Assembly: GCF_013409645.1 (NCBI RefSeq)
Contig: NZ_JACCBG010000001.1
Location: forward strand, 1-64,000
Origin: Nocardioides panaciterrulae
GTDB lineage: Bacteria > Actinomycetota > Actinomycetes > Propionibacteriales > Nocardioidaceae
Length of the DNA stretch: 64,000 nucleotides
Reading direction: 5' to 3'
Below the pieces are notes generated by a model. The model was given only the letters and a program-made list of their open reading frames with translations. It was not told the origin of the DNA and did not search any database. Shown piece after piece: positions 1 to 64,000 of the stretch. Position 1 is the stretch's first letter. Every line of letters begins with the position of its first letter. Made by a program: the position numbers and the translations under genes.

Positions 1-25
1 GCTTGATCGATCGGATGCGCGCCAT
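1..25 (-). CDS. Start of a further early phage gene (truncated by window edge)
   Basis: An ATG at 25 overlaps the stop of the preceding frame as TGATG and reads MARIRSIK to the window edge. From memory this N-terminus resembles actinophage early proteins, but eight codons cannot identify it. Its value is in showing that the coupled leftward operon continues beyond the window. Confidence 0.4.
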
Positions 26-78
26 CAGTGCGAGCACTCCAGCCCGGCCGGGGTGGCGATGGTGATGGTCTGGCTCAT
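25..78 (-). CDS. Possible 17-residue leader ORF
   Basis: ATG at 78 sits 7 nt after a near-perfect Shine-Dalgarno (AGGAGGAG on the minus strand) and reads MSQTITIATPAGLECSH before a stop that overlaps the ATG of the next gene. It may be a very small protein, or just the ribosome-loading site that couples translation into the next gene. No homologue is recognised. Confidence 0.3.
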   Translation of the reverse strand: MSQTITIATPAGLECSH

Positions 79-458
79 CAGGTGTCTCCTCCTGGGAGGT
101 CGGTGGTGAGGCGCTCGAGGAGAGCGGCGGCGGTGTCGGTGGTGGGCCCGCGCACGGCGGCCACGGGTGTCGGTGCGGACTTCGGCGGCGAGCAGGCGGA
201 GAAGTTCGACGTCCTCTGGCCGTTCTGGGCAGCGGGCGTGCACCCGTGGGGTGCCATCGAGCCGGAGGGTGAGTAGCCGGCCGCACCACTCGCAGGGCGA
301 GTGGCCGCGCTTGCACGCTTCCGACCAGTGGTGGCGGCCGGCGGTGGCCGGGTCGCCGTAGCCCGTTCGGCCGCAGACGGCGCACCCGCCACTTCGGTCC
401 GCTGTAGCTGTAGCCGTAGTAGCGGCCCTGGTGGGACGTTGGTGAACGTCGTCGTCAC
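78..458 (-). pseudogene. Small zinc-binding phage protein, apparently frameshifted
   Basis: Joining frames gives a plausible protein of about 125 residues. It would start at GTG 458, pass through a Tyr-rich stretch (GRYYGYSYSGPKWR), continue into a zinc-binding segment with CAVC, a His/Cys stretch and CEWC, and end in a clean high-GC3 frame (AALLERLTTDLPGGDT) stopping at 78-80. Single-base changes in G/C runs near 433-435, 385-387 and 165-167 would restore it. Either the gene is decayed or the sequence has homopolymer errors. Function unknown. Confidence 0.4.
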
Positions 459-851
459 CCGTGCTCGCTCGAGTTTCGCCAGCTCGAGGAGCACGTCGGC
501 GTGGCATGGGACGGGCTGGCCGTCGGTGTCTGTGAGGGGGCACCAGCAGGCGAGGTCGCGGCCGGCGAGGATGCGCCGGATGGTGTCGATGGTGGGGACG
601 TGGAGCGGGCCGGAGCGTTCGGTCCGGGTGAAGCGGTGGGCTACTCCCCCGGCGTCGGTGAAGGTGGTCTCGCCGGTGGTGACGAGCTCGCGGTACATGC
701 GGACCGAGTCCTCACGCGGGAACAGCTCGCCGCCCTTGGAGGCGATGGGGAACGGGCTCCCCCACGGCGTGGGGCGGCCGACGTAGACCGTGTCGACTGG
801 CATGCGCCACCCGGCGGTGCGTTGGCGCTGGATCCGCTTGGGGGCGCTCAC
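78..851 (-). CDS. DUF4326 domain protein
   Basis: GTG start at 851 overlaps the preceding stop (GTGA). As read, the frame gives 257 residues, but only the first ~130 look like the family: VGRPTPWGSPF at 24-34, a CWC at 102-104 and CHADVLLEL at 116-124, the signature blocks of DUF4326, a phage and bacterial domain of unknown function. The Cys/His residues suggest metal binding. Beyond residue ~130 the frame becomes low-complexity and probably reads out of frame through the next, disrupted gene; the true C-terminus is probably near 450. Confidence 0.7.
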   Translation of the reverse strand: MSAPKRIQRQRTAGWRMPVDTVYVGRPTPWGSPFPIASKGGELFPREDSVRMYRELVTTGETTFTDAGGVAHRFTRTERSGPLHVPTIDTIRRILAGRDLACWCPLTDTDGQPVPCHADVLLELAKLERARVTTTFTNVPPGPLLRLQLQRTEVAGAPSAAERATATRPPPAATTGRKRASAATRPASGAAGYSPSGSMAPHGCTPAAQNGQRTSNFSACSPPKSAPTPVAAVRGPTTDTAAALLERLTTDLPGGDT

Positions 852-1005
852 TGGGCGCGCTCCCATCCGGCGTCGAGCAGCAGCTGGGCGAGCACGGCCT
901 CGTGCACGCGGGCGCGGCCCTGGTCGTCGATGTCGATGGTGGAGCCCTCGTGGTGGGGACGTCGGTGCCGGGGATGCGCTGCTCCCACACCTGGTGCTCA
1001 GCCAC
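848..1005 (-). pseudogene. Small phage protein with an apparent frameshift
   Basis: GTG at 1005 follows an AGGGAGG ribosome site and reads MAEHQVWEQRIPGTDVP. The convincing continuation (HHEGSTIDIDDQGRARVHEA, then LLLDAGWERAQ and a stop overlapping the next GTG) is in another frame. One extra C in the run at 956-959 would join them into a ~52-residue protein. The clean start and the clean, coupled end argue that a real gene is interrupted. Function unknown. Confidence 0.45.
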
Positions 1006-1606
1006 AGTGCTCGCCTCCCTCGGCGTAGGTGTCGGCCCGCTCGCGGAGCCAGCAGTCGGCATGTGCCCCCGTGCGCGGAGTCGGGTCGGTGACGTCGGTT
1101 TCCCATGCGTCCGCCGCCTCCCGCAGCGCCCGCGCACCAGCAGCCCGCTCACGCTCAGCGATCAGGGGTGCGAGTGATTCGGCAACATGGGTGATGAACT
1201 CAGTGGTTCGTTCTGCGCGGGACGTCAGGTTGCCCTCGCGAATGTCCCCGTTGCTGCTCGTGGCACCGCACGGGCAATGCCATGCGCCGCTGATGGGGCC
1301 GACGCGCGTCACGTGCGCCGCCAGCACCGCCGCGACCTCCCCCACGTCCCCGGCCTCGCGCTCCGTGGGCGTGGAGTCGGGGGCAGCGAACTGTGCGTGC
1401 AAGCGTCGCAGACGGGCGACCTCGGAAGCGTCCCAGCCGTGGCGAGCTGCGACCTCGTCCATTGCGGACTCCTCGCCGACCTCGTTCTCGTCGGCGTCCC
1501 ATCCGAGCACGACCCCCCAGAGCCAGGCGTCCGCGCGGTCCTGCGCCCAGTCGCGGGAGTTGAACGCGAGCAGGCGCCGCAGCGACTCGCGGAAGTCCTC
1601 GCTCAT
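998..1606 (-). CDS. Hypothetical phage protein with CPC motif
   Basis: 202 residues from ATG 1606, which overlaps the upstream stop (ATGA). The N-terminal half is acidic and helical (ESLRRLLAFNSRDWAQDRADAW); near residue 122 there is WHCPCGATSSNG, a possible metal-binding turn, followed by a helical Arg/Glu-rich tail with HADCW. The stretch PDSTPTERE also occurs, nearly identical, in the gene at 1974-2312, pointing to shared linker DNA. No family recognised. Confidence 0.6.
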   Translation of the reverse strand: MSEDFRESLRRLLAFNSRDWAQDRADAWLWGVVLGWDADENEVGEESAMDEVAARHGWDASEVARLRRLHAQFAAPDSTPTEREAGDVGEVAAVLAAHVTRVGPISGAWHCPCGATSSNGDIREGNLTSRAERTTEFITHVAESLAPLIAERERAAGARALREAADAWETDVTDPTPRTGAHADCWLRERADTYAEGGEHCG

Positions 1607-1758
1607 CGGTACGCCCCAAGGAGCTCGACGCACGCCGGGCACGTGATCTTCATGCCGGGCGCCAGGGCATCGGTCCCGAGCCCGGCCAGGGCTCCGCAGA
1701 GGTGCTCCTGCGTGCGCCGGTCAATGCCGTGCACGACAGCCTCACCCACGACCCTCAC
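1603..1758 (-). CDS. Hypothetical small phage protein with CPAC motif
   Basis: 51 residues from GTG 1758; GTG 1749 is an alternative. It contains HLCGALAGLG and ends MKITCPACVELLGAYR, so two or three cysteines could bind metal. Its stop overlaps the ATG of the next gene (ATGA), supporting translation. The start region lies within a sequence that also occurs near 2321-2345. No homologue recognised. Confidence 0.5.
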   Translation of the reverse strand: MRVVGEAVVHGIDRRTQEHLCGALAGLGTDALAPGMKITCPACVELLGAYR

Positions 1759-1981
1759 CCCCGTCGCCCTCGGTCGCCACGGTGGATGAGGTGGGCACTC
1801 CGGGCGGAATGATGCGAGGGCGTCCGACACGCTTCGGCGGCGAGGGCGGCACCGGGACGCCCGACCGGGCGCTCGCCATGACGCACGATGCCCACGCTTC
1901 GTCGTCCCACTGGCAGCGTTCGTGGCCGCAATCCCGCACGTCGTCAGGCACGTCTTTCTCGGGCCTCTGCTGCTCAGACAT
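1742..1981 (-). CDS. Hypothetical small phage protein
   Basis: 79 residues from ATG 1981 with a strong GAGGAGGG ribosome site. It begins MSEQQRPEKDVPDDVRDCGH and has HERCQWDDEAW, a Cys/His pair typical of short phage zinc proteins. Its tail ends VATEGDGGEGRG; the VATEGDG segment is shared with the protein ending at 2305. It overlaps both neighbours by several bases. Confidence 0.5.
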   Translation of the reverse strand: MSEQQRPEKDVPDDVRDCGHERCQWDDEAWASCVMASARSGVPVPPSPPKRVGRPRIIPPGVPTSSTVATEGDGGEGRG

Positions 1982-2312
1982 GTCCGCCCTCCTCAGGCTC
2001 GGTGGTCTCGCGGGCGGTCGCACGCGGGTCGGCGTTGGCAGGTAGGAGCCGCCGCGCGCCGTAGCGGCAGCGGCGCAACTGGTCGAGGGCGTCTGCGAGA
2101 TCAATGGGGATGGGGTCGGTGCGCCGGCTGTCTGCGGTGAGCACCGCTTCCACGGCCTCCTCAAGGCGCTCCGTTGGCGTGGAGTCGGGAGCGGGGCGGA
2201 GCCACGGCAGGACGCCGACACACCCGTCCGCGCCATGCAGGCCCCGGTCGTGCCGCTCGCTGACGGTGGTACTCAGCGTGAGCGACCCGCAGGCGCAACG
2301 ATCCTCAGACAT
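1974..2312 (-). CDS. Hypothetical phage protein, repeated C-terminal tail
   Basis: 112 residues from ATG 2312, overlapping the upstream stop. It begins MSEDRCACGSLTLST (CxC, possible metal site), then a helical segment LEEAVEAVLTADSRR and DLADALDQLRRCRYGARRLL. The tail DPRATARETTEPEEG is encoded by a 47-bp sequence identical to one in the gene at 2624-3001, so one of the two ends was copied from the other. Function unknown. Confidence 0.55.
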   Translation of the reverse strand: MSEDRCACGSLTLSTTVSERHDRGLHGADGCVGVLPWLRPAPDSTPTERLEEAVEAVLTADSRRTDPIPIDLADALDQLRRCRYGARRLLPANADPRATARETTEPEEGGHV

Positions 2313-2627
2313 CGCTGTCCCCGTCGCCCTCGGTCGCCACGGTGGGCGAGGTGGGCGAGGTGGCGCGCTTGCGGGCCAGCAGTGCCCCCGTCCCGCGCGG
2401 GTAGGACATCGGCACGGCCCGAGCCGGATCGCTTCGACGCGGAGACTCTCGGTCACGTCGTAGTGCTCGCGGTGCGTGCCCTCGTGCTGGAGCCACGACG
2501 GTCTCAACCCCAGTTCCGCCGCGAACGCCTCCAGTTCGTCGGACGTGTCGGCCATCAGGTGCGACCACTTCGCGGGCCGTCCGGTCAGCCGCGCCGGCCG
2601 TCGCATGTCGTCCACGTACACGGTCAT
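2305..2627 (-). pseudogene. DUF4031 family protein, apparent frameshift
   Basis: ATG 2627 starts MTVYVDDMRRPARL, then KWSHLMADTSDELEAFAAEL and HYDVTESLRVEAIRLG: the recognisable beginning and core of DUF4031, a short phage/bacterial family of unknown function. The expected continuation (AVPMSYPRGTGALLARKRA, stop at 2305-2307) is one frame away; an extra G/C at 2417-2421 would join them into about 107 residues. It overlaps the neighbours at both ends by 4-8 bp, so the reading frame was once maintained. Confidence 0.65.
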
Positions 2628-3001
2628 CGCTCGCCCTCCTCAGGCTCGGTGGTCTCGCGGGCGGTCGCACGCGGGTCGGTGGTCAGCGCGCGGATGGCGC
2701 GGTCGGTCTCGTCCCCGCGTCCACTCGGCGCGGTCCAGAGGTCGTGATGGCCGACGACTGGCCGCCACCCGAGGTCGATCACCTGCTTGGTGATGTCGCG
2801 GGCCACCTCCGGGTCACCTGTGCGGGTGTGGATATGGGCCCACAGGTCGGCGGTCTTGGTGGCGTGGATGCCAGTGTCGCCGCGGCCGTGAGCGATGGCG
2901 TCGGCTCGGGCCTTGGCCCGGGCTGCGCACCGATCGACGTGTTCGGCGTCGACGTCGCTCGCTCGGCAGGTCGTGCAGGTGAGTCGCTGGTCGGAGCTCA
3001 T
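2624..3001 (-). CDS. Hypothetical phage protein, N-terminal zinc-finger-like
   Basis: 125 residues; ATG 3001 overlaps the upstream stop. The N-terminus has LTCTTCRASDVDAEHVDRC, a C-x2-C ... H-x3-C pattern fitting a zinc finger, followed by a helical region (AARAKARADAIAHGRG). The C-terminal tail DPRATARETTEPEEG duplicates that of the gene at 1974-2312 at the DNA level. The coding sequence holds an 8/9 match to a DnaA box at 2827-2835. Function unknown. Confidence 0.6.
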   Translation of the reverse strand: MSSDQRLTCTTCRASDVDAEHVDRCAARAKARADAIAHGRGDTGIHATKTADLWAHIHTRTGDPEVARDITKQVIDLGWRPVVGHHDLWTAPSGRGDETDRAIRALTTDPRATARETTEPEEGER

Positions 3002-3153
3002 CGGACGAACCTCACGAGCCGGTCAGCCAGCCAACCCCACACGGCGGCGCGGACGTTGTGGCCGGCCCGGTCGTGGTCGAACCAGTTGCAGTAGGCGCGG
3101 TGCCAGAGTGCGGTCCTCATGTCGTGGCGTCCGTCGTTGCACTTGCAGTTCAT
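2998..3153 (-). CDS. Small Cys/His-rich phage protein
   Basis: 51 residues from ATG 3153: MNCKCNDGRHDMRTALWHRA, then YCNWFDHDRAGHNV and a Trp/Arg-rich end. Three Cys and several His suggest metal binding. It overlaps both neighbours by 4 bp. No family recognised. Confidence 0.55.
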   Translation of the reverse strand: MNCKCNDGRHDMRTALWHRAYCNWFDHDRAGHNVRAAVWGWLADRLVRFVR

Positions 3154-3380
3154 CGGGTCTCCTCGTGGGTGTCTCGGGGGGTGGTGGTGGGTGCGGCGAA
3201 CGCCTCGCGGAACGACGCCAAGCTCGCCGCGAACTTCGCCCAAGTCGCGTCGACGAAGGCCGTCAGATCGGCTAGCCGTCGCCGCTGCTCTGCCCGCTCG
3301 ACGTCGCGCCAGGTGAAGCCCCAGCGCGCACAGAGGTCGTCGCGGAGGCCGTCGAGGTACCTGCGGTCCTCGGGACTCAC
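3150..3380 (-). CDS. Hypothetical small phage protein
   Basis: 76 residues from GTG 3380, overlapping the stop of the DnaA-domain gene upstream (GTGA). It starts MSPEDRRYLDGLRDDLCARW and continues as a charged, mostly helical protein with a Pro/Thr-rich tail. No family recognised. Its position directly after the DnaA-like protein is the only functional hint. Confidence 0.55.
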   Translation of the reverse strand: MSPEDRRYLDGLRDDLCARWGFTWRDVERAEQRRRLADLTAFVDATWAKFAASLASFREAFAAPTTTPRDTHEETR

Positions 3381-3781
3381 GCTGCGTTCTCCCCTGTGAG
3401 GTCGGTCCGGATCTGGGTGGCGGCGCCGAGGAGCTGCGGGTCGCCCTCGACGCGGCGGACGCCGTTGAGGGCGGTGGTGTGGTCCATGTCGAACTGGCTG
3501 CCGATCTCGGGGTACGAGCGGCCGGCGTCGCGCATGAGCCACATGGCGACGTGGCGGGCGTTCGTGCTGGTCTTGTCGCGGTGGCCGGCGAGGACGTGGT
3601 CGGGCGTGACGCCGAAGTGCTCGCAGGCGGCGTAGAAGACGCGGGTGGACCAGTTGCCGCGGGTCATGGTGGCTGCGGCCTGGACCGCGAGGCGCCGCAC
3701 CCGGGCCTCGGCGGCCTTCTCCCGCTCGATCTCCTGGTCGAGCTGGCGGCGCAGCTGGAGGAGGTCGTCGAGGCGGCTCAC
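3377..3781 (-). CDS. Phage protein with DnaA domain IV-type DNA-binding helix-turn-helix
   Basis: 134 residues from GTG 3781. Residues 1-35 form a charged coiled-coil-like helix; residues ~45-115 match the C-terminal DNA-binding domain of DnaA: ARHVAMWLMRDAGRSYPEIG at 76-95 and MDHTTALNGVRRVE at 99-112. The host DnaA in this window has [11 protein letters not shown] ... [13 protein letters not shown] at the same places. The DHTT residues that contact the DnaA box are kept; the AAA+ ATPase is absent. It probably binds DnaA-box-like DNA, in phage replication or to interfere with host initiation (inference). It is coupled by 4 bp to dcm. Confidence 0.8.
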   Translation of the reverse strand: MSRLDDLLQLRRQLDQEIEREKAAEARVRRLAVQAAATMTRGNWSTRVFYAACEHFGVTPDHVLAGHRDKTSTNARHVAMWLMRDAGRSYPEIGSQFDMDHTTALNGVRRVEGDPQLLGAATQIRTDLTGENAA

Positions 3782-5607
3782 ACTGCACCCCCGAGGGACT
3801 TGGCCACGGCGGCGATGAGGTCGCGTGCGGCGGGCGGGGTGACGGCGTTGCCGCAGAGCTTCACGCGCTGCCGGCGGGTGCCGCCCCAGATGTAGTCGGC
3901 GGGGAACGCCATGCCGGCGGCCACCTCGTGGGGTTCGAGCATCCGGAACAGGCAGTCGTCGACCTGCGCCTCGGCCGCCGCGATGTCGCCGGGCGTCAGC
4001 ATCGACTGGTGGCCGCTCGTGGTGAGCGTCCGCATGACCTCGCTGGCTGGGGTGACCATCTCGGCGCCGTCGCCCTTGCTGGAGTTGTGCCGCTGGATCA
4101 GGGCGTACCGGTCGACGGTGGTCAGGGTGCCGATCGGCTTGTCGGTGGGCTGCGAGGACTGGGCGGAGCCGTAGTAGGGCATGACGAGCGCCGATGTCTC
4201 GCGGGTGGTCATCGTGCGGTGTACCTCGTCGGTCGGGCGCGCGTCGTCGTTCCACGTCCCCCCGGCAGGCACGACGAGGCCGTGGTGGTTACCGGACGCC
4301 GTGAAGGTCGAGGCGGGCTCGGAGACCGGCCGGGCGGTGGATCCGCCGCCGCGGAGCTCGGCGATGAACGGCGGCTCGATGAGGGACGGGATCGGCCCGT
4401 TCGCGGTCAGCGTGCGCAGGTACTCCGAAGCCGGAGTCGTGTGCCTGGCTGGGTGGCCGCCCTTCTCTCCGTTGTTCCGCATGACGAGGGCGTCGAGGTG
4501 GCGGCTCGTCTGCGTGCGCAGCGTCTGGTCGGTGCTGGAGCACCGGTCGCCGGCGCGGCCCTCGAGCGGCACCACGAGGGCCTTCGTCTCCATCGTGTGG
4601 AGCGTCCGGAGCACGTCGTGCGTCGACCACGCCCGGTAGTAGCCGTTCGGGTCACCGAACGATGCGTGCTTCGGGTCGGCCGCGTCGTACTGGTTGCCGC
4701 CCTGCTCCATGTGGAACGGGGCCCAGTACTTCGCGATCCCGGCCGCGATGCGGCGGCGGGTCTTCTCGGCCAGCGGCTTCGTGCGGTCCCCGATCCGGGT
4801 ACCGCGCATCGACCAGTCGATGGCGGCGGCGGCCGGGAGGTAGCCGGGCTCCACGGTGGTCCCGCAGGCGCCGTGGAGGTAGACGTACTGGGCGCGGTAC
4901 TTCCCGACGGTCCGGCCGTTCTTCCACACCTGCTGCGACTCGACCACGCCCTGACAGGTCGGACACCAGGCGAGCGGGCGCATCACCTCGTCGACGTCCG
5001 GCGCCCGGTTCCCACGGAGCCAGCACACGATGTAGAGGCGGTCCCGGGACTGCGGGGCCGGGTCGCCGTGGGCCTGGGCGTGCATCGAGTTGAGCGACAC
5101 GACCCGAAAGTCGTAGCCGAGGTTCCGCAGGCCCTTCTTCCACAGCGCCCACGCCTCGGCGTACTTCGGGTTCGTGGCGATGTCGACGACGTTCTCGACG
5201 ACCATGGCGGCGTACCGGTGGTGCTCGGCGAACCGGAGGACGTCGAACATCAGCAGCCGGGACCGCTGCACGATGGCGGTCTCGGGGTCCTCGTCGACGA
5301 GCTCGGGGTCGAGGAGGCTCAGCAGGTCCGCCTCGACCGACACGGACGCGTACTTGCCGCCGGACGCCTGGGACCACTTCGTGCACTCCGGGGAGGCCCA
5401 CAGGATGTCGGTGCGGGGGAAGTAGCGGGGGTCCTCCTCGTGGAGGTCGACCGCGGCGTGGTCGGCGGTCGGGTGGTTCTGGTTGTGGACCTCGACGGCG
5501 AGGTCCCAGTGGTTGGCGGCCATGCGGATCTCGACGCCGGGAACCTGGATGGCGCCGGTCGAGGACCCGCCGCCGCCACAGAACAGGTCCGTGACGGTGA
5601 GGCTCAC
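3778..5607 (-). CDS. DNA (cytosine-5)-methyltransferase, phage type
   Basis: 609 residues from GTG 5607 (GTGA overlap). S-adenosylmethionine site TDLFCGGGGSSTG at 6-18; catalytic loop ASPECTKWSQ with Cys 75, where the classical PCQ is PEC as in some phage enzymes; ENV motif at 138-140; C-terminal GNAVTPP near 586-592. Between the catalytic part and the end lies a target-recognition region made of loosely repeated units around TL/RTLTT...ALV. Such enzymes usually protect phage DNA from restriction. It is the longest gene of the early operon and has no restriction partner nearby, fitting a solitary methylase. Confidence 0.88.
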   Translation of the reverse strand: MSLTVTDLFCGGGGSSTGAIQVPGVEIRMAANHWDLAVEVHNQNHPTADHAAVDLHEEDPRYFPRTDILWASPECTKWSQASGGKYASVSVEADLLSLLDPELVDEDPETAIVQRSRLLMFDVLRFAEHHRYAAMVVENVVDIATNPKYAEAWALWKKGLRNLGYDFRVVSLNSMHAQAHGDPAPQSRDRLYIVCWLRGNRAPDVDEVMRPLAWCPTCQGVVESQQVWKNGRTVGKYRAQYVYLHGACGTTVEPGYLPAAAAIDWSMRGTRIGDRTKPLAEKTRRRIAAGIAKYWAPFHMEQGGNQYDAADPKHASFGDPNGYYRAWSTHDVLRTLHTMETKALVVPLEGRAGDRCSSTDQTLRTQTSRHLDALVMRNNGEKGGHPARHTTPASEYLRTLTANGPIPSLIEPPFIAELRGGGSTARPVSEPASTFTASGNHHGLVVPAGGTWNDDARPTDEVHRTMTTRETSALVMPYYGSAQSSQPTDKPIGTLTTVDRYALIQRHNSSKGDGAEMVTPASEVMRTLTTSGHQSMLTPGDIAAAEAQVDDCLFRMLEPHEVAAGMAFPADYIWGGTRRQRVKLCGNAVTPPAARDLIAAVAKSLGGAV

Positions 5608-5873
5608 GCGAGCACCTCCCGCAGCAGCGCCGCGAGGATGGCGTCGGCCTGGTGCTCCTGGTGAACCTCGTCGATCGACGCGTAGCGCGACCACTCCAGC
5701 CCGGCTCCGCAGGTGCAGCGGTCCGGGCCGTCCGTGTCGATGTCGGCGACCTCGTAGTCCGCGTGAGTGCGGATGGCGCGGAGGACGACGTCGCCCGGAG
5801 AAACAGAACGGCGCCCTGAGACCTGGGTCTCGGGCGCCGCCGGGGGCTGCTGGGTGGTGGGTTGGTGACTCAT
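5604..5873 (-). CDS. Hypothetical phage protein with CTCG motif
   Basis: 89 residues from ATG 5873, overlapping the RuvC-like gene's stop. The N-terminal ~25 residues are Pro/Gln-rich, then SPGDVVLRAIRTHADYEV, RCTCGAGLEWSRY (possible single zinc knuckle) and a helical end DAILAALLREVLA. The stop overlaps the methyltransferase start (GTGA), so the two are translationally coupled. Function unknown. Confidence 0.6.
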   Translation of the reverse strand: MSHQPTTQQPPAAPETQVSGRRSVSPGDVVLRAIRTHADYEVADIDTDGPDRCTCGAGLEWSRYASIDEVHQEHQADAILAALLREVLA

Positions 5874-6385
5874 GGTCGAGTGGTCTCCTCGGAGGTGGTG
5901 TCGGCGATGTAGACGCCGAGGGCGTAGGCCTGCCAGACGTCGGCTCGGAAGCCGTGGAACCAGCCGGGCTCGGCCTTGGTGCCCTTGCCCTTGTTGGGCT
6001 GGCCGGGTGCGAAGCGGTCGACGAGCGCCTGGGTGACGTTGGAGTCCTTCGCCTTCGTCGAGTGGCAGTGGTGGAGCCTCACGGGCTGCCGCTTCACCAG
6101 GTCGCAGGGCGCGGACGGGCTCCAGTGGTCGATGGTCTGCTGGAAGCGGCCGATCCAGACGCAGGTCTCGAACACCTCGGCGCCGACCGGCATGCCGTAG
6201 CTCGCGACCATCTCGATCGCGTAGTGGTCCGCAGGCGGCCCGTCGTCGGTGCCGGAGATGATGTCGAGCAGATGCTCGTTGCGCTCCTTGGCGAACGCGA
6301 GCGGGCGCCGTGTGTCGGCGTCGAGCACGACCCAGGCGGACTCGATGTTGCCCGGGTCGATCGCGAGTATCCGGCGGTGCACCAT
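5870..6385 (-). CDS. RuvC-like Holliday-junction resolvase / RNase H-fold nuclease
   Basis: 171 residues from ATG 6385 (AAAGGA upstream). The first strand RRILAIDPGNIES carries the first catalytic Asp (10); a second acidic residue lies in HYAIEMVASYG (Glu 58), and the C-terminal helix ADVWQAYALGVYIAD supplies further Asp residues, the arrangement of RuvC-type resolvases. These cut branched DNA during phage recombination or packaging. It follows a 13-bp hairpin (6410-6450), opening the third block of the early operon. It could be another RNase H-fold nuclease. Confidence 0.7.
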   Translation of the reverse strand: MVHRRILAIDPGNIESAWVVLDADTRRPLAFAKERNEHLLDIISGTDDGPPADHYAIEMVASYGMPVGAEVFETCVWIGRFQQTIDHWSPSAPCDLVKRQPVRLHHCHSTKAKDSNVTQALVDRFAPGQPNKGKGTKAEPGWFHGFRADVWQAYALGVYIADTTSEETTRP

Positions 6386-6409
6386 GTGGGTGCGTCCTTT
6401 CGGGTTGGG

Positions 6410-6450
6410 TCCCTCCCGCCGCTGGCTATGGCCTCGGGCGGCGGGAGGGA
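6410..6450 (-). terminator. Hairpin between early-gene blocks
   Basis: Perfect 13-bp inverted repeat (6410-6422 / 6438-6450, TCCCTCCCGCCGC and its complement) with a 15-nt loop, in the only gap between the zinc-ribbon gene (stop 6454) and the RuvC-like gene (start 6385). There is no clear U-tract, so it may attenuate rather than end transcription. Confidence 0.6.
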
Positions 6451-6453
6451 GGT

Positions 6454-6675
6454 TCAGGCGTCGTCGCAGGCGCAGGCGCCGCTGACGGACTTCTCGGTGA
6501 AGCAGCGGGGGCAGATCTCGCGCGGCACCAGCTGCGGGCGGGGTTGGTCGCCGGCGCACTCGAAGTGCACGGCCCGGTGGTCCTCCATGACCGGGTCGTC
6601 GCCGACGTCGATCGGCTCGTGACAGGCCGGGCACCGGCCCGGGTAGCGGGCCTCGAACTTCCTCGGGGCGCTCAC
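6454..6675 (-). CDS. Zinc-ribbon phage protein
   Basis: 73 residues from GTG 6675 (GTGA overlap). Two Cys pairs, CPACHEPID and CPRCFTEKS, plus HFECAGD and a CACDDA end, form a clear zinc-ribbon layout. A near-constant first line (YPGRCPACHEPIDVGD) is typical of small actinophage proteins. It probably binds nucleic acid or protein; no specific role is known. Last gene of its block before the hairpin. Confidence 0.65.
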   Translation of the reverse strand: MSAPRKFEARYPGRCPACHEPIDVGDDPVMEDHRAVHFECAGDQPRPQLVPREICPRCFTEKSVSGACACDDA

Positions 6676-7154
6676 GATCCACCACCGCCGCCGCTGGCCT
6701 TCCGTTCGCGGATCTCTGCTCGTTCGATGCGGTTGGTCAGGGAGTCAATGCGGCGCGTGAGGGCGACGTACTTCTGCAGTCGGGAGTCCTCGCGTCGCTG
6801 CATCCGCGCGGTGCGCTTCGGGCCGAGCGCGACGCCTCCGGACGCGGCACGGTCGGGCGAGATCGGCTCGAGCAGAGGGGCGCGCTGGGCGATCAGCCTG
6901 GCGCGCTCGTCGCGCAGCGACGCGGCGCTCCGGTACGTCCTCGGCGGCTTGGTCCTCCGCTTCGGTTGCGAGGTCTCCTTGGGTGGCGTGAACAGGAGCT
7001 CGTCGCCGGCCCGAATGAACCACTCCAGGAGCGGAACCAGCCACGGCTTGGCCGGCGGGTGCTCGGCGACGTAAGCTGCCTGGCGCTCCTGCAGCAGTGC
7101 CATGTACTCGTCCCCCGTGAGCTGCGCCCTCACGGGCTTGAGAGCCTCAGGCAT
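6672..7154 (-). CDS. Hypothetical phage protein, basic, coiled-coil C-terminus
   Basis: 160 residues from ATG 7154. The N-terminus (LTGDEYMALLQERQAAYVAE) is helical. Residues ~75-155 are Arg/Leu-rich (SLRDERARLIAQRAPLL; LQKYVALTRRIDSLTNRIER) with heptad-like spacing, suggesting a coiled coil. It ends in a Gly run. It overlaps the small membrane protein upstream by 8 bp. Function unknown. Confidence 0.6.
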   Translation of the reverse strand: MPEALKPVRAQLTGDEYMALLQERQAAYVAEHPPAKPWLVPLLEWFIRAGDELLFTPPKETSQPKRRTKPPRTYRSAASLRDERARLIAQRAPLLEPISPDRAASGGVALGPKRTARMQRREDSRLQKYVALTRRIDSLTNRIERAEIRERKASGGGGGS

Positions 7155-7296
7155 CGGTGGCCTCCCGGGTGTCGGTGACCTCGGTGAACCGGCGCTCCCA
7201 CCGCTCGAGCCATCGGACTGCGAGCACGTCGGCGATCACGTGGGCCACCGGGGCGGCGAGGATGATCGAGACGACGGCGATCTGCTGGGCGGTCAC
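7147..7296 (-). CDS. Small single-pass membrane protein
   Basis: 49 residues from GTG 7296 (GTGA overlap with the upstream stop): MTAQQIAVVSIILAAPVAHV followed by IADVLAVRWLERWERRFTEV. One hydrophobic helix at 5-26 and a basic amphipathic cytoplasmic tail. Its stop lies inside the start of the next gene. Small membrane proteins in early phage operons sometimes act in exclusion, but nothing here shows this. Confidence 0.6.
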   Translation of the reverse strand: MTAQQIAVVSIILAAPVAHVIADVLAVRWLERWERRFTEVTDTREATDA

Positions 7297-7529
7297 CGGG
7301 TGGCCTCCGTCCGCTCGTCGACGTCACGGACCTCGACCCACTCACCGTTGACGTAGACGCCGGGCACGACGGTCCTGTGGAGCGGACCCTTGCCGAACGT
7401 GGTGATCGCGGATGCGGCCGTCCGTCGCCGCGAGTAGCTCTCGGTCGTCCAGACGACCCGACCGTTGGCGGCGCGGAACCTGGCGTGCCATCCGGCGTCG
7501 GTGTGCACGATCTCGAATCGGTCGCTCAC
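7293..7529 (-). CDS. DUF1508 (YegP-like) domain protein
   Basis: 78 residues from GTG 7529. FEIVHTDAGWHARFRAANGR at 5-24 followed by VVWTTESYSRRRTAASAI is the DUF1508 pattern, a small alpha/beta fold found singly or duplicated in bacterial proteins such as YegP; its biochemical role is unknown. Here one copy is followed by a short basic tail. It is coupled by 4 bp on both sides. Confidence 0.7.
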   Translation of the reverse strand: MSDRFEIVHTDAGWHARFRAANGRVVWTTESYSRRRTAASAITTFGKGPLHRTVVPGVYVNGEWVEVRDVDERTEATR

Positions 7530-8020
7530 GAGCCGCCTCCGAGCGCAGTGCGGACGTCGTCGACGGCGAGGATCGGGGGCCCAGCGACGCTGCTGGCGAT
7601 CTGCTGAGCGAGGTCACAGACCCCGCGGATCCGGTCGCGAGCCGCGCGCAGCCGGGTCAGCTCCTCCCAGAGGGAGTCCCAGGTGGCGGCGAACGCCGGC
7701 TGCTCCTCGCGCAGGTGCGGGCAGACAACCGGCGCACGGCTGGGCAGGGCGTCGACCTTCGTGCCCTCAGGCATCCCGGCGATCGCGGACCACATGTCCT
7801 CGAGCACGTCGAGCATCCGCACGTCCTCGTCCTCGGCGAAGTCCTGGCCCCAGTCGTAGAGGAGGTCCTTCACGCGGTCGAGAGCGTCGGGGGCGCCGGC
7901 GAGGCGCCGGTCGATGATCTCGCCAACCACTCCCGGGAGTTCGGGGTAGGCGTCCTCGTTGCCGATCGGGCCGTAGAGCTCTCGGAGCTCCTGACCGGTG
8001 AGCGTCACGGCGCTACTCAT
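7526..8020 (-). CDS. Hypothetical acidic phage protein
   Basis: 164 residues; ATG 8020 chosen because GGGAGG lies 8 nt upstream. Acidic and helical (MSSAVTLTGQELRELYGPIG; LYDWGQDFAEDEDVRMLDVL; LWEELTRLRAARDRIRGVCD). No family recognised. Overlaps the upstream zinc-knuckle gene by 8 bp. Confidence 0.6.
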   Translation of the reverse strand: MSSAVTLTGQELRELYGPIGNEDAYPELPGVVGEIIDRRLAGAPDALDRVKDLLYDWGQDFAEDEDVRMLDVLEDMWSAIAGMPEGTKVDALPSRAPVVCPHLREEQPAFAATWDSLWEELTRLRAARDRIRGVCDLAQQIASSVAGPPILAVDDVRTALGGGS

Positions 8021-8183
8021 CGTCTGCACCTCCCGCGCAGGTCTTGTGGATCCAGCGGTCCTTGACCTTGGTGGCCTGCCGCCAGTCCTCGATGTCCCGC
8101 CCGCACCGGTGGCACTCGTTCTCCATCGACGACGACGCGAGCCCCGAACCGTGGTAGCTGGTCCGCGAGCGTTGGCGCGTCAC
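8013..8183 (-). CDS. Small zinc-finger-like phage protein
   Basis: 56 residues from GTG 8183 (GTGA overlap). NECHRCGRDIEDW and WIHKTCAGG give a C-x2-C ... H-x2-C set, enough for one zinc site. Probably a small nucleic-acid or protein-binding factor; no specific role can be assigned. Confidence 0.55.
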   Translation of the reverse strand: MTRQRSRTSYHGSGLASSSMENECHRCGRDIEDWRQATKVKDRWIHKTCAGGADDE

Positions 8184-8638
8184 GATCGGCCCTCCAGATT
8201 TGCCTTCGCGGCGGCTGCCGCTCGATTGGCGGCGGCCATGATCCGTGACGCCTCGCTCGCGTCGGTCGTGTCGATGAGGACGTTGACCCGCGACTGTCCG
8301 GACGAGTCGGCGCGGGCCCGGCCGTCGTGCCTCTCTGGGTCGCACAGCGAGAACACGACGTAGCCGTTGCCGACGAAGCCACGCTGGCTGCCCCGGGGCG
8401 GGGTGGATGCCATGACGTGGCCGACGCGGGCGGTGACCGTGCGGCCCGAGAACTTCGCACAGCGGTCGCCGTGGTCGCTCCCGGAGCAGTCGCAGGGGTC
8501 CTTGCGGTCCCACTCGGAGAGCGTGACCGTGTCGCCCTTCTGGTAGCCGCGGTCGTCGATGCGGACCTCGAACGTCTTGTCCCCGCGCCAGACCGCCTCG
8601 AAGAAGTTCGGCCAGGTCTTGAGCGTGTGGTGCGCCAT
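8180..8638 (-). CDS. DUF3850 / ASCH-superfamily protein
   Basis: 152 residues from ATG 8638 (TGATG overlap with recT). MAHHTLKTWPNFFEAVWRGD then KTFEVRIDDRGYQKGDTVTL and SEWD is the DUF3850 signature (H-x-LK-W, K-x-FE-R-x-DR, GD, EWD), a member of the ASCH/PUA-like RNA-binding fold. A Cys/His insert (DPCDCSGSDHGDRC at ~48-60) may bind metal. The C-terminal ~40 residues are Ala-rich and phage-specific. Confidence 0.8.
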   Translation of the reverse strand: MAHHTLKTWPNFFEAVWRGDKTFEVRIDDRGYQKGDTVTLSEWDRKDPCDCSGSDHGDRCAKFSGRTVTARVGHVMASTPPRGSQRGFVGNGYVVFSLCDPERHDGRARADSSGQSRVNVLIDTTDASEASRIMAAANRAAAAAKANLEGRS

Positions 8639-9561
8639 CAGCTCTCCACCTTCTGCTGCTCGGCGACCTCGGCGGCCAGGGCGTCGTTCACTGCCTGGGC
8701 CTCGTCGCTGGAGAGGTCCTCGCGGCGCTCGACCTGCCGGCCGATGACGTCCGCGACGTAGGCGAGGGCCATGTCCTTGCCGTCCACGCCGGCCTGCTTC
8801 ATCAGCTGGCCCATCGTGGAGATCTGCGCCTTCGTGATCTGGGTCGGCGCCGGGTCGTCCTTGGGCTGCTCGAGTGCAGCCGCGAGGCCCTTGCTCGGCG
8901 CGCTGGGCCGCCTGACCGTGACGACCTCGGCGTCGATGTACTCCATCTCGCGCTCTTCGACGGAGTAGACGCCGTTGAGCACGTCGGGGGCGATCGTTCG
9001 GCAGATCTCGGCGGTCGCCTTGGCCCGGAGCATCGTCTCGGGGTCGGTGAGGTACTTCTCGTTGCCGAGCATCTTGCCGTTCTTGTTCACGGCGTACTTG
9101 CCGGTGCTCTCGTCGATGACGGGGACGTATCCGGCCTTGGTGGCCCGCTCGATGGTCCACTCGGCGGTCTCGACCGTGTTGCTGCCGCGTCGGCGGCCGC
9201 CCATGACGACCTTCTCGGGGCCTGCCTCGATGGTCCAGGTCTGGTGGCCCGCGGCCTTCACCAGAGCGTCCATGGAGCGGCCGTACAGCGCGGCGTTGCC
9301 GTGCACGACGTAGACGGCCTTGACGGCCTGCATGGGGTCGAGGCCGAGGGAGGAGCCGTAGAGGATGGCGGCCGCGGTCTCGTCCGTCTTGCCCTTGAAG
9401 TGGTCGGGGACCATCGAGGTGCGGCAGATGACTTCGGCCAGGGCGCGCGCGTCGGCCATGACGGCTGCGGCCTCGCGGATGAGGGCCGAACCGGCGACGC
9501 GGGTCTCGGTGCTGCCGGGCAGGAGGTCGGTCGGCTGCTGGTACTGCTGGATCTCGGTCAT
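8638..9561 (-). CDS. recT: RecT-like single-strand annealing protein
   Basis: 307 residues from ATG 9561 (ATGA overlap). The core (ALAEVICRTSMVPDHFKGK; ILYGSSLGLDPMQAVKAVYV; YGRSMDALVKAAGHQ; PETMLRAKATAEICRTIAPD) is the RecT pattern of actinophages. RecT proteins coat single strands and pair homologous DNA without ATP. It lies directly downstream of a PD-(D/E)XK exonuclease, the standard RecE/RecT pair, used for phage recombination and concatemer formation. The C-terminal ~80 residues are variable and charged. Confidence 0.85.
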   Translation of the reverse strand: MTEIQQYQQPTDLLPGSTETRVAGSALIREAAAVMADARALAEVICRTSMVPDHFKGKTDETAAAILYGSSLGLDPMQAVKAVYVVHGNAALYGRSMDALVKAAGHQTWTIEAGPEKVVMGGRRRGSNTVETAEWTIERATKAGYVPVIDESTGKYAVNKNGKMLGNEKYLTDPETMLRAKATAEICRTIAPDVLNGVYSVEEREMEYIDAEVVTVRRPSAPSKGLAAALEQPKDDPAPTQITKAQISTMGQLMKQAGVDGKDMALAYVADVIGRQVERREDLSSDEAQAVNDALAAEVAEQQKVES

Positions 9562-10604
9562 GCTGCTGTCCCTTCGGGGATGGTGTTGGCGATGAACTCG
9601 GCGGTGTCCGCCCAGCGGGGCGGGTGGATGGTCAGGAAGTCGTCGTCGCAGTACGCCGGCCACGTGCCGGTGTCGAGGCACCGGCGGTAGGTGGCCAGTG
9701 CCTTGCCGGCGAGCGCGGCACCGCGCTCGAGGAAGTCGCCCGAGAGCTCGGCGACGACGACGGGGTGCGGCTCTGTGGACTCGACGAACACGAGGGCGTA
9801 GGCGGCGATGTCGACGCCGAGCCCGGCGGCCACGTCGAGATACCAGGCCGCGGATAGGTCGTAGCCGTACTCGACGATGTGCTTCGGCAGGGCGGCCGGG
9901 TCCGACGTGCGGGACGTCTTGAGGTCGACCCCAATCCCGTCGTCGCCGAGCCGGTCCCACCTGCAGCGCCGGATGACGTCGTAAGCCGGGTCGCGCCAGA
10001 ACATCGACAACTCGGACCGGCCGGGGCTGGTGAGCAGCCGCGACGCCTTCGGGTGCGTGAAGACGGCGTCCGCCATCCGTTCCGCGGCGGCCAGCTGCTC
10101 GGGCTTGAGGACGACCTTGCCCTCGGCTTCGGCTTCGGCGATCGCGGCCTTGACGTCGTTGCGGTTCCGGTTCCCCTCGACGGCCACGAACCCGGGCCCG
10201 GTACCGAGGACCATCGAGTGCGCGACCGTCCCGAGGTCGAGCGCGGCCGAGGTCTGCGGGTGGGTGCGGGAGTGCAGGAAGTGGGCCGGCGACTTGAGGA
10301 TCTGCTTCATCCCTGAGGCGGAGACCGAGGTCGGGTCTGCGTGGTAGACGAGCTCGTCGAGGTCCTCGTAGACGCCCAGCCGCGTCTCGCCTGTACGACG
10401 CTCCTGACCTGCGGAAACGTCGTCCGTGAGCGTGGGCTGTACGTCGCGCTCCGGCGCGCGGTGGCAGTCGCACTCGCACACGGCCGGGTCGAACGCCGGG
10501 CCACGTAGGTAGTCGCCGGTGCACCGTGCGTGAGAGTCGGCCGGGTTGCTTGGGTTGCAGAAGCCCGTGATGCGCGGCCGACGGGTCGATGTCTTCCCGC
10601 TCAC
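9558..10604 (-). CDS. RecE-like PD-(D/E)XK exonuclease
   Basis: 348 residues from GTG 10604 (GTGA overlap). Residues 1-50 are a Cys-rich extension (C16, C28, CECDC 43-47). The nuclease starts near 79 (YEDLDELVYHADPTSVSASG), with LDLGTVAHS (His 129), SELS, RWDRLGDDGIGVDLKT carrying Asp 217, Asp 227 and Lys 229: the catalytic set of the RecE / exonuclease VIII group. The enzyme resects 5' strands and hands 3' tails to RecT, whose gene follows with a 4-bp overlap. Confidence 0.85.
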   Translation of the reverse strand: MSGKTSTRRPRITGFCNPSNPADSHARCTGDYLRGPAFDPAVCECDCHRAPERDVQPTLTDDVSAGQERRTGETRLGVYEDLDELVYHADPTSVSASGMKQILKSPAHFLHSRTHPQTSAALDLGTVAHSMVLGTGPGFVAVEGNRNRNDVKAAIAEAEAEGKVVLKPEQLAAAERMADAVFTHPKASRLLTSPGRSELSMFWRDPAYDVIRRCRWDRLGDDGIGVDLKTSRTSDPAALPKHIVEYGYDLSAAWYLDVAAGLGVDIAAYALVFVESTEPHPVVVAELSGDFLERGAALAGKALATYRRCLDTGTWPAYCDDDFLTIHPPRWADTAEFIANTIPEGTAA

Positions 10605-10849
10605 GCGACACCACCGGGTGTGGCTGGGGCGCGGAAGGTTAGTGGGCACTGGTCCTTCAGCCCCGCGTACATCACCTCGAGCGCCGCGCCCCGGCCATGC
10701 CCGGCGCGGAGCTCGCGGAGGGCGAGCCTGATCGTGCTGGCCCTGACCGTTTCGGCGTCGACCACGGTCGAGGAGAACCGGCCGGCCTCGACCTGGCACT
10801 GCAGCGGGGCGGTCGCCGCGACCGTGGTCGCCCCGGTCGCGGCACTCAT
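10601..10849 (-). CDS. Hypothetical small phage protein
   Basis: 82 residues from ATG 10849, overlapping a small membrane-protein gene upstream and the RecE-like gene downstream (4 bp each). MSAATGATTVAATAPLQCQV, then VRASTIRLALRELRAGHGRG, helical. No family recognised; its place upstream of the nuclease suggests co-expression with recombination functions only. Confidence 0.5.
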   Translation of the reverse strand: MSAATGATTVAATAPLQCQVEAGRFSSTVVDAETVRASTIRLALRELRAGHGRGAALEVMYAGLKDQCPLTFRAPATPGGVA

Positions 10850-10938
10850 GCCGACCCCAGGGCAGCGGCGGCCAGGAGGAGCGCCGCGACGGCGGCGATC
10901 GGGAGGAGGTGCCACAGGGCGATCAGGAAGTCGGTCAC
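10846..10938 (-). CDS. Very small hydrophobic protein
   Basis: 30 residues from GTG 10938: MTDFLIALWHLLPIAAVAAL then LLAAAALGSA, one membrane helix and nothing else. GTGA overlap upstream and ATGA-type overlap downstream argue it is translated as part of the coupled chain. Function unknown. Confidence 0.45.
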   Translation of the reverse strand: MTDFLIALWHLLPIAAVAALLLAAAALGSA

Positions 10939-11123
10939 GACCGCACCTCCAGGGGTCCGCGCGCGGTGAGCTCGGCCCACGTGCAGCAGTCGATCTGGCC
11001 GCGGCTCGCGAACCAGCAGCCGCGGCCGCTCATGGCCCACTCGACGCCGTGCGCGTCGATCACGCGCGCGGCCATGTCGGTCGGCTCCTCGGGGTGCTCG
11101 GCTCCTAGGCCAGTGGTGTTCAT
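10935..11123 (-). CDS. Hypothetical small phage protein
   Basis: 62 residues from ATG 11123 with GAGGA 6 nt upstream. MNTTGLGAEHPEEPTDMAAR, then RGCWFASRGQIDCCTWAELT; four Cys/Trp-rich positions suggest a compact metal- or disulfide-containing fold. First gene of the middle block, immediately after the hairpin at 11155-11196. Confidence 0.5.
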   Translation of the reverse strand: MNTTGLGAEHPEEPTDMAARVIDAHGVEWAMSGRGCWFASRGQIDCCTWAELTARGPLEVRS

Positions 11124-11154
11124 CGGTTCCTCGCATTCGGGAGGCTGGGAAACG

Positions 11155-11196
11155 CGAAGGCCGGCCACCGCTGGGGGATGCGGTGACCGGCCTTCG
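11155..11196 (-). terminator. Long hairpin downstream of DUF2303 gene
   Basis: Near-perfect inverted repeat: CGAAGGCCGG-C-CACCGC (11155-11171) pairs with GCGGTG-A-CCGGCCTTCG (to 11196), 16 pairs with one bulged position and an 8-nt loop. It lies between the stop at 11262 and the next start at 11123, the only real gap between the first and second early blocks. Probably a terminator or attenuator. Confidence 0.65.
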
Positions 11197-11261
11197 CCGG
11201 GGGTGGCGGTGCTCCGGCTAGGTAGCCGGCACCGCGCTCTATGGGGTGGAGCTGATGGTCC

Positions 11262-12104
11262 TCAGCGGGAGCCGAGGAAGACCGGGGAGTTGATGAGCTC
11301 GAGCTCGGTGATGCCGGTCTCGACCTTCTGGACGACGGACAGGAACGCCTCGCGGAGGACGTCCTCGGGCCGGTCGAGCTTGTAGCCGATCCGCAGCGCA
11401 CCGTCGGCGAGCCGGTACCGGAGCCGCGCGGTGACCTTGAAAGCGTCGGCGCCCTCGAACGGGCGGAGGCCGAGGACGAACGTCTCGGGGATCTCCATCC
11501 GGCCGGCCTTGCCTGCCTTCGCGTCGACGGTCTCGCGGTACTCGAACTGCCGCTGCCCGTCGGAGAGCCGCTTGGACGACTCGACGTTGACGCCGATCGT
11601 GGCCTTGAAGGTCTGCGCGATCTCCAGCATGTCGGCCCCGGAGGGAGTGACGACGTCGGTGGCGCGCTCCTCGATCAGCTCGGCGAACACCTGCTGGTCG
11701 GGGAGGTGTCCGTCGTACTTGGCCCAGGTCTTCCACGCCTCGGTGAGCAGCACGCCGTAGATGACGCGGTGCTCCTCGTGGCGAGGGCCGTCGACCGTGG
11801 TGTTCGCGTCGAGGACGCCGGTGATCTTCGCGGCGACCGCGTCGGCCCACACCTCGGTGTCGGCGTCGGCGTGCTTGGCGAGGTAGGCGACGAAGCTCTC
11901 GGCGTCGTGCACCCGGTACTCGCCGGTCTTCCGACGCGGCTTGTGGGCGTACTCCGCCTTCTCGCGTTCGGCCTCCAGGTCGATGAGCCTGACCGTGCCG
12001 TCCGGGGAGACGACGGTGAAGAACCTGCCAACGAGCTCGGCGGGCTGGGTGGCGCGGGTGGCCGCGTCGATGACGGCCTGGGCGTTGCTGTTGTCGGTGG
12101 TCAC
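11262..12104 (-). CDS. DUF2303 (YfdQ-like) phage protein
   Basis: 280 residues from GTG 12104. The N-terminus (AQAVIDAATRATQPAELV), AESFVAYLAKHADADTEVWAD in the middle and RPFEGADAFKVTARLRYRL towards the end fit DUF2303, the family of E. coli prophage protein YfdQ, common in siphovirus early regions. Function unknown. It closes the first early block before the hairpin at 11155-11196 and is coupled by 4 bp to the gene above. Confidence 0.75.
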   Translation of the reverse strand: MTTDNSNAQAVIDAATRATQPAELVGRFFTVVSPDGTVRLIDLEAEREKAEYAHKPRRKTGEYRVHDAESFVAYLAKHADADTEVWADAVAAKITGVLDANTTVDGPRHEEHRVIYGVLLTEAWKTWAKYDGHLPDQQVFAELIEERATDVVTPSGADMLEIAQTFKATIGVNVESSKRLSDGQRQFEYRETVDAKAGKAGRMEIPETFVLGLRPFEGADAFKVTARLRYRLADGALRIGYKLDRPEDVLREAFLSVVQKVETGITELELINSPVFLGSR

Positions 12105-12490
12105 GCCTGGATCTCCTTGAGCTCGTCGGTCTGGGTGTCGACGACCTGCCCGTCCCCGACCTCGCGGAGCGACTCGAACGCGAGCTGGTTCGGGTCGTTG
12201 CGGGTGAGGTTGCCGGTCTTGTCGGTGTAGAAGAGGCTCGCCTTGCGGTCGTGCTCGGGGAGCTTCAGCTTGATCTGGTCGTCGATGACGAGGACGTCCT
12301 TGTCGCCCTTCATCGGGCCGACCGAGATCGTGTACTGCACGGACCCCTTCTTGCCGGTGTCGCGCACGCGCTGCACCAGGTCGAAGAGGGCCTCGGAGAG
12401 CTCGTCGTGCGACTTGCCCCCGGCCTGCTCGCGAAGCCAGTCCGCGAAGGGGCGGACGACCTGGTCGTCGTCCGCGCTGGTGTCGGTCAT
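12101..12490 (-). CDS. Hypothetical phage protein
   Basis: 129 residues from ATG 12490 (ATGA overlap). DDDQVVRPFADWLREQAGGK, a helix DELSEALFDLVQRVRDTGKK, then a beta-rich part GSVQYTISVGPMKGDKDVLV and VIDDQIKLKLPEHDRK. It looks like an accessory partner of the DUF2303 protein, with which it is translationally coupled, but no family is recognised. Confidence 0.6.
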   Translation of the reverse strand: MTDTSADDDQVVRPFADWLREQAGGKSHDELSEALFDLVQRVRDTGKKGSVQYTISVGPMKGDKDVLVIDDQIKLKLPEHDRKASLFYTDKTGNLTRNDPNQLAFESLREVGDGQVVDTQTDELKEIQA

Positions 12491-12849
12491 TCGTTTCCTT
12501 CCGTGTCTGCCCACCCGCGCCAGCGGCGGAGCGGGACCTTCTTGTTGCCGTTGCCCCGCGAGTGCTCGGCGTTGATGGGGTCGAGGCGGCTGGTCTTGTC
12601 GAGGAACCCGTCCGGGCCGCAGGCGGGCGCCCACTTCGCCGAGAAGCTCTGCGGGTTGATCTCCCCGAACCGGGCGTGGAGCAGCGCGGAGACCCGGGAC
12701 GGGTGGACCCAGCCGTCGTGCGCCTCGGCGTCTGTGCGGCACGCGGCGCGGAAGTCGTCCATGCGCACGTGCCCGAGCGGGGTGACCGTGTCGGCGAGCA
12801 GCATCAGCAGGTCCGGTTCGTCGAGCGGGCCGATGCCGACGGCGGTCAC
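12487..12849 (-). CDS. Hypothetical phage protein
   Basis: 120 residues from GTG 12849 (GTGA overlap). DEPDLLMLLADTVTPLGHVR, HDGWVHPSRVSALLHARFGE and a basic tail NKKVPLRRWRGWADTEGNE. Repeated aromatic-His-Pro segments suggest a DNA-binding winged-helix, but this is a guess. Ribosome coupling on both sides. Confidence 0.55.
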   Translation of the reverse strand: MTAVGIGPLDEPDLLMLLADTVTPLGHVRMDDFRAACRTDAEAHDGWVHPSRVSALLHARFGEINPQSFSAKWAPACGPDGFLDKTSRLDPINAEHSRGNGNKKVPLRRWRGWADTEGNE

Positions 12850-13328
12850 TTCCGGCCGCCCGGGATCTCGCGCATGAGCCGCTCGATCCCGCGGTCGTAG
12901 TCCTCGTCCCCGTCCTCCCACGGCAAGCGCCGCGCCGGGCGCCGAACAGAAGCGGCCGGCCCCGATGGGACCGGCCGCTCGCTGGCTCGTGACTCTTCAC
13001 TGCTGGCGCGTTCTCGCTCGCGGACCGCGGCCTGCCGCTGGGCCTGCTGGAGGGCGAAGTCGCGGCGCTCGGGCTTCGGCTTCCCCTTGCCCTTCCGCTT
13101 CCCGGGCACCCTCTGCCCCAGGAGGCGGGCGACGTCGCGGCGGGCGGCCTGCACGCTGAAGTGGGTCGGGGTCTCCGGCAGCTTGTACTGACCGGAGGCC
13201 TTCGGGTGCGACCAGATCGTGTGCCCGGAGGAGTCGACCGACTCGTACACCCAGCCGTTGGTCCGCAGCCACTTAGCGAATGCCCGGATCTCGGCGCGCG
13301 CGTGGCGCGGCTGACCCGCGCCGCTCAC
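12846..13328 (-). CDS. Hypothetical phage protein with HicA/dsRBD-like N-terminus
   Basis: 160 residues from GTG 13328. Residues ~12-72 (IRAFAKWLRTNGWVYESVDS then SGHTIWSHPKASGQYKLPET and AARRDVARLLGQ) recall the HicA-type double-stranded-RNA-binding fold: GW near the start, a GHTIW strand and a C-terminal helix. The rest is a Lys/Arg/Glu-rich tail (KRKGKGKPKPERRDFALQQA) and an acidic end. No HicB-like antitoxin lies next to it. The toxin relationship is a fold-level impression only. Confidence 0.5.
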   Translation of the reverse strand: MSGAGQPRHARAEIRAFAKWLRTNGWVYESVDSSGHTIWSHPKASGQYKLPETPTHFSVQAARRDVARLLGQRVPGKRKGKGKPKPERRDFALQQAQRQAAVRERERASSEESRASERPVPSGPAASVRRPARRLPWEDGDEDYDRGIERLMREIPGGRK

Positions 13329-13531
13329 CAGGTCTCCTCGGATCGCATCTCGCGCCGCGCCTGCATCCGTTCGCGACGGCGCGTCAGGCGCTTCACCTTC
13401 GCCCGGTTCCGGGAACGTCGGTAGCTCGTCATGACGCGGTACCACCGGGTGTGCACGTCCTGCTCGTCGGTGGTCTCGATCCGGCGCCGACCCATGCTCG
13501 CTGGGCGCGGGCTGCTGCCTCGATGGCTCAC
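13325..13531 (-). CDS. Small basic phage protein
   Basis: 68 residues from GTG 13531 (GTGA overlap). Very Arg-rich (RSRNRAKVKRLTRRRERMQA), likely nucleic-acid binding through charge. No family recognised. Confidence 0.5.
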   Translation of the reverse strand: MSHRGSSPRPASMGRRRIETTDEQDVHTRWYRVMTSYRRSRNRAKVKRLTRRRERMQARREMRSEETW

Positions 13532-13845
13532 GACGTCACCGCCCATCCGCCGCCCTCACCGACGCGCCAGCGGCGTCGCGACCTGGGCCGCTGGGAGGGC
13601 GCCTGGCGCATCAGCCAGTCGATGAACGTCAAGTCCGACCGGCCGGTGTCGTTGCCGATCCGCATGGCGTCGGCGACGTCGCGCTCGTAGGCGACGTACA
13701 GCGCGTGTGCCTGGGCACCCGTGACGCCGAGCTCTGCACGGAGGATGCGGAACGCGTCTCGCTTCGATGTGGGGGCGGTTCTCCCACCTGCCTGATAGCC
13801 CGGCAGCGGCTCCGCAACGTGGGCAGTACCCGGTGGTGCGATCAT
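13528..13845 (-). CDS. Hypothetical phage protein
   Basis: 105 residues from ATG 13845 (ATGA overlap). KRDAFRILRAELGVTGAQAH and ALYVAYERDVADAMRIGNDT are helical; SDLTFIDWLMRQAPSQRPRS leads into a basic tail. No family recognised. Between the excisionase-like gene and the Arg-rich protein. Confidence 0.5.
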   Translation of the reverse strand: MIAPPGTAHVAEPLPGYQAGGRTAPTSKRDAFRILRAELGVTGAQAHALYVAYERDVADAMRIGNDTGRSDLTFIDWLMRQAPSQRPRSRRRWRVGEGGGWAVTS

Positions 13846-14066
13846 GCGGCAGACCTCCGTCGCCGGCGCCGCGATACGGGCGCCTTCTCCTTGGGCTTCA
13901 TCGCTTCCCAGAGCGCACGCTTGTCGGCCTCGGTGAACCGCCAGCCGGCGCGGCCGCCGAGCTGGGCGCCGATGCCGTGTTCGCGGGCTACGTCGGCCAC
14001 CTTCTGGCGTCCGCAGCGGAACTCCTCGGCGACCTCGTAGACAGTGAAGACCTTCGCGTCGGTCAT
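13842..14066 (-). CDS. Excisionase-like / MerR-type helix-turn-helix protein
   Basis: 74 residues from ATG 14066. FTVYEVAEEFRCGRQKVADV at 7-26 is a MerR/Xis-type winged-helix start, then GAQLGGRAGWRFTEADKRAL, the wing (GWRFTEAD) and second helix. The Arg-rich tail would add DNA contacts. As second gene of the leftward early transcript it could be the excisionase that works with the integrase at 16314-17720, or another early regulator. Coupled to the Cro-like gene by 4 bp. Confidence 0.65.
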   Translation of the reverse strand: MTDAKVFTVYEVAEEFRCGRQKVADVAREHGIGAQLGGRAGWRFTEADKRALWEAMKPKEKAPVSRRRRRRSAA

Positions 14067-14272
14067 GCCGCGCTCGCGAGCCGATCGCCGATCGCGACCG
14101 CGACGAGCTGGACCCAGCCGGCGGTCGGGGTGACCCGGTTGTTCTCGGCGCGTGAGAGGTAGGAGGGGCTAACGCCGGCCGCCTCGGCAACCTGCTCGAG
14201 CGTCATGTCGGCGGCGAGCCGAAGGGCGCGCAAAGCGGGGCCGACCCCTCCGGTGCTGATGCTTTCCGTCAT
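14063..14272 (-). CDS. Cro-like XRE-family repressor
   Basis: 69 residues from ATG 14272. ALRALRLAADMTLEQVAEAA then GVSPSYLSRAENNRVTPTAG is a complete XRE helix-turn-helix. It is the first gene of the leftward transcript and diverges from the plus-strand repressor at 14385; the two share an intergenic region with two perfect inverted repeats. This is the classical Cro/CI layout. The start codon lies inside one operator arm and no good Shine-Dalgarno precedes it, so the mRNA may be leaderless. Confidence 0.75.
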   Translation of the reverse strand: MTESISTGGVGPALRALRLAADMTLEQVAEAAGVSPSYLSRAENNRVTPTAGWVQLVAVAIGDRLASAA

Positions 14273-14368
14273 GGGAAGAAACCTAATCTTTTCTTCCCAT
14301 CGGGGCAAGGGTGGTCATGCCTAACCTGGGCGATTCTTTCCCAGATACTTCACAAATGGGAAAGAATC
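14271..14368. promoter_or_regulatory. Paired operators of the phage immunity switch
   Basis: Two perfect inverted repeats with related half-sites lie in the divergent gap: ATGGGAAGAA (14271-14280) / TTCTTCCCAT (14291-14300), and GATTCTTTCCCA (14332-14343) / TGGGAAAGAATC (14357-14368). Shared half-site TGGGAARGAA. Positions at the start of each divergent gene fit operators for the repressor and Cro-like proteins. Confidence 0.8.
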
Positions 14369-14384
14369 AGGCACGCTTGACACT

Positions 14385-14825
14385 ATGGATGCACATGAGA
14401 GGCGGGCCTGGGGCCCGCTCATCCGTGAGGCGCGCAAGGCGCAGAAGATCGATCAGGAAGAGCTCGCGCAGATGGCGGGCACGACCCGCCGAACGATCGG
14501 ATCGATCGAGCGCGGAGACACGACGGCGCAGACCGACGTGCTCAAGCGGATCCTCACGGCGCTCGGGCTGACCCAGTCGCTCGAGCTCGACCCAGACGTC
14601 CGCAACTTCGTCGCCATGCTGGGGCCCCTGCTCCAGCGGCTGGCGACAGACGAGCGCGCCCGGCTAATGCCGGCGATTGTGGAGTTGGTGGCCGACGCGC
14701 TGCAGGGTGATGCCAGCGCCGAGCCGACCCCGATTCGCGCCCGGCGCCCGATGTTCTCCTTCGACGAAGCCGACCAGGCCGCCCGCGACGAAGACCGCGA
14801 GAAACCCCGCATGGGGGACGAGTGA
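14385..14825 (+). CDS. Phage immunity repressor, XRE family
   Basis: 146 residues from ATG 14385. IREARKAQKIDQEELAQMAG then TTRRTIGSIERGDTTAQTDV is an XRE helix-turn-helix at ~13-55; the middle is helical (LLQRLATDERARLMPAIVEL) and the end acidic. There is no LexA-like autocleavage domain; an ImmA-like peptidase gene follows with a 4-bp overlap, so induction may occur by proteolysis in trans, as in ICEBs1-like systems. Divergent from the Cro-like gene and next to its operators. Confidence 0.8.
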   Translation: MDAHERRAWGPLIREARKAQKIDQEELAQMAGTTRRTIGSIERGDTTAQTDVLKRILTALGLTQSLELDPDVRNFVAMLGPLLQRLATDERARLMPAIVELVADALQGDASAEPTPIRARRPMFSFDEADQAARDEDREKPRMGDE

Positions 14826-15277
14826 CCGCAGCTCTGTCGGAGCTGGCACCTATGGTCCCGCCCGTGCCACTTCCCCACCCCTGGCGCCAGCTCCGAGAGC
14901 TTGCGCACGTCACGCTCCAGTGGCATGAGGGCGGCAAGATGGGCCAGGTCGACCACGGCACCCAGACCGTGAGCCTTCGACTTGGCCTCACCTGGGAGGA
15001 GCGCCGATGCACGCTTCTGCACGAGCTTCTCCACCTGGACAACGGCCCCCAGCCGTTCGGGTTGAAGGCGAAGGAGGAAGAGACCGTCCGGCGCCAGACG
15101 GCGCGCGAGATGCTCCCGGACATCTGGCAGGTCGGTGAGGCCCTGGCCTGGGCGCACACACCAATGGAGGCCGCCGAGGAGCTCGGCGTGGACCTATACG
15201 TCCTGCGCAAGCGGCTGCGGCACCTGCACCCCAGCGAGCTGCACTACCTCGAGCGCCGGCTGGCGCAGGCGGAGTGA
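14822..15277 (+). CDS. ImmA/IrrE-type zinc metallopeptidase
   Basis: 151 residues from GTG 14822 (GTGA overlap). RRCTLLHELLHLDNG gives the HExxH zinc site (His 67, Glu 68, His 71), with glutamates at 86-88 as the likely third ligand. Family members cleave XRE repressors. The gene directly follows the immunity repressor, so that repressor is the obvious substrate (inference). The C-terminal part (MEAAEELGVDLYVLRKRLRH) resembles a helix-turn-helix. Confidence 0.85.
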   Translation: MTAALSELAPMVPPVPLPHPWRQLRELAHVTLQWHEGGKMGQVDHGTQTVSLRLGLTWEERRCTLLHELLHLDNGPQPFGLKAKEEETVRRQTAREMLPDIWQVGEALAWAHTPMEAAEELGVDLYVLRKRLRHLHPSELHYLERRLAQAE

Positions 15278-15474
15278 GTGCCCCGTGACCGGCGGGATTT
15301 CTGAGAAGCCGCGGCGCGCTGAACACGCCGAGGATGTGTACGCCCGAACAGGACCGCGCTAGATTCGGGATATAGCGGCTGTTGGAGAGGTCGCGGGGAT
15401 GCGCTTGGTCTGCTGCCAGACCCTTCCGGTTCGACCGGATGCAGCGCCCCCGGGCCCCTCGAGCAGTCGCTTCC
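15278..15474. other. Intergenic gap, nothing recognised
   Basis: Convergent gap between the ImmA-like gene and the DUF3800 gene. It is slightly more A/T-rich around 15361-15380. No coding frame, tRNA, clear hairpin or promoter is convincing. Confidence 0.5.
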
Positions 15475-16248
15475 TCATCTCCACGCCGCCTGGCGCCACC
15501 ACGGGATGGCGGCCAGGGTCGCCGGCCTTCCGAGCCACTTGAAGCCGTAGTTCACGCGCCGTCCGTTGACCGCGCGGATCTGGTGCGCCGTGCGTAGGAA
15601 GTGGTGCTCCTCGAAGCCGCCGAACTCGTCCGGTCGGAAGGCCAGCGCGAGCATGCCGGCGTACTGGTCTGCGGCTTGGAGCCCGAGGTAGTTCGCCTGG
15701 CCGTCGAAGTGCAGGCTGTGCATCAGGTGCCACGGCACCCAGTGCGGGTTGTTGCTACGACGGCGGTGGTCGATGTAGTCCGCCGTGGTGTCGTGTTTGA
15801 AGCCGCGAACGTGGCCGAAGCGGACGAGCGCATCGCGGGTTCCTCCGGGCCAGTCCCGGGCGGCAAGCAGTACCCGCTCCATCACCATGCCGGCAGCGAA
15901 GTTGTAGAAGAGGGCGTGATCGTTCCTCATTCCGGCCTGCTGCGGGATCCCGGCCTTCTCGACGGCGACGTGCACCACCATCGCAGGCGTCAGCGCGCCG
16001 AGGAGGGACGCGACGCGCTGTCGGCGCGGGAAGGTCTTCACGTGCTCGTTCCAGTGGAGCGCCTTGCCTGCGGGGATGCCGAAGTCCTGGCGTAGATCGC
16101 GGACGGCCTGCATCAGGTGGGCCTCGTCCTCGTCCGCCACCAGCACGGCAGAGAAGGCGAAGAACGGGGAGGCCTTCGGGCCAACTCCCCGATCGCCGGT
16201 CTCGTCGATGTAGACGCGGAGCAGCCGGCGTCCAGTGGTAGCGGTCAC
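15475..16248 (-). CDS. DUF3800 domain protein (RNase H-like), prophage cargo
   Basis: 257 residues from GTG 16248. The first strand LRVYIDETGDRG carries the D-E-x-G-D motif; later LHWNEHVKTF, and near the end YLGLQAADQYAGMLALAF, the Asp-containing motif that closes the DUF3800 active site. The family has an RNase H-like fold and occurs in phages and mobile elements; some members are linked to defence. Standing alone between the lysogeny genes and integrase, where prophages carry genes useful to the lysogen, it may act in superinfection exclusion (inference). Confidence 0.75.
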   Translation of the reverse strand: MTATTGRRLLRVYIDETGDRGVGPKASPFFAFSAVLVADEDEAHLMQAVRDLRQDFGIPAGKALHWNEHVKTFPRRQRVASLLGALTPAMVVHVAVEKAGIPQQAGMRNDHALFYNFAAGMVMERVLLAARDWPGGTRDALVRFGHVRGFKHDTTADYIDHRRRSNNPHWVPWHLMHSLHFDGQANYLGLQAADQYAGMLALAFRPDEFGGFEEHHFLRTAHQIRAVNGRRVNYGFKWLGRPATLAAIPWWRQAAWR

Positions 16249-16313
16249 GGCCAGAACCTTACGGTCGGGCTCCCCCGGCAGCGCGCAGGCCGGCGTGGCC
16301 TGTGGAGAACCGA

Positions 16314-17720
16314 TCAGGCAGCGTCGATGGCCGCTGGCCCGAGCTGCAGACCACGGTGCTCGGCCTCGTCGGCAAGCGCGGCCGCGAGCTGGCGCAGCGC
16401 GTCATCGGGTAGTGACTGGACCCGCGGGAGCCATGAACCGGTCGAGGTCCGGCCGGCGAACGCCTGGGACGCAGCGTCCGCGGCGAGCAGCTGGGCGTCG
16501 GGGAGCAGGTGCGAGTAGGTGTCGACGGTCGTCTGGATCGACTCGTGGCCAAGGCGGGCCTGGACGACGTGGATCGGCGTGCCGGCGGCGAGCAGCCAGG
16601 ACGCGTGGGTGTGGCGGAGGTCGTGGATCCGTGGGGCCTGGGCGAGCGTGCCCGTGCACCCGCACGGCGCCGGCGGGGTCTTGTGGAGCTTGCACCGCTG
16701 CGGCTCGCCGGTCCCGCACCGGCAGGCCGCCGGGGTGTGGGTCGGGCAGTGCTGGGCGCGCCAGAGCGCGGGGCGCCAGTTCTTCGACCAGAAGGTGCGG
16801 TGGACGATCATCCCGCCGCGGGGCGCGGTGAAGACGAGGTCGCGGCCGGCCTTGCCGTCGAGCAGCGGCCGGAGGTCCTCGACGACCTCGGCCGGTAGTA
16901 CGACGGTGCGGCGGCCCTTCTTCGTCTTGGGCGGCCCGATGACGCGCTGGCCGTCGCTGGACCACTTGAGTGCGCGGCGGATCTTCACGGTGCGTGCGCC
17001 GAGGTCGACGTCGCCGCGGCGGAGGACGACGGCCTCGCCCCAGCGGCAGCCGGTCCCGACCAGGAAGCGGAGGAAGGGGCGGTAGTGCGGGTGGAAGGTG
17101 TCGTAGAGCGCGTCCCACTCCGCGTGGGTCATGCAGACCATCTCGGCGTCGTCTTCGTCGTCCTCGGAGTCGACGGCGACGCGCCGGCCCTCCGGCAGGC
17201 GGACGCCCTTGGCCGGGTTGCGGTTGAGGTGGCCGAGCTCGATGCAGCGGGTGACGACGGCCGAGAGCAGGCCGCGCTGGTTCTCGAGGCTCTTCGTCGA
17301 GTAGGCCTCGCCGGTCGCGCCCTTGCCGGCGGCGAGGTCGTTCACGGCCTGGCGGACGACGTCGGCGGTGAGCTGGTCGGCGCGCGTAGTGCCGATCAGG
17401 TGGCCCCAGCTCCGGGACCAGAGGCGCTCGTAGCCGAGGCGGGTTCCTTCCTCGATGCCGGTGAGCAGCCGGATGTGGTCGGCGGCGATCTCGTCCAGCG
17501 TCGGGATGCCCTTCTCCTGCTCGCCCTCGTAGAGCTTGTCGAGCGCGCCTTGCGGGCCGAGCGCGTCGAGCCACTTCGAGAAGGTCTCTGCGTCGCTCTT
17601 CTTCGTGAACGACTCGGAGGTCTGCAGCGGCTTCCCGGTCTTCGGGCTGGTGCCGTGCCGGAACCGGACCCGGTAGGTGGTCGTTCCGTCGCTGTTGGTG
17701 AGGGTCTCGACCTTGCGCAT
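16314..17720 (-). CDS. int: Tyrosine site-specific integrase
   Basis: 468 residues from ATG 17720 (GGAG upstream). The N-terminal arm-binding domain covers ~1-65, the core-binding SAM-like domain ~73-165, the catalytic domain ~195-410: Arg 226 (GTGCRWGEA), Lys in PKTKKGRR (264-268), His 366/Arg 369 (IHDLRHTH), His 392 and Tyr 402 (DTYSH). Unusually, ~35 residues rich in Cys and His (C325, C333, C335, C343, C353, C355; H324, H328, H346) are inserted just before HDLRH. It should catalyse integration into the adjacent tRNA-Leu. Confidence 0.93.
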   Translation of the reverse strand: MRKVETLTNSDGTTTYRVRFRHGTSPKTGKPLQTSESFTKKSDAETFSKWLDALGPQGALDKLYEGEQEKGIPTLDEIAADHIRLLTGIEEGTRLGYERLWSRSWGHLIGTTRADQLTADVVRQAVNDLAAGKGATGEAYSTKSLENQRGLLSAVVTRCIELGHLNRNPAKGVRLPEGRRVAVDSEDDEDDAEMVCMTHAEWDALYDTFHPHYRPFLRFLVGTGCRWGEAVVLRRGDVDLGARTVKIRRALKWSSDGQRVIGPPKTKKGRRTVVLPAEVVEDLRPLLDGKAGRDLVFTAPRGGMIVHRTFWSKNWRPALWRAQHCPTHTPAACRCGTGEPQRCKLHKTPPAPCGCTGTLAQAPRIHDLRHTHASWLLAAGTPIHVVQARLGHESIQTTVDTYSHLLPDAQLLAADAASQAFAGRTSTGSWLPRVQSLPDDALRQLAAALADEAEHRGLQLGPAAIDAA

Positions 17721-17803
17721 CGGTGTCTCCTGTCGTCGTGGCCGGACGCTAGTCGCGGGCACCGACAGGGGGCGGTGTGTACGGGAGTGCATTTAGGCGA
17801 AAT

Positions 17804-17851
17804 GCACTTCGGCCCCCGGTCTGCGTTTCCGCAGGCCAGGGGCCGAAGTGC
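17804..17851. terminator. Hairpin between tRNA-Leu and integrase
   Basis: Perfect 13-bp inverted repeat (GCACTTCGGCCCC, 17804-17816; complement 17839-17851) whose loop holds a second stem (CTGCG/CGCAG). It starts 7 bp beyond the tRNA 3' end, a good place for a tRNA terminator, but it may also be part of the phage attachment region. A smaller palindrome TGCATTT/AAATGCA precedes it. Confidence 0.6.
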
Positions 17852-17857
17852 TTCGTG

Positions 17858-17941
17858 TGCGCGAGGGGGGAGTTGAACCCCCACGTCCTTTCGGACACAC
17901 GGACCTGAACCGTGCGCGTCTGCCTATTCCGCCACTCGCGC
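17858..17941 (-). tRNA. tRNA-Leu (anticodon CAG)
   Basis: Reads on the minus strand from 17941: acceptor GCGCGAG paired with CTCGCGC, D-arm, anticodon loop TTCAGGT, long class II variable arm (GTGTCCGAAAGGAC) and T-arm GGTTCAACTCC, ending with discriminator A. CCA is not encoded. Its 3' end is the presumed integration site: the integrase gene lies on this side. Confidence 0.95.
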
Positions 17942-18123
17942 TTGAAGCGGGGCTCACGTTATCCCACCGTCCACGTATGTCCCAAACCGGGCCGAGGGGC
18001 TGCCGCACCCCTTGTCCGCAGCCCGTTACGATCGGTGCGACCCGGCGCACAGGCTGGGCTCGTCGGCCTGCCGTGGTCGAAGCGGCCGACCCGGCCGAGG
18101 AACCGAAGGGAGGCGGGTCAGGG

Positions 18124-18831
18124 ATGAGCGGACTGTCACGGTTCGAGCACAAGCTGGAGGAGCTGATCTCCGGCGCGTTCGCCCGCACCTTCCGCTCCGC
18201 GGTGCAGCCGGTGGAGATCGCCGCGGCGCTGCAGCGCGAGTGCGACAACAACGCCCAGATCCTCTCCCGCAACCGCCGGATGGTCCCCAACGACTTCCAC
18301 GTCGAGCTCTCCCGCACCGACCTCGACCGGCTCGCGCCGTACGACTCCGCGATGGCCGAGGAGCTGCGCCACCAGCTGCAGGAGCACGCCGAGCAGCAGG
18401 GCTACGTCTTCCCGGGCGCGGTCAGCATCGACTTCGAGCCCGCCGACGACCTCACCACCGGTCGGTTCCGCATCCGCAGCCGCGCGCAGGCCGCGGTCAG
18501 CGGCGACGCCAGCCACACGCAGGTACGCCGGGCCCGGGCCCTGCTCGAGGTCAACGGCACCCGCCACCCGCTCCAGCCCCCGGGGCTGGTGATCGGCCGC
18601 GGCACCGACGCCGACGTCCGCATCAACGACCCCGGGGTCAGCCGCCGCCACGTCGAGTTCACCGTCACCGGCGAGCCGCCGCGGGTCGAGGTCCGCGACC
18701 TGGGCTCGACCAACGGCATGCACGTCGACGGCCACCGGGTCACCCAGACCGGCCTCCGGGACGGCTCGACGGTCAAGATCGGCAACACCACGATGACCGT
18801 GCACGTCGTCGAGGAGGACGCGGATGTCTGA
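18124..18831 (+). CDS. fhaA: FHA-domain protein FhaA
   Basis: 235 residues from ATG 18124. N-terminal FhaA_N (DUF3662) domain at ~1-115 (FEHKLEELISGAFARTFRSA; LSRNRRMVPNDFHVELSRTD), a short linker, then an FHA domain at ~137-233 with VIGRGTDADV, SRRH 173-176 and STNG 195-198, the phosphothreonine-binding residues. FhaA reads PknA/PknB phosphorylation and links it to peptidoglycan precursor flipping and septal growth in mycobacteria. First gene of a run through pknB. Confidence 0.93.
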   Translation: MSGLSRFEHKLEELISGAFARTFRSAVQPVEIAAALQRECDNNAQILSRNRRMVPNDFHVELSRTDLDRLAPYDSAMAEELRHQLQEHAEQQGYVFPGAVSIDFEPADDLTTGRFRIRSRAQAAVSGDASHTQVRRARALLEVNGTRHPLQPPGLVIGRGTDADVRINDPGVSRRHVEFTVTGEPPRVEVRDLGSTNGMHVDGHRVTQTGLRDGSTVKIGNTTMTVHVVEEDADV

Positions 18832-19300
18832 GCTGACGCTGTTCCTGATCCGGCTGGCCTTCCTCGCCATCCTCTGGATCTTCGTCCTGTCGGCGGTCTC
18901 GGTGATCCGGTCCGACATGTTCGGCGCCCGGGTGCCCGAGGCCGCGCGCGGCGGCGAACGCCGCAGCCGGTCCGCGCGCTCCGCCCAGCCCTCCAAGCGG
19001 CGCCGCGGCGCGCCGACCCACGTGCTGGTCACCGAGGGCGCCAACAGCGGCGAGCGCGCCGAGCTCGACCAGGCGCCGATCCTGATCGGCCGCGGCAGCG
19101 ACGCCGCCATCCGGCTCGACGACGACTACGTCTCGACCCGCCACGCCCGGATCGCCGCCTCCGGCGACCAGTGGTTCGTGGAGGACCTCGGCTCCACCAA
19201 CGGCACCTACATCGGCAGCGTCCGGCTGACCCAGCCCACGACGGTCACCGTCGGCACCCAGATCCGGATCGGCAAGACCATCCTCGAGCTGCGGAAGTAG
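18824..19300 (+). CDS. fhaB: Membrane-anchored FHA protein FhaB/FipA
   Basis: 158 residues from ATG 18824, overlapping fhaA by 8 bp. One membrane helix at ~6-27 (FLIRLAFLAILWIFVLSAVS), a basic linker, and an FHA domain at ~66-155 with LIGRGSDAAI, STRHARI and GSTNGTYIG. Known as a partner of FtsZ/FtsQ under oxidative stress in mycobacteria. It should bind phosphothreonine on kinase substrates at the membrane. Confidence 0.93.
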   Translation: MSELTLFLIRLAFLAILWIFVLSAVSVIRSDMFGARVPEAARGGERRSRSARSAQPSKRRRGAPTHVLVTEGANSGERAELDQAPILIGRGSDAAIRLDDDYVSTRHARIAASGDQWFVEDLGSTNGTYIGSVRLTQPTTVTVGTQIRIGKTILELRK

Positions 19301-19306
19301 TCGCCG

Positions 19307-20737
19307 ATGACCGAGCCGACCACCGAGTCGACGCCGGAGCCGGCCCCGGGCCCGACCACCGGCCCGAACACGCGCCCAGCCACCGGCCCAGCCACCGGTC
19401 CGGCCGACGGCCCGAGCGGGGCCCCCAGCCCGCTGCGCCTCGACTTCGCCGCGATCTCCGACGTCGGCAGGGTCCGCAAGGACAACCAGGACTCCGGGTA
19501 CGCCGGCCCCTGGCTGCTCACCGTCTGCGACGGCGTGGGCGGGGCCGCCCGCGGCGACATCGCCTCCGCGACCGCCGTCCAGCAGCTGCGCCGGCTCGAC
19601 CGGCCGCCGGGCGAGGACCTCCTCGGACAGGTCGCCGGCGCCCTGCACCGGGCCCACGACCGGATCGCCGAGCTCGTCGACGAGGACCCCTCGCTCAACG
19701 GCACCAGCACCACCGCGACGGTCGCCCTCTTCGACGGCCAGCGGCTCGGGATCGGCCACGTGGGCGACAGCCGGGCCTACCTCTACCGATCCGGCGAGAT
19801 CACCCAGCTCACCAAGGACCACACGTTCGTCCAGAGCCTCATCGACGAGGGCCGGATCACCGAGGCGGAGGCCCGGGTGCACCCGCACCGCAACCTCATC
19901 CTCCGGGCCCTCGACGGCATCCACGAGGCCGAGCCGGACCTCTTCCACATCGGGCTGGCCGCCGGCGACCGGCTGCTGCTGTGCAGCGACGGCGCTTCGG
20001 GGGTGCTCGACGAGCCCCGCCTCGCCGACATCCTGTCCACCGGAAGCCCCGACTTCGCCGCCGTCGAGCTGGTCCGCGCGAGCCTGGAGGCGGGCAGCTC
20101 CGACAACGTGACCTGCCTGGTCGCCGACGCCGTCGACGCCACCGCCGAGGCGTCGCCGCCCCACCCGCTGCTGGTCGGCGCGGCCGCCGAGATGCGCAAG
20201 CGCGCCCGGGCCCAGAAGGGCAGCCTGTTCCGCGGACACCGCTCGGGCGACACCGGCGAGCTCGAGCCGGTCACCGCCGACATCCCCGACGAGGTCGGGT
20301 TCGCGATCACCGCGGACCCGCTGGACCCCGAGGCGATGCGCTACGCCCCGCGCCCGCCGCACCGCTACATCTGGCTCAAGCGGCTGCTGGCCCTGCTGGT
20401 GCTCGTGGGCCTGGTCTGGATCGCCGGGGCGGCCGCGTGGTCGTGGAGCCAGCAGCAGTACTACGTCGGCCAGCAGGACGGGAGGGTCGTGATCTTCCGC
20501 GGCCTGAACGGCGAGCTGCCGGGCCTGGCGCTCTCCACGGCGTACGAGACCAGCGACGTGCAGCTGGACCGGCTCTCGGACTTCGACGCCGGCCGCGTCC
20601 GCGAGGGCATCGACGTCGGCGACCTCGGCGACGCCGAGCGGGCGGTCGACACCCTCGCCGCGAAGCAGACCGGTGCGCCCGCCAGCCAGGGCACCGCCAG
20701 CCAGACGGGGACCTCCGACACGGGGACCGGGAGCTGA
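19307..20737 (+). CDS. pstP: PP2C-family Ser/Thr phosphatase PstP
   Basis: 476 residues from ATG 19307, 6 bp after fhaB. A Pro/Thr-rich N-terminal extension of ~40 residues precedes the PP2C domain: SDVGRVRKDNQDS, CDGVGGAARGD (metal-binding Asp), GTSTTATVALF, GHVGDSRAYLYR, LLLCSDGASG and SDNVTCLV. A membrane helix at ~362-385 and an outside domain follow. It is the sole cognate phosphatase of PknA/PknB in this cluster. The disordered extension is longer than in mycobacteria. Confidence 0.93.
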   Translation: MTEPTTESTPEPAPGPTTGPNTRPATGPATGPADGPSGAPSPLRLDFAAISDVGRVRKDNQDSGYAGPWLLTVCDGVGGAARGDIASATAVQQLRRLDRPPGEDLLGQVAGALHRAHDRIAELVDEDPSLNGTSTTATVALFDGQRLGIGHVGDSRAYLYRSGEITQLTKDHTFVQSLIDEGRITEAEARVHPHRNLILRALDGIHEAEPDLFHIGLAAGDRLLLCSDGASGVLDEPRLADILSTGSPDFAAVELVRASLEAGSSDNVTCLVADAVDATAEASPPHPLLVGAAAEMRKRARAQKGSLFRGHRSGDTGELEPVTADIPDEVGFAITADPLDPEAMRYAPRPPHRYIWLKRLLALLVLVGLVWIAGAAAWSWSQQQYYVGQQDGRVVIFRGLNGELPGLALSTAYETSDVQLDRLSDFDAGRVREGIDVGDLGDAERAVDTLAAKQTGAPASQGTASQTGTSDTGTGS

Positions 20738-20738
20738 C

Positions 20739-22277
20739 ATGGGCCTGAAGACGTCGAAGACGGGCCAGAGGTCGGCCCAGAGGTCGGCCCAGAAGTCGGG
20801 CCAGAAGTCGGGCCAGAAGTCGGGCCAGCGGTCGATGCCCGGGATGGGCCACCGGACCGCTCAGAACGGCGGCGCGCTCCTGGGCTTCGTGCACCGGCGG
20901 CGCCGGGGCGCGGAGCTGTTCCTGCTCGTGCTCGCGCTCGCGGTCGGCATCGGCGCCTACGCCGCGGTCGGGCTCGGCGTCCAGGGCGAGGTGCCGGCCG
21001 ACATCGTCGGGTACGGCGGCTGGCTGGCGCTGCTGGTGATCGGCTGCCACGTGGTCGTGCGCCTCGTCGCGCCGTACGCCGATCCGGTGCTGCTGCCCGT
21101 CGTGGCGGCCCTCAACGGCCTGGGCCTGGCGGTGATCCACCGCCTCGACCTCGCCTACGCGACCGACGGCAGCGACGCGACCCCCTCGGGGTTCGCCCGC
21201 CAGCAGCTGATCTGGATGACGCTGGGCGTGCTGCTGTTCATCGCGACGCTGCTGCTGCTGCGCGACCACCGGGTGCTGCAGCGGTTCACCTACACCAGCG
21301 GGCTCGCCGCGATCGTGCTGCTGCTGCTGCCGATGCTGCCGATCATCGGCGCCAGCATCAACGGCGCGCGGATCTGGATCCACCTGGGCCCGTTCAGCTT
21401 CCAGCCGGGCGAGGTCGCCAAGGTGCTGCTGGTGATCGCGTTCTCCGGCTACCTGGTGCTGCACCGCGACGCGCTGGCGCTGGCGGGCCGGCGGTTCCTG
21501 TTCATCGACCTGCCCCGCGGCCGCGACCTCGGGCCGATCCTCGCGATGTGGCTGATCAGCCTGGGCATCCTGGTCTTCCAGCACGACCTCGGCTCCAGCC
21601 TGCTGTTCTTCGGCCTGTTCCTGATCACGCTCTACGTCGCGACCGAGCGGCCCGGCTGGCTGGTCGTGGGCGGCGGGCTGTTCCTGGTCGGCGCGTTCGC
21701 GGCGTACAAGCTGATCAGTCACGTCACCGAGCGGGTCGACGTCTGGCTGCACCCGATGTACTACTACAGCGACCTGCACGGGGCGAAGAGCTTCCAGCCC
21801 GTCGAGGCGATGTTCGGGATGGGCTGGGGCGGCCTGATCGGCCGGGGCTTCGGCAACGGCAGCCCCGAGCGGGTGCCCTACGCCAACTCCGACTTCATCG
21901 TCAGCTCCATCGGCGAGGAGCTCGGGCTGACCGCGGTGATCGCGGTGATCCTGCTCTACGGGCTGATCGTCGAGCGCGCGCTGCGCGCCGCGCTCGTGTG
22001 CCGCGACGGGTTCGGCAAGCTGCTGGCCTCCGGTCTGGCGGCGATCTTCGCGCTGCAGGTCTTCGTCGTCGTCGGCGGCGTCACCGGGCTGATCCCGCTC
22101 ACCGGCCTCACCACACCGTTCCTCTCCTACGGCGGGTCCTCGCTCGTCGCGAACTGGGTGATCATCGCGTTGCTGCTGCGCATCTCCGACCAGGCCCGTC
22201 GACCCGTGCCGGACCTCTCCGTCACGGACGAGGAAGCCGACTCCGAGGCGACCCAGGTGGTGAAGCTTCCGCGATGA
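20739..22277 (+). CDS. rodA: SEDS peptidoglycan glycosyltransferase RodA/FtsW
   Basis: 512 residues from ATG 20739; ATG 20835 is an alternative start that would remove a repetitive N-terminus. Residues 9-32 are coded by six 12-bp units (20762-20833). The rest has about ten membrane helices with the SEDS landmarks INGARIWIHLGPFSFQPGEV, KVLLVIAF, QHDLGSSLLFFGLF, and the C-terminal GLTTPFLSYGGSSLVANWVI. It polymerises glycan chains with the transpeptidase encoded next, which overlaps it by 4 bp. Confidence 0.92.
   Translation: MGLKTSKTGQRSAQRSAQKSGQKSGQKSGQRSMPGMGHRTAQNGGALLGFVHRRRRGAELFLLVLALAVGIGAYAAVGLGVQGEVPADIVGYGGWLALLVIGCHVVVRLVAPYADPVLLPVVAALNGLGLAVIHRLDLAYATDGSDATPSGFARQQLIWMTLGVLLFIATLLLLRDHRVLQRFTYTSGLAAIVLLLLPMLPIIGASINGARIWIHLGPFSFQPGEVAKVLLVIAFSGYLVLHRDALALAGRRFLFIDLPRGRDLGPILAMWLISLGILVFQHDLGSSLLFFGLFLITLYVATERPGWLVVGGGLFLVGAFAAYKLISHVTERVDVWLHPMYYYSDLHGAKSFQPVEAMFGMGWGGLIGRGFGNGSPERVPYANSDFIVSSIGEELGLTAVIAVILLYGLIVERALRAALVCRDGFGKLLASGLAAIFALQVFVVVGGVTGLIPLTGLTTPFLSYGGSSLVANWVIIALLLRISDQARRPVPDLSVTDEEADSEATQVVKLPR
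20762..20833 (+). repeat. 12-bp tandem repeat in rodA N-terminus
   Basis: Six back-to-back 12-bp units of the form GGSCCAGARGTC, differing at a few positions, encoding (S/G)Q(R/K)S. Copies 4 and 5 are identical. The tract keeps frame on unit gain or loss. Confidence 0.9.
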
Positions 22278-23730
22278 ACAAGCCGATCCGCACGATCTCG
22301 CTGTTCTGCCTGCTGCTGTTCCTGGCGCTGATGATCAACGCGACCTACCTGCAGTACTGGAAGGCCGGCGCCCTGAACGACGACCCGCGCAACCGGCGGG
22401 TGATCACGGCGGCGTTCTCCCGCGAGCGCGGGGCGATCCTCGTCGGCCGCGACCCGGTGGCGCAGAGCGTGAAGTCCGGCGACCGCTACAAGTACCAGCG
22501 CAAGTACCCCAAGCCGTTCGAGTACGCCCCGCTGACCGGGTTCTTCTCCTTCTACAGCCAGACCGGCGTGGAGCAGACCGAGAACGACGTGCTCTCCGGT
22601 GACGACTCCAAGCTGTTCGTCAACAACCTCGTGGGCCTGCTCAGCAACGACTCCGCCAAGGGCGGCAACGTGGAGCTGACCATCGACCCGGCCGCCCAGG
22701 ACGCCGCGTGGAACGGCCTGAAGGCGCTCGGCCCGAACGTCCAGGGCGCGGTGGTGGCCATCGAGCCGAACACCGGCAAGATCCTCGCGATGACGTCGAC
22801 GCCGACCTACGACCCCAACAAGCTGGCCTCCCACGACCTGTCCTCGGTCCTGCAGACCTACTCCCGACTCCAGAAGGACCCCGCCCAGCCGATGATCAAC
22901 CGGGCGATCCAGACCGTGCTGCCGCCCGGCTCGACGTTCAAGCTCGTCACCGCCTCGGCCGCGCTGGAGAGCGGGAACTTCGACCCGCAGTCGCGGGTGC
23001 CCGGCGGGACCTCCCTGGACCTGCCGCAGACCAGCAAGGACCTGCACAACGAGAACGGCGTCAGCTGCGGCGGCAGCCAGATCACGCTGACCCGGGCGCT
23101 CGACGTGTCCTGCAACGTCTCGTTCGGGTGGCTCGGCCTGCAGATCGGCGGCGACGCCCTGCGCCAGCAGGCCCAGAAGTACGGCTTCGGCCAGCACTAC
23201 TTCGACGACCTCCCGCAGCAGGCCATCAGTCGCTTCCCCTCCGGCGACCTGGCGCCGCCGTTCGAGGCGTACTCCGCGATCGGCCAGTACGAGGTGGCCG
23301 CCACCCCGCTGCAGATGGCGATGGTCGGCGCCGGCATCGCCAACCGGGGCACGGTGATGAAGCCCTACCTCGTCGACGAGGTCCAGTCCTCCGACTACGA
23401 CGTCCTCGACAAGACCCAGCCCTCGGAGCTGTCCAAGGCGGTCTCGCCGCAGACGGCCGCCGAGCTGACCCAGATGATGGTCTCGGTCGTCGACCAGGGC
23501 ACCGGCACCCCCGCCCAGATCCCCGGGATCTCCGTGGCCGGCAAGACCGGCACCGCCCAGTCGACGCCCTCGCGGCCGCCGTACGCCTGGTTCGTCTCCT
23601 TCGCCCCGGCCAACGACGCCAAGGTGGCGGTGGCGGTGCTGGTGCAGTCCAGCGACACCGCGCGCAGCGAGATCGCCGGCAGCGCGCTGTGCGCGCCGAT
23701 CGCCAAGGCCGTCATGCAGGCGGTGCTCCA

Positions 23731-23734
<4 letters not shown>
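22274..23734 (+). CDS. pbpA: Class B penicillin-binding protein PbpA
   Basis: 486 residues from ATG 22274 (ATGA overlap with rodA). Membrane anchor at ~5-25, an N-terminal dimerisation module, and the transpeptidase with PPGSTFK (Ser-x-x-Lys), SCNVS (Ser-x-Asn) and GKTGTAQ. It cross-links peptidoglycan outside the membrane, with RodA as glycosyltransferase partner. Length and order match actinobacterial PbpA. Confidence 0.94.
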
Positions 23735-25322
<1,588 letters not shown>

Positions 25323-25323
<1 letters not shown>

Positions 25324-27146
25324 TGAGCAACCCGCAGCCGACCCTGGTCGGCGGACGCTACGAGCTCGGCGAGCTGCTCGGCCGCGGCGGGATGGCCGAG
25401 GTCCGCAAGGGCATCGACACCCGGCTCGGGCGCGTGGTGGCGGTCAAGCGGCTGCGCACCGATCTCGCCAGCGACGCCACCTTCCAGGCCCGGTTCCGCC
25501 GCGAGGCCCAGTCCTCGGCCTCGCTGAACCACCCCGCGATCGTCGCGGTCTACGACACGGGTGAGGAGTACGCCGAGGAGGACGGTCACGGGGTCGCCCA
25601 GCCCTACATCGTGATGGAGTTCGTCGCCGGCCGCACGCTGCGCGACATCCTGCGCGAGGGCCGCAAGATCCTCCCCGAACGGGCGTTGGAGATCACCAGC
25701 GGCGTGCTCTCGGCGCTGGACTACAGCCACCGCGCGGGCATCATCCACCGCGACATCAAGCCCGGCAACGTGATGCTCACGCCCAGTGGCGACGTCAAGG
25801 TGATGGACTTCGGCATCGCCCGGGCGATCAGCGACGCCTCCTCGACGATGACCCAGACCGCGGCGGTGGTCGGCACCGCGCAGTACCTCTCCCCCGAGCA
25901 GGCCCGGGGCGAGACGGTCGACTCGCGCTCCGACGTCTACTCCGCGGGCTGCCTGCTCTACGAGCTGCTGACCGGGCGGCCGCCGTTCGTGGGCGACAGT
26001 CCCGTGGCCGTCGCCTACCAGCACGTCCGCGAGCCCGCGGCGCCGCCGTCGGACCACGACACCGACCTGCCCCCCGAGATCGACGCGATCGTGATGAAGG
26101 CGCTCGCCAAGCGCCTCGAGGACCGCTACCAGTCCGCGGCGGCGATGCGCAGCGACATCGAGCGCTACCTGGCCGGCCGGCCGGTGCACGCGGTGGTGCC
26201 GCCGGCGCCGCCGACCTCGGTCATCGCGCCGGTGGAGGCCGCGGCCGACGCGACCGCGGTGCGGGCCGCCGTACCCCCCGAGGAGCCGGCGGGCCGCGGC
26301 CCGCGCACCGGCCTGCTGGTCGGGCTCGGGCTGCTGCTCCTGGTGCTCATCGCCGCGGCGGTGTTCCTGGTGCCGAAGCTGTTCAACAGCCCGCCGGACC
26401 AGGTCCGGGTGCCGTCGGTGACCGGGTTGAGCGAGAAGAAGGCGCGCGCCGAGATCGGCGACGCGGGCCTGGGCATCGGCAACGTCGACTACCAGTCCGA
26501 CGACAGCGTGAAGAAGAACCAGGTCATCAGCCAGGACCCCGACCCCACCAAGGACGCCTACGTGGCCCCGGGCTCCGACGTGGACCTGGTGGTGTCCACC
26601 GGCAAGCCGCTGATCAGCGTGCCGTCGGTCGTCGGGCTCGACCGCGCCGCAGCCGCCTCCACGCTCCGGGGCGACAACCTCCGGGTCACGTTCTCGATGA
26701 GGGACTCCGACGATCCCCGCGGCCAGGCGCTCTCCACCGACCCGGCCCCGGGCCAGAGCGTGCCCGAGGGCACCAAGGTGACCGTCTACTGGTCCGACGG
26801 CCCCGAGACGGTGCCGGCCGTGGTCGGCATGGACCGCAAGGCCGCCGAGCAGGCGATCCGGGACGCCGGCTTCACCCCCGACGTCGTCAAGACCTCCGAC
26901 ACCACCAAGCCCGAGGGCACGGTCATCCGGCAGAGCCCGAAGCGCGGGGAGAAGGCCAGCCAGGGCTCGACGGTGACGCTGGTGGTCTCCAGCTTCCAGC
27001 AGCCCAGCGAGTCGCCGTCGCCGACCGGCTCGCCGTCCGCGTCGCCCACCGGGCCCCCGTCCGGTCCGCCGACCACGTCCCCGCCGCTGCCGACCGGGCC
27101 GCCGAGCCCCACCGGCCGGCGGTCGGCGCCGGGTCGGGCGCACTGA
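25323..27146 (+). CDS. pknB: Ser/Thr kinase PknB with PASTA domains
   Basis: 607 residues from ATG 25323 (TGATG overlap). Kinase domain ~11-275: GRGGMAEVRKG, VVAVKRLR, IIHRDIKPGNVM, VMDFGIARAIS, TQTAAVVGTAQYLSPE with the activation-loop threonines. Membrane helix ~335-356, then three PASTA domains beginning VRVPSVTGLSEKKARAEI, ISVPSVVGLDRAAAAS and ETVPAVVGMDRKAAEQ, and a Pro/Ser tail. PASTA domains sense muropeptides or lipid II; the mycobacterial protein has four, so one fewer is present here. Confidence 0.94.
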
Positions 27147-27167
27147 CGCCGGCCGCGGCCGGGCGGG

Positions 27168-27956
27168 TCAGTTGTCGAGCGGCTTGGCGTAGTTGAGGTC
27201 GAGGAGCCCGTCGTACGCCGGGGCCGTGATGTCGGATTCCAGCTGCAGGTCCCAGCCGACCGAGATCGTGGGGTCGGCGGCCTGCGCGCGGTAGAGCTGC
27301 AGGTAGGGGTTGCCGTCGATGGCGCCGAGCAACGCGGCCTGGTCGCCGACCGCGGAGATCACGTAGGGCTGGGAGTAGGGCACGCCCTGCAGCTGGACGG
27401 CGTTCCCCTCGCACTTGATGCCGGTGGTGCTGACGATCCGCTGGCCCTGGACGGTGACCGCGGTGGCCCCGGCCGTCCACATCGCGTTGACGACGGCCTG
27501 GATGTCCTGCTGGTGCACGACGAGGTACTTCAGGTCGCGGGTGGTGGAGTTGATGACGTCCTCGGGGGCGTCGGACAGCGTGACCGTGACCCCGGGGCCG
27601 GAGCGCGGGACCAGCCCGGCGGGGTCCTTGAGCTTCTCGATGCGCCGCTGGGAGCGCTGGACGTCGCGGTCGTTGACCGCGTCGGTCAGCGAGACGACCT
27701 CGGAGTTGAGGTCCTTCACGCGCTGCTCGAGGTGCTGGTAGTCCCGGGCCTCCCCGCTGACCAGCGAGGAGAGGTTGGTGTAACGCCCCGGACGCAGGTC
27801 GGTGCCCTCGCTGTTCGCGGCGCTCACCACGAACAGGCCCCCGCACAGCAGCAGGACCAGCGGGGTGCCGATCCGCCACGCTCGCCAGCCCCGTCGCGGA
27901 CGGCGGGGGGCTGGGGCCTCGTCGTCGGCGGGCCGCGCGTGGGAACCGGGTGTCAC
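27168..27956 (-). CDS. DUF881 family membrane-anchored protein
   Basis: 262 residues from GTG 27956, chosen because a TACCTT -10-like hexamer lies 7 nt upstream (leaderless); GTG/ATG 27995 would add 13 residues. A basic N-terminus, one membrane helix (~28-47), a coiled coil (DYQHLEQRVKDLNSEVVSLT) and the DUF881 domain (GPGVTVTLSDAPEDVINSTT; VNAMWTAGATAVTVQGQRIV; PYVISAVGDQAALLGAI). The same family sits between pknB and crgA in mycobacteria; its role is unknown but division-linked by context. Confidence 0.85.
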   Translation of the reverse strand: MTPGSHARPADDEAPAPRRPRRGWRAWRIGTPLVLLLCGGLFVVSAANSEGTDLRPGRYTNLSSLVSGEARDYQHLEQRVKDLNSEVVSLTDAVNDRDVQRSQRRIEKLKDPAGLVPRSGPGVTVTLSDAPEDVINSTTRDLKYLVVHQQDIQAVVNAMWTAGATAVTVQGQRIVSTTGIKCEGNAVQLQGVPYSQPYVISAVGDQAALLGAIDGNPYLQLYRAQAADPTISVGWDLQLESDITAPAYDGLLDLNYAKPLDN

Positions 27957-28049
27957 GCGGACTAAGGTAGCCCGAAACCCGTGGCGCTGCGCCACTGGTG
28001 CTAGCCGATATCCCGGCCCCGCCGGGGGCCGTCACCGAGGAGCGATCTC

Positions 28050-28517
28050 GTGTCCAAGCCGAAGGCCAAGCAGCCGGACTACCTCAACTCGACCCGCGGA
28101 CCCGTGGTGTCCGCACGCTTCGTGGCCGTCCTGGTCCTGGTGGTCCTCGGCATCGCGTGGATGGCCTACTACTACGCCGCGGTGCGGGTCGACCCCACCG
28201 CGGTCCCCGCGCCGAAGCCGGGCAGCCCCTCCTGGATGGCCGACCTGGGTGACTGGAACTACCTGATCGGCTTCGGGCTGCTCTTCCTCGGCCTGGTGCT
28301 CGCCGCGCACCCGAGCACGCCGCTGGGCCGGGGCAGCGGGGTCGTGGTGGGCATGCTCGGCTGCTTCGTGCTCGGGCTGCTGTGGATCTGCACGTTCTAC
28401 GTGATCAGCAACGACATCAGCGCGCTGCCGGTCTTCGACGACCTGGGCCAGCGGAACCTGCTGGTCGGCATCGGCTTCATGGCCGTCGGCTTCGTCTACG
28501 CCACCCGGTGGGAGTGA
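28050..28517 (+). CDS. crgA: CrgA-type cell division protein, internally duplicated
   Basis: 155 residues from GTG 28050 (GAGGAG 7 nt upstream). Classical CrgA is ~90 residues with two membrane helices and a WN-containing loop. Here the first half (VLVLVVLGIAWMAYYYAAVR; WMADLGDWNYLIGFGLLFLG) matches one CrgA unit, and the second (VGMLGCFVLGLLWICTFYVI; LGQRNLLVGIGFMAVGFVYA then TRWE) repeats the pattern, giving four helices. CrgA recruits FtsI/FtsZ partners to the septum. Confidence 0.8.
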   Translation: MSKPKAKQPDYLNSTRGPVVSARFVAVLVLVVLGIAWMAYYYAAVRVDPTAVPAPKPGSPSWMADLGDWNYLIGFGLLFLGLVLAAHPSTPLGRGSGVVVGMLGCFVLGLLWICTFYVISNDISALPVFDDLGQRNLLVGIGFMAVGFVYATRWE

Positions 28518-28586
28518 CCCGCCGGTCCGGGCGCTGACCCGCTGTTGTCGACACCCGCCCAGCGCCGTGTAGGCCACCTCACAGGT

Positions 28587-28771
28587 TTGTCCACGACATG
28601 TGGACGACCGCGGGCCTCATCCACAGCGGCGGCGGCCGGGGCCCGACCTTGTCCACAGGCTGCCACCTGGAACCGCCGGACCGTTCGTCAGAATGGTCCG
28701 GCGGTTTTGCACATTGTGGATAACTCCTGTGGAGAACTACATCGATGTGATTCTCCACAGACGTCTCCACA
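28587..28771. other. DnaA-box cluster downstream of crgA
   Basis: Eight DnaA-box-like 9-mers in 185 bp. Plus strand: 28587-28595 (TTGTCCACG), 28617-28625 (TCATCCACA), 28649-28657 (TTGTCCACA), 28751-28759 (TTCTCCACA), 28763-28771 (GTCTCCACA). Minus strand: 28599-28607 (TCGTCCACA), 28715-28723 (TTATCCACA, perfect), 28728-28736 (TTCTCCACA). Orientation is mixed. The density exceeds that in the dnaA-dnaN gap. Confidence 0.8.
28671..28708 (+). terminator. Rho-independent-type terminator after crgA
   Basis: AACCGCCGGACCGTTC (28671-28686) pairs with GAATGGTCCGGCGGTT (28691-28706), a 16-bp stem (one G-T) with loop GTCA, followed by TT. It lies ~150 bp after the crgA stop, in the middle of the DnaA-box cluster. 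Confidence 0.75.
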
Positions 28772-28979
28772 GTTGTGCATCAACCCTCCCGAGGATGGCG
28801 GAGCACCGACGCCATGAGAAGGACGCTTCCCCCAGATCGGGTATGCGGAAACGGCAGGTGACCGTCTGGTCTGGTCCGGTCCGGTCCTCCGGGGGACGGC
28901 GGCCGGCTGGCGGGACGGCGGCTGGCGGGGGCGGCGGCTGGCCGTGGGCCCGGGGCGCGCGTGGGTGGGCGCGAGCGGA
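28772..28979. other. Intergenic, nothing recognised
   Basis: GC-rich filler between the DnaA-box cluster and the long palindrome. It contains short GGCGGC/GGCTGG repeats around 28900-28945 but no convincing gene, promoter or hairpin. Confidence 0.5.
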
Positions 28980-29029
28980 GGGTGCCTCCGCGGTTTGAAC
29001 ATACATTTGTTCAAACCGCGGAGGCACCC
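28980..29029. terminator. Perfect 21-bp inverted repeat, likely bidirectional terminator
   Basis: GGGTGCCTCCGCGGTTTGAA-C (28980-29000) is perfectly complementary to 29009-29029, with an A/T-rich 8-nt loop ATACATTT. It sits 41 bp after the stop of the rhomboid gene on the minus strand, in the convergent gap with crgA. The lack of a T-tract and the unusual perfection leave other roles open. Confidence 0.6.
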
Positions 29030-29069
29030 CCTGCGCAGCCTCGGCCCCCGAGTCGCCGCCGGAGCCGGC

Positions 29070-29987
29070 TCAGCCCAGGACCGCGGTCCGGGCGAGGACC
29101 GCGACGACCAGCCCCACGCCGACCGCACCGAGTCCGGCGGTCTGCCACAGCACCCGGCGCGGGCGCGGGGACCAGGCCAGGATCGCGGCGATCAGGGCGC
29201 CGCCGAGGAAGCCGCCGAGATGCCCCTGCCAGGAGATGTTGGGCGAGGTGACGGTGATGACGAAGTTGATGCCGATCCACAGGAGGATCTGCTGAGGATT
29301 CGCGCGCACCTTGATCGCGAGCACCAGCAGGGCGCCCATCAGGCCGAAGATGGCCCCCGAGGCGCCGAGCGTGGCGCCGTGCGGGGGTGAGAACCAGTAG
29401 GCCATGGTGGAGCCGGCCAGCGCGGAGAGCAGGTAGAGCGCGAGGAACCGCGCGCGCCCGATGGCCATCTCGAGCTGGGGGCCGAGGAACCACAGGGCCA
29501 GCATGTTGAAGCCGATGTGCCAGATCTCGACGTGCGTGAACGCACTGGTGAGCAGCTGCCACCAGGCGCCGTCGCTGACGCCCGGGTACCAGTGGCCGTC
29601 CCCCGGCGGGTTGGTCCCCAGCGCACACGCCTGCTGGGAGAAGAGCGGGTAGGCGCGGCTGGGGTAGGCGTTCGAGCCGCACACGCCGGTCGGCAGCAGC
29701 ATCAGCCGGTTGAGCAGGGTGCTGGCCGCACCCCCGGTCGCCAGCACCAGCAGCCACACCGCGGCGTTGATCGCGATCAGCACCATCGAGGTCAGGCCGG
29801 GGTTGCCCGGCCGGAGCCCGCCGTACGCCGTGCGCCCGCTGCGCGTGGTCCGGGCGCCCTCGTCGATGCACTGCGGGCACTGGAAGCCCACCGCGGCGTC
29901 GCGCATGCAGTCCGGGCAGATCGGCCGGCCGCAGCGCTGGCAGGTGACGTAGGTCTCGCGACCGGGGTGCCGGTAGCAGGTGGGCAC
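29070..29987 (-). CDS. Rhomboid family intramembrane serine protease
   Basis: 305 residues from GTG 29987. The N-terminus is a B-box-like zinc finger (CYRHPGRETYVTCQRCGRPI, then CPDCM and FQCPQC), followed by six or seven membrane helices. Rhomboid motifs: HIGFNMLALWFLG (His/Asn), LGASGAIFG (catalytic Ser), and WQGHLGGFLGG (catalytic His). It cleaves membrane proteins within the bilayer; substrates are unknown. The gene is close to ppiA, as in other actinobacteria. Confidence 0.92.
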   Translation of the reverse strand: MPTCYRHPGRETYVTCQRCGRPICPDCMRDAAVGFQCPQCIDEGARTTRSGRTAYGGLRPGNPGLTSMVLIAINAAVWLLVLATGGAASTLLNRLMLLPTGVCGSNAYPSRAYPLFSQQACALGTNPPGDGHWYPGVSDGAWWQLLTSAFTHVEIWHIGFNMLALWFLGPQLEMAIGRARFLALYLLSALAGSTMAYWFSPPHGATLGASGAIFGLMGALLVLAIKVRANPQQILLWIGINFVITVTSPNISWQGHLGGFLGGALIAAILAWSPRPRRVLWQTAGLGAVGVGLVVAVLARTAVLG

Positions 29988-30010
29988 CCCGGTCGGGGTC
30001 GGGCTGCTGT

Positions 30011-30523
30011 TCAGGAGCGCACGACCTCGACGTGCTCGATGACCACAGCCTCGGTGGGACGGTCGCCCGGGCCGGTCGGCGCGGTGCCGATCGCGTCGAC
30101 GACGTCGCGGGAGGCCTGGTCGGCCACCTCACCGAAGATCGTGTGCTTGAAGTTCAGCCAGGTGGTGGCGCCCAGGGTGATGAAGAACTGCGAGCCGTTG
30201 GTGCCCGGACCGGCGTTCGCCATCGCGAGCAGGTAGGGCTTGTCGAAGGTCAGCTCGGGGTGCGGCTCGTCCTTGAAGGTGTAGCCCGGGCCGCCGGTGC
30301 CGGTGCCCAGCGGGCAACCGCCCTGGATCATGAAGCCCTCGATCACCCGGTGGAAGCCCAGGCCGTCGTAGAACGGGCCGCTCCTCCCGTTGCCGGCGTC
30401 GTAGGACTTGGTGCCCTCCGCCAGGCCGGTGAAGTTGGCCACGGTCTCCGGCGCGTGGTCGGGGAACAGGTTGAGCGTGATGTCGCCCTTGTTGGTCTTC
30501 AAGATGGCCTGCAGGTCAGCCAT
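30011..30523 (-). CDS. ppiA: Cyclophilin-type peptidyl-prolyl isomerase
   Basis: 170 residues from ATG 30523 (GAGAGG upstream). Cyclophilin core: TLNLFPDHAPETVANFTGLA, FYDGLGFHRVIEGFMIQGGC, GPGYTFKDE, LAMANAGPGTNGSQFFIT and TWLNFKHTIFGEV, including the catalytic Arg, Phe, Gln and His positions. No signal peptide, so cytoplasmic. Near the origin as in mycobacterial ppiA. Confidence 0.95.
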   Translation of the reverse strand: MADLQAILKTNKGDITLNLFPDHAPETVANFTGLAEGTKSYDAGNGRSGPFYDGLGFHRVIEGFMIQGGCPLGTGTGGPGYTFKDEPHPELTFDKPYLLAMANAGPGTNGSQFFITLGATTWLNFKHTIFGEVADQASRDVVDAIGTAPTGPGDRPTEAVVIEHVEVVRS

Positions 30524-30712
30524 GACTGCCTCTCGCGTGAAGTGGGTACGACGTGGAGGTCGATCCGCATCGATGTCGTGCGACCCCGATCCTCGCACGC
30601 ACGCCAACACCGGTGCCACGAGGTGCTCCCCGAGCCGTACCGGTCGAGGCTGGTTGGGTCGGGCGAGACATGATCGAATGGAAGCCACCGACGATAAGGA
30701 AGTGTCACGCCC

Positions 30713-31603
30713 ATGGGCCTGCGCAAGAAGAAGTCGCTCATCGACCAAGCCTCTGAGTACGTCGAGACCGTGCGCCCACACGTGGAGTCGGCCGCCCAGA
30801 CCGCCGCTGTGACCGCCAAGGCGGCCGCCAAGGAGGCCCGTGAGCGTGCCGTGCCGCTGATCGCGGAGGCTCGTGAGAAGGCCGGCCCCGCGCTGGCCGA
30901 CGCGCGGGTGAAGGCCGCTCCCTACCTCGCCGACGCCCGGGACAAGGCCGCGCCGTACGTCGCCGACGCCCGGGAGAAGGCCGGTCCCTACCTCGCCGAC
31001 GCCCGCGACAAGGCCGGTCCCTACCTCGCCGACGCCCGGGAGAAGGCCGCCCCCTACGTCGCCCAGGCGCGGGAGAAGGCCGGCCCGGCGCTCGCCGACG
31101 CGCGGGAGAAGGCCGGCCCGGCGATCGCCGACGCCCGCGCCAAGGCTGCGCCGGTGCTCGCCGCCGGCGCCGCGGTCGCGACCGAGAAGCTCGCCAAGGG
31201 GGCCGGCTACGCCGCGGCGAAGGCCGACGAGGCTGCGGCCAGGGCGGCCGAGGTCAACGCCGCTCACCAGCAGAAGAAGGGCGGCAAGCTGAAGAAGGTC
31301 GTCCTGATCGGCGCACTCGCGGCCGCGCTGGGCCTGCTGGCCCGCAAGCTGAAGGGTGGCGGCGGCGACAACTGGCAGTCGGCCTACACCCCGGCCCCGG
31401 CGCCCACCCCGGCGCCGAGCCCGGCCCCGGCGTCGCCGGCCGCCCCCATGTCGGGCGCCTCCGGTGACACCGACGACGACACCGGCGGGGCCTCCCCCGA
31501 CGAGGCCGTCGCCGACCAGGTCGACGCGCCGCACCCGGTGACCACGCCGGACGACCCGGCCGAGGTCGTGGACCTCGACGCCGCCCGCGACGACAAGGCC
31601 TGA
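30713..31603 (+). CDS. Ala-rich 11-residue helical-repeat protein with membrane anchor
   Basis: 296 residues from ATG 30713 (AAGGAAG upstream). Residues ~45-155 are about ten tandem 11-residue units of the type AGPYLADAREK, strongly amphipathic and reminiscent of LEA or apolipoprotein helices. Then KLKKVVLIGALAAALGLLAR (membrane helix ~200-218), a Pro/Ala tail and an acidic end. No family is assigned. It may lie along the membrane or bind lipid or DNA; divergent from ppiA. Confidence 0.75.
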   Translation: MGLRKKKSLIDQASEYVETVRPHVESAAQTAAVTAKAAAKEARERAVPLIAEAREKAGPALADARVKAAPYLADARDKAAPYVADAREKAGPYLADARDKAGPYLADAREKAAPYVAQAREKAGPALADAREKAGPAIADARAKAAPVLAAGAAVATEKLAKGAGYAAAKADEAAARAAEVNAAHQQKKGGKLKKVVLIGALAAALGLLARKLKGGGGDNWQSAYTPAPAPTPAPSPAPASPAAPMSGASGDTDDDTGGASPDEAVADQVDAPHPVTTPDDPAEVVDLDAARDDKA

Positions 31604-31635
31604 GCGACGGGGCCTGAGCCACCCGCGGCCGGGCC

Positions 31636-32685
31636 TCAGCTCGGCGTAGGCCGCCTGGACCGGCCGGAGGAGAGATCCTCCGGCCGGTTCTGCTCCACCC
31701 AGGCGTCGATCTGCTCCCACCATCGGTAGAGCCAGTCGATGCGGGCCTCGCGGCCCTCGGGGATCTCGGCGCGGGGGACCTGCCACCAGCGCATGATCAG
31801 CACCTTGTCCATCGGCAGCTCCCGCCACACGTCCGCCACGGTGCGCAGGTGGTCCAGGCCGGTGTGGGCCACCATCACCACGTCGGCGTCGGGTGCGGCG
31901 TCGAGCGCGGCCAGGAAGCCGCCCGGCTTGGGGGCCAGCACGTGGGTCATCTGCTCGGCCCGCCGGGCCATCCGCTCCATGCCCAGCCGGCGCAGCCGGT
32001 CGATGGCGCGCTGACGCCGCTCGGGGGTGAAGTTGCCGCCCTCGGGGAAGATCACGAACGCGTCGTTGTCGTCGAGCCCCTGCGCGAGGCTGGCCACCTG
32101 GCTCTCGAGGTCCTCGCCGTCGCCGGGGTGGGGGGTGATGAACCGCGCCGGGATCCGGTTCAGCAGCACGTCGATCGCCGGGTCCCAGGCCAGGGTGTCC
32201 TTGAGCACGACGCGCGGCTCGCGGGAGTACCAGTGCATCAGCGCGTAGATCAGCGTGAAGGAGTCCCCGGGCCCGGCGTGCCGGCAGCAGACCACCAGCG
32301 GGACGCCCGGGTGGGCGTCCGGCGAGGGCCCGTCGGTGACGATCCGCAGGCCCAGCACCCGCCGCGCCTCCCGGAAGAACACCCACGTCACGCCCTGGAC
32401 GAGGTCGTAGTGGATGCCCTCGAAGTACGGCGTCCGGATCCGCCGGCCGAAGCCCGACGCGAGCCACAGCCCGAGCATCACCACGAGCAGCAGCGACTCG
32501 CAGGTCAGGTAGAGGATCGCCACCCACAGCAACCGCCCGGCGCGCAGCCGGCCGGGGAGGAGCGGGGAGAGGGCCGCGGCCGCGATCAGCCACAGCGGCA
32601 GGGTCACCCACACCAGGCCGGTCAGCGCCACCACGGCCGGGGCGAGGACGAGACGGCGCAGCAGCCAGGTCCCCGGGCCGCTCAC
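31636..32685 (-). CDS. Phospholipid/glycerol acyltransferase family protein
   Basis: 349 residues from GTG 32685, overlapping the patatin stop by 4 bp. The N-terminal third has two or three membrane helices; the catalytic part has CCRHAGPGDS (H-x4-D), a later RFITPHPGDGEDLES and FVIFPEGGNFTPERR (substrate-binding motif III). It should transfer acyl chains to a lipid acceptor at the membrane. Pairing with a patatin phospholipase suggests a lipid-remodelling unit. The acceptor is unknown. Confidence 0.82.
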   Translation of the reverse strand: MSGPGTWLLRRLVLAPAVVALTGLVWVTLPLWLIAAAALSPLLPGRLRAGRLLWVAILYLTCESLLLVVMLGLWLASGFGRRIRTPYFEGIHYDLVQGVTWVFFREARRVLGLRIVTDGPSPDAHPGVPLVVCCRHAGPGDSFTLIYALMHWYSREPRVVLKDTLAWDPAIDVLLNRIPARFITPHPGDGEDLESQVASLAQGLDDNDAFVIFPEGGNFTPERRQRAIDRLRRLGMERMARRAEQMTHVLAPKPGGFLAALDAAPDADVVMVAHTGLDHLRTVADVWRELPMDKVLIMRWWQVPRAEIPEGREARIDWLYRWWEQIDAWVEQNRPEDLSSGRSRRPTPS

Positions 32686-33524
32686 CGGGCGCCCGGCCCG
32701 GCCAGGTGCTCGCGGAGGTAGGCGCCGGAGGCCTCGTAGGTCTCGTCGATGCGCCGCTGCACGCCGGCGAAGTCCCGGCTGCCCAGCAGGCTGTCGTCGC
32801 GGGTGGAGGTGCCGCGCGCCGGCAGCACGTGGGCCTCCACGTCGTCGGGCAGCTCGGACATCTCCCGGACGAACCGGTGCCGGCGGGCGATCTCGAAGGA
32901 GACCCGGGCCACCTCCCAGGGCCGGCGCGGCACCTGCAGCGGCCGGTCCACCCGACCGACCTGCAGCACGAAGATGCGCGTCGCCCCCAGCCGCACCGCC
33001 CGGGCGACCGGGATCGAGTTGACGATGCCGCCGTCGAGGAAGTGCTCGTCGCCGACCTTGGCCGGCGGCAGCAGCCCGGGTACGGCGGCGCTGGCGACGA
33101 CCGCGTCCACCACCGGACCGGAGTCGAACCAGTGCTCGCAGGCCCGCTCGATGCTGGCCGCGCACACCTGGAACCGGACCGGGAGGTCCTCGATCCGGGT
33201 GTCGCCGAACTCCTCGCGCAGCCGCTTCTTCAGCGGCTTCGCGGAGTAGATGTGGGTGCCGGTGGACACCGCCCGGCGCACGGTCCGGAACGGGCGGTCG
33301 CCGTACACCTCCTGCCGGGCCTCGCTGGCGCCGCGCCACAGGTCGGTGAGCCGCCCGATCACCGCCGGCGACGGGTCCCGGGCCACCATGGCGCCGTTGA
33401 GCGCGCCGACGCTGGTGCCGAGCACCAGCTCCGGGCGGATGCCGTGGTCGAAGAGCGCCCGCAGCATGCCGACCTCGACCGCGCCCAGGACCCCGCCGCC
33501 GCCGAGCACGAACGCGGTCGTCAC
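32682..33524 (-). CDS. Patatin-like phospholipase
   Basis: 280 residues from GTG 33524. Oxyanion loop GGGGVLGAVEVG at 8-19, nucleophile elbow GTSVG (Ser 38), catalytic Asp in HFLDGGIVNSIP. These are the Ser-Asp dyad motifs of the RssA/patatin group, which hydrolyse acyl ester bonds in phospholipids. No signal peptide. Translationally coupled to the acyltransferase. Confidence 0.9.
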   Translation of the reverse strand: MTTAFVLGGGGVLGAVEVGMLRALFDHGIRPELVLGTSVGALNGAMVARDPSPAVIGRLTDLWRGASEARQEVYGDRPFRTVRRAVSTGTHIYSAKPLKKRLREEFGDTRIEDLPVRFQVCAASIERACEHWFDSGPVVDAVVASAAVPGLLPPAKVGDEHFLDGGIVNSIPVARAVRLGATRIFVLQVGRVDRPLQVPRRPWEVARVSFEIARRHRFVREMSELPDDVEAHVLPARGTSTRDDSLLGSRDFAGVQRRIDETYEASGAYLREHLAGPGAR

Positions 33525-33538
33525 GCGGTCACCTCGGG

Positions 33539-33597
33539 TAGTCCGTGACGAAATGGCCCCGTCCGGGGCTCGGGAGGGGCCGGAACGTCACGGACTA
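33539..33597 (-). terminator. Hairpin overlapping the DUF3817 stop codon
   Basis: TAGTCCGTGACG (33539-33550) is complementary to 33586-33597; inside it, GGCCCC pairs with GGGGCC. The right arm contains the stop codon of the DUF3817 gene (33595-33597), so the transcript would fold immediately after translation ends. Probable terminator. Confidence 0.7.
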
Positions 33598-33945
33598 TCT
33601 CGCCTCGGCGGTGGAGACCAGCTCGGGGTGCTCGGCCCGCAGCCGTTGGGTGACCCGGTGCTCGACCCAGAAGATCAGCAGCGGGATCAGGCCGGCGGCC
33701 AGGGCGACGACGGTGAACGTCGCGCTCCACCGGGCCCGCCGGGAGAGGAAGAACGCCACCACGACGTAGATCATGAACGCCCATCCGTGGGCGACCCACA
33801 GGATGCTCGCGGACTCGCCGAACCGCTGCAGGCTGCTGCCCTCGGTCGCGAGATACTTCAGGGGGAGCGCCACCAGCGCGCAGAACGCGAGCAGCACGCC
33901 GACGATGATCGCCAGCACGCGGTAGGCGTTGAAGAGGTTCTTCAC
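33595..33945 (-). CDS. DUF3817 integral membrane protein
   Basis: 116 residues from GTG 33945 (GTGA overlap with SURF1). Three membrane helices; VLAIIVGVLLAFCALVALPL near the start, then ASILWVAHGWAFMIYVVVAF and a third helix before EHRVTQRLRAE, the DUF3817 layout. This family is widespread in actinobacteria and has no known function. Coupling to SURF1 hints at a respiratory-chain context. Confidence 0.85.
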   Translation of the reverse strand: MKNLFNAYRVLAIIVGVLLAFCALVALPLKYLATEGSSLQRFGESASILWVAHGWAFMIYVVVAFFLSRRARWSATFTVVALAAGLIPLLIFWVEHRVTQRLRAEHPELVSTAEAR

Positions 33946-34787
33946 GTCCTCGAGGTTACTGACCCGCCGCGGCCGCCCGCCGGCTCACCCCCGACCCGGT
34001 CCCCGGGAGTGGCCTGGGTCTCCACCGGCTCGCCCTCGCGACGCACGTCGCGCACCCACCGGCCCCAGATGAAGACCGCGAACCCGGCGAAGAACCACCA
34101 CTCGATCGCGTAGAAGAGGTTGCGCAGCGCGGTGAACGCTCCCGCCGGGGGCAGCTGCTGCAGGTCGGCGTGCACCAGGCCGCTGGTGCCGTCGTTGGTC
34201 GCGGCCGCGCCGACCGGCCAGTCGCCCGGCGCGGCCCGGTCGGCGACGACGGCGTACGCGCCGTAAAGGTCCTGGTGCACGTGCTGGAGCAGGTCGGCGG
34301 TGCGCAGCTGGGGGAGCACGTCGTCGCCGGGGTCCTTGTCCATCTCCCCCGAGCCCTCCGAGGGCTGGAGCCAGCCGACCATCCGGGCGGTGCCGGTCGG
34401 GGGGGCCGGTGCCTGCGCGGGCCGGGCGACCCAGCCCCGCACGACCGGGATCGCGGGGTCGTGGGCGCCGGGGATCGCCAGCGGGGTCACCACCCAGTAG
34501 CCGTCCTGGCCGTCGTGCTCGCGTCCGGAGACGTAGACGGTGCCGCCCGGCACCCAGGTGCCGTCCAGGACCACCGGCTGGCCGACCCGGTCGCCGGGGA
34601 ACGGCGCGTCCGGCCCGATCACCGAGCGCAGCGGCACCGGGGCGGAGCGGGTCAGGTCCTGGGCCTCGGCCGCGCGGCGGGCCCCCCACGCGTCGTACTG
34701 CCAGACCCCGAGACCCACGGCGGCCAGCGTCAGCACCAGCGCCAGCAGGTGCACGCCCCAGTAGCGCGGGGCGAGCGGGGAGGGCAC
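33942..34787 (-). CDS. SURF1 family protein
   Basis: 281 residues from GTG 34787; a TAGACT hexamer lies just upstream and no Shine-Dalgarno, so probably leaderless. Membrane helices at ~12-30 and ~225-245; between them VGQPVVLDGTWVPGGTVYVS, GYWVVTPL, PVVRGWVARP, the SURF1 blocks. SURF1 proteins assist assembly of cytochrome c oxidase, probably by heme handling. The ends are Gly-rich and variable. Confidence 0.9.
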   Translation of the reverse strand: MPSPLAPRYWGVHLLALVLTLAAVGLGVWQYDAWGARRAAEAQDLTRSAPVPLRSVIGPDAPFPGDRVGQPVVLDGTWVPGGTVYVSGREHDGQDGYWVVTPLAIPGAHDPAIPVVRGWVARPAQAPAPPTGTARMVGWLQPSEGSGEMDKDPGDDVLPQLRTADLLQHVHQDLYGAYAVVADRAAPGDWPVGAAATNDGTSGLVHADLQQLPPAGAFTALRNLFYAIEWWFFAGFAVFIWGRWVRDVRREGEPVETQATPGDRVGGEPAGGRGGSVTSRT

Positions 34788-34853
34788 GTGGGGAAGTCTA
34801 CGAACCCCTCCGCGCCGGCGCGGCGACGGTGCCCACCGGGCGGGGCCTCCTGT

Positions 34854-34981
34854 CGCCGAGTCGGCGCATGTTGACGTTCCACACGGGAACACGGCGCCAA
34901 CGAGCGCCGACTCGGCGTGCGTACGGCGTCAACGAGCGCCGACTCGGCGTACACACGCCGTCAACCAGCGCCGACTCGGCG
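34854..34981. repeat. Palindromic repeat array, 32-bp period plus one inverted copy
   Basis: The 13-mer CGCCGACTCGGCG occurs at 34905-34917, 34937-34949 and 34969-34981, exactly 32 bp apart, each preceded by a CGCCAACGAG or CGTCAACSAG block. The reverse complement is at 34854-34866 followed by the mirrored CATGTTGACG. Each core is itself an imperfect palindrome. The array ends 2 bp before the lipoprotein gene's stop. Confidence 0.85.
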
Positions 34982-34983
34982 GA

Positions 34984-35970
34984 TCAGGGGCCGGTCGGCT
35001 CCGGGATCGGCGTCACCTCGTCGCAGACGGCGAACGGCAGCTCCTCGCCCAGCACCAGGCGGGCCGCGAGCGCCGGGCGCGGCACCTGGTAGCCGATCCG
35101 GCCGGTGGCGGGGTCGCCGACACCGTTGCGGAAGGCCTCGCCGAACTCACCCGCCGGCCAGTGGTCGCCGAGGTGCAGGCGGTCGAAGAGGTCGGTGCGC
35201 CCGGTCGCCATCCGCACGGTGGCCAGGTGGTCGCCGAAGGAGACCGCGAACGCGTCGAGGCCGTCGAGCTGCGTGACCCGGGCGGCGACCCGGTCCTGCT
35301 GCTCGGCGTCGGCATCCGGGCCGAGCGCGTCGGTGAGCGGCACGCAGCCGCGACGGACGTAGGTCGCCTCCGCGCGGTCACCCACCAGGCCGACGACCGC
35401 CGGGTCCGTCGCCCAGCTGGCAACCGAGTCGGCGGTGGTGCCGGAGACCACGAGGTGCTCGCCGGCGACGACCCGGGCGCCGGCGAGGCCCGCGACACCG
35501 TCCCGGACCGCCCGGCGGACCGGTTCGAGATCGAGCCCGGGGCGCAGCGCGAGCACGTAGCCGGTGCCGTCGGGGCCGCGGAAGTGCGCCTCCCAGTCGA
35601 CGTCGTCCTCGGTGAAGCCGTAGTCGAGGTCGAGCCGGGAGGTCTCCGGCCGCAGCTGCCCCTCGGTGAGCAGCGGCGCCTCGGTCGCCGCCCGCGCCCA
35701 GAACTCGGACCGGTCGGTCCTCAGGTCCGCGCCGGTCAGGTCGGGGACGCCGAGCTGGCGGCGTACCTCGTCGAGGTCGGTGACCGTCAGCGTGGTGGCG
35801 TCGGCGGGCACCAGCGGCAGCACGGCCTCGGCCGGCTCCGCGCCCGCGTCGTACGCCGGGGTGCCGCTCAGCCGGGCCGGCGGTGCCGAGGAGTCCGCGT
35901 CCGGCGGCGGGACGTCGTCGCAGCCGGCCAGCGCCAGCAGGAGCGCTGCCGAGACCAGGGCGCCCGCCAC
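34984..35970 (-). CDS. Putative lipoprotein of unknown function
   Basis: 328 residues from GTG 35970, the only in-frame start before a clear lipoprotein signal: ALVSAALLLALAGC with the lipobox Cys at 17. The mature part is acidic, with repeated beta-like segments (ATTLTVTDLDEVRRQLGVPD; DGTGYVLALRPGLDLEPVRR; HLVVSGTTADSVASWATDPA), two further cysteines, and no recognised domain. It probably sits on the outer face of the membrane. tRNA-Ala starts about 40 bp upstream. Confidence 0.75.
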   Translation of the reverse strand: MAGALVSAALLLALAGCDDVPPPDADSSAPPARLSGTPAYDAGAEPAEAVLPLVPADATTLTVTDLDEVRRQLGVPDLTGADLRTDRSEFWARAATEAPLLTEGQLRPETSRLDLDYGFTEDDVDWEAHFRGPDGTGYVLALRPGLDLEPVRRAVRDGVAGLAGARVVAGEHLVVSGTTADSVASWATDPAVVGLVGDRAEATYVRRGCVPLTDALGPDADAEQQDRVAARVTQLDGLDAFAVSFGDHLATVRMATGRTDLFDRLHLGDHWPAGEFGEAFRNGVGDPATGRIGYQVPRPALAARLVLGEELPFAVCDEVTPIPEPTGP

Positions 35971-36008
35971 CCTCGGGCGCCGCGAGGGGCGTGCGGACGA
36001 CGTGCTGG

Positions 36009-36081
36009 TGGAGCCTAGGGGACTCGAACCCCTAACCCCCTGCTTGCAAAGCAGGTGCGCTACCAATTGCGCCAAGGCCCC
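36009..36081 (-). tRNA. tRNA-Ala (anticodon TGC)
   Basis: Reads from 36081 on the minus strand: acceptor GGGGCCT paired with AGGCTCC, including the G3-U70 pair that marks alanine tRNAs; anticodon arm CCTGC-TTTGCAA-GCAGG; T-arm AGGGGTTCGAGTCCCCT; discriminator A. CCA is not encoded in the 73 nt. Located in the gyrA-distal tRNA pair (Ile/Ala) found near actinobacterial origins. Confidence 0.97.
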
Positions 36082-36092
36082 AAGAGGGAGGG

Positions 36093-36218
36093 TCAGCCGC
36101 GCTCGACGTTGTCGGTGGCCTCGGCCCACAGGGCCTGCTCGGCCTTGCCCTCGTCGATCTTCTTCTTGGCGATCACCGCACCGGCGGCGGCCAGCAGGAC
36201 CAGGACGAGCTTCTTCAC
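36093..36218 (-). CDS. DLW-39 family small protein
   Basis: 41 residues from GTG 36218 (GGGAG upstream). A membrane helix [20 protein letters not shown] followed by [16 protein letters not shown], matching the small actinobacterial DLW-39 family, named for a conserved motif in its ~39 residues. Function unknown. Immediately upstream of tRNA-Ala on the same strand. Confidence 0.8.
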
Positions 36219-36513
36219 GGTGACTCCCAAACTGGGTCGGGGCGCCTGCCGGACTGGCAGGGGTCGGACGTGGGTGTGGTCGCGGGGACCGGGCGGACCC
36301 GGCCCGGTGTCCCCTGTTCCGGGGTCGACCCGGCGCACAGGCTAGCAATCGGGGTCGGCCCGCGGGTAATCCGCCGAGCCCGGGGCAGGGCCGGAGGGGC
36401 TTGTCTCGCGGCAGGGACCGACCTACCGTGCAGGACACGGGGGCCTGTGACGTGACCCGCATCCGACACCGGAGTCGCGCCGCTCGGGCCGTCCTACTAC
36501 GGGGAGGACGGGG

Positions 36514-37332
36514 ATGCAGACTCATCTCCTGCGGCGGCTGGCCGCCGAGCTGGTGGGGACGGCCCTGCTGGTGCTCTTCGGAGCCGGGTCCGTGGTGGCC
36601 ACGCTGACCGTGGGCGGCGGACAGCTGGGGTACGCCGACCTGGGGTTCGTCGCCCTTGCCTTCGCCATCGTGGTGGCCCTGGTCGTCCACGGCTTCGGGC
36701 CGGTGTCCGGGGCCCACATCAATCCCGCGGTCTCGATCTCGCTGGCCGTGACCCGGCGCTTCCCCTGGGCGGAGGTGGGTCCCTACGTGGCGGCCCAGCT
36801 GGTCGGCGGGTTCGTCGGCGGCCTGCTCGTCGTCGCCGCCTTCGGCACCGACGCCGTCGACCTCGGCATGGGCGCGACCACGCTCGCCAGTGGCGTGCCC
36901 TACTGGCAGGGCATCGTCGCGGAGGCGCTCGGGACCTTCATCCTGCTGTTCGCGGTGATGGCCCTGGCCGTCGACACGCGAGCGCCGATCGGCTGGGCGG
37001 GCCTGATGATCGGCCTGGCCGTCGCCCTGGAGATCCTGCTCATCGGTCCCCTGACCGGGGGCTCGGTGAACCCCGCACGCACCTTCGGCCCCTACCTCAC
37101 CCTCAGCGTCTTCGGCGGCGACGTGCCGTGGTCCCAGTACGGCGTCTACGTCGTCGGCCCGCTGCTGGGCGGGATCGCCGCGGTCCTCGTCTACGACCTC
37201 CTCGCCCTGACCCGCCCCGCGGAGCGGGCCGCGGCCGAGGCCTCGTACACAGCCGAGACCCCGTCGGCCCCCCAGCCGCCTGGGTCGCCGGGGTCGCCGG
37301 CCCCGACCCAGGCACCCACCGACCAGGACTGA
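36514..37332 (+). CDS. Aquaporin / MIP family channel
   Basis: 272 residues from ATG 36514. Six membrane helices and two NPA boxes: GPVSGAHINPAVSISLAV and LTGGSVNPARTFGPYL, the pore constrictions. It conducts water or small neutral solutes. The C-terminal ~35 residues are Pro/Ser-rich. A formaldehyde dehydrogenase gene follows 50 bp later on the same strand, perhaps in one transcript. Confidence 0.93.
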   Translation: MQTHLLRRLAAELVGTALLVLFGAGSVVATLTVGGGQLGYADLGFVALAFAIVVALVVHGFGPVSGAHINPAVSISLAVTRRFPWAEVGPYVAAQLVGGFVGGLLVVAAFGTDAVDLGMGATTLASGVPYWQGIVAEALGTFILLFAVMALAVDTRAPIGWAGLMIGLAVALEILLIGPLTGGSVNPARTFGPYLTLSVFGGDVPWSQYGVYVVGPLLGGIAAVLVYDLLALTRPAERAAAEASYTAETPSAPQPPGSPGSPAPTQAPTDQD

Positions 37333-37381
37333 GCCACCGACGAAGCCACCATCAAAGCCACCAACAAAGGAGGAAGCCGTC

Positions 37382-38596
37382 ATGCCAGGTAACCGAGTCG
37401 TGGTCTACAAGGGCCCCGGAGAGGTCGCGGTCGAGACGATCGACTACCCGAAGCTCGAGGTCCCCCAGGACGTCGTGACGGGGCTGGGCCTGAAGAAGGC
37501 GGCTCCACACGCCGCCATCTTGAAGCTGGTCACCACCAACATCTGCGGCAGCGACCAGCACATGGTCCGTGGCCGGACCACGGCGCCCGTGGGCCAGACC
37601 CTCGGGCACGAGATCACCGGCGAGGTCGTCGAGGTCGGCGACGACGTGCTCTTCGTCAAGGAGGGCGACATCTGCTCGGTGCCGTTCAACATCGCCTGCG
37701 GGCGCTGCCGTATGTGCAACGAGGGAAAGACCGGCATCTGCCTCAACGTCAACCCCGCGCGTGCCGGGGCGGCGTACGGCTATGTGGACATGGGCGGCTG
37801 GCTCGGCGGCCAGGCGGAGTACGTCATGATCCCGTTCGCGGACTTCAACCTGCTGAAGTTCCCCGATCGCGACCAGGCGCTGGAGAAGATCCTCGACCTG
37901 ACGATGCTTTCCGACATCTTCCCGACCGGCTACCACGGCGCCTACACGGCCGGGGTGACGACCGGGTCGACGGTGTACGTCGCCGGGGCCGGCCCGGTCG
38001 GACTGGCCGCGGCGCACTCGGCCCAGCTGCTCGGGGCGTCCGTGGTGATCGTCGGGGACATGAACGCCGAGCGGCTCCGCCAGGCGCAGAGCTTCGGGTG
38101 CGAGACGGTCGACCTCAGCTCGGGCGGTGAGCTGCCGGACATGATCGAGCAGATCCTCGGGGAGCCCGAGGTCGACGCCGCGGTCGACGCGGTCGGCTTC
38201 GAGGCCCGCGGGCACGGCGCCGGCGCGGAGGAGGCGCCGGCCACGGTGCTCAACGACATGATGACCGTGGCCCGGGCCGGGGCCTCGCTGGGCATCCCGG
38301 GCCTCTACGTGACCGGCGACCCCGGTGGGGTCGACGAGCACGCCAAGGTCGGCCAGATCGGCGTGCGACTCGGCCTCGGCTGGGCGAAGTCACACGCGTT
38401 CGCCACCGGCCAGTGCCCGGTGAAGCGCTACAACCGGCAGCTGATGAACCTGATCCTGGCCGACAAGGCGCAGATCGCGAAGGCGGTCAGCGCCACCACG
38501 ATCAGCCTGGACGAGGCCCCCAAGGGCTACCAGGAGTTCGACAAGGGAGCGGCCAAGAAGTACGTCATCGACCCGCACGGCATGGTCGCTGCCTGA
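37382..38596 (+). CDS. fdhA: Glutathione-independent formaldehyde dehydrogenase
   Basis: 404 residues from ATG 37382 with an excellent AAAGGAGG site. Zinc-type alcohol dehydrogenase: NICGSDQHMVRG (catalytic zinc Cys), GHEITGEVVEVG, CGRCRMCNEGKTGICL (structural zinc) and a nucleotide fold VYVAGAGPVGLAAAHSAQL. The length, the DMGGWLGGQAEYVMIPFADF segment and long C-terminal extension match Pseudomonas-type formaldehyde dehydrogenase, which holds NAD tightly and needs no thiol cofactor. Probably detoxifies formaldehyde or dismutates aldehydes. Confidence 0.9.
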   Translation: MPGNRVVVYKGPGEVAVETIDYPKLEVPQDVVTGLGLKKAAPHAAILKLVTTNICGSDQHMVRGRTTAPVGQTLGHEITGEVVEVGDDVLFVKEGDICSVPFNIACGRCRMCNEGKTGICLNVNPARAGAAYGYVDMGGWLGGQAEYVMIPFADFNLLKFPDRDQALEKILDLTMLSDIFPTGYHGAYTAGVTTGSTVYVAGAGPVGLAAAHSAQLLGASVVIVGDMNAERLRQAQSFGCETVDLSSGGELPDMIEQILGEPEVDAAVDAVGFEARGHGAGAEEAPATVLNDMMTVARAGASLGIPGLYVTGDPGGVDEHAKVGQIGVRLGLGWAKSHAFATGQCPVKRYNRQLMNLILADKAQIAKAVSATTISLDEAPKGYQEFDKGAAKKYVIDPHGMVAA

Positions 38597-38604
38597 CCCT
38601 GCGG

Positions 38605-38656
38605 GCACCTCGCGGCCGGGCGGCTGCTCAGGCGAGTCGCCCGGCCGCGGGGGTGC
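38605..38656 (+). terminator. Hairpin after fdhA
   Basis: CGCGGCCGGGCG (38611-38622) pairs with CGCCCGGCCGCG (38638-38649), extended by GCACC/GGTGC outside. It begins 9 bp after the fdhA stop and lies in the convergent gap with tRNA-Ile; no T-tract. Confidence 0.7.
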
Positions 38657-38770
38657 CGCGGCGGCACGGGCCGGGAGCCGGATCGGCTCCGCCCGGGCCG
38701 GGAGGGACCTGGCCTGACGAACTGGCCGGTGGAGAACCGGCCAGGAGAATTGGCCGGGAGAGAACTGGCG

Positions 38771-38847
38771 TGGTGGGCCTAACAGGACTTGAACCTGTGA
38801 CCTCTTCCTTATCAGGGAAGCGCTCTAACCGTCTGAGCTATAGGCCC
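38771..38847 (-). tRNA. tRNA-Ile (anticodon GAT)
   Basis: From 38847: acceptor GGGCCTA with TAGGCCC, D-arm AGCTCAGACGGTTAGAGCG, anticodon loop CTGATAA, T-arm ACAGGTTCAAGTCCTGT, discriminator A and an encoded CCA (38771-38773). Downstream of gyrA on the same strand, as in mycobacteria. Confidence 0.97.
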
Positions 38848-38947
38848 GGGACCTGGCTGTGCCAGGGGGTGGTCGACCAGCGACCGGAGCGGACATTACC
38901 CCACCGCCGAGCGGGCCGACAAAACGGCGTCCGCGCGGCGCCGGGTC

Positions 38948-39522
38948 TCAGCCCTCGTCCTCCGCGAGCGTCACCTCGATGCCGCCGAGCAGGGCGGCGG
39001 CCATGTTGTAGAGGAAGGCGCCGAGCGTGGCGATCGCGGTCAGCAGCACCACGTCGACGGCCGCCACGAGGATCGTGAAGCCGAGCACCCGGGAGGTGCC
39101 GAGGTAGTTCTGGACGTCGAAGCCGGCGGAGTCCTGGCCGCCGACGACGTCCTGGACGGTCTGGTTGATCGAGTCCCAGACCCCGGCCGCACCGAGCACG
39201 GACCACACCATCAGCACCGAGACCACCGTCACGACGCCGAAGGCGATCGAGAGCAGGAACGCGGTCTTCATCACCGACCACGGGTCGAGCCGGGTCAGCC
39301 GCAGCCGCGCCCGGCGCGGTGGGCGCCGGCCGGCCGCCGCCTTGCCGACCACCGAGCGGGACTCGGGGTTGGCGTTGGCCCGGTGCTCGTCCGCCGCGCT
39401 GCCGAGCTTGGCCGAGATGCGCTCAGCGATCGGCGGACGGGCGGGGGCCTGGCCGGAGGTCTGTCCGGCGCGCCCCCCACCACGAGCGGTGCGGGGGGAG
39501 GTGCGCTCGACGGGACGTTCCG

Positions 39523-39526
<4 letters not shown>
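38948..39526 (-). CDS. DUF3566 transmembrane protein
   Basis: 192 residues from ATG 39526 (ATGA overlap with gyrA). A long disordered, Arg/Pro-rich N-terminus (~85 residues), then [20 protein letters not shown] and two membrane helices around [20 protein letters not shown] and [23 protein letters not shown]3566 follows gyrA in most actinobacteria (Rv0007 in M. tuberculosis). Its function is unknown. Confidence 0.9.
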
Positions 39527-42291
<2,765 letters not shown>

Positions 42292-42342
42292 GATTGCTCT
42301 CTCTGGTCGCGTCTACTGGGATCTAGGGCTGTCGCTAGACGG

Positions 42343-44457
<2,115 letters not shown>

Positions 44458-44757
44458 ACGCACCTCTTCAGCTGGGCCCGCCGGGGTCCGGATCGGGCGA
44501 GGACATACAGAGGGCCGCGGCGACAAGAGGCCAGCGACCCGGCATCCATGATAGCCGCTGGAGGCCCGCATTCCACCTCCCGAGCCGCACGGGGAGGGGA
44601 TCTGTGGAGGAAAATGCGGTCACAGCGGCTCCTGAGGGCCTCCCGGGCGGCCGAACAGGGGCTCGGTCAGGTCCCTGTACGTCCGCCGGCCCGCTGAGCC
44701 GTCTCGTGCGGTCCTCCCGCGGGCCGCCCCCGGCCGGTGGTTTCATGTGAAACCGGA
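44458..44757. other. gyrB upstream region
   Basis: 300-bp gap between dciA (stop 44758) and gyrB (start 44457), both leftward. It holds the parS-like site at 44739-44754 and presumably the gyrB promoter, which I could not place confidently. No gene seen. Confidence 0.5.
44739..44754. other. parS-like ParB-binding site (variant)
   Basis: GGTTTCATGTGAAACC: differs from the GTTTCACGTGAAAC core by one base (CATGTG for CACGTG), keeping near-perfect dyad symmetry. It lies 3 bp after the dciA stop codon. ParB might bind more weakly here. Confidence 0.75.
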
Positions 44758-45420
44758 TCAGCCGTAGGTGTCCCGCGGGCCCCGGCCGTCGCGGACCGAA
44801 CGGGGACCCTTCTTCCAGGTCGGGCCGTGGGGTCCGAGGACCTCGATCAGGGCGACGGTGCCGTGGCCCAGCTCCTGGTTCAGCCGCCGCACCAGCGTCG
44901 GCGCGAGCAGGCGCAGCTGGGTGGCCCAGGCGGTGGAGTCGGTCCGCACCACCAGCTTGCCCTCGGCGAACGACTCCGGGGTGCAGTGCTGGGCGACCTC
45001 GTCGCCGACCAGCTCGGGCCACCGTCCGAAGACCCCGTGCACCCGCAGGTCGAGGTCCCACCCGTGGTCGCCGACCAGGCGGTCCAGCGTGGTCTCCAGC
45101 AGCTGCGGGTCCCGGTCGTCGGGGTGCGCGCCCGAGGCCCGCGGCCGCGCCCGGCGGCCCCCGCCCTGGCGCGGCCGCCGGCGTGCCGGGTCGCCGCCCG
45201 CGCGCGCGGTCGCCCGGGCCAGGGTCCGGGCCAGGTCCAGCCCGTCGTCGTGGTGCTCCTCCTGGCCGTCCTCCTGGCCGTCCCCCTGGCCGTCCCCCCG
45301 GCCGTCCCGCTGGTGGTCGGCCGGCGTGCCGGCGTCCACCCCGTCCTCCGACGGCGCGCCGGGGCCGTCGCCGGCGCCCTCGGTCGGCCCGGTCGGAAGC
45401 AGCGGGCGGTCACCGACCAT
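44758..45420 (-). CDS. dciA: DciA-like (DUF721) protein
   Basis: 220 residues from ATG 45420, overlapping recF by 11 bp. A disordered N-terminus with GDGQ/EDGQ repeats, then a DUF721 domain at ~105-205: [63 protein letters not shown]721/DciA proteins load the replicative helicase in bacteria without DnaC. Position between recF and gyrB matches actinobacteria (Rv0004). Confidence 0.88.
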
Positions 45421-46672
45421 CGTCGACCCCGGACAGCTCTCCGCGGGCCGCGTCCTCGCCGGGGTCCACCCCTGGATCCACCTCGGGGTCGACCTCGGGA
45501 TCCACCTCGGGGCGGACCTCGCCCCCGGCGACCACGAACCGGGCGCCCTGCAGGGCCGCGGGCACGTCGGCGCCCACCGCCGCGGTGACCAGCACCTGCT
45601 CGGCGCCGGCGACCAGTTCGGCGAGCCGGGCCCGGCGCTCGGTGTCGAGCTCGGCGAAGACGTCGTCGAGGATGAGGATCGGGTCGTCGCCGTCGGCGCG
45701 CAGCAGGTCGTAGGACGCCAGCCGCAGCGCGAGCGCGAAGGACCACGACTCGCCGTGCGAGGCATAGCCCTTCACCGGCAGCCGGGTGCCGGCCTCGCCC
45801 TGGCCGAGCGAGAGCAGCAGGTCGTCGCGGTGCGGACCCACCAGCGACAGCCCGCGGTCGATCTCCTCCCGGCGACGCCGCTCGACCTCGGCCAGCAGCG
45901 CCCCGGCCAGCGTCTCCCGGTCCGGGGGCGCCTCGCCGGCGTCGCCGGGGAGGGTGAACGAGGGCCGGTACTCCAGGCCCGCGTCGTCGCGGGAGGCGCC
46001 GCGGGCCACGGTCTCGTACGCCGCCCCGACGTACGGCGTGAGCGCCCGCACCAGCGCCAGCCGCTCGTCGAGCAGTTCGGCGCCGGTCCGGGCCAGGTGC
46101 TCGTCCCACACGGCCAGCGTGCCCAGCGCCGCCTCCTGGGCGTCCCGGCCGCCCCGGCGCGCGGCGCCGAGGTTCTTCAGCAGCGAGTTGCGCTGCTTGA
46201 GCACCCGGTCGTAGTCGCTGCGCACGCCGGCCAGCCGGGGCGTGCGCAGCACCAGCAGGTCGTCGAGGAAGCGGCGCCGGTCCGACGGGTCGCCCTTGAC
46301 CAGGGTCAGGTCCTCGGGGGAGAAGACCACGGTGCGCAGGATCCCGACCAGGTCCCGCGACCGGGGCAGCGGCGACCGGTTCACCCGGGCGCGGTTCGCC
46401 CGCCCGGGGTTGAGCTCGATCTCGAGCACCGCGGTGCGGCCGTCGCGCACGACGGCGGCTCGGACCACCGCCTGGTCCGCCCCCGCGCGCACCAGGGGCG
46501 CGTCGGTGGCGACCCGGTGGGAGGACTGCCGGGAGAGGTAGTCGACGGCCTCGACCAGGTTGGTCTTGCCCTGCCCGTTGCGGCCGATGAACGCGGTGAC
46601 GCCCGGCTCCAGCCGGACGTCGGCGGCGGCGTACGAGCGGAAGTCGTGCAGGACCAGGTGCGAGACGTACAA
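45410..46672 (-). CDS. recF: RecF recombination mediator
   Basis: 420 residues; the frame starts at TTG 46672, giving [16 protein letters not shown], the expected RecF N-terminus. Walker [21 protein letters not shown], signature [13 protein letters not shown], Walker [20 protein letters not shown]. RecF loads RecA at gaps. The C-terminal ~40 residues are an acidic extension with repeated EVDP/GVDP units, longer than usual. Confidence 0.94.
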
Positions 46673-46694
46673 CGCGGGCCAGCCAGGGGTCGGG

Positions 46695-47597
46695 TCAGGA
46701 GGCGTCCCCGCCCGGAGGCGGGGCGGTGCGGGTGGCGTGGCCGCCGAACTGGTTGCGCATCGCGGCGATCGCCTTCATCGCCGGGCTCTCCTCCTGGCGG
46801 GAGGTGAACCGGGCGAACAGCGACGCGGCGATGACGTTGAGCGGGACCGCGTGGTCGATCGCGGCCTCCACCGTCCACCGGCCCTCGCCGGAGTCCTCGG
46901 CGTAGCCGGCGATCTGGTCGAGGTGGGTGTCCTCCTTGAGCGCCTCGACCAGCAGGTCGAGCAGCCAGGAGCGGATCACGGTGCCCTCGCGCCAGGAGTC
47001 GAAGACCTCGGTGACGTTCTCGACCAGGTCGACCTTCTCCAGCAGCTCGAAGCCCTCGGCGTAGGACTGCATGATGGCGTACTCGATGCCGTTGTGGACC
47101 ATCTTGGCGAAGTGGCCCGCGCCCGGCGCCCGGCCGGCGTGCACGAACCCCGAGTCGCCCTCGGGCTTGAGCGCGTCGAAGGCCGGCTGGACCTTGGCGA
47201 CGTCCTCCGCGGAGCCGCCGCACATCAGCGCGTAGCCGTTCTTCAGCCCCCACACCCCGCCGGAGACCCCGCAGTCGACGAACCCGATGCCCCGCTCGGC
47301 CAGCAGCGCGGCGTTCTCCTGGTCGTCGGTCCAGCGCGAGTTGCCGCCGTCGACGACCAGGTCGCCCTCGTCGAGCAGGTCGCGCAGCGTCCGGACGGTC
47401 TCGCGGGTCGGGTCACCGGCCGGCACCATCACCCAGACCACGCGCGGGGCCGGCAGCTTGCCGACCATGTCCTCCAGGCTCGAGGCGTCGGAGAGCTCGG
47501 CGTTGCGGTCGTAGCCGACCACCGTGTGCCCGGCGTCGCGCAGCCGCGTGCGCATGTTCCCGCCCATCTTGCCGAGTCCGACGAGTCCGATCTCCAT
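46695..47597 (-). CDS. gnd: 6-phosphogluconate dehydrogenase (short form)
   Basis: 300 residues from ATG 47597 (GAGGAG upstream). Rossmann start [54 protein letters not shown] (substrate site) and [20 protein letters not shown] with the catalytic Lys. The ~300-residue length matches the short, NAD-preferring type. It feeds the pentose phosphate pathway; between dnaN and recF as in Streptomyces and relatives. Confidence 0.93.
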
Positions 47598-47736
47598 GCG
47601 TGTGCTCCTCAAGGTTGCAGGTGCTCGTCAGGCTAGTTCCCCGCGGGGTACGCCGGGCCGGCCACCCCGCCGGCCACCCCGTCGGCCACCGCTCGTCGAG
47701 CCGGTGGCCATCCCGTCGGGACCGGTCGGGGCCGGC

Positions 47737-48879
47737 TCAGGAGAGCAGTCGACGCGGCATCAGCAGGTAGCGGAACGGCGAGTCCTCGCCGCCGTCCTCG
47801 CCCGTGGACCCGCTGATCACGACCGGCTTGGACGCCTGGGTGAAGGCCAGCTCGACGACCGGCTGGTCGATGGCGCCCAGGCCGTCGAGGAGGAACTGCG
47901 GGTTGAAGCCCGTGGTGATGTCCTCGCCGTTGACGGTCGCCTCGATCGACTCCGAGGCCTGGGCCTCGTCGCCGGAGCCAGCGTCGAGGGTGAGCACGCC
48001 GTCGCTGAACGCGAGCTGGACGGCCGTGTTGCGTTCGGCGACCAGCGCCACGCGCTTGACCGACTCGATCAGCGCACCCTTGTCGACCAGCGCCTTGGTC
48101 TGGTGCTCGCTGGGGAACAGGCTGCGGACCTTGGGGAACTCGCCGTCCAGCAGCCGGGTCGTCGTCCGCCGTACGCCGCCGGGCGCCGCGCCCTCGAACC
48201 CGATGATCCCCTCGCCCGAGCCGGAGGCGGCGAGCGCGATGGTGACCTCGCTGCCGGCGGTCAGGGACTTGGCGGTGTCGCCGAGCACCTTCGCCGGCAC
48301 GAGCGCGGCCAGCGACTCGTCGGGGGTGCGCGGGTTCCAGCCGAGCTCGCGGTGGGAGAGCCGGAACCGGTCGGTGGCGAGCAGCGAGATGCTCGAGCCC
48401 TCGATCTCGATCCGGACGCCGGTCAGCACCGGCAGCATGTCGTCGCGGCCCGCGGCGGTGACCGCCTGCGCCACGGCGTGGGCGAACTCGTCGCTCTGCA
48501 CGGTGCCGGTCGCGGCGGGCATCTCGGGCAGCGTGGGGTAGTCCTCGACGGGCATCGTCTGCAGGCTGAAGCGCGCCGAGCCGCAGGTCAGGGACACCCG
48601 GGAGCCGTCGAGCACCATCTCGACCGGCTTGGCGGGCAGGCTGCGGCAGATGTCGGCGAGCAGCCGGCCGCTGACCAGCGCGCGGCCCTCGTCGCTGACG
48701 TCCGCGCGCAGGGTGGCGCGGGCCGAGGTCTCGTAGTCGAAGGTCGAGAGGACCAGGCCCTCGTCGCTCGCCTCGATCAGCAGGCCGGCGAGCACCGGGA
48801 CGCTCGGACGGACGGGGAGGCTGCGGGCAGCCCAGGCGACGGCATCGGCGAGCACGTCGCGCTCGACGCGGAACTTCAC
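47737..48879 (-). CDS. dnaN: DNA polymerase III beta sliding clamp
   Basis: 380 residues from GTG 48879 (AAGGA upstream; a longer frame is not needed). MKFRVERDVLADAVAWAARS, then the three clamp domains, ending VVISGSTGEDGGEDSPFRYL and LMPRRLLS, the conserved clamp C-terminus. It tethers the polymerase to DNA. First gene downstream of the dnaA-dnaN origin gap on the same strand. Confidence 0.97.
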   Translation of the reverse strand: MKFRVERDVLADAVAWAARSLPVRPSVPVLAGLLIEASDEGLVLSTFDYETSARATLRADVSDEGRALVSGRLLADICRSLPAKPVEMVLDGSRVSLTCGSARFSLQTMPVEDYPTLPEMPAATGTVQSDEFAHAVAQAVTAAGRDDMLPVLTGVRIEIEGSSISLLATDRFRLSHRELGWNPRTPDESLAALVPAKVLGDTAKSLTAGSEVTIALAASGSGEGIIGFEGAAPGGVRRTTTRLLDGEFPKVRSLFPSEHQTKALVDKGALIESVKRVALVAERNTAVQLAFSDGVLTLDAGSGDEAQASESIEATVNGEDITTGFNPQFLLDGLGAIDQPVVELAFTQASKPVVISGSTGEDGGEDSPFRYLLMPRRLLS

Positions 48880-49496
48880 AGTGGGTGTTCCTTCGGTTCG
48901 TGGAATCACAACGGTGCACGTTGTGGCTGCGAGGTCTGGGGTGTGCATCCTGCCATGCGCCGCGAGGGCGCGGGAGGTTCGGTGGGGATTCCCCCGAGGA
49001 GGGCCCGGGGCAGGGCCCGGCGGGGGCCGCTGGTGGTGGGTCCTCGTGGGTCCTGACGGGGGTTGCCCGAGGGGGTGGACCTAGGAGGTTGTCCCCAGGC
49101 AGGGGGCGGAGTGGATGTTCACCGGGATTCGATCCAGTTGACGGTCCGTGGGAGTCACAGCAACCGTGGAAACTGTGGATAACTCCCGTCCGCGCAGGTC
49201 AGCGTGGCGAGTCGGGTGCACAGGGGGTGTGGAGCAGCCTCGGGAGGAGTCACAAGAAATGTGCAGTCGGGTCCGGCGCCGGGCGACGCCCACCGGGTTG
49301 TCCACAGGCCGTCCCGGGATCGGTGGCCGCCGACCACAGGCGCTCCACAGGCCGGGTGCCTGTGATTCGAGGCCTGCCGAGCAGGCCGGAATCGTTGTGA
49401 GGGAACGATTCTGGGACCCCGCCGGTGGCGGCGAGTGCGGTGCGGGCGCCGGCCGCGGGGTCCAGATCGTCGCTGGGAGAACGATTCCGGGGGGTC
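48880..49496. other. oriC candidate, dnaA-dnaN gap
   Basis: 617-bp non-coding gap. DnaA boxes: 49174-49182 (TTATCCACA on minus, perfect) and 49298-49306 (TTGTCCACA); weaker 49228-49236, 49340-49348 and 49089-49097. Near the dnaA stop there is GAATCGTT (49389-49396) / AACGATTC (49404-49411), and a third AACGATTC about 70 bp further on (~49480). No long AT-rich unwinding element is obvious. The position is the standard actinobacterial oriC. Confidence 0.75.
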
Positions 49497-50939
49497 TCAG
49501 CCCTGGCGGGCCTGCATCTTGACCCGGTTCGTCAGCTCGCTGACCTGGTTGAAAACGGCCCGCCGCTCGGCGAGCAGCTGGTTGATCTTGCGGTCGGCGT
49601 ACATGACGGTGGTGTGGTCGCGGTTGCCGAACTGCGCGCCGATCTTCGGCAGCGAGAGGTCGGTGAGCTCGCGGCACAGGTACATCGCGATCTGACGGGC
49701 CATCACGAGGTGCCGGCCGCGGCTGGGGCCGGTGAGCTCCTCGATCGACAGCCCGAAGTACGCCGCGGTCTGGGCGATGATCAGCGCCGCGGTGATCTCC
49801 GGCTCGCCACCCTCGGGGATCAGGTCCTTGAGCACGATCTCGGCCAGGGTCATGTCGACCTCCTGGCGGTTGAGGTTGGCGAACGCCGTCACCCGGATCA
49901 GCGCACCCTCGAGCTCGCGGATGTTGGTCTGGATCTTGGAGGCGATGAACTCCAGCACGTCCGGCGGCGCGGTGAGCCGGTCCATGGCGGCCTTCTTGCG
50001 CAGGATGGCGATGCGGGTCTCCAGGTCGGGCGGCTGGACGTCGGTGATCAGCCCCCACTCGAACCGGTTGCGCAGCCGGTCCTCGAGCGCCTCGAGGCGC
50101 TTCGGCGCCCGGTCGGAGGTCAGCACGATCTGCTTGTTGGCGTTGTGCAGGGTGTTGAAGGTGTGGAAGAACTCCTCCTGGGTCTGGGTCTTGCCCTCCA
50201 GGAACTGGATGTCGTCGATCAGCAGCACGTCCACGTCGCGGTAGCGCCGCTTGAACCGGTCCTGCCGGTCGTCGCGGATCGCGTTGATGAACTCGTTGGT
50301 GAACTCCTCGCTGGAGACGTAGCGCACCTTCGCCCCGCTGTAGAGGCTGCGCACGTAGTGACCGATCGCGTGCAGCAGGTGCGTCTTGCCCAGCCCGGAG
50401 TCGCCGTAGACCAGCAGCGGGTTGTAGGCCTTCCCCGGCGCCTCGGCGACCGCGACCGCGGCGGCGTGCGGGAACCGGTTCGAGGAGCCGATCACGAAGG
50501 TCTCGAAGGTGTACTTGGGGTTGAGCCTGGTCTCCAGGGCGGTCGCCGGCCTGGTCTCACCCACGGCCGGGACGGGCGCCGGGACCGGCGCCGGCATCGC
50601 CGGCGAGGCATTCATCGACAAGTCGTCATGTCGACTTCTCGGGGTCTCGGTGGCCGGGGCGTGGTCCTCGGTGGTGACCACCCGCTCCTCGAGCTGAGGG
50701 TTCACGGTGACCGCGATCCGGATCTCCCGGCCGAAGGCGACCGTGAGCGCGTCCTCGAGCTGGCCGCGTAGCCGGCCCTCGAGCTGGGTGCGGGTGAAGT
50801 CGTTGGGCACCGCGATGATCGCGGTGCTCTCGTGCAGCGTCACCGGCTCGCTGGCCCGCAGCCAGGCCCGCTGGTTGGGCTGGAGGTCCGCGACGACCCC
50901 GCGCCAGGCCGTGCCGAGATCCGAGGTGCTCTGCTCCAC
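49497..50939 (-). CDS. dnaA: Chromosomal replication initiator DnaA
   Basis: 480 residues from GTG 50939. Domain I ~1-85; a Pro/Ala-rich domain II; domain III AAA+ with [39 protein letters not shown] (Walker A), [14 protein letters not shown] (Walker B); domain IV helix-turn-helix [20 protein letters not shown] and [13 protein letters not shown] that reads DnaA boxes. It opens oriC and, through the boxes upstream, probably controls its own gene. Confidence 0.97.
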
Positions 50940-51502
50940 GGGGTTCCCGCCTCGCTTCCGTGTTCATCGGTGCCGCTCGAAGTCCCCATGCTCGGTCACC
51001 ACCGTCGCGCTCGCAGCGAAACGATCGGGCCCGGGCCGGGGCCGGTCTAAGTCTCCACAGCCTTGTCCACAGGCTGTGAACCCGGGCCTCTCCCTGTGGA
51101 GAGGCTGGGCCCGAGACGCACCGCGACAGCTTCGTGATCATCATCGTTGCAGGTCAGACCCGCTTTTCGCGTGGACGTGACCGCCGTCACAAGCGGTGGA
51201 TGATCCCCAGCCGTCCGGGGTGTGAGGGAACCTCGGAGACAGCGAAAGTAACAAGCCCCCGGGCGGCACAGCAAGACGTCATCCACAGGCCGGTGGACCG
51301 CCCCCGGACCGTGGTTTGACCCTGTCGAACGCCAGCGCGTACCGTTGGCCGGTCACCCGGTGTCGACCGGTGCCGCATGTCCACGCAGCCTTGCCGCTCG
51401 TGGGTGGGCGGTGCCTGCCGAAACATGGCGTCACGGAGCCGAGCTCCGAGGCATCGCCGATCCACCGGCGTGGCTGCCCTGTCACACCATGGAGAGAAGC
51501 TC
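50940..51502. other. dnaA-rpmH intergenic region with DnaA boxes
   Basis: Divergent 563-bp gap. DnaA-box-like sites: 51051-51059 (GTCTCCACA), 51063-51071 (TTGTCCACA), 51095-51103 (TTCTCCACA-like, minus) and 51279-51287 (TCATCCACA). Carries promoters for dnaA and rpmH, so the boxes could autoregulate dnaA and/or belong to a bipartite origin. No gene seen. Confidence 0.7.
51316..51345 (+). promoter_or_regulatory. Probable rpmH promoter
   Basis: TTGACC at 51316-51321 and TACCGT at 51340-51345 with 18-bp spacing, about 160 bp before the rpmH start; good matches to the housekeeping sigma consensus. Confidence 0.6.
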
Positions 51503-51640
51503 GTGAGCAAGCGTACGTACCAGCCGAACAACCGCCGCCGTCACAAGGTGCACGGGTTCCGCCTGCGCATGCGCACCCGCGCCGGCCGCGCCATCCTGTC
51601 CTCGCGGCGCCGCAAGGGCCGCAACAGCCTGGCGGTCTGA
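51503..51640 (+). CDS. rpmH: 50S ribosomal protein L34
   Basis: 45 residues from GTG 51503 (GGAGAG upstream): [20 protein letters not shown] then [20 protein letters not shown], the full L34 sequence pattern. Component of the large ribosomal subunit near the exit tunnel. Starts the conserved rpmH-rnpA-yidD-yidC-jag-rsmG run. Confidence 0.98.
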
Positions 51641-51668
51641 GACCGGCTCCGGCCGGCCGACCCGCCCT

Positions 51669-52037
51669 GTGCTGACCTCAACCCACCGGCTTCGCGACGC
51701 CGCGTCCTTCCGGACCGCGGTGCGCCAGGGCCGGCGGGCGGGGTCGCGCACCCTCGTCGTCCACCTGTTCGCACCCGAGCCCGGGACGGCCTCCCCTGCG
51801 GGGGCGGCCGCGCCGGGCGCGGTGCGTGTGGGCTTCGTGGTGAGCAAGGCGGTCGGCAATGCCGCGACCCGCAATCGCGTGAAGCGCCGACTCCGCCACC
51901 TGGCCCGGGAGCACGTGTCGTCGCTCCCGGGCTCTGCTGTGCTCGTCGTGCGCGCGCTGCCGGCGGCAGCCGTTGCGTCGTACCCGGAACTCGGCAGCGA
52001 CCTGACGCGTTGCCTCGGGCGGGTGATGTCGTCGTGA
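51669..52037 (+). CDS. rnpA: Ribonuclease P protein component
   Basis: 122 residues from GTG 51669. STHRLRDAASFRTAVRQGRR, VRVGFVVSKAVGNAATRNRV and KRRLRHLAREH carry the RNR motif that contacts the RNase P RNA, which processes tRNA 5' ends. A small Ala/Pro insert lies at ~38-50. The stop overlaps yidD (GTGA). Confidence 0.96.
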   Translation: MLTSTHRLRDAASFRTAVRQGRRAGSRTLVVHLFAPEPGTASPAGAAAPGAVRVGFVVSKAVGNAATRNRVKRRLRHLAREHVSSLPGSAVLVVRALPAAAVASYPELGSDLTRCLGRVMSS

Positions 52038-52297
52038 AGTACGTCCTGATCGGCCTCCTGAGGGCCTATCGCACGCTGATCAGCCCGCTCTACGGCCAGG
52101 TCTGCCGCTACTACCCCTCGTGCTCGGCCTACGCGCTGGACGCGGTGCGGGAGTACGGCAGCATCCGTGGGAGCTGGCTGGCGGTGCGCCGGCTGGCCCG
52201 CTGCCACCCGTGGGCGGCCGGCGGCTACGACCCGGTGCCGGTCCGACAGAGTCCTCCCCGCGCAGACGCGGGGCCTCCCTCGACGCAAGGAGCCTGA
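52034..52297 (+). CDS. yidD: Membrane protein insertion efficiency factor YidD
   Basis: 87 residues from GTG 52034 (GTGA overlap). LLRAYRTLISPLYGQVCRYY, PSCSAYALDAVREYGSIRGS and RLARCHPWAAGGYDPVP, the complete YidD pattern with its Cys residues and HPW. It binds the inner membrane through an amphipathic helix and assists YidC. Confidence 0.95.
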   Translation: MKYVLIGLLRAYRTLISPLYGQVCRYYPSCSAYALDAVREYGSIRGSWLAVRRLARCHPWAAGGYDPVPVRQSPPRADAGPPSTQGA

Positions 52298-52301
52298 CCC
52301 C

Positions 52302-53296
52302 GTGGGAAACCTGGGCGCAATCGGTCACTTCATCATGACCCCGCTCTACTACGCGATCTCGGCCGTGCTGGTCGCGTGGCACTCGCTCCTGTCCCTGGTC
52401 CTGCCCGCGGACGGCGGGATGTCCTGGGTGCTGTCGATCATCGGGCTGACCCTGGTGATCCGCGCCGCGCTGATCCCGCTTTTCGTGAAGCAGATCAAGT
52501 CCAGCCGGAACATGCAGCTGATCCAGCCCAAGGTCAAGGAGCTGCAGAAGAAGTACGGCCACGACCGGGAGAAGCTGGCCCAGGAGACGATGAAGCTGTA
52601 CAAGGAGAGCGGAACCAACCCGTTCGCCTCGTGCCTGCCGATCCTGATCCAGATGCCGATCTTCCTGGCGCTGTTCAGGCTGCTCGACCACGCGGCCAAG
52701 AATCAGCAGGGCAACGGGTTCCTGACCGACTCGCTGGCCAAGAGCTTCGGCGACTCCGAGATCTTCGGGGTCATGAAGATCAACGCGACCTTCGTCAGCC
52801 CGGCCGGCAGCGTCGCGGTCCAGGTGCTGGCGGCCTTCCTGGTGGTCGCGATGACCGCCACGACGTTCACCACCCAGCGCCAGCTGATGAGCAAGAACAT
52901 GCCCTCGGACGCCATGAGCGGCCCCTACGCCCAGCAGCAGAAGATGCTGCTCTACGTGCTCCCGGTCGTCTTCGCCGTCGGTGGCATCGCGTTCCCGATC
53001 GGCGTCCTGTTCTACTGGACCACCTCGAACCTGTGGACCATGGGCCAGCAGTTCTACGTCATCCGTAACAACCCGGCGCCGGGCACCCCGGCGTTCACGG
53101 CGAAGGCCGAGCGCGACCGCGCGAAGGCCGCCCGGCACGACGCCCCCGCGGCGGCCGAGGTCGTCGAGTCCGAGCAGCCCGAGCAGGAGCGGCGCTCCGC
53201 CCAACGGCAGCAGCCCCGCCGGCAGACCCGTCAGCAGCGCCGGAAGTCCGGTGGCGGGCGTCCCACCGACCAGCCCAACTCCGAGGGAGAGCAGCA

Positions 53297-53300
<4 letters not shown>
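52302..53300 (+). CDS. yidC: Membrane protein insertase YidC
   Basis: 332 residues from GTG 52302 (AAGGAG upstream). Five-helix Oxa1/YidC core: IIGLTLVIRAALIPLFVKQI with the groove Arg, KELQKKYGHDREKLAQETMK (cytoplasmic hairpin), TNPFASCLPILIQMPIFLAL, and FPIGVLFYWTTSNLWTMGQQ. The C-terminal ~75 residues are a charged, Gln/Arg-rich tail that may bind ribosomes. The Gram-positive type lacks a large periplasmic domain. Confidence 0.96.
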
Positions 53301-54584
<1,284 letters not shown>

Positions 54585-54694
54585 CGGACGGTTCGACAGG
54601 TCCCGACAGGGCAGCGCTCGGGTGGCCCGAGGAGGAGACCTCCGCAGCATTCGCGGTGCCGGTCCCTGAGTCGCCCGCCGAGGTGGCCACTGAG

Positions 54695-54771
54695 TTGTCC
54701 ACCGGGTTATCCACCGCCCTGGGCTGGCCCGTGGAGCGTGATTATCCACAGGTTGCGGCTGGTCATCCACA
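54695..54771. other. DnaA-box cluster upstream of parA
   Basis: Four same-strand boxes within 77 bp: 54695-54703 (TTGTCCACC), 54707-54715 (TTATCCACC), 54742-54750 (TTATCCACA, perfect) and 54763-54771 (TCATCCACA), between the rsmG stop and the parA ribosome site. Confidence 0.8.
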
Positions 54772-54793
54772 GGTCACGACGAAGGAGGACGAC

Positions 54794-55798
54794 GTGGTTT
54801 CACGTGAAACGGCGACGTCGAGCCCGGCCGGCGAGGCCGTGCCGCCGCGGGGGTTCACGGTACGCACGGCCGCGGACCTCGCCGTGGACCACGCCACGTT
54901 CGACGACGACGCGACCCCGCTGGCCCGGGCCGCGGAGCACACCGTGCTGGCGCGGCACGGCGCCATGCTGCGCCCGGCGCTGCCGCGTCCGGCCGCCACC
55001 CGCGTGGTCGTGGTGGCCAACCAGAAGGGCGGGGTCGGCAAGACCACCTCGACCGTGAACGTGGCCGCCGCGCTGGCCCAGCTCGGCCAACGCGTGCTGG
55101 TCATCGACCTCGATCCCCAGGGCAACGCCTCGACGGCGCTCGGCGTGGACCACCGCCGCGGCGTGCCGTCGACGTACGACGCCCTCGTCGACGGCGTCCC
55201 GCTGGCCGAGGTGGTCAGCCCCTGCCCGGAGGTGGCCTCGCTGGACGTCGTGCCCGCGACCATCGACCTGGCCGGCGCGGAGATCGAGCTGGTGAGCGTG
55301 GTCGCCCGGGAGAACCGGCTGCGCAGGGCGATTCGCGCGCATCCCCTCGTCGGCACCGCCGCGGAGGCCGGCGAGGAGCGCTACGACTACGTGCTGGTGG
55401 ACTGTCCGCCGTCCCTGGGCCTGCTCACGCTGAACGCCCTCGTCGCCGGCGAGGAGATGATGATCCCGATCCAGGCGGAGTACTACGCGCTCGAGGGTCT
55501 GGGCCAGCTCCTGGAGACCGTGGAGATGGTCAAGGCGCACCTGAACCCCGAGCTCAGCGTCTCCACGATCCTCGTGACGATGTACGACGCCCGCACGCGG
55601 CTGGCCGCGGGGGTCGCCGAGGAGGTGCGCTCGCACTTCGGGGACCAGGTCCTCAAGACCACGATCCCCCGGTCGGTGCGGGTCTCGGAGGCGCCGTCGT
55701 ACGCGCAGACCGTGATGACCTACGATCCCGGATCGCCGGGCGCACTCTGCTACCTCGAGGCTGCCCGCGAGATCGCGACCAAGGGAGCACCACGATGA
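54794..55798 (+). CDS. parA: Chromosome partitioning ATPase ParA
   Basis: 334 residues from GTG 54794, preceded by AAGGAGG (54782-54788). A longer frame to GTG 54581 (overlapping rsmG) would translate through the DnaA boxes and is less likely. MVSRETATS start, deviant Walker [57 protein letters not shown], and VIPRS-like end: ParA/Soj. It segregates the origin with ParB-parS. The MVSRET start, made by parS, is also seen in mycobacteria. Confidence 0.93.
54796..54811. other. parS ParB-binding site at the parA start
   Basis: GGTTTCACGTGAAACG with a perfect core at 54797-54810, starting inside the first codon of parA; 25 bp after the last DnaA box. ParB bound here could repress parAB. Confidence 0.93.
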
Positions 55799-56880
55799 AC
55801 GCCAGCCGACCCCCGCAACGCCGAGGCCTGGGGCGCGGCCTCGGCTCGTTGATCCCGACCGCGCCGGCCCAGCCGGCTCCCGCCGATCGGGACAGCGCGT
55901 CTGGGGCGCCGAGCCCCGAGCCGTCACCCGCCGGGGCGGATGCCGCGGCCCGCCCGGAGGCGGGTGCCGAGGAGCGGACGGACGGGCGCACCGACGGCAA
56001 CGTCTCCGGTGCGGTGCAGGCCGCGCCGGCGGCCGGCCCGGTCGGCAGCGACGGGCTGGCACCCGTAGCCGGTGCCTACTTCGCCGAGATCCCGGTCGGC
56101 CTGGTGGCGCCGAACCGGGCCCAGCCCCGCCAGGTCTTCGACGAGGACGCCATGGCGGAGCTGGTCCACTCCATCCGCGAGGTCGGGCTGCTGCAGCCGA
56201 TCGTGGTGCGTCGGACGGGCGGCGAGGCGTACGAGCTGGTGATGGGCGAGCGCCGTTGGCGCGCGGCCACCGAGGCCGGACTCGAGACGATCCCGGCGAT
56301 CGTCCGCGAGACCGACGACACCGCGATGTTGCGCGACGCGCTGCTGGAGAACCTGCACCGCTCCCAGCTCAACCCCCTGGAGGAGGCGGCCGCCTACCAG
56401 CAGCTGCTGGAGGACTTCGGCTGCACCCACGACGAGCTCGCCGGCCGGATCGGCCGCTCCCGTCCCCAGATCAGCAACACCCTGCGGCTGCTCCGCCTCA
56501 GCCCCGCGGTGCAGCGTCGCGTCGCCGCCGGCGTGCTCTCCGCCGGGCACGCGCGGGCGCTGCTCGGCGTCGAGGACCCCGATCGGCAGGACCGGCTGGC
56601 GCAGCGCGTGGTCGCGGAGGGCATCAGCGTCCGCGCGCTCGAGGAGATCGTCGCGATCGGCGAGGCGGACGGCCCCGCCCCCCGGGCCCCGCGCCGCAAG
56701 CCCTCCGCCCCCGGCCTGGTCGACATCGCCGACCGGCTCTCGGACCGCTTCGAGACGCGGGTGAAGGTCGACCTGGGCAAGGCCAAGGGCAAGATCACCG
56801 TCGAGTTCGCGACGCTGGACGACCTCCAGCGCATCGTGGACGTGATGGACCCTCGCAATCGCACCGATCGAGTCATCTAG
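55795..56880 (+). CDS. parB: Chromosome partitioning protein ParB
   Basis: 361 residues from ATG 55795 (ATGA overlap with parA). [20 protein letters not shown] (ParA-contact helix), a disordered stretch, then [40 protein letters not shown] (CTP-binding GERRW), [20 protein letters not shown], helix-turn-helix [20 protein letters not shown], and a C-terminal dimer domain. It is a CTPase clamp that loads at parS and spreads. Confidence 0.96.
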
Positions 56881-56954
56881 TCGCTAAGTCGATATAGTGG
56901 TTTGTCGACAAAATGATAAAGCGATGAAGCGACTGGCCGACATGCGTGGGCCCC

Positions 56955-57040
56955 GGTTGTCAGGGCGTTCCCTCGGTTGATGGGCGTTGCAACGGCCCCC
57001 AACCGTGGGGATCCCCGGCCAGCCGGGGATTCCTGCAGCC
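56955..57040. repeat. 86-bp direct repeat, copy 1
   Basis: Identical to 57109-57194 except two substitutions. Contains GGTTG...CAACC, the palindrome GTTGCAAC, and a hairpin ATCCCCGG-CCAG-CCGGGGAT, so both copies can fold strongly. Confidence 0.92.
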
Positions 57041-57108
57041 GGCCGGGGCGGGCCGTGGCGGGCCGGGCGGGGCGGTCGCGCCCGTCGGTGACCCGCCGTA
57101 CCTCCGGG

Positions 57109-57194
57109 GGTTGTCAGGGCGTTCCCTCGGTTGATGGGCGTTGCAACGGCCCCCAACCGTGGGGATCCCCGGTCAGCCGGGGATCCCTGCAGCC
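57109..57194. repeat. 86-bp direct repeat, copy 2
   Basis: Second copy, start 154 bp after copy 1. Its terminal hairpin is longer: GGGATCCCCGG-TCAG-CCGGGGATCCC, one base change having extended the stem. It ends 5 bp before the acyltransferase stop region. Confidence 0.92.
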
Positions 57195-57199
57195 CGGAG

Positions 57200-57955
57200 C
57201 TACCGCTTGCGACGCCGGGCCAGGCGGGCGGCGCGCTCCTCGTCGTCGAGGCGGTCGGCCTCGGCGGGGGTGGGAGCGGAGCCGCCGTGGGAGGCTGGCA
57301 GCCACCAGCTGCCGGGAGGCTGCTCGGCGGCCGGGTAGGCGGCGATGGCCTCCTCGAGCATGGTCGCCATCCGGGCGCGCAGCTCGGCGGTCTCGGCGGC
57401 CGCGTCCTGGCCGGTGGGGTGGAACGGCTCCCCGACCCGGATCGCGATCGTCCGCCCGCGGGAGAAGTCGCGGGGGTGGTCCTTGGTCATCATCCGGTGG
57501 GTGCCCCACAGGATCACCGGGATGATCGGCACGCCCGCGTCGGCGGCGATGCGGACCGCCCCGGACTTGAACTCCTTGAGCTCGAAGGAGCGGGAGATGG
57601 TGGCCTCCGGGAAGATCCCCACCACCTCACCGGCCTTCAGGTACTCCACCGCGGTGCGGAACGACGCGACGCCGGCGCCGCGATCGACCTCGATGTGGTG
57701 CAGCGACCGCATCAACGGCCCGACCCAGCGGTGGTCGAAGAGCTCGCGCTTCGACATGAACCGGACCAGCCGGTGCGAGGGCTGCGCGGCGAACCCGCCG
57801 TAGACGAAGTCGACGTAGCCGATGTGGTTGAAGACCAGCAGCGCCCCGCCGGTGCGGGGCACGTGCTCGGTGCCGGTCATCGTGAAGCGCTGGCCGAGCG
57901 CCCGGAAGGCCGCCTTCGCGGCCCAGATGATGGGGGGATAGGTCAGGTCACGCAC
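57200..57955 (-). CDS. 1-acylglycerol-3-phosphate acyltransferase family protein
   Basis: 251 residues from GTG 57955. LLVFNHIGYVDFVYGGFAAQ with the H-x4-D catalytic pair, LMRSLHHIEVDRGAGVASFR, VGIFPEATISRSFELKEFKS (motif III) and VPIIPVILWGTHR (motif IV): PlsC-like family. It acylates a lysophospholipid-type acceptor at the membrane. The C-terminal ~40 residues are charged. Next gene upstream is a D-Ala-D-Ala ligase-like enzyme. Confidence 0.88.
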   Translation of the reverse strand: MRDLTYPPIIWAAKAAFRALGQRFTMTGTEHVPRTGGALLVFNHIGYVDFVYGGFAAQPSHRLVRFMSKRELFDHRWVGPLMRSLHHIEVDRGAGVASFRTAVEYLKAGEVVGIFPEATISRSFELKEFKSGAVRIAADAGVPIIPVILWGTHRMMTKDHPRDFSRGRTIAIRVGEPFHPTGQDAAAETAELRARMATMLEEAIAAYPAAEQPPGSWWLPASHGGSAPTPAEADRLDDEERAARLARRRKR

Positions 57956-57974
57956 GGGGCCGTCTCCTCGGTGC

Positions 57975-58940
57975 TCATGCAGGGGTCTGGTGCCGGGCCA
58001 CGGCGGCCTGGACGAGTGAGGCGCACACCTGGCCGAGGTCGCGGTCGGCGGCCTGGACGGACAGCGGCACGGTGGAGGTCTCGGTGAACCCGGGTGCGAC
58101 GTTGACCTCGAGGAACCACACCCGCCCGGCGTCGTCCACGATCAGGTCGGAGCGGGAGACGTCGCGCAGGCCGAGCTCCCGGTGGGCGGCGAGCGCCACC
58201 CGGGCGACCTCGGCGGCCAGCTCCCCGGACAGCGGGGCGGGGGTGAGGAACTCCGTGGACCCGGCGGTGTAGCGCGCGGTGTAGTCGTAGACACCGCCGT
58301 CGGGCCGGATCCCGACGGCCGGCAGCGCCCGGGGTCCCGAGCCGTCGTCGAGGACGGGTACGGCGACCTCCAGGCCGGTGACCAGCTGCTCGATCAGCGC
58401 GACCGCGCCGTACGCGAACGCGTTGACCATCGCCGAGGGCAGCGCTTCGGCGGTGCGCACCACCGACGCGCCGAGCGCCGAGCCGCCCCGGGCGGGCTTG
58501 ACCATCAGCGGCAGCCCCAGCCGGTCCACCAGGGCGGCCATCACCGCCGCGGCGCCGAGCTCGCGGAAGGTCTCGTGCGGCAGGCACACCGACGCAGGGG
58601 TGAGCAGCCCGGCCCGCGCGACCACCGCCTTCGCAACGGGCTTGTCGAACGCGGTGCGGCACGCGGCGGGCGGGGAGCCGACGTAGGGCACGTCGAGCAG
58701 CTCGAGCACCTCGCGGATCGCGCCGTCCTCACCGGTCTCCCCGTGCAGCATCGGCACCACGCACGCCGGGCGCTCGGCGCGCAGCACCGAGAGCAGGTCG
58801 GCGTCGACGTCGCGCTCGACGACCTCCTGGCCGGTGCCGCGCAGCGCCTCGGCGACCCGGCGGCCCGAGCGCAGCGACACGTCGCGCTCGTGGGAGAGGC
58901 CTCCGGCCAGGACGAGGATCGCGCTCAAGGGGTGCTCCAC
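57975..58940 (-). CDS. D-alanine--D-alanine ligase family protein
   Basis: 321 residues from GTG 58940. ILVLAGGLSHERDVSLRSGR at the start, VVPMLHGETGEDGAIREVLE, LPLMVKPARGGSALGASVVR (ATP loop), and RVWFLEVNVAPGFTETSTVP with the metal/substrate Asn: the ATP-grasp D-Ala-D-Ala ligase architecture, near the usual length. It could be the cell-wall ligase or a second, specialised copy; there is no second copy in the window to compare. Confidence 0.85.
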   Translation of the reverse strand: MEHPLSAILVLAGGLSHERDVSLRSGRRVAEALRGTGQEVVERDVDADLLSVLRAERPACVVPMLHGETGEDGAIREVLELLDVPYVGSPPAACRTAFDKPVAKAVVARAGLLTPASVCLPHETFRELGAAAVMAALVDRLGLPLMVKPARGGSALGASVVRTAEALPSAMVNAFAYGAVALIEQLVTGLEVAVPVLDDGSGPRALPAVGIRPDGGVYDYTARYTAGSTEFLTPAPLSGELAAEVARVALAAHRELGLRDVSRSDLIVDDAGRVWFLEVNVAPGFTETSTVPLSVQAADRDLGQVCASLVQAAVARHQTPA

Positions 58941-58965
58941 TCCGGTCAGTTCTGTCTCAGCGGGG

Positions 58966-60312
58966 TCAGCTCAGGTCGCTGCTGGGGGCGTCGTAGCCGC
59001 TGCGGGCCTCCACGGCCGCGCTCGGCGGGACCGCGCCGAAGGTCTGGCGCAGCTCCATCTCCTCCTCGAGCACCCCCGCGAGGCGACGGACCCCCTCCCG
59101 GATCCTCTCAGGAGTCGGGTAGCAGAACGACAGCCGCATCGACCCCGAGCCGAAGCCGTCGGCGAAGAAGGCGGTGCCGGGGACGTAGGCGACCCGGGCG
59201 GTCACGGCCCGCGGCAGCATCGCCTTGGCGTCGACGCCCGGCGGCAGCGTCACCCAGACGAAGAACCCGCCCTCGGGCTCGTTCCACGCGCACGTGGCCG
59301 GCATGAAGTCGCGCAGCGCCTCCATCATCGCGTCGCGGCGCTCGCGATACATCTCCCGCATCTGCTTGATCTGGCCCTGCCAGTCGTGCGTCGACAGGTA
59401 CGCCGAGACCGCCATCTGGCTGAACGACGGCGGGCACAGCGTGGCCGACTCCTGGGCGAGCACCAGCTTCTCCCGCACCGCGTGCGGCGCCAGCGCCCAG
59501 CCCACCCGCATGCCGGGCGAGAAGGTCTTGGAGAACGAGCCGAGGTAGATCACGCCCTCGGCCTCGTCGGCGCGCAGCGCGCGCTGCGGCTCGGCCTCGA
59601 AGCCGAGCAGGCCGTAGGGGTTGTCCTCGAGCACGAGGATGTCGTGACGCCGGCAGATCTCGAGGATCCGCGGGCGACGCTCGGGGGTGAGCGTGACGCC
59701 GGCGGGGTTGTGGAAGTTCGGGATCGTGTAGAGGAACTTGATCGTGCGCCCGGAGGCGCGCACCGAGGTGATCGCCTGCTCCAGCGCCTCGGGGACCAGC
59801 CCGTCGGCGTCCATCTCGACGTGCACGACGTCGCACTGGAACGACTTGAACACCCCCAGCGCCCCGACGTACGACGGGGCCTCGCACAGCACGACGTCCC
59901 CGGGGTCGCAGAAGATCCGGGTGACCAGGTCGACGGCCTGCTGGGAGCCGACCGTGACCACGACGTCGTCGGGGTGGGCCTCGATGCCCTCCAGCCGCAT
60001 GACCTCGCAGATCTGCTCGCGCAGGGCGGGATCGCCCTGGCCGGAGCCGTACTGCAGGGCGACCGGGCCGCTGGTCGCGATCAGGTCGCCGATCGCGCTC
60101 CCGACCACGTCGAGGGGCAGGCCGGAGATGTTCGGCATGCCGCCGGCCAGCGAGACCACCTCGGGCCGGGAGGCCACCGCGAAGAGGGCCCGGATCTCCG
60201 AGGCGGTCATGCCGGCCGTGCGCGCGGCGTACCGGTCGACGTAGGAGTCCAGTCGGGTGCCCGACCCGGCGGGGCGGCCGGGGCCGTGCTGCTGCGCAGG
60301 GGTGTTGTCCAT
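58966..60312 (-). CDS. PLP-dependent aminotransferase (class I/II)
   Basis: 448 residues from ATG 60312. VVSLAGGMPNISGLPLDVVG, LQYGSGQGDPALREQICEVM, VGSQQAVDLVTRIFCDPGD, TIPNFHNPAGVTLTPERR, LEDNPYGLLGF and YLGSFSKTFSPGMRVGWALA with the PLP Lys: the MocR/2-aminoadipate aminotransferase-like group, without a DNA-binding domain. Substrate unknown. It precedes the D-Ala-D-Ala ligase gene on the same strand, 25 bp apart. Confidence 0.87.
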   Translation of the reverse strand: MDNTPAQQHGPGRPAGSGTRLDSYVDRYAARTAGMTASEIRALFAVASRPEVVSLAGGMPNISGLPLDVVGSAIGDLIATSGPVALQYGSGQGDPALREQICEVMRLEGIEAHPDDVVVTVGSQQAVDLVTRIFCDPGDVVLCEAPSYVGALGVFKSFQCDVVHVEMDADGLVPEALEQAITSVRASGRTIKFLYTIPNFHNPAGVTLTPERRPRILEICRRHDILVLEDNPYGLLGFEAEPQRALRADEAEGVIYLGSFSKTFSPGMRVGWALAPHAVREKLVLAQESATLCPPSFSQMAVSAYLSTHDWQGQIKQMREMYRERRDAMMEALRDFMPATCAWNEPEGGFFVWVTLPPGVDAKAMLPRAVTARVAYVPGTAFFADGFGSGSMRLSFCYPTPERIREGVRRLAGVLEEEMELRQTFGAVPPSAAVEARSGYDAPSSDLS

Positions 60313-60440
60313 GACCGCTCTAGCATGAAGGATGGAGGCCGGCGCCGCACGCGTGGACCGGGGACTGGGCGCGTCGGCCCGGTCACATTGCCGGTCACCT
60401 TGCTCGTCGTACTGCTCGTCACACCGCGCAGGAGGGGCCC

Positions 60441-61088
60441 ATGTCGCGCAAGATCGTCCGGCTCACGCTCGACCACCTCGACGCGCTGCCCGAACCCTGT
60501 CGCTCCTGCCTGTTCTGGGAGCTGGACCCGGTGCGGCGCGCCCGGGTGGAGGACCCGCGCCGGGAGAAGGACGCCTGGCTCTCGCAGGTGCTGCGCGAGT
60601 GGGGGTCCTGCGGCCGGGTCGCGCTCGTGGACTCGCAGCCGGTCGGCTACCTGGTCTACGCGCCCGCGGCGTTCGTGCCGGGGTCGGCGAGCTTCCCGAC
60701 CGCGCCGGTCTCGCCGGACGCGGTGCTGATGACCACGGTGTACGTCGAGCCCCGGCACGCCGGCGGGGGCCTGGGCCGGATGCTGGTGCAGGGCATGGCC
60801 CGCGACCTGATCGAGCGCGGTGGGATCCGGGCGGTCGAGGCGTTCGGCGACACCCGGGGCACCGGGCGGTGCGTGGCGCCGGTGGACTTCCTCAGCAGCG
60901 TGGGCTTCAAGACCCAGCGCGCGCACGGCGTGCACCCGCGGATGCGGATGGAGCTGCGCTCGACGGTGACCTGGAAGGACGAGCTCGAGGCCGCGCTGGA
61001 GCGGCTGCTGGGCGCGGTGCGCCCCGGGCACAAGACCGCGCCCGCCCCCACGCCGAAGGCGACGAGGAGCGGGCGCCAGGCCCTGTGA
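60441..61088 (+). CDS. GNAT-family N-acetyltransferase
   Basis: 215 residues from ATG 60441 (GGAGGGG upstream). VALVDSQPVGYLVYAPAAFV, AVLMTTVYVEPRHAGGGLGR then MLVQGMARDLIERG hold the acetyl-CoA pyrophosphate loop (GGGLGRM). The N-terminal LPEPCRSCLFWELDP has a C-x2-C pair. The same protein type occurs in this place in Streptomyces. Substrate unknown. Confidence 0.85.
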   Translation: MSRKIVRLTLDHLDALPEPCRSCLFWELDPVRRARVEDPRREKDAWLSQVLREWGSCGRVALVDSQPVGYLVYAPAAFVPGSASFPTAPVSPDAVLMTTVYVEPRHAGGGLGRMLVQGMARDLIERGGIRAVEAFGDTRGTGRCVAPVDFLSSVGFKTQRAHGVHPRMRMELRSTVTWKDELEAALERLLGAVRPGHKTAPAPTPKATRSGRQAL

Positions 61089-61124
61089 CAGGCCCTATGA
61101 CGGGCCCTAGGAGGCGGGCTGGCC

Positions 61125-61451
61125 TCAGGCGATGAAGTCGGACAGCTCGTTGAGCAGCGTCGCCTTCGGACGGGCGCCGACGATCGACTTCACGACCTCG
61201 CCGTCCTTGTAGACGTTGATGGTCGGGATGCCCGTGACGCGGTACGACGACGGGGTGACCGGGTTCTCGTCCACGTTCATCTTGAAGAACGTGACCTTGT
61301 CGCCGTGCTGGGCGGCGATCTCGTCCAGGATCGGGGAGACCTGGCGGCACGGACCGCACCACTCGGCCCAGAAGTCCACCAGGACGGGCTTGTCGGACTT
61401 GAGGACCTGCGCCTCGAACTCGGCGTCGGTCACGGCAGCGATGTTCGCCAC
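61125..61451 (-). CDS. trxA: Thioredoxin
   Basis: 108 residues from GTG 61451. LVDFWAEWCGPCRQVSPILD with the redox WCGPC site, then VTFFKMNVDENPVTPSSYRV and GIPTINVYKDGEVVKSIVGA including the cis-Pro. It is a general disulfide reductase, reduced by TrxB encoded directly upstream on the same strand. Confidence 0.97.
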   Translation of the reverse strand: MANIAAVTDAEFEAQVLKSDKPVLVDFWAEWCGPCRQVSPILDEIAAQHGDKVTFFKMNVDENPVTPSSYRVTGIPTINVYKDGEVVKSIVGARPKATLLNELSDFIA

Positions 61452-61569
61452 GAATCACACCTCTCTCGGTCGTACTTGGGGATGTCGAGTCAACACCATC
61501 GCGGGGGCGGATGTTCCCACCCCGTCCCCACCGCGCCGTGGCCGGCGGGGCGCGACGGCGGGGCGGTGC

Positions 61570-62586
61570 TCAGGCGCCGGCGATCTGCGCGGGCTCGCCC
61601 ACCAGCTCCGCGTCGGCGCGCTCCTGCGCCTCGCGCGGGGTCGCGGCCACGTGCTCCAGCTCGGCGAGGAACCGCTCGGCGTCCAGGGCCGCGGCGCAGC
61701 CGGTGCCGGCGGCGGTGATCGCCTGGCGGTAGTGGTGGTCGACCAGGTCGCCGCAGGCGAACACCCCGGGCAGGTTGGTGCCGGTGGAGGGGTGGGTGAC
61801 CACGACGTACCCGTTGTCGTCGAGGTCGACCTGGCCCTGGAGCAGCTCCGAGCGCGGGTCGTGGCCGATCGCGATGAACAGGCCGGTCGCGTCGAGCCGG
61901 CGGGTCTCGCCGGTCACGGTGTCCTTGAGCGTCAGCGACTCCAGGCGGTCGGCGCCGTTGATCTCCTCGACCTCGGCGTTCCAAACGATCTCCAGCTTCG
62001 GGTCGGCGAACGCGCGCTCCCGCATGATCGCCGACGCCCGCAGCTCGTCGCGGCGCACGATCAGCGAGACCTTGCTGCCGAAGCGGGTCAGGAACGTCGC
62101 CTCCTCGACCGCGGAGTCGCCGCCGCCGACGACCGCGATGTGCTGGTCGCGGAAGAAGAAGCCGTCACAGGTGGCGCACCAGGACACGCCGCGTCCGGAG
62201 AGCTCCTCCTCGCGGGGCAGCCCGAGCTTCCGGTAGCCGGAGCCGGTGGCCAGGATCACCGCGTGGGCCGTGTGGGTGTCGGTCGCCGTCCTGACGACCT
62301 TGACGTCACCGGTGAGGTCGACCTCGACGACGTCGTCGGGGACCAGCTCGGCGCCGAACCGCTCGGCCTGGGCGCGCATCTCGTCCATCAGGGCCGGGCC
62401 CATGATGCCGTCGCGGAACCCCGGGAAGTTCTCGACCTCGGTGGTGTTCATCAGTGCCCCGCCGGCGGTCACCGACCCCTCGAAGACGAGCGGGTGCAGG
62501 TTCGCCCGGGCGGCGTACACCGCGGCGGTGTAGCCGGCCGGCCCGGAGCCGATGATGATGACGTTGCGGGTCGCAGAAGCGGACAT
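61570..62586 (-). CDS. trxB: Thioredoxin reductase
   Basis: 338 residues from ATG 62586. FAD site [20 protein letters not shown], redox [15 protein letters not shown] site [17 protein letters not shown], and C-terminal [20 protein letters not shown]. It reduces TrxA with NADPH. Order sigM-anti-sigma-trxB-trxA is as in mycobacteria and Streptomyces. The last ~30 residues extend past the usual end. Confidence 0.96.
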
Positions 62587-62704
62587 GAAGGGCGATCTCT
62601 CCTCGATCGGGGACTCACGGGTGCAACCGATCGTAGGTGCTGGCCATTCCCCGTGCGGGCCCGACCGGCGAGCAGCCGGTCCGCGTCCGGAACGGCCACG
62701 GGGC

Positions 62705-63463
62705 TCAGCGCGCGGGCAGCGTCGTGGTCCGCAGCAGGTCGGTGGTGCCGCACCGGAACAGGTCGACGACCTGGCTGTCCCCCGTGGCGGGACGCAGCAC
62801 CAGCACGGCCGGGAGCCCGTCGTAGCGCACCGGCACCACCCGGCCGCGACCCCAGTCCGCGGGCTGGCAGTCGAACGCCGGTCGCGACGCGCCGTTGCGG
62901 TCCCCCGCGGTCGCGCCCGTCTGGGACATGGCCGCCCTGCGGGCCCGGGTGGCGTCGACCGGGAAGTGGTCGGAGCGGACCCGGACCGGGGGGAGGTCCG
63001 GGATCGTCGCGGGGTGGCGGCCCTCGGTCGCGCCCGCACCGGACCCCGCCGACTTGGAGGGGGCGTGGGCGTACGACTGGGGCCCGGTCCCGTCACCGGA
63101 GGCCCCGTGGGAGGGCTGGCCCGGGTGCTGGCCCGAGGGCCCGCTCGCGGCGCCGCTGGCGGCGGAGTCCTGGGACGAGCCGCCCGAGGACGAGAACGGC
63201 GCCAGCCGGTCCACGCCGACGCCGATGGCGACCACCGCCGCCGCGGCCACCAGCAGGGTGGTGGCCCGCCGCCGGCGGCGGGCGGCGAGGTCGGTGACCT
63301 CGGCCGCCGGCGGCGGGACCTCCTGCTGGCCGGCCAGGTCGGCGATGACCGCGTCGAGGCGGCTCGCCACGTCGACGGGCATCGGCTCGGTGTGCCGCGC
63401 GTCGGCGAGCAGGCGACGGACCTCACGCGCCCGGGCGCTGGGCCGGTGGGTCATGGCGGTCAC
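62705..63463 (-). CDS. Putative membrane anti-sigma factor (SigM partner)
   Basis: 252 residues from the first start at 63463; ATG 63454 is an alternative. A cytoplasmic helical domain (~70 residues: [38 protein letters not shown]), a membrane helix at ~68-86, and an outside domain with two Cys ([33 protein letters not shown]). No HxxxCxxC zinc motif. Position directly after the sigma gene suggests it holds SigM, like RsmA in M. tuberculosis (inference). Confidence 0.7.
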
Positions 63464-63522
63464 CTCCTCGGGTCTGTCTCGGGTCGGTCCGGTGGCTGGT
63501 TGCTGGTGGGTCGGGTCGGGCT

Positions 63523-64000
63523 TCAGGCCGGCGGCCCGCGCGGGGACTCCGGTGATCGGACGGACGAGCCGGGCGGGGGGTTCCCCGACGGGACGTGTCC
63601 CCGGTCACCGGCGTACCCCTCGAGGTCGAGGAGCCGGGCCAGTCGGGTCCGGCCTCGTGAGCAGCGGGACTTCACGGTGCCGACCGCGCACCCCAGGATC
63701 GCGGCCACCTCGCTGACGGGGTAGCCCTCCATGTCCACCAGCACCAGCGCCGCCCGCTGGTCGGCGGGCAGCGTGGCCAGCGCGGCCAGCACCGCGCCCC
63801 GGCGGTCGCCGGCCACGACGGCCTCGGCCGGGTCGGTGGCCTCGGCCCCGGGTGTGGGACCGGTCGCCACCACGCCGCGCCGCTCGTACTCGGCGAGGTC
63901 GTCGGGCAACGGGTCGGCGCGCCGGGACCGCGCGGCGCGCAGCCGGTCGAGGCAGGCGTTGACCACGACCCGGTGCAGCCACGTGGTCACGGCCGCCTCC
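63523..64000 (-). CDS. sigM: ECF sigma factor SigM-like, 5' part outside window
   Basis: The visible 158 codons start inside region 2 (TTWLHRVVVNACLDRLRAAR) and include region 4 (TLPADQRAALVLVDMEGYPV, SEVAAILGCAVGTVKSRCSR, GRTRLARLL), the helix-turn-helix that reads the -35 element. A Pro-rich tail of ~35 residues follows. The N-terminus lies beyond position 64000. Neighbouring trxAB and a membrane protein support SigM. Confidence 0.85.
   Translation of the reverse strand, partial: EAAVTTWLHRVVVNACLDRLRAARSRRADPLPDDLAEYERRGVVATGPTPGAEATDPAEAVVAGDRRGAVLAALATLPADQRAALVLVDMEGYPVSEVAAILGCAVGTVKSRCSRGRTRLARLLDLEGYAGDRGHVPSGNPPPGSSVRSPESPRGPPA

Follow-up and report, generated by a model that had tools for sequence, protein, structure and literature searches.

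A compact group of DnaA boxes arranged around a palindrome, at positions 28705-28782 of the window (the whole stretch of DNA analysed, 64,000 nucleotides from Nocardioides panaciterrulae), is a candidate autonomous DnaA-control element. Judging from its sequence and its distribution, we put at roughly 60% the probability that it acts on the DnaA pool in the manner of datA and DARS or of the Streptomyces box clusters. The broader reading, in which it would be a class-wide, autonomous actinobacterial DnaA-control element with its own architecture and partner protein, and a counterpart of datA/DARS, falls a little short of even odds.

A DnaA-box cluster and the module within it

The gap between crgA and a gene for a rhomboid-family protease contains eight DnaA-box-like 9-mers on both strands (28587-28771). 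Seven of them differ from TTRTCCACA by at most one mismatch, with starts within 185 bp, and the remaining one (28763+) has two mismatches. Boxes with at most one mismatch number 337 in the single 4.27-Mb contig of the genome, so that 185 bp should hold 0.015 by chance. In 5,000 runs of a Markov model of the gap, the mean was 0.12 boxes and the maximum 2, and the whole gap had 8. The first-pass annotation had reported the eight 9-mers within 185 bp in both orientations, which was confirmed, and had named a similar density elsewhere in the genome as grounds for doubt; the six distant 20-kb stretches sampled contained only 0-2 boxes each (at most one mismatch), so that no comparable density was found. 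Its statement that the cluster is denser than the dnaA-dnaN gap was also borne out, since that gap (48949-49496) carries three boxes. The features are as follows.

28050-28517, + strand: crgA (cell division protein CrgA); the best matches are the NCBIfam CrgA models, with scores below their cut-offs
28587-28657: four DnaA-box-like 9-mers of the cluster first reported (28587+, 28599-, 28617+ and 28649+, the last an exact TTGTCCACA), outside the conserved module
28670-28707, + strand: hairpin of 17 bp with a short T tail; RNA fold of -38.2 kcal/mol with flanks, z of -6.6
28705-28713, + strand: box X, TTTTGCACA, weak; 23 bp from 28728, in a position that matches the corresponding box of relatives
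28715-28723, - strand: box Y, TTATCCACA, exact, by sequence
28728-28736, - strand: box Z, TTCTCCACA; match to model R1 at 28703-28749 (-) with 31.4 bits and E of 3e-8, the same sequence being among those from which R1 was built
28735-28752, no strand: palindrome AACTACATCGATGTGATT, the dyad centre; the consensus elsewhere is AAYTACACNNGTGTARTT
28751-28759, + strand: box Z', TTCTCCACA; 23 bp from 28728; match to model R1 at 28739-28780 (+) with 23.5 bits
28763-28771, + strand: box Y', GTCTCCACA, by sequence
28774-28782, - strand: box X', TGATGCACA, weak; 23 bp from 28751, in the position of the outer box of relatives
29070-29987, - strand: rhomboid-family protease gene, by NCBIfam rhomboid matches
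48949-49496: dnaN-dnaA gap, the presumed oriC, with boxes at 49089+, 49174- and 49298+; dnaA and dnaN by NCBIfam

The conserved part is the 3' half of the cluster, a module (28705-28782) with three 9-mers on each side of the palindrome. The boxes starting at 28705, 28728, 28751 and 28774 are spaced exactly 23 bp apart, and their directions alternate. In its basic form, the module consists of the palindrome, a box pointing away from it, a middle box in either direction and a box in the reverse direction at 23 bp. The outer pair is convergent, the middle box lies 1-4 bp from its neighbours, and the palindrome (AAYTACACNNGTGTARTT in consensus) abuts the boxes. In this genome, the basic element is doubled around the palindrome, and the sequence TACANNNNTGTR has a single occurrence in the 64-kb window, namely this palindrome. 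The two weak boxes (28705+ and 28774-), the palindrome and the 23-bp phasing had been missed by the first-pass annotation. The boxes at 28587-28657 that it had included form no recognisable conserved grouping in relatives. The strong hairpin that it had placed in the middle of the cluster is real, but it is terminator-like, follows crgA and lies outside the conserved module. It is likely the end of the crgA transcript; it did not pass a strict terminator scan, which required a longer T run.

The crgA and rhomboid genes are convergent, with the same gene order in relatives, and the module is therefore downstream of both. No promoter-like match was found at the module between the two gene ends. 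Homologues of crgA were present in 144 of 150 genomes of the family. The dnaA gene (49497-50939, - strand), together with dnaN, recF, gyrB and gyrA, spans 39-51 kb, with yidC, jag, parA and parB on the opposite flank of dnaA, and the distance from the module to the presumed oriC is 20 kb. GC skew across the 64-kb window did not locate the origin at that scale.

Other features of the region were also recorded. An inverted repeat at 28975-29035, nearly perfect and with arms about 22 bp long (GGGTGCCTCCGCGGTTTGAAC...), folds at -54 kcal/mol; it lies just past the 3' end of the rhomboid gene and is probably either the end of the rhomboid transcript or a protein site. Rfam returned no match to the module, and only spurious miRNA-type matches, to this inverted repeat (28964-29043). 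Positions 1-17792 of the window are a probable integrated element with a tyrosine recombinase-type integrase (16314-17792), a DNA cytosine methylase, DUF2303 and DUF3800, adjoining the FHA-domain, pstP, ftsW-rodA, pbpA and pknB genes. At the start of parA, the stretch 54695-54810 holds four further DnaA-box-like sites, one exact, followed by a perfect parS-type palindrome, GTTTCACGTGAAAC (54797-54810). Five more are found 38 kb from dnaA on the opposite side (G000:C1:87050-87273, in L093) and two at 89.4 kb (G000:C1:89379-89432, in L093), both groups without the palindrome.

Conservation of the arrangement among relatives

Conservation of the cluster after crgA was a check set by the first-pass annotation, and the outcome did not go against it. 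A convergent box pair 22-24 bp apart was found within 400 nt after crgA in 80 of 90 genomes of the family and in 35 of 60 genomes of other families, where most genomes without the pair retained boxes after crgA. As controls, the reversed sequence gave 0, and the stretch 600-1000 nt downstream gave 3 of 89 for the family and 1 of 60 for other families. A group that appears to be Streptomyces-like (family f22) had four to five boxes after crgA without a clear palindrome. No boxes were found after crgA in family f40, in one genome of family f29 (G410) or in five of the six f2 genomes inspected.

A search for the palindrome joined to the first box (TACANNNNTGTARTTNTCCNCA), allowing up to one mismatch, was positive in 187 of the 246 order-level genomes and in 98 of the 297 class-level genomes, counts that include nrdR sites. 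The reversed pattern as a control gave almost no matches, and the motif was rare in the remaining phylum. A scan of named genomes with the exact motif listed 80 loci, comprising 57 in the crgA-rhomboid gap, 9 at nrdR and 14 assigned to neither; essentially all were actinobacterial (one was labelled Acidobacteria), including Nocardioides, Kribbella, Cellulomonas, Microbacteriaceae, Jiangella, Bifidobacterium and others. For the third box, module sequences were retrieved by the palindrome and first box only, with the later boxes not in the pattern. A third, reverse box was present at +20 to +26 in 248 of 258 such sequences, versus 4 to 27 of 258 in control windows. The outer spacing was exactly 23 in 193 sequences, and 189 of these 193 had a middle box with at least 6/8 matches. 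Model R1, built from the module, gave matches at E <0.1 in 75 of 80 genomes, some of them weak or nrdR sites, and no match in the other 5.

The module away from crgA and the origin

The distance between crgA and dnaA was less than 100 kb in 55 of 61 genomes. Outside family f2, the nearness of the module to dnaA follows from crgA or rhomboid synteny and is thus not independent evidence. In f2, which is probably the Propionibacteriaceae as judged by similarity to the named loci L195 and L210, the whole module was found at unrelated loci 20 kb to 1.6 Mb from dnaA. Its neighbours there, according to genes called by a simple script, were YibE/F and DUF5997, MlrC and PanC, a helicase and an FtsX permease, acetate kinase, or an MFS transporter. 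Five f2 genomes (loci L386, L394, L365, L366 and L367) had two copies of the module, separated by 100-2200 bp. In genome G242, the module was positioned near the terminus, which speaks against a strict origin-dosage model.

Three genomes of the genus g19 (G048, G019 and G125) carried the module next to the rhomboid gene, at a distance of about 46-48 kb from dnaA. In two of them (G048 and G019), crgA was 123-128 kb from dnaA, separate from the module, and was not followed by boxes. Six genomes of this genus (G037, G089, G129, G133, G135 and G144) had additional matches resembling the module in the interval from crgA to dnaA. Because the module is kept at unrelated f2 loci and, in g19 genomes, away from crgA, it is the element that is conserved and not its place. 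It does not stay with crgA in these cases, nor is it fixed to the dnaA-dnaN region, being separated from it by 20 kb here and by as much as about 1.6 Mb in f2. It therefore qualifies neither as a regulator of crgA nor as a component of oriC.

Possible function and comparison with known systems

As a DnaA-control element, the module could work as follows. DnaA would bind the stronger boxes and then fill the weak neighbours through contacts over the 1-4 bp gaps, a second, dimeric protein on the palindrome would help or time DnaA assembly, and the resulting complex would alter the amount or the nucleotide state of free DnaA. We favour a datA-like action, in which active DnaA would be lowered soon after the site is copied, with DARS-like reactivation as a second choice. 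Since it would act in trans on the DnaA pool, the site could be moved without loss.

DnaA-box clusters of Streptomyces coelicolor, namely H69, H24 and D78, were reportedly described by Smulczyk-Krawczyszyn et al. in 2006 in J Bacteriol. Streptomyces clusters have been cited as datA-like, and those of Streptomyces and Bacillus restrain initiation (PMC5742627). Like the Streptomyces clusters, the boxes described here are several, grouped outside the dnaA-dnaN gap yet near oriC, and in an actinobacterial host; in the Streptomyces-like f22 genomes, in contrast, no fixed three-box arrangement with the palindrome was found.

The core of E. coli DARS, which acts at a distance, has three DnaA boxes whose spacing is fixed, two of them in tandem and one in the opposite direction (PMC5742627). 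The module resembles DARS1 and DARS2 in having three phased boxes, with box I opposed to II and III. However, any triple with convergent outer boxes gives the DARS orientation, so this match is weak evidence. The DARS gaps are 5 and 3 bp, with outer starts 26 bp apart (NC_000913), whereas those of the module are usually 1-3 and 3-4 bp, with outer starts 23 bp apart and a palindrome in addition. A search of the E. coli DARS1 and DARS2 regions with model R1 gave no match. Given the different gaps and the lack of an R1 match, the module is not a DARS member. In E. coli datA, which lowers active DnaA, the DnaA boxes also lie in a gap downstream of genes (PMC5742627), but datA needs an IHF site, and the boxes of the module are accompanied by the palindrome instead. 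E. coli DnaA prefers cooperative box pairs 2-3 bp apart (PMC11317965). These double boxes are closely spaced as in the module and are bound as a pair, but they are tandem pairs, unlike the three boxes of the module, of which the outer two converge.

The first-pass annotation had proposed a DnaA-titrating or regulatory site. The regulatory half of that proposal is supported by the class-wide fixed box arrangement and its persistence at unrelated loci. Plain titration, in which the cluster would bind up DnaA by the number of boxes near the origin and their arrangement would be unimportant, is unlikely. Exact boxes are indeed enriched near oriC in this genome (9 of the 21 exact TTRTCCACA sites lie in the first 90 kb), and E. 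coli boxes likewise accumulate near the origin (PMC12371093). However, the module has only three boxes, commonly TTCTCCACA and TTGTCCCCA and not the consensus, their fixed spacing and the palindrome are kept, and in f2 the module can be far from the origin.

The palindrome also occurs in other settings. In nrdR promoters, two NrdR boxes 31 bp apart flank it at equal distance, and a single DnaA box overlaps the second of them; L091 (G000:C1:3520347-3520442) is an nrdR promoter with a TACACCGGTGTA palindrome in that arrangement, and similar ones are found in relatives. In family f6 (L157 and L158), a similar palindrome with a DnaA box lies about 220 nt upstream of dnaA, and in the Microbacteriaceae-type contigs L181, L202, L203, L209 and L224, the palindrome and DnaA box are preceded by TAGATGAAGTG. 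The palindrome was rejected as an NrdR box: CTA and TAG are separated by 4 nt in the NrdR core, CTACATCTAG, but by 8 nt in the palindrome, and the two stand side by side at nrdR. It was also rejected as a hairpin RNA or terminator; only 61 of 257 sequences have a box abutting it on both sides, and a T tail is lacking. The presence of the palindrome with one box in nrdR promoters means that it may belong to another regulon, and the nrdR and dnaA occurrences together suggest either that a second factor serves both replication control and the supply of nucleotides or that the DnaA site is longer. These occurrences are also what would be expected if the site were not primarily one for DnaA but for a dimeric transcription factor that binds the palindrome together with its flanks, with the DnaA-like 9-mers as part of the operator. 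We consider this quite improbable, since, at the crgA and f2 loci, the second and third boxes fit the DnaA consensus whichever way the middle one points, since only 7 of 55 nrdR and other loci have the third box, and since the site is located between the ends of genes, where no promoter-like match was found.

Control of the 3' end of crgA or the rhomboid gene, or antisense control of either, is very improbable: DnaA is a known transcription factor and the module follows crgA in most genomes, but both genes end here, and the module occurs in f2 without either gene and in g19 without crgA. The functional part of a dispersed origin suggested by the first-pass annotation, or a second origin, is barely credible despite the dense DnaA boxes 20 kb from dnaA, because the distance to dnaA reaches about 1.6 Mb in relatives and boxes are retained within the dnaA-dnaN gap itself.

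Box clusters outside oriC are already known from Streptomyces. In a search of open-access papers, we found no description of the module, the palindrome, the link to crgA or the relocation. To our knowledge, little is understood of the means by which actinobacteria, including Mycobacterium, Corynebacterium and Streptomyces, restrict replication to one round per cycle. An element such as this candidate, being short, defined, conserved and relocatable, would provide a direct handle on the control of replication in actinobacteria.
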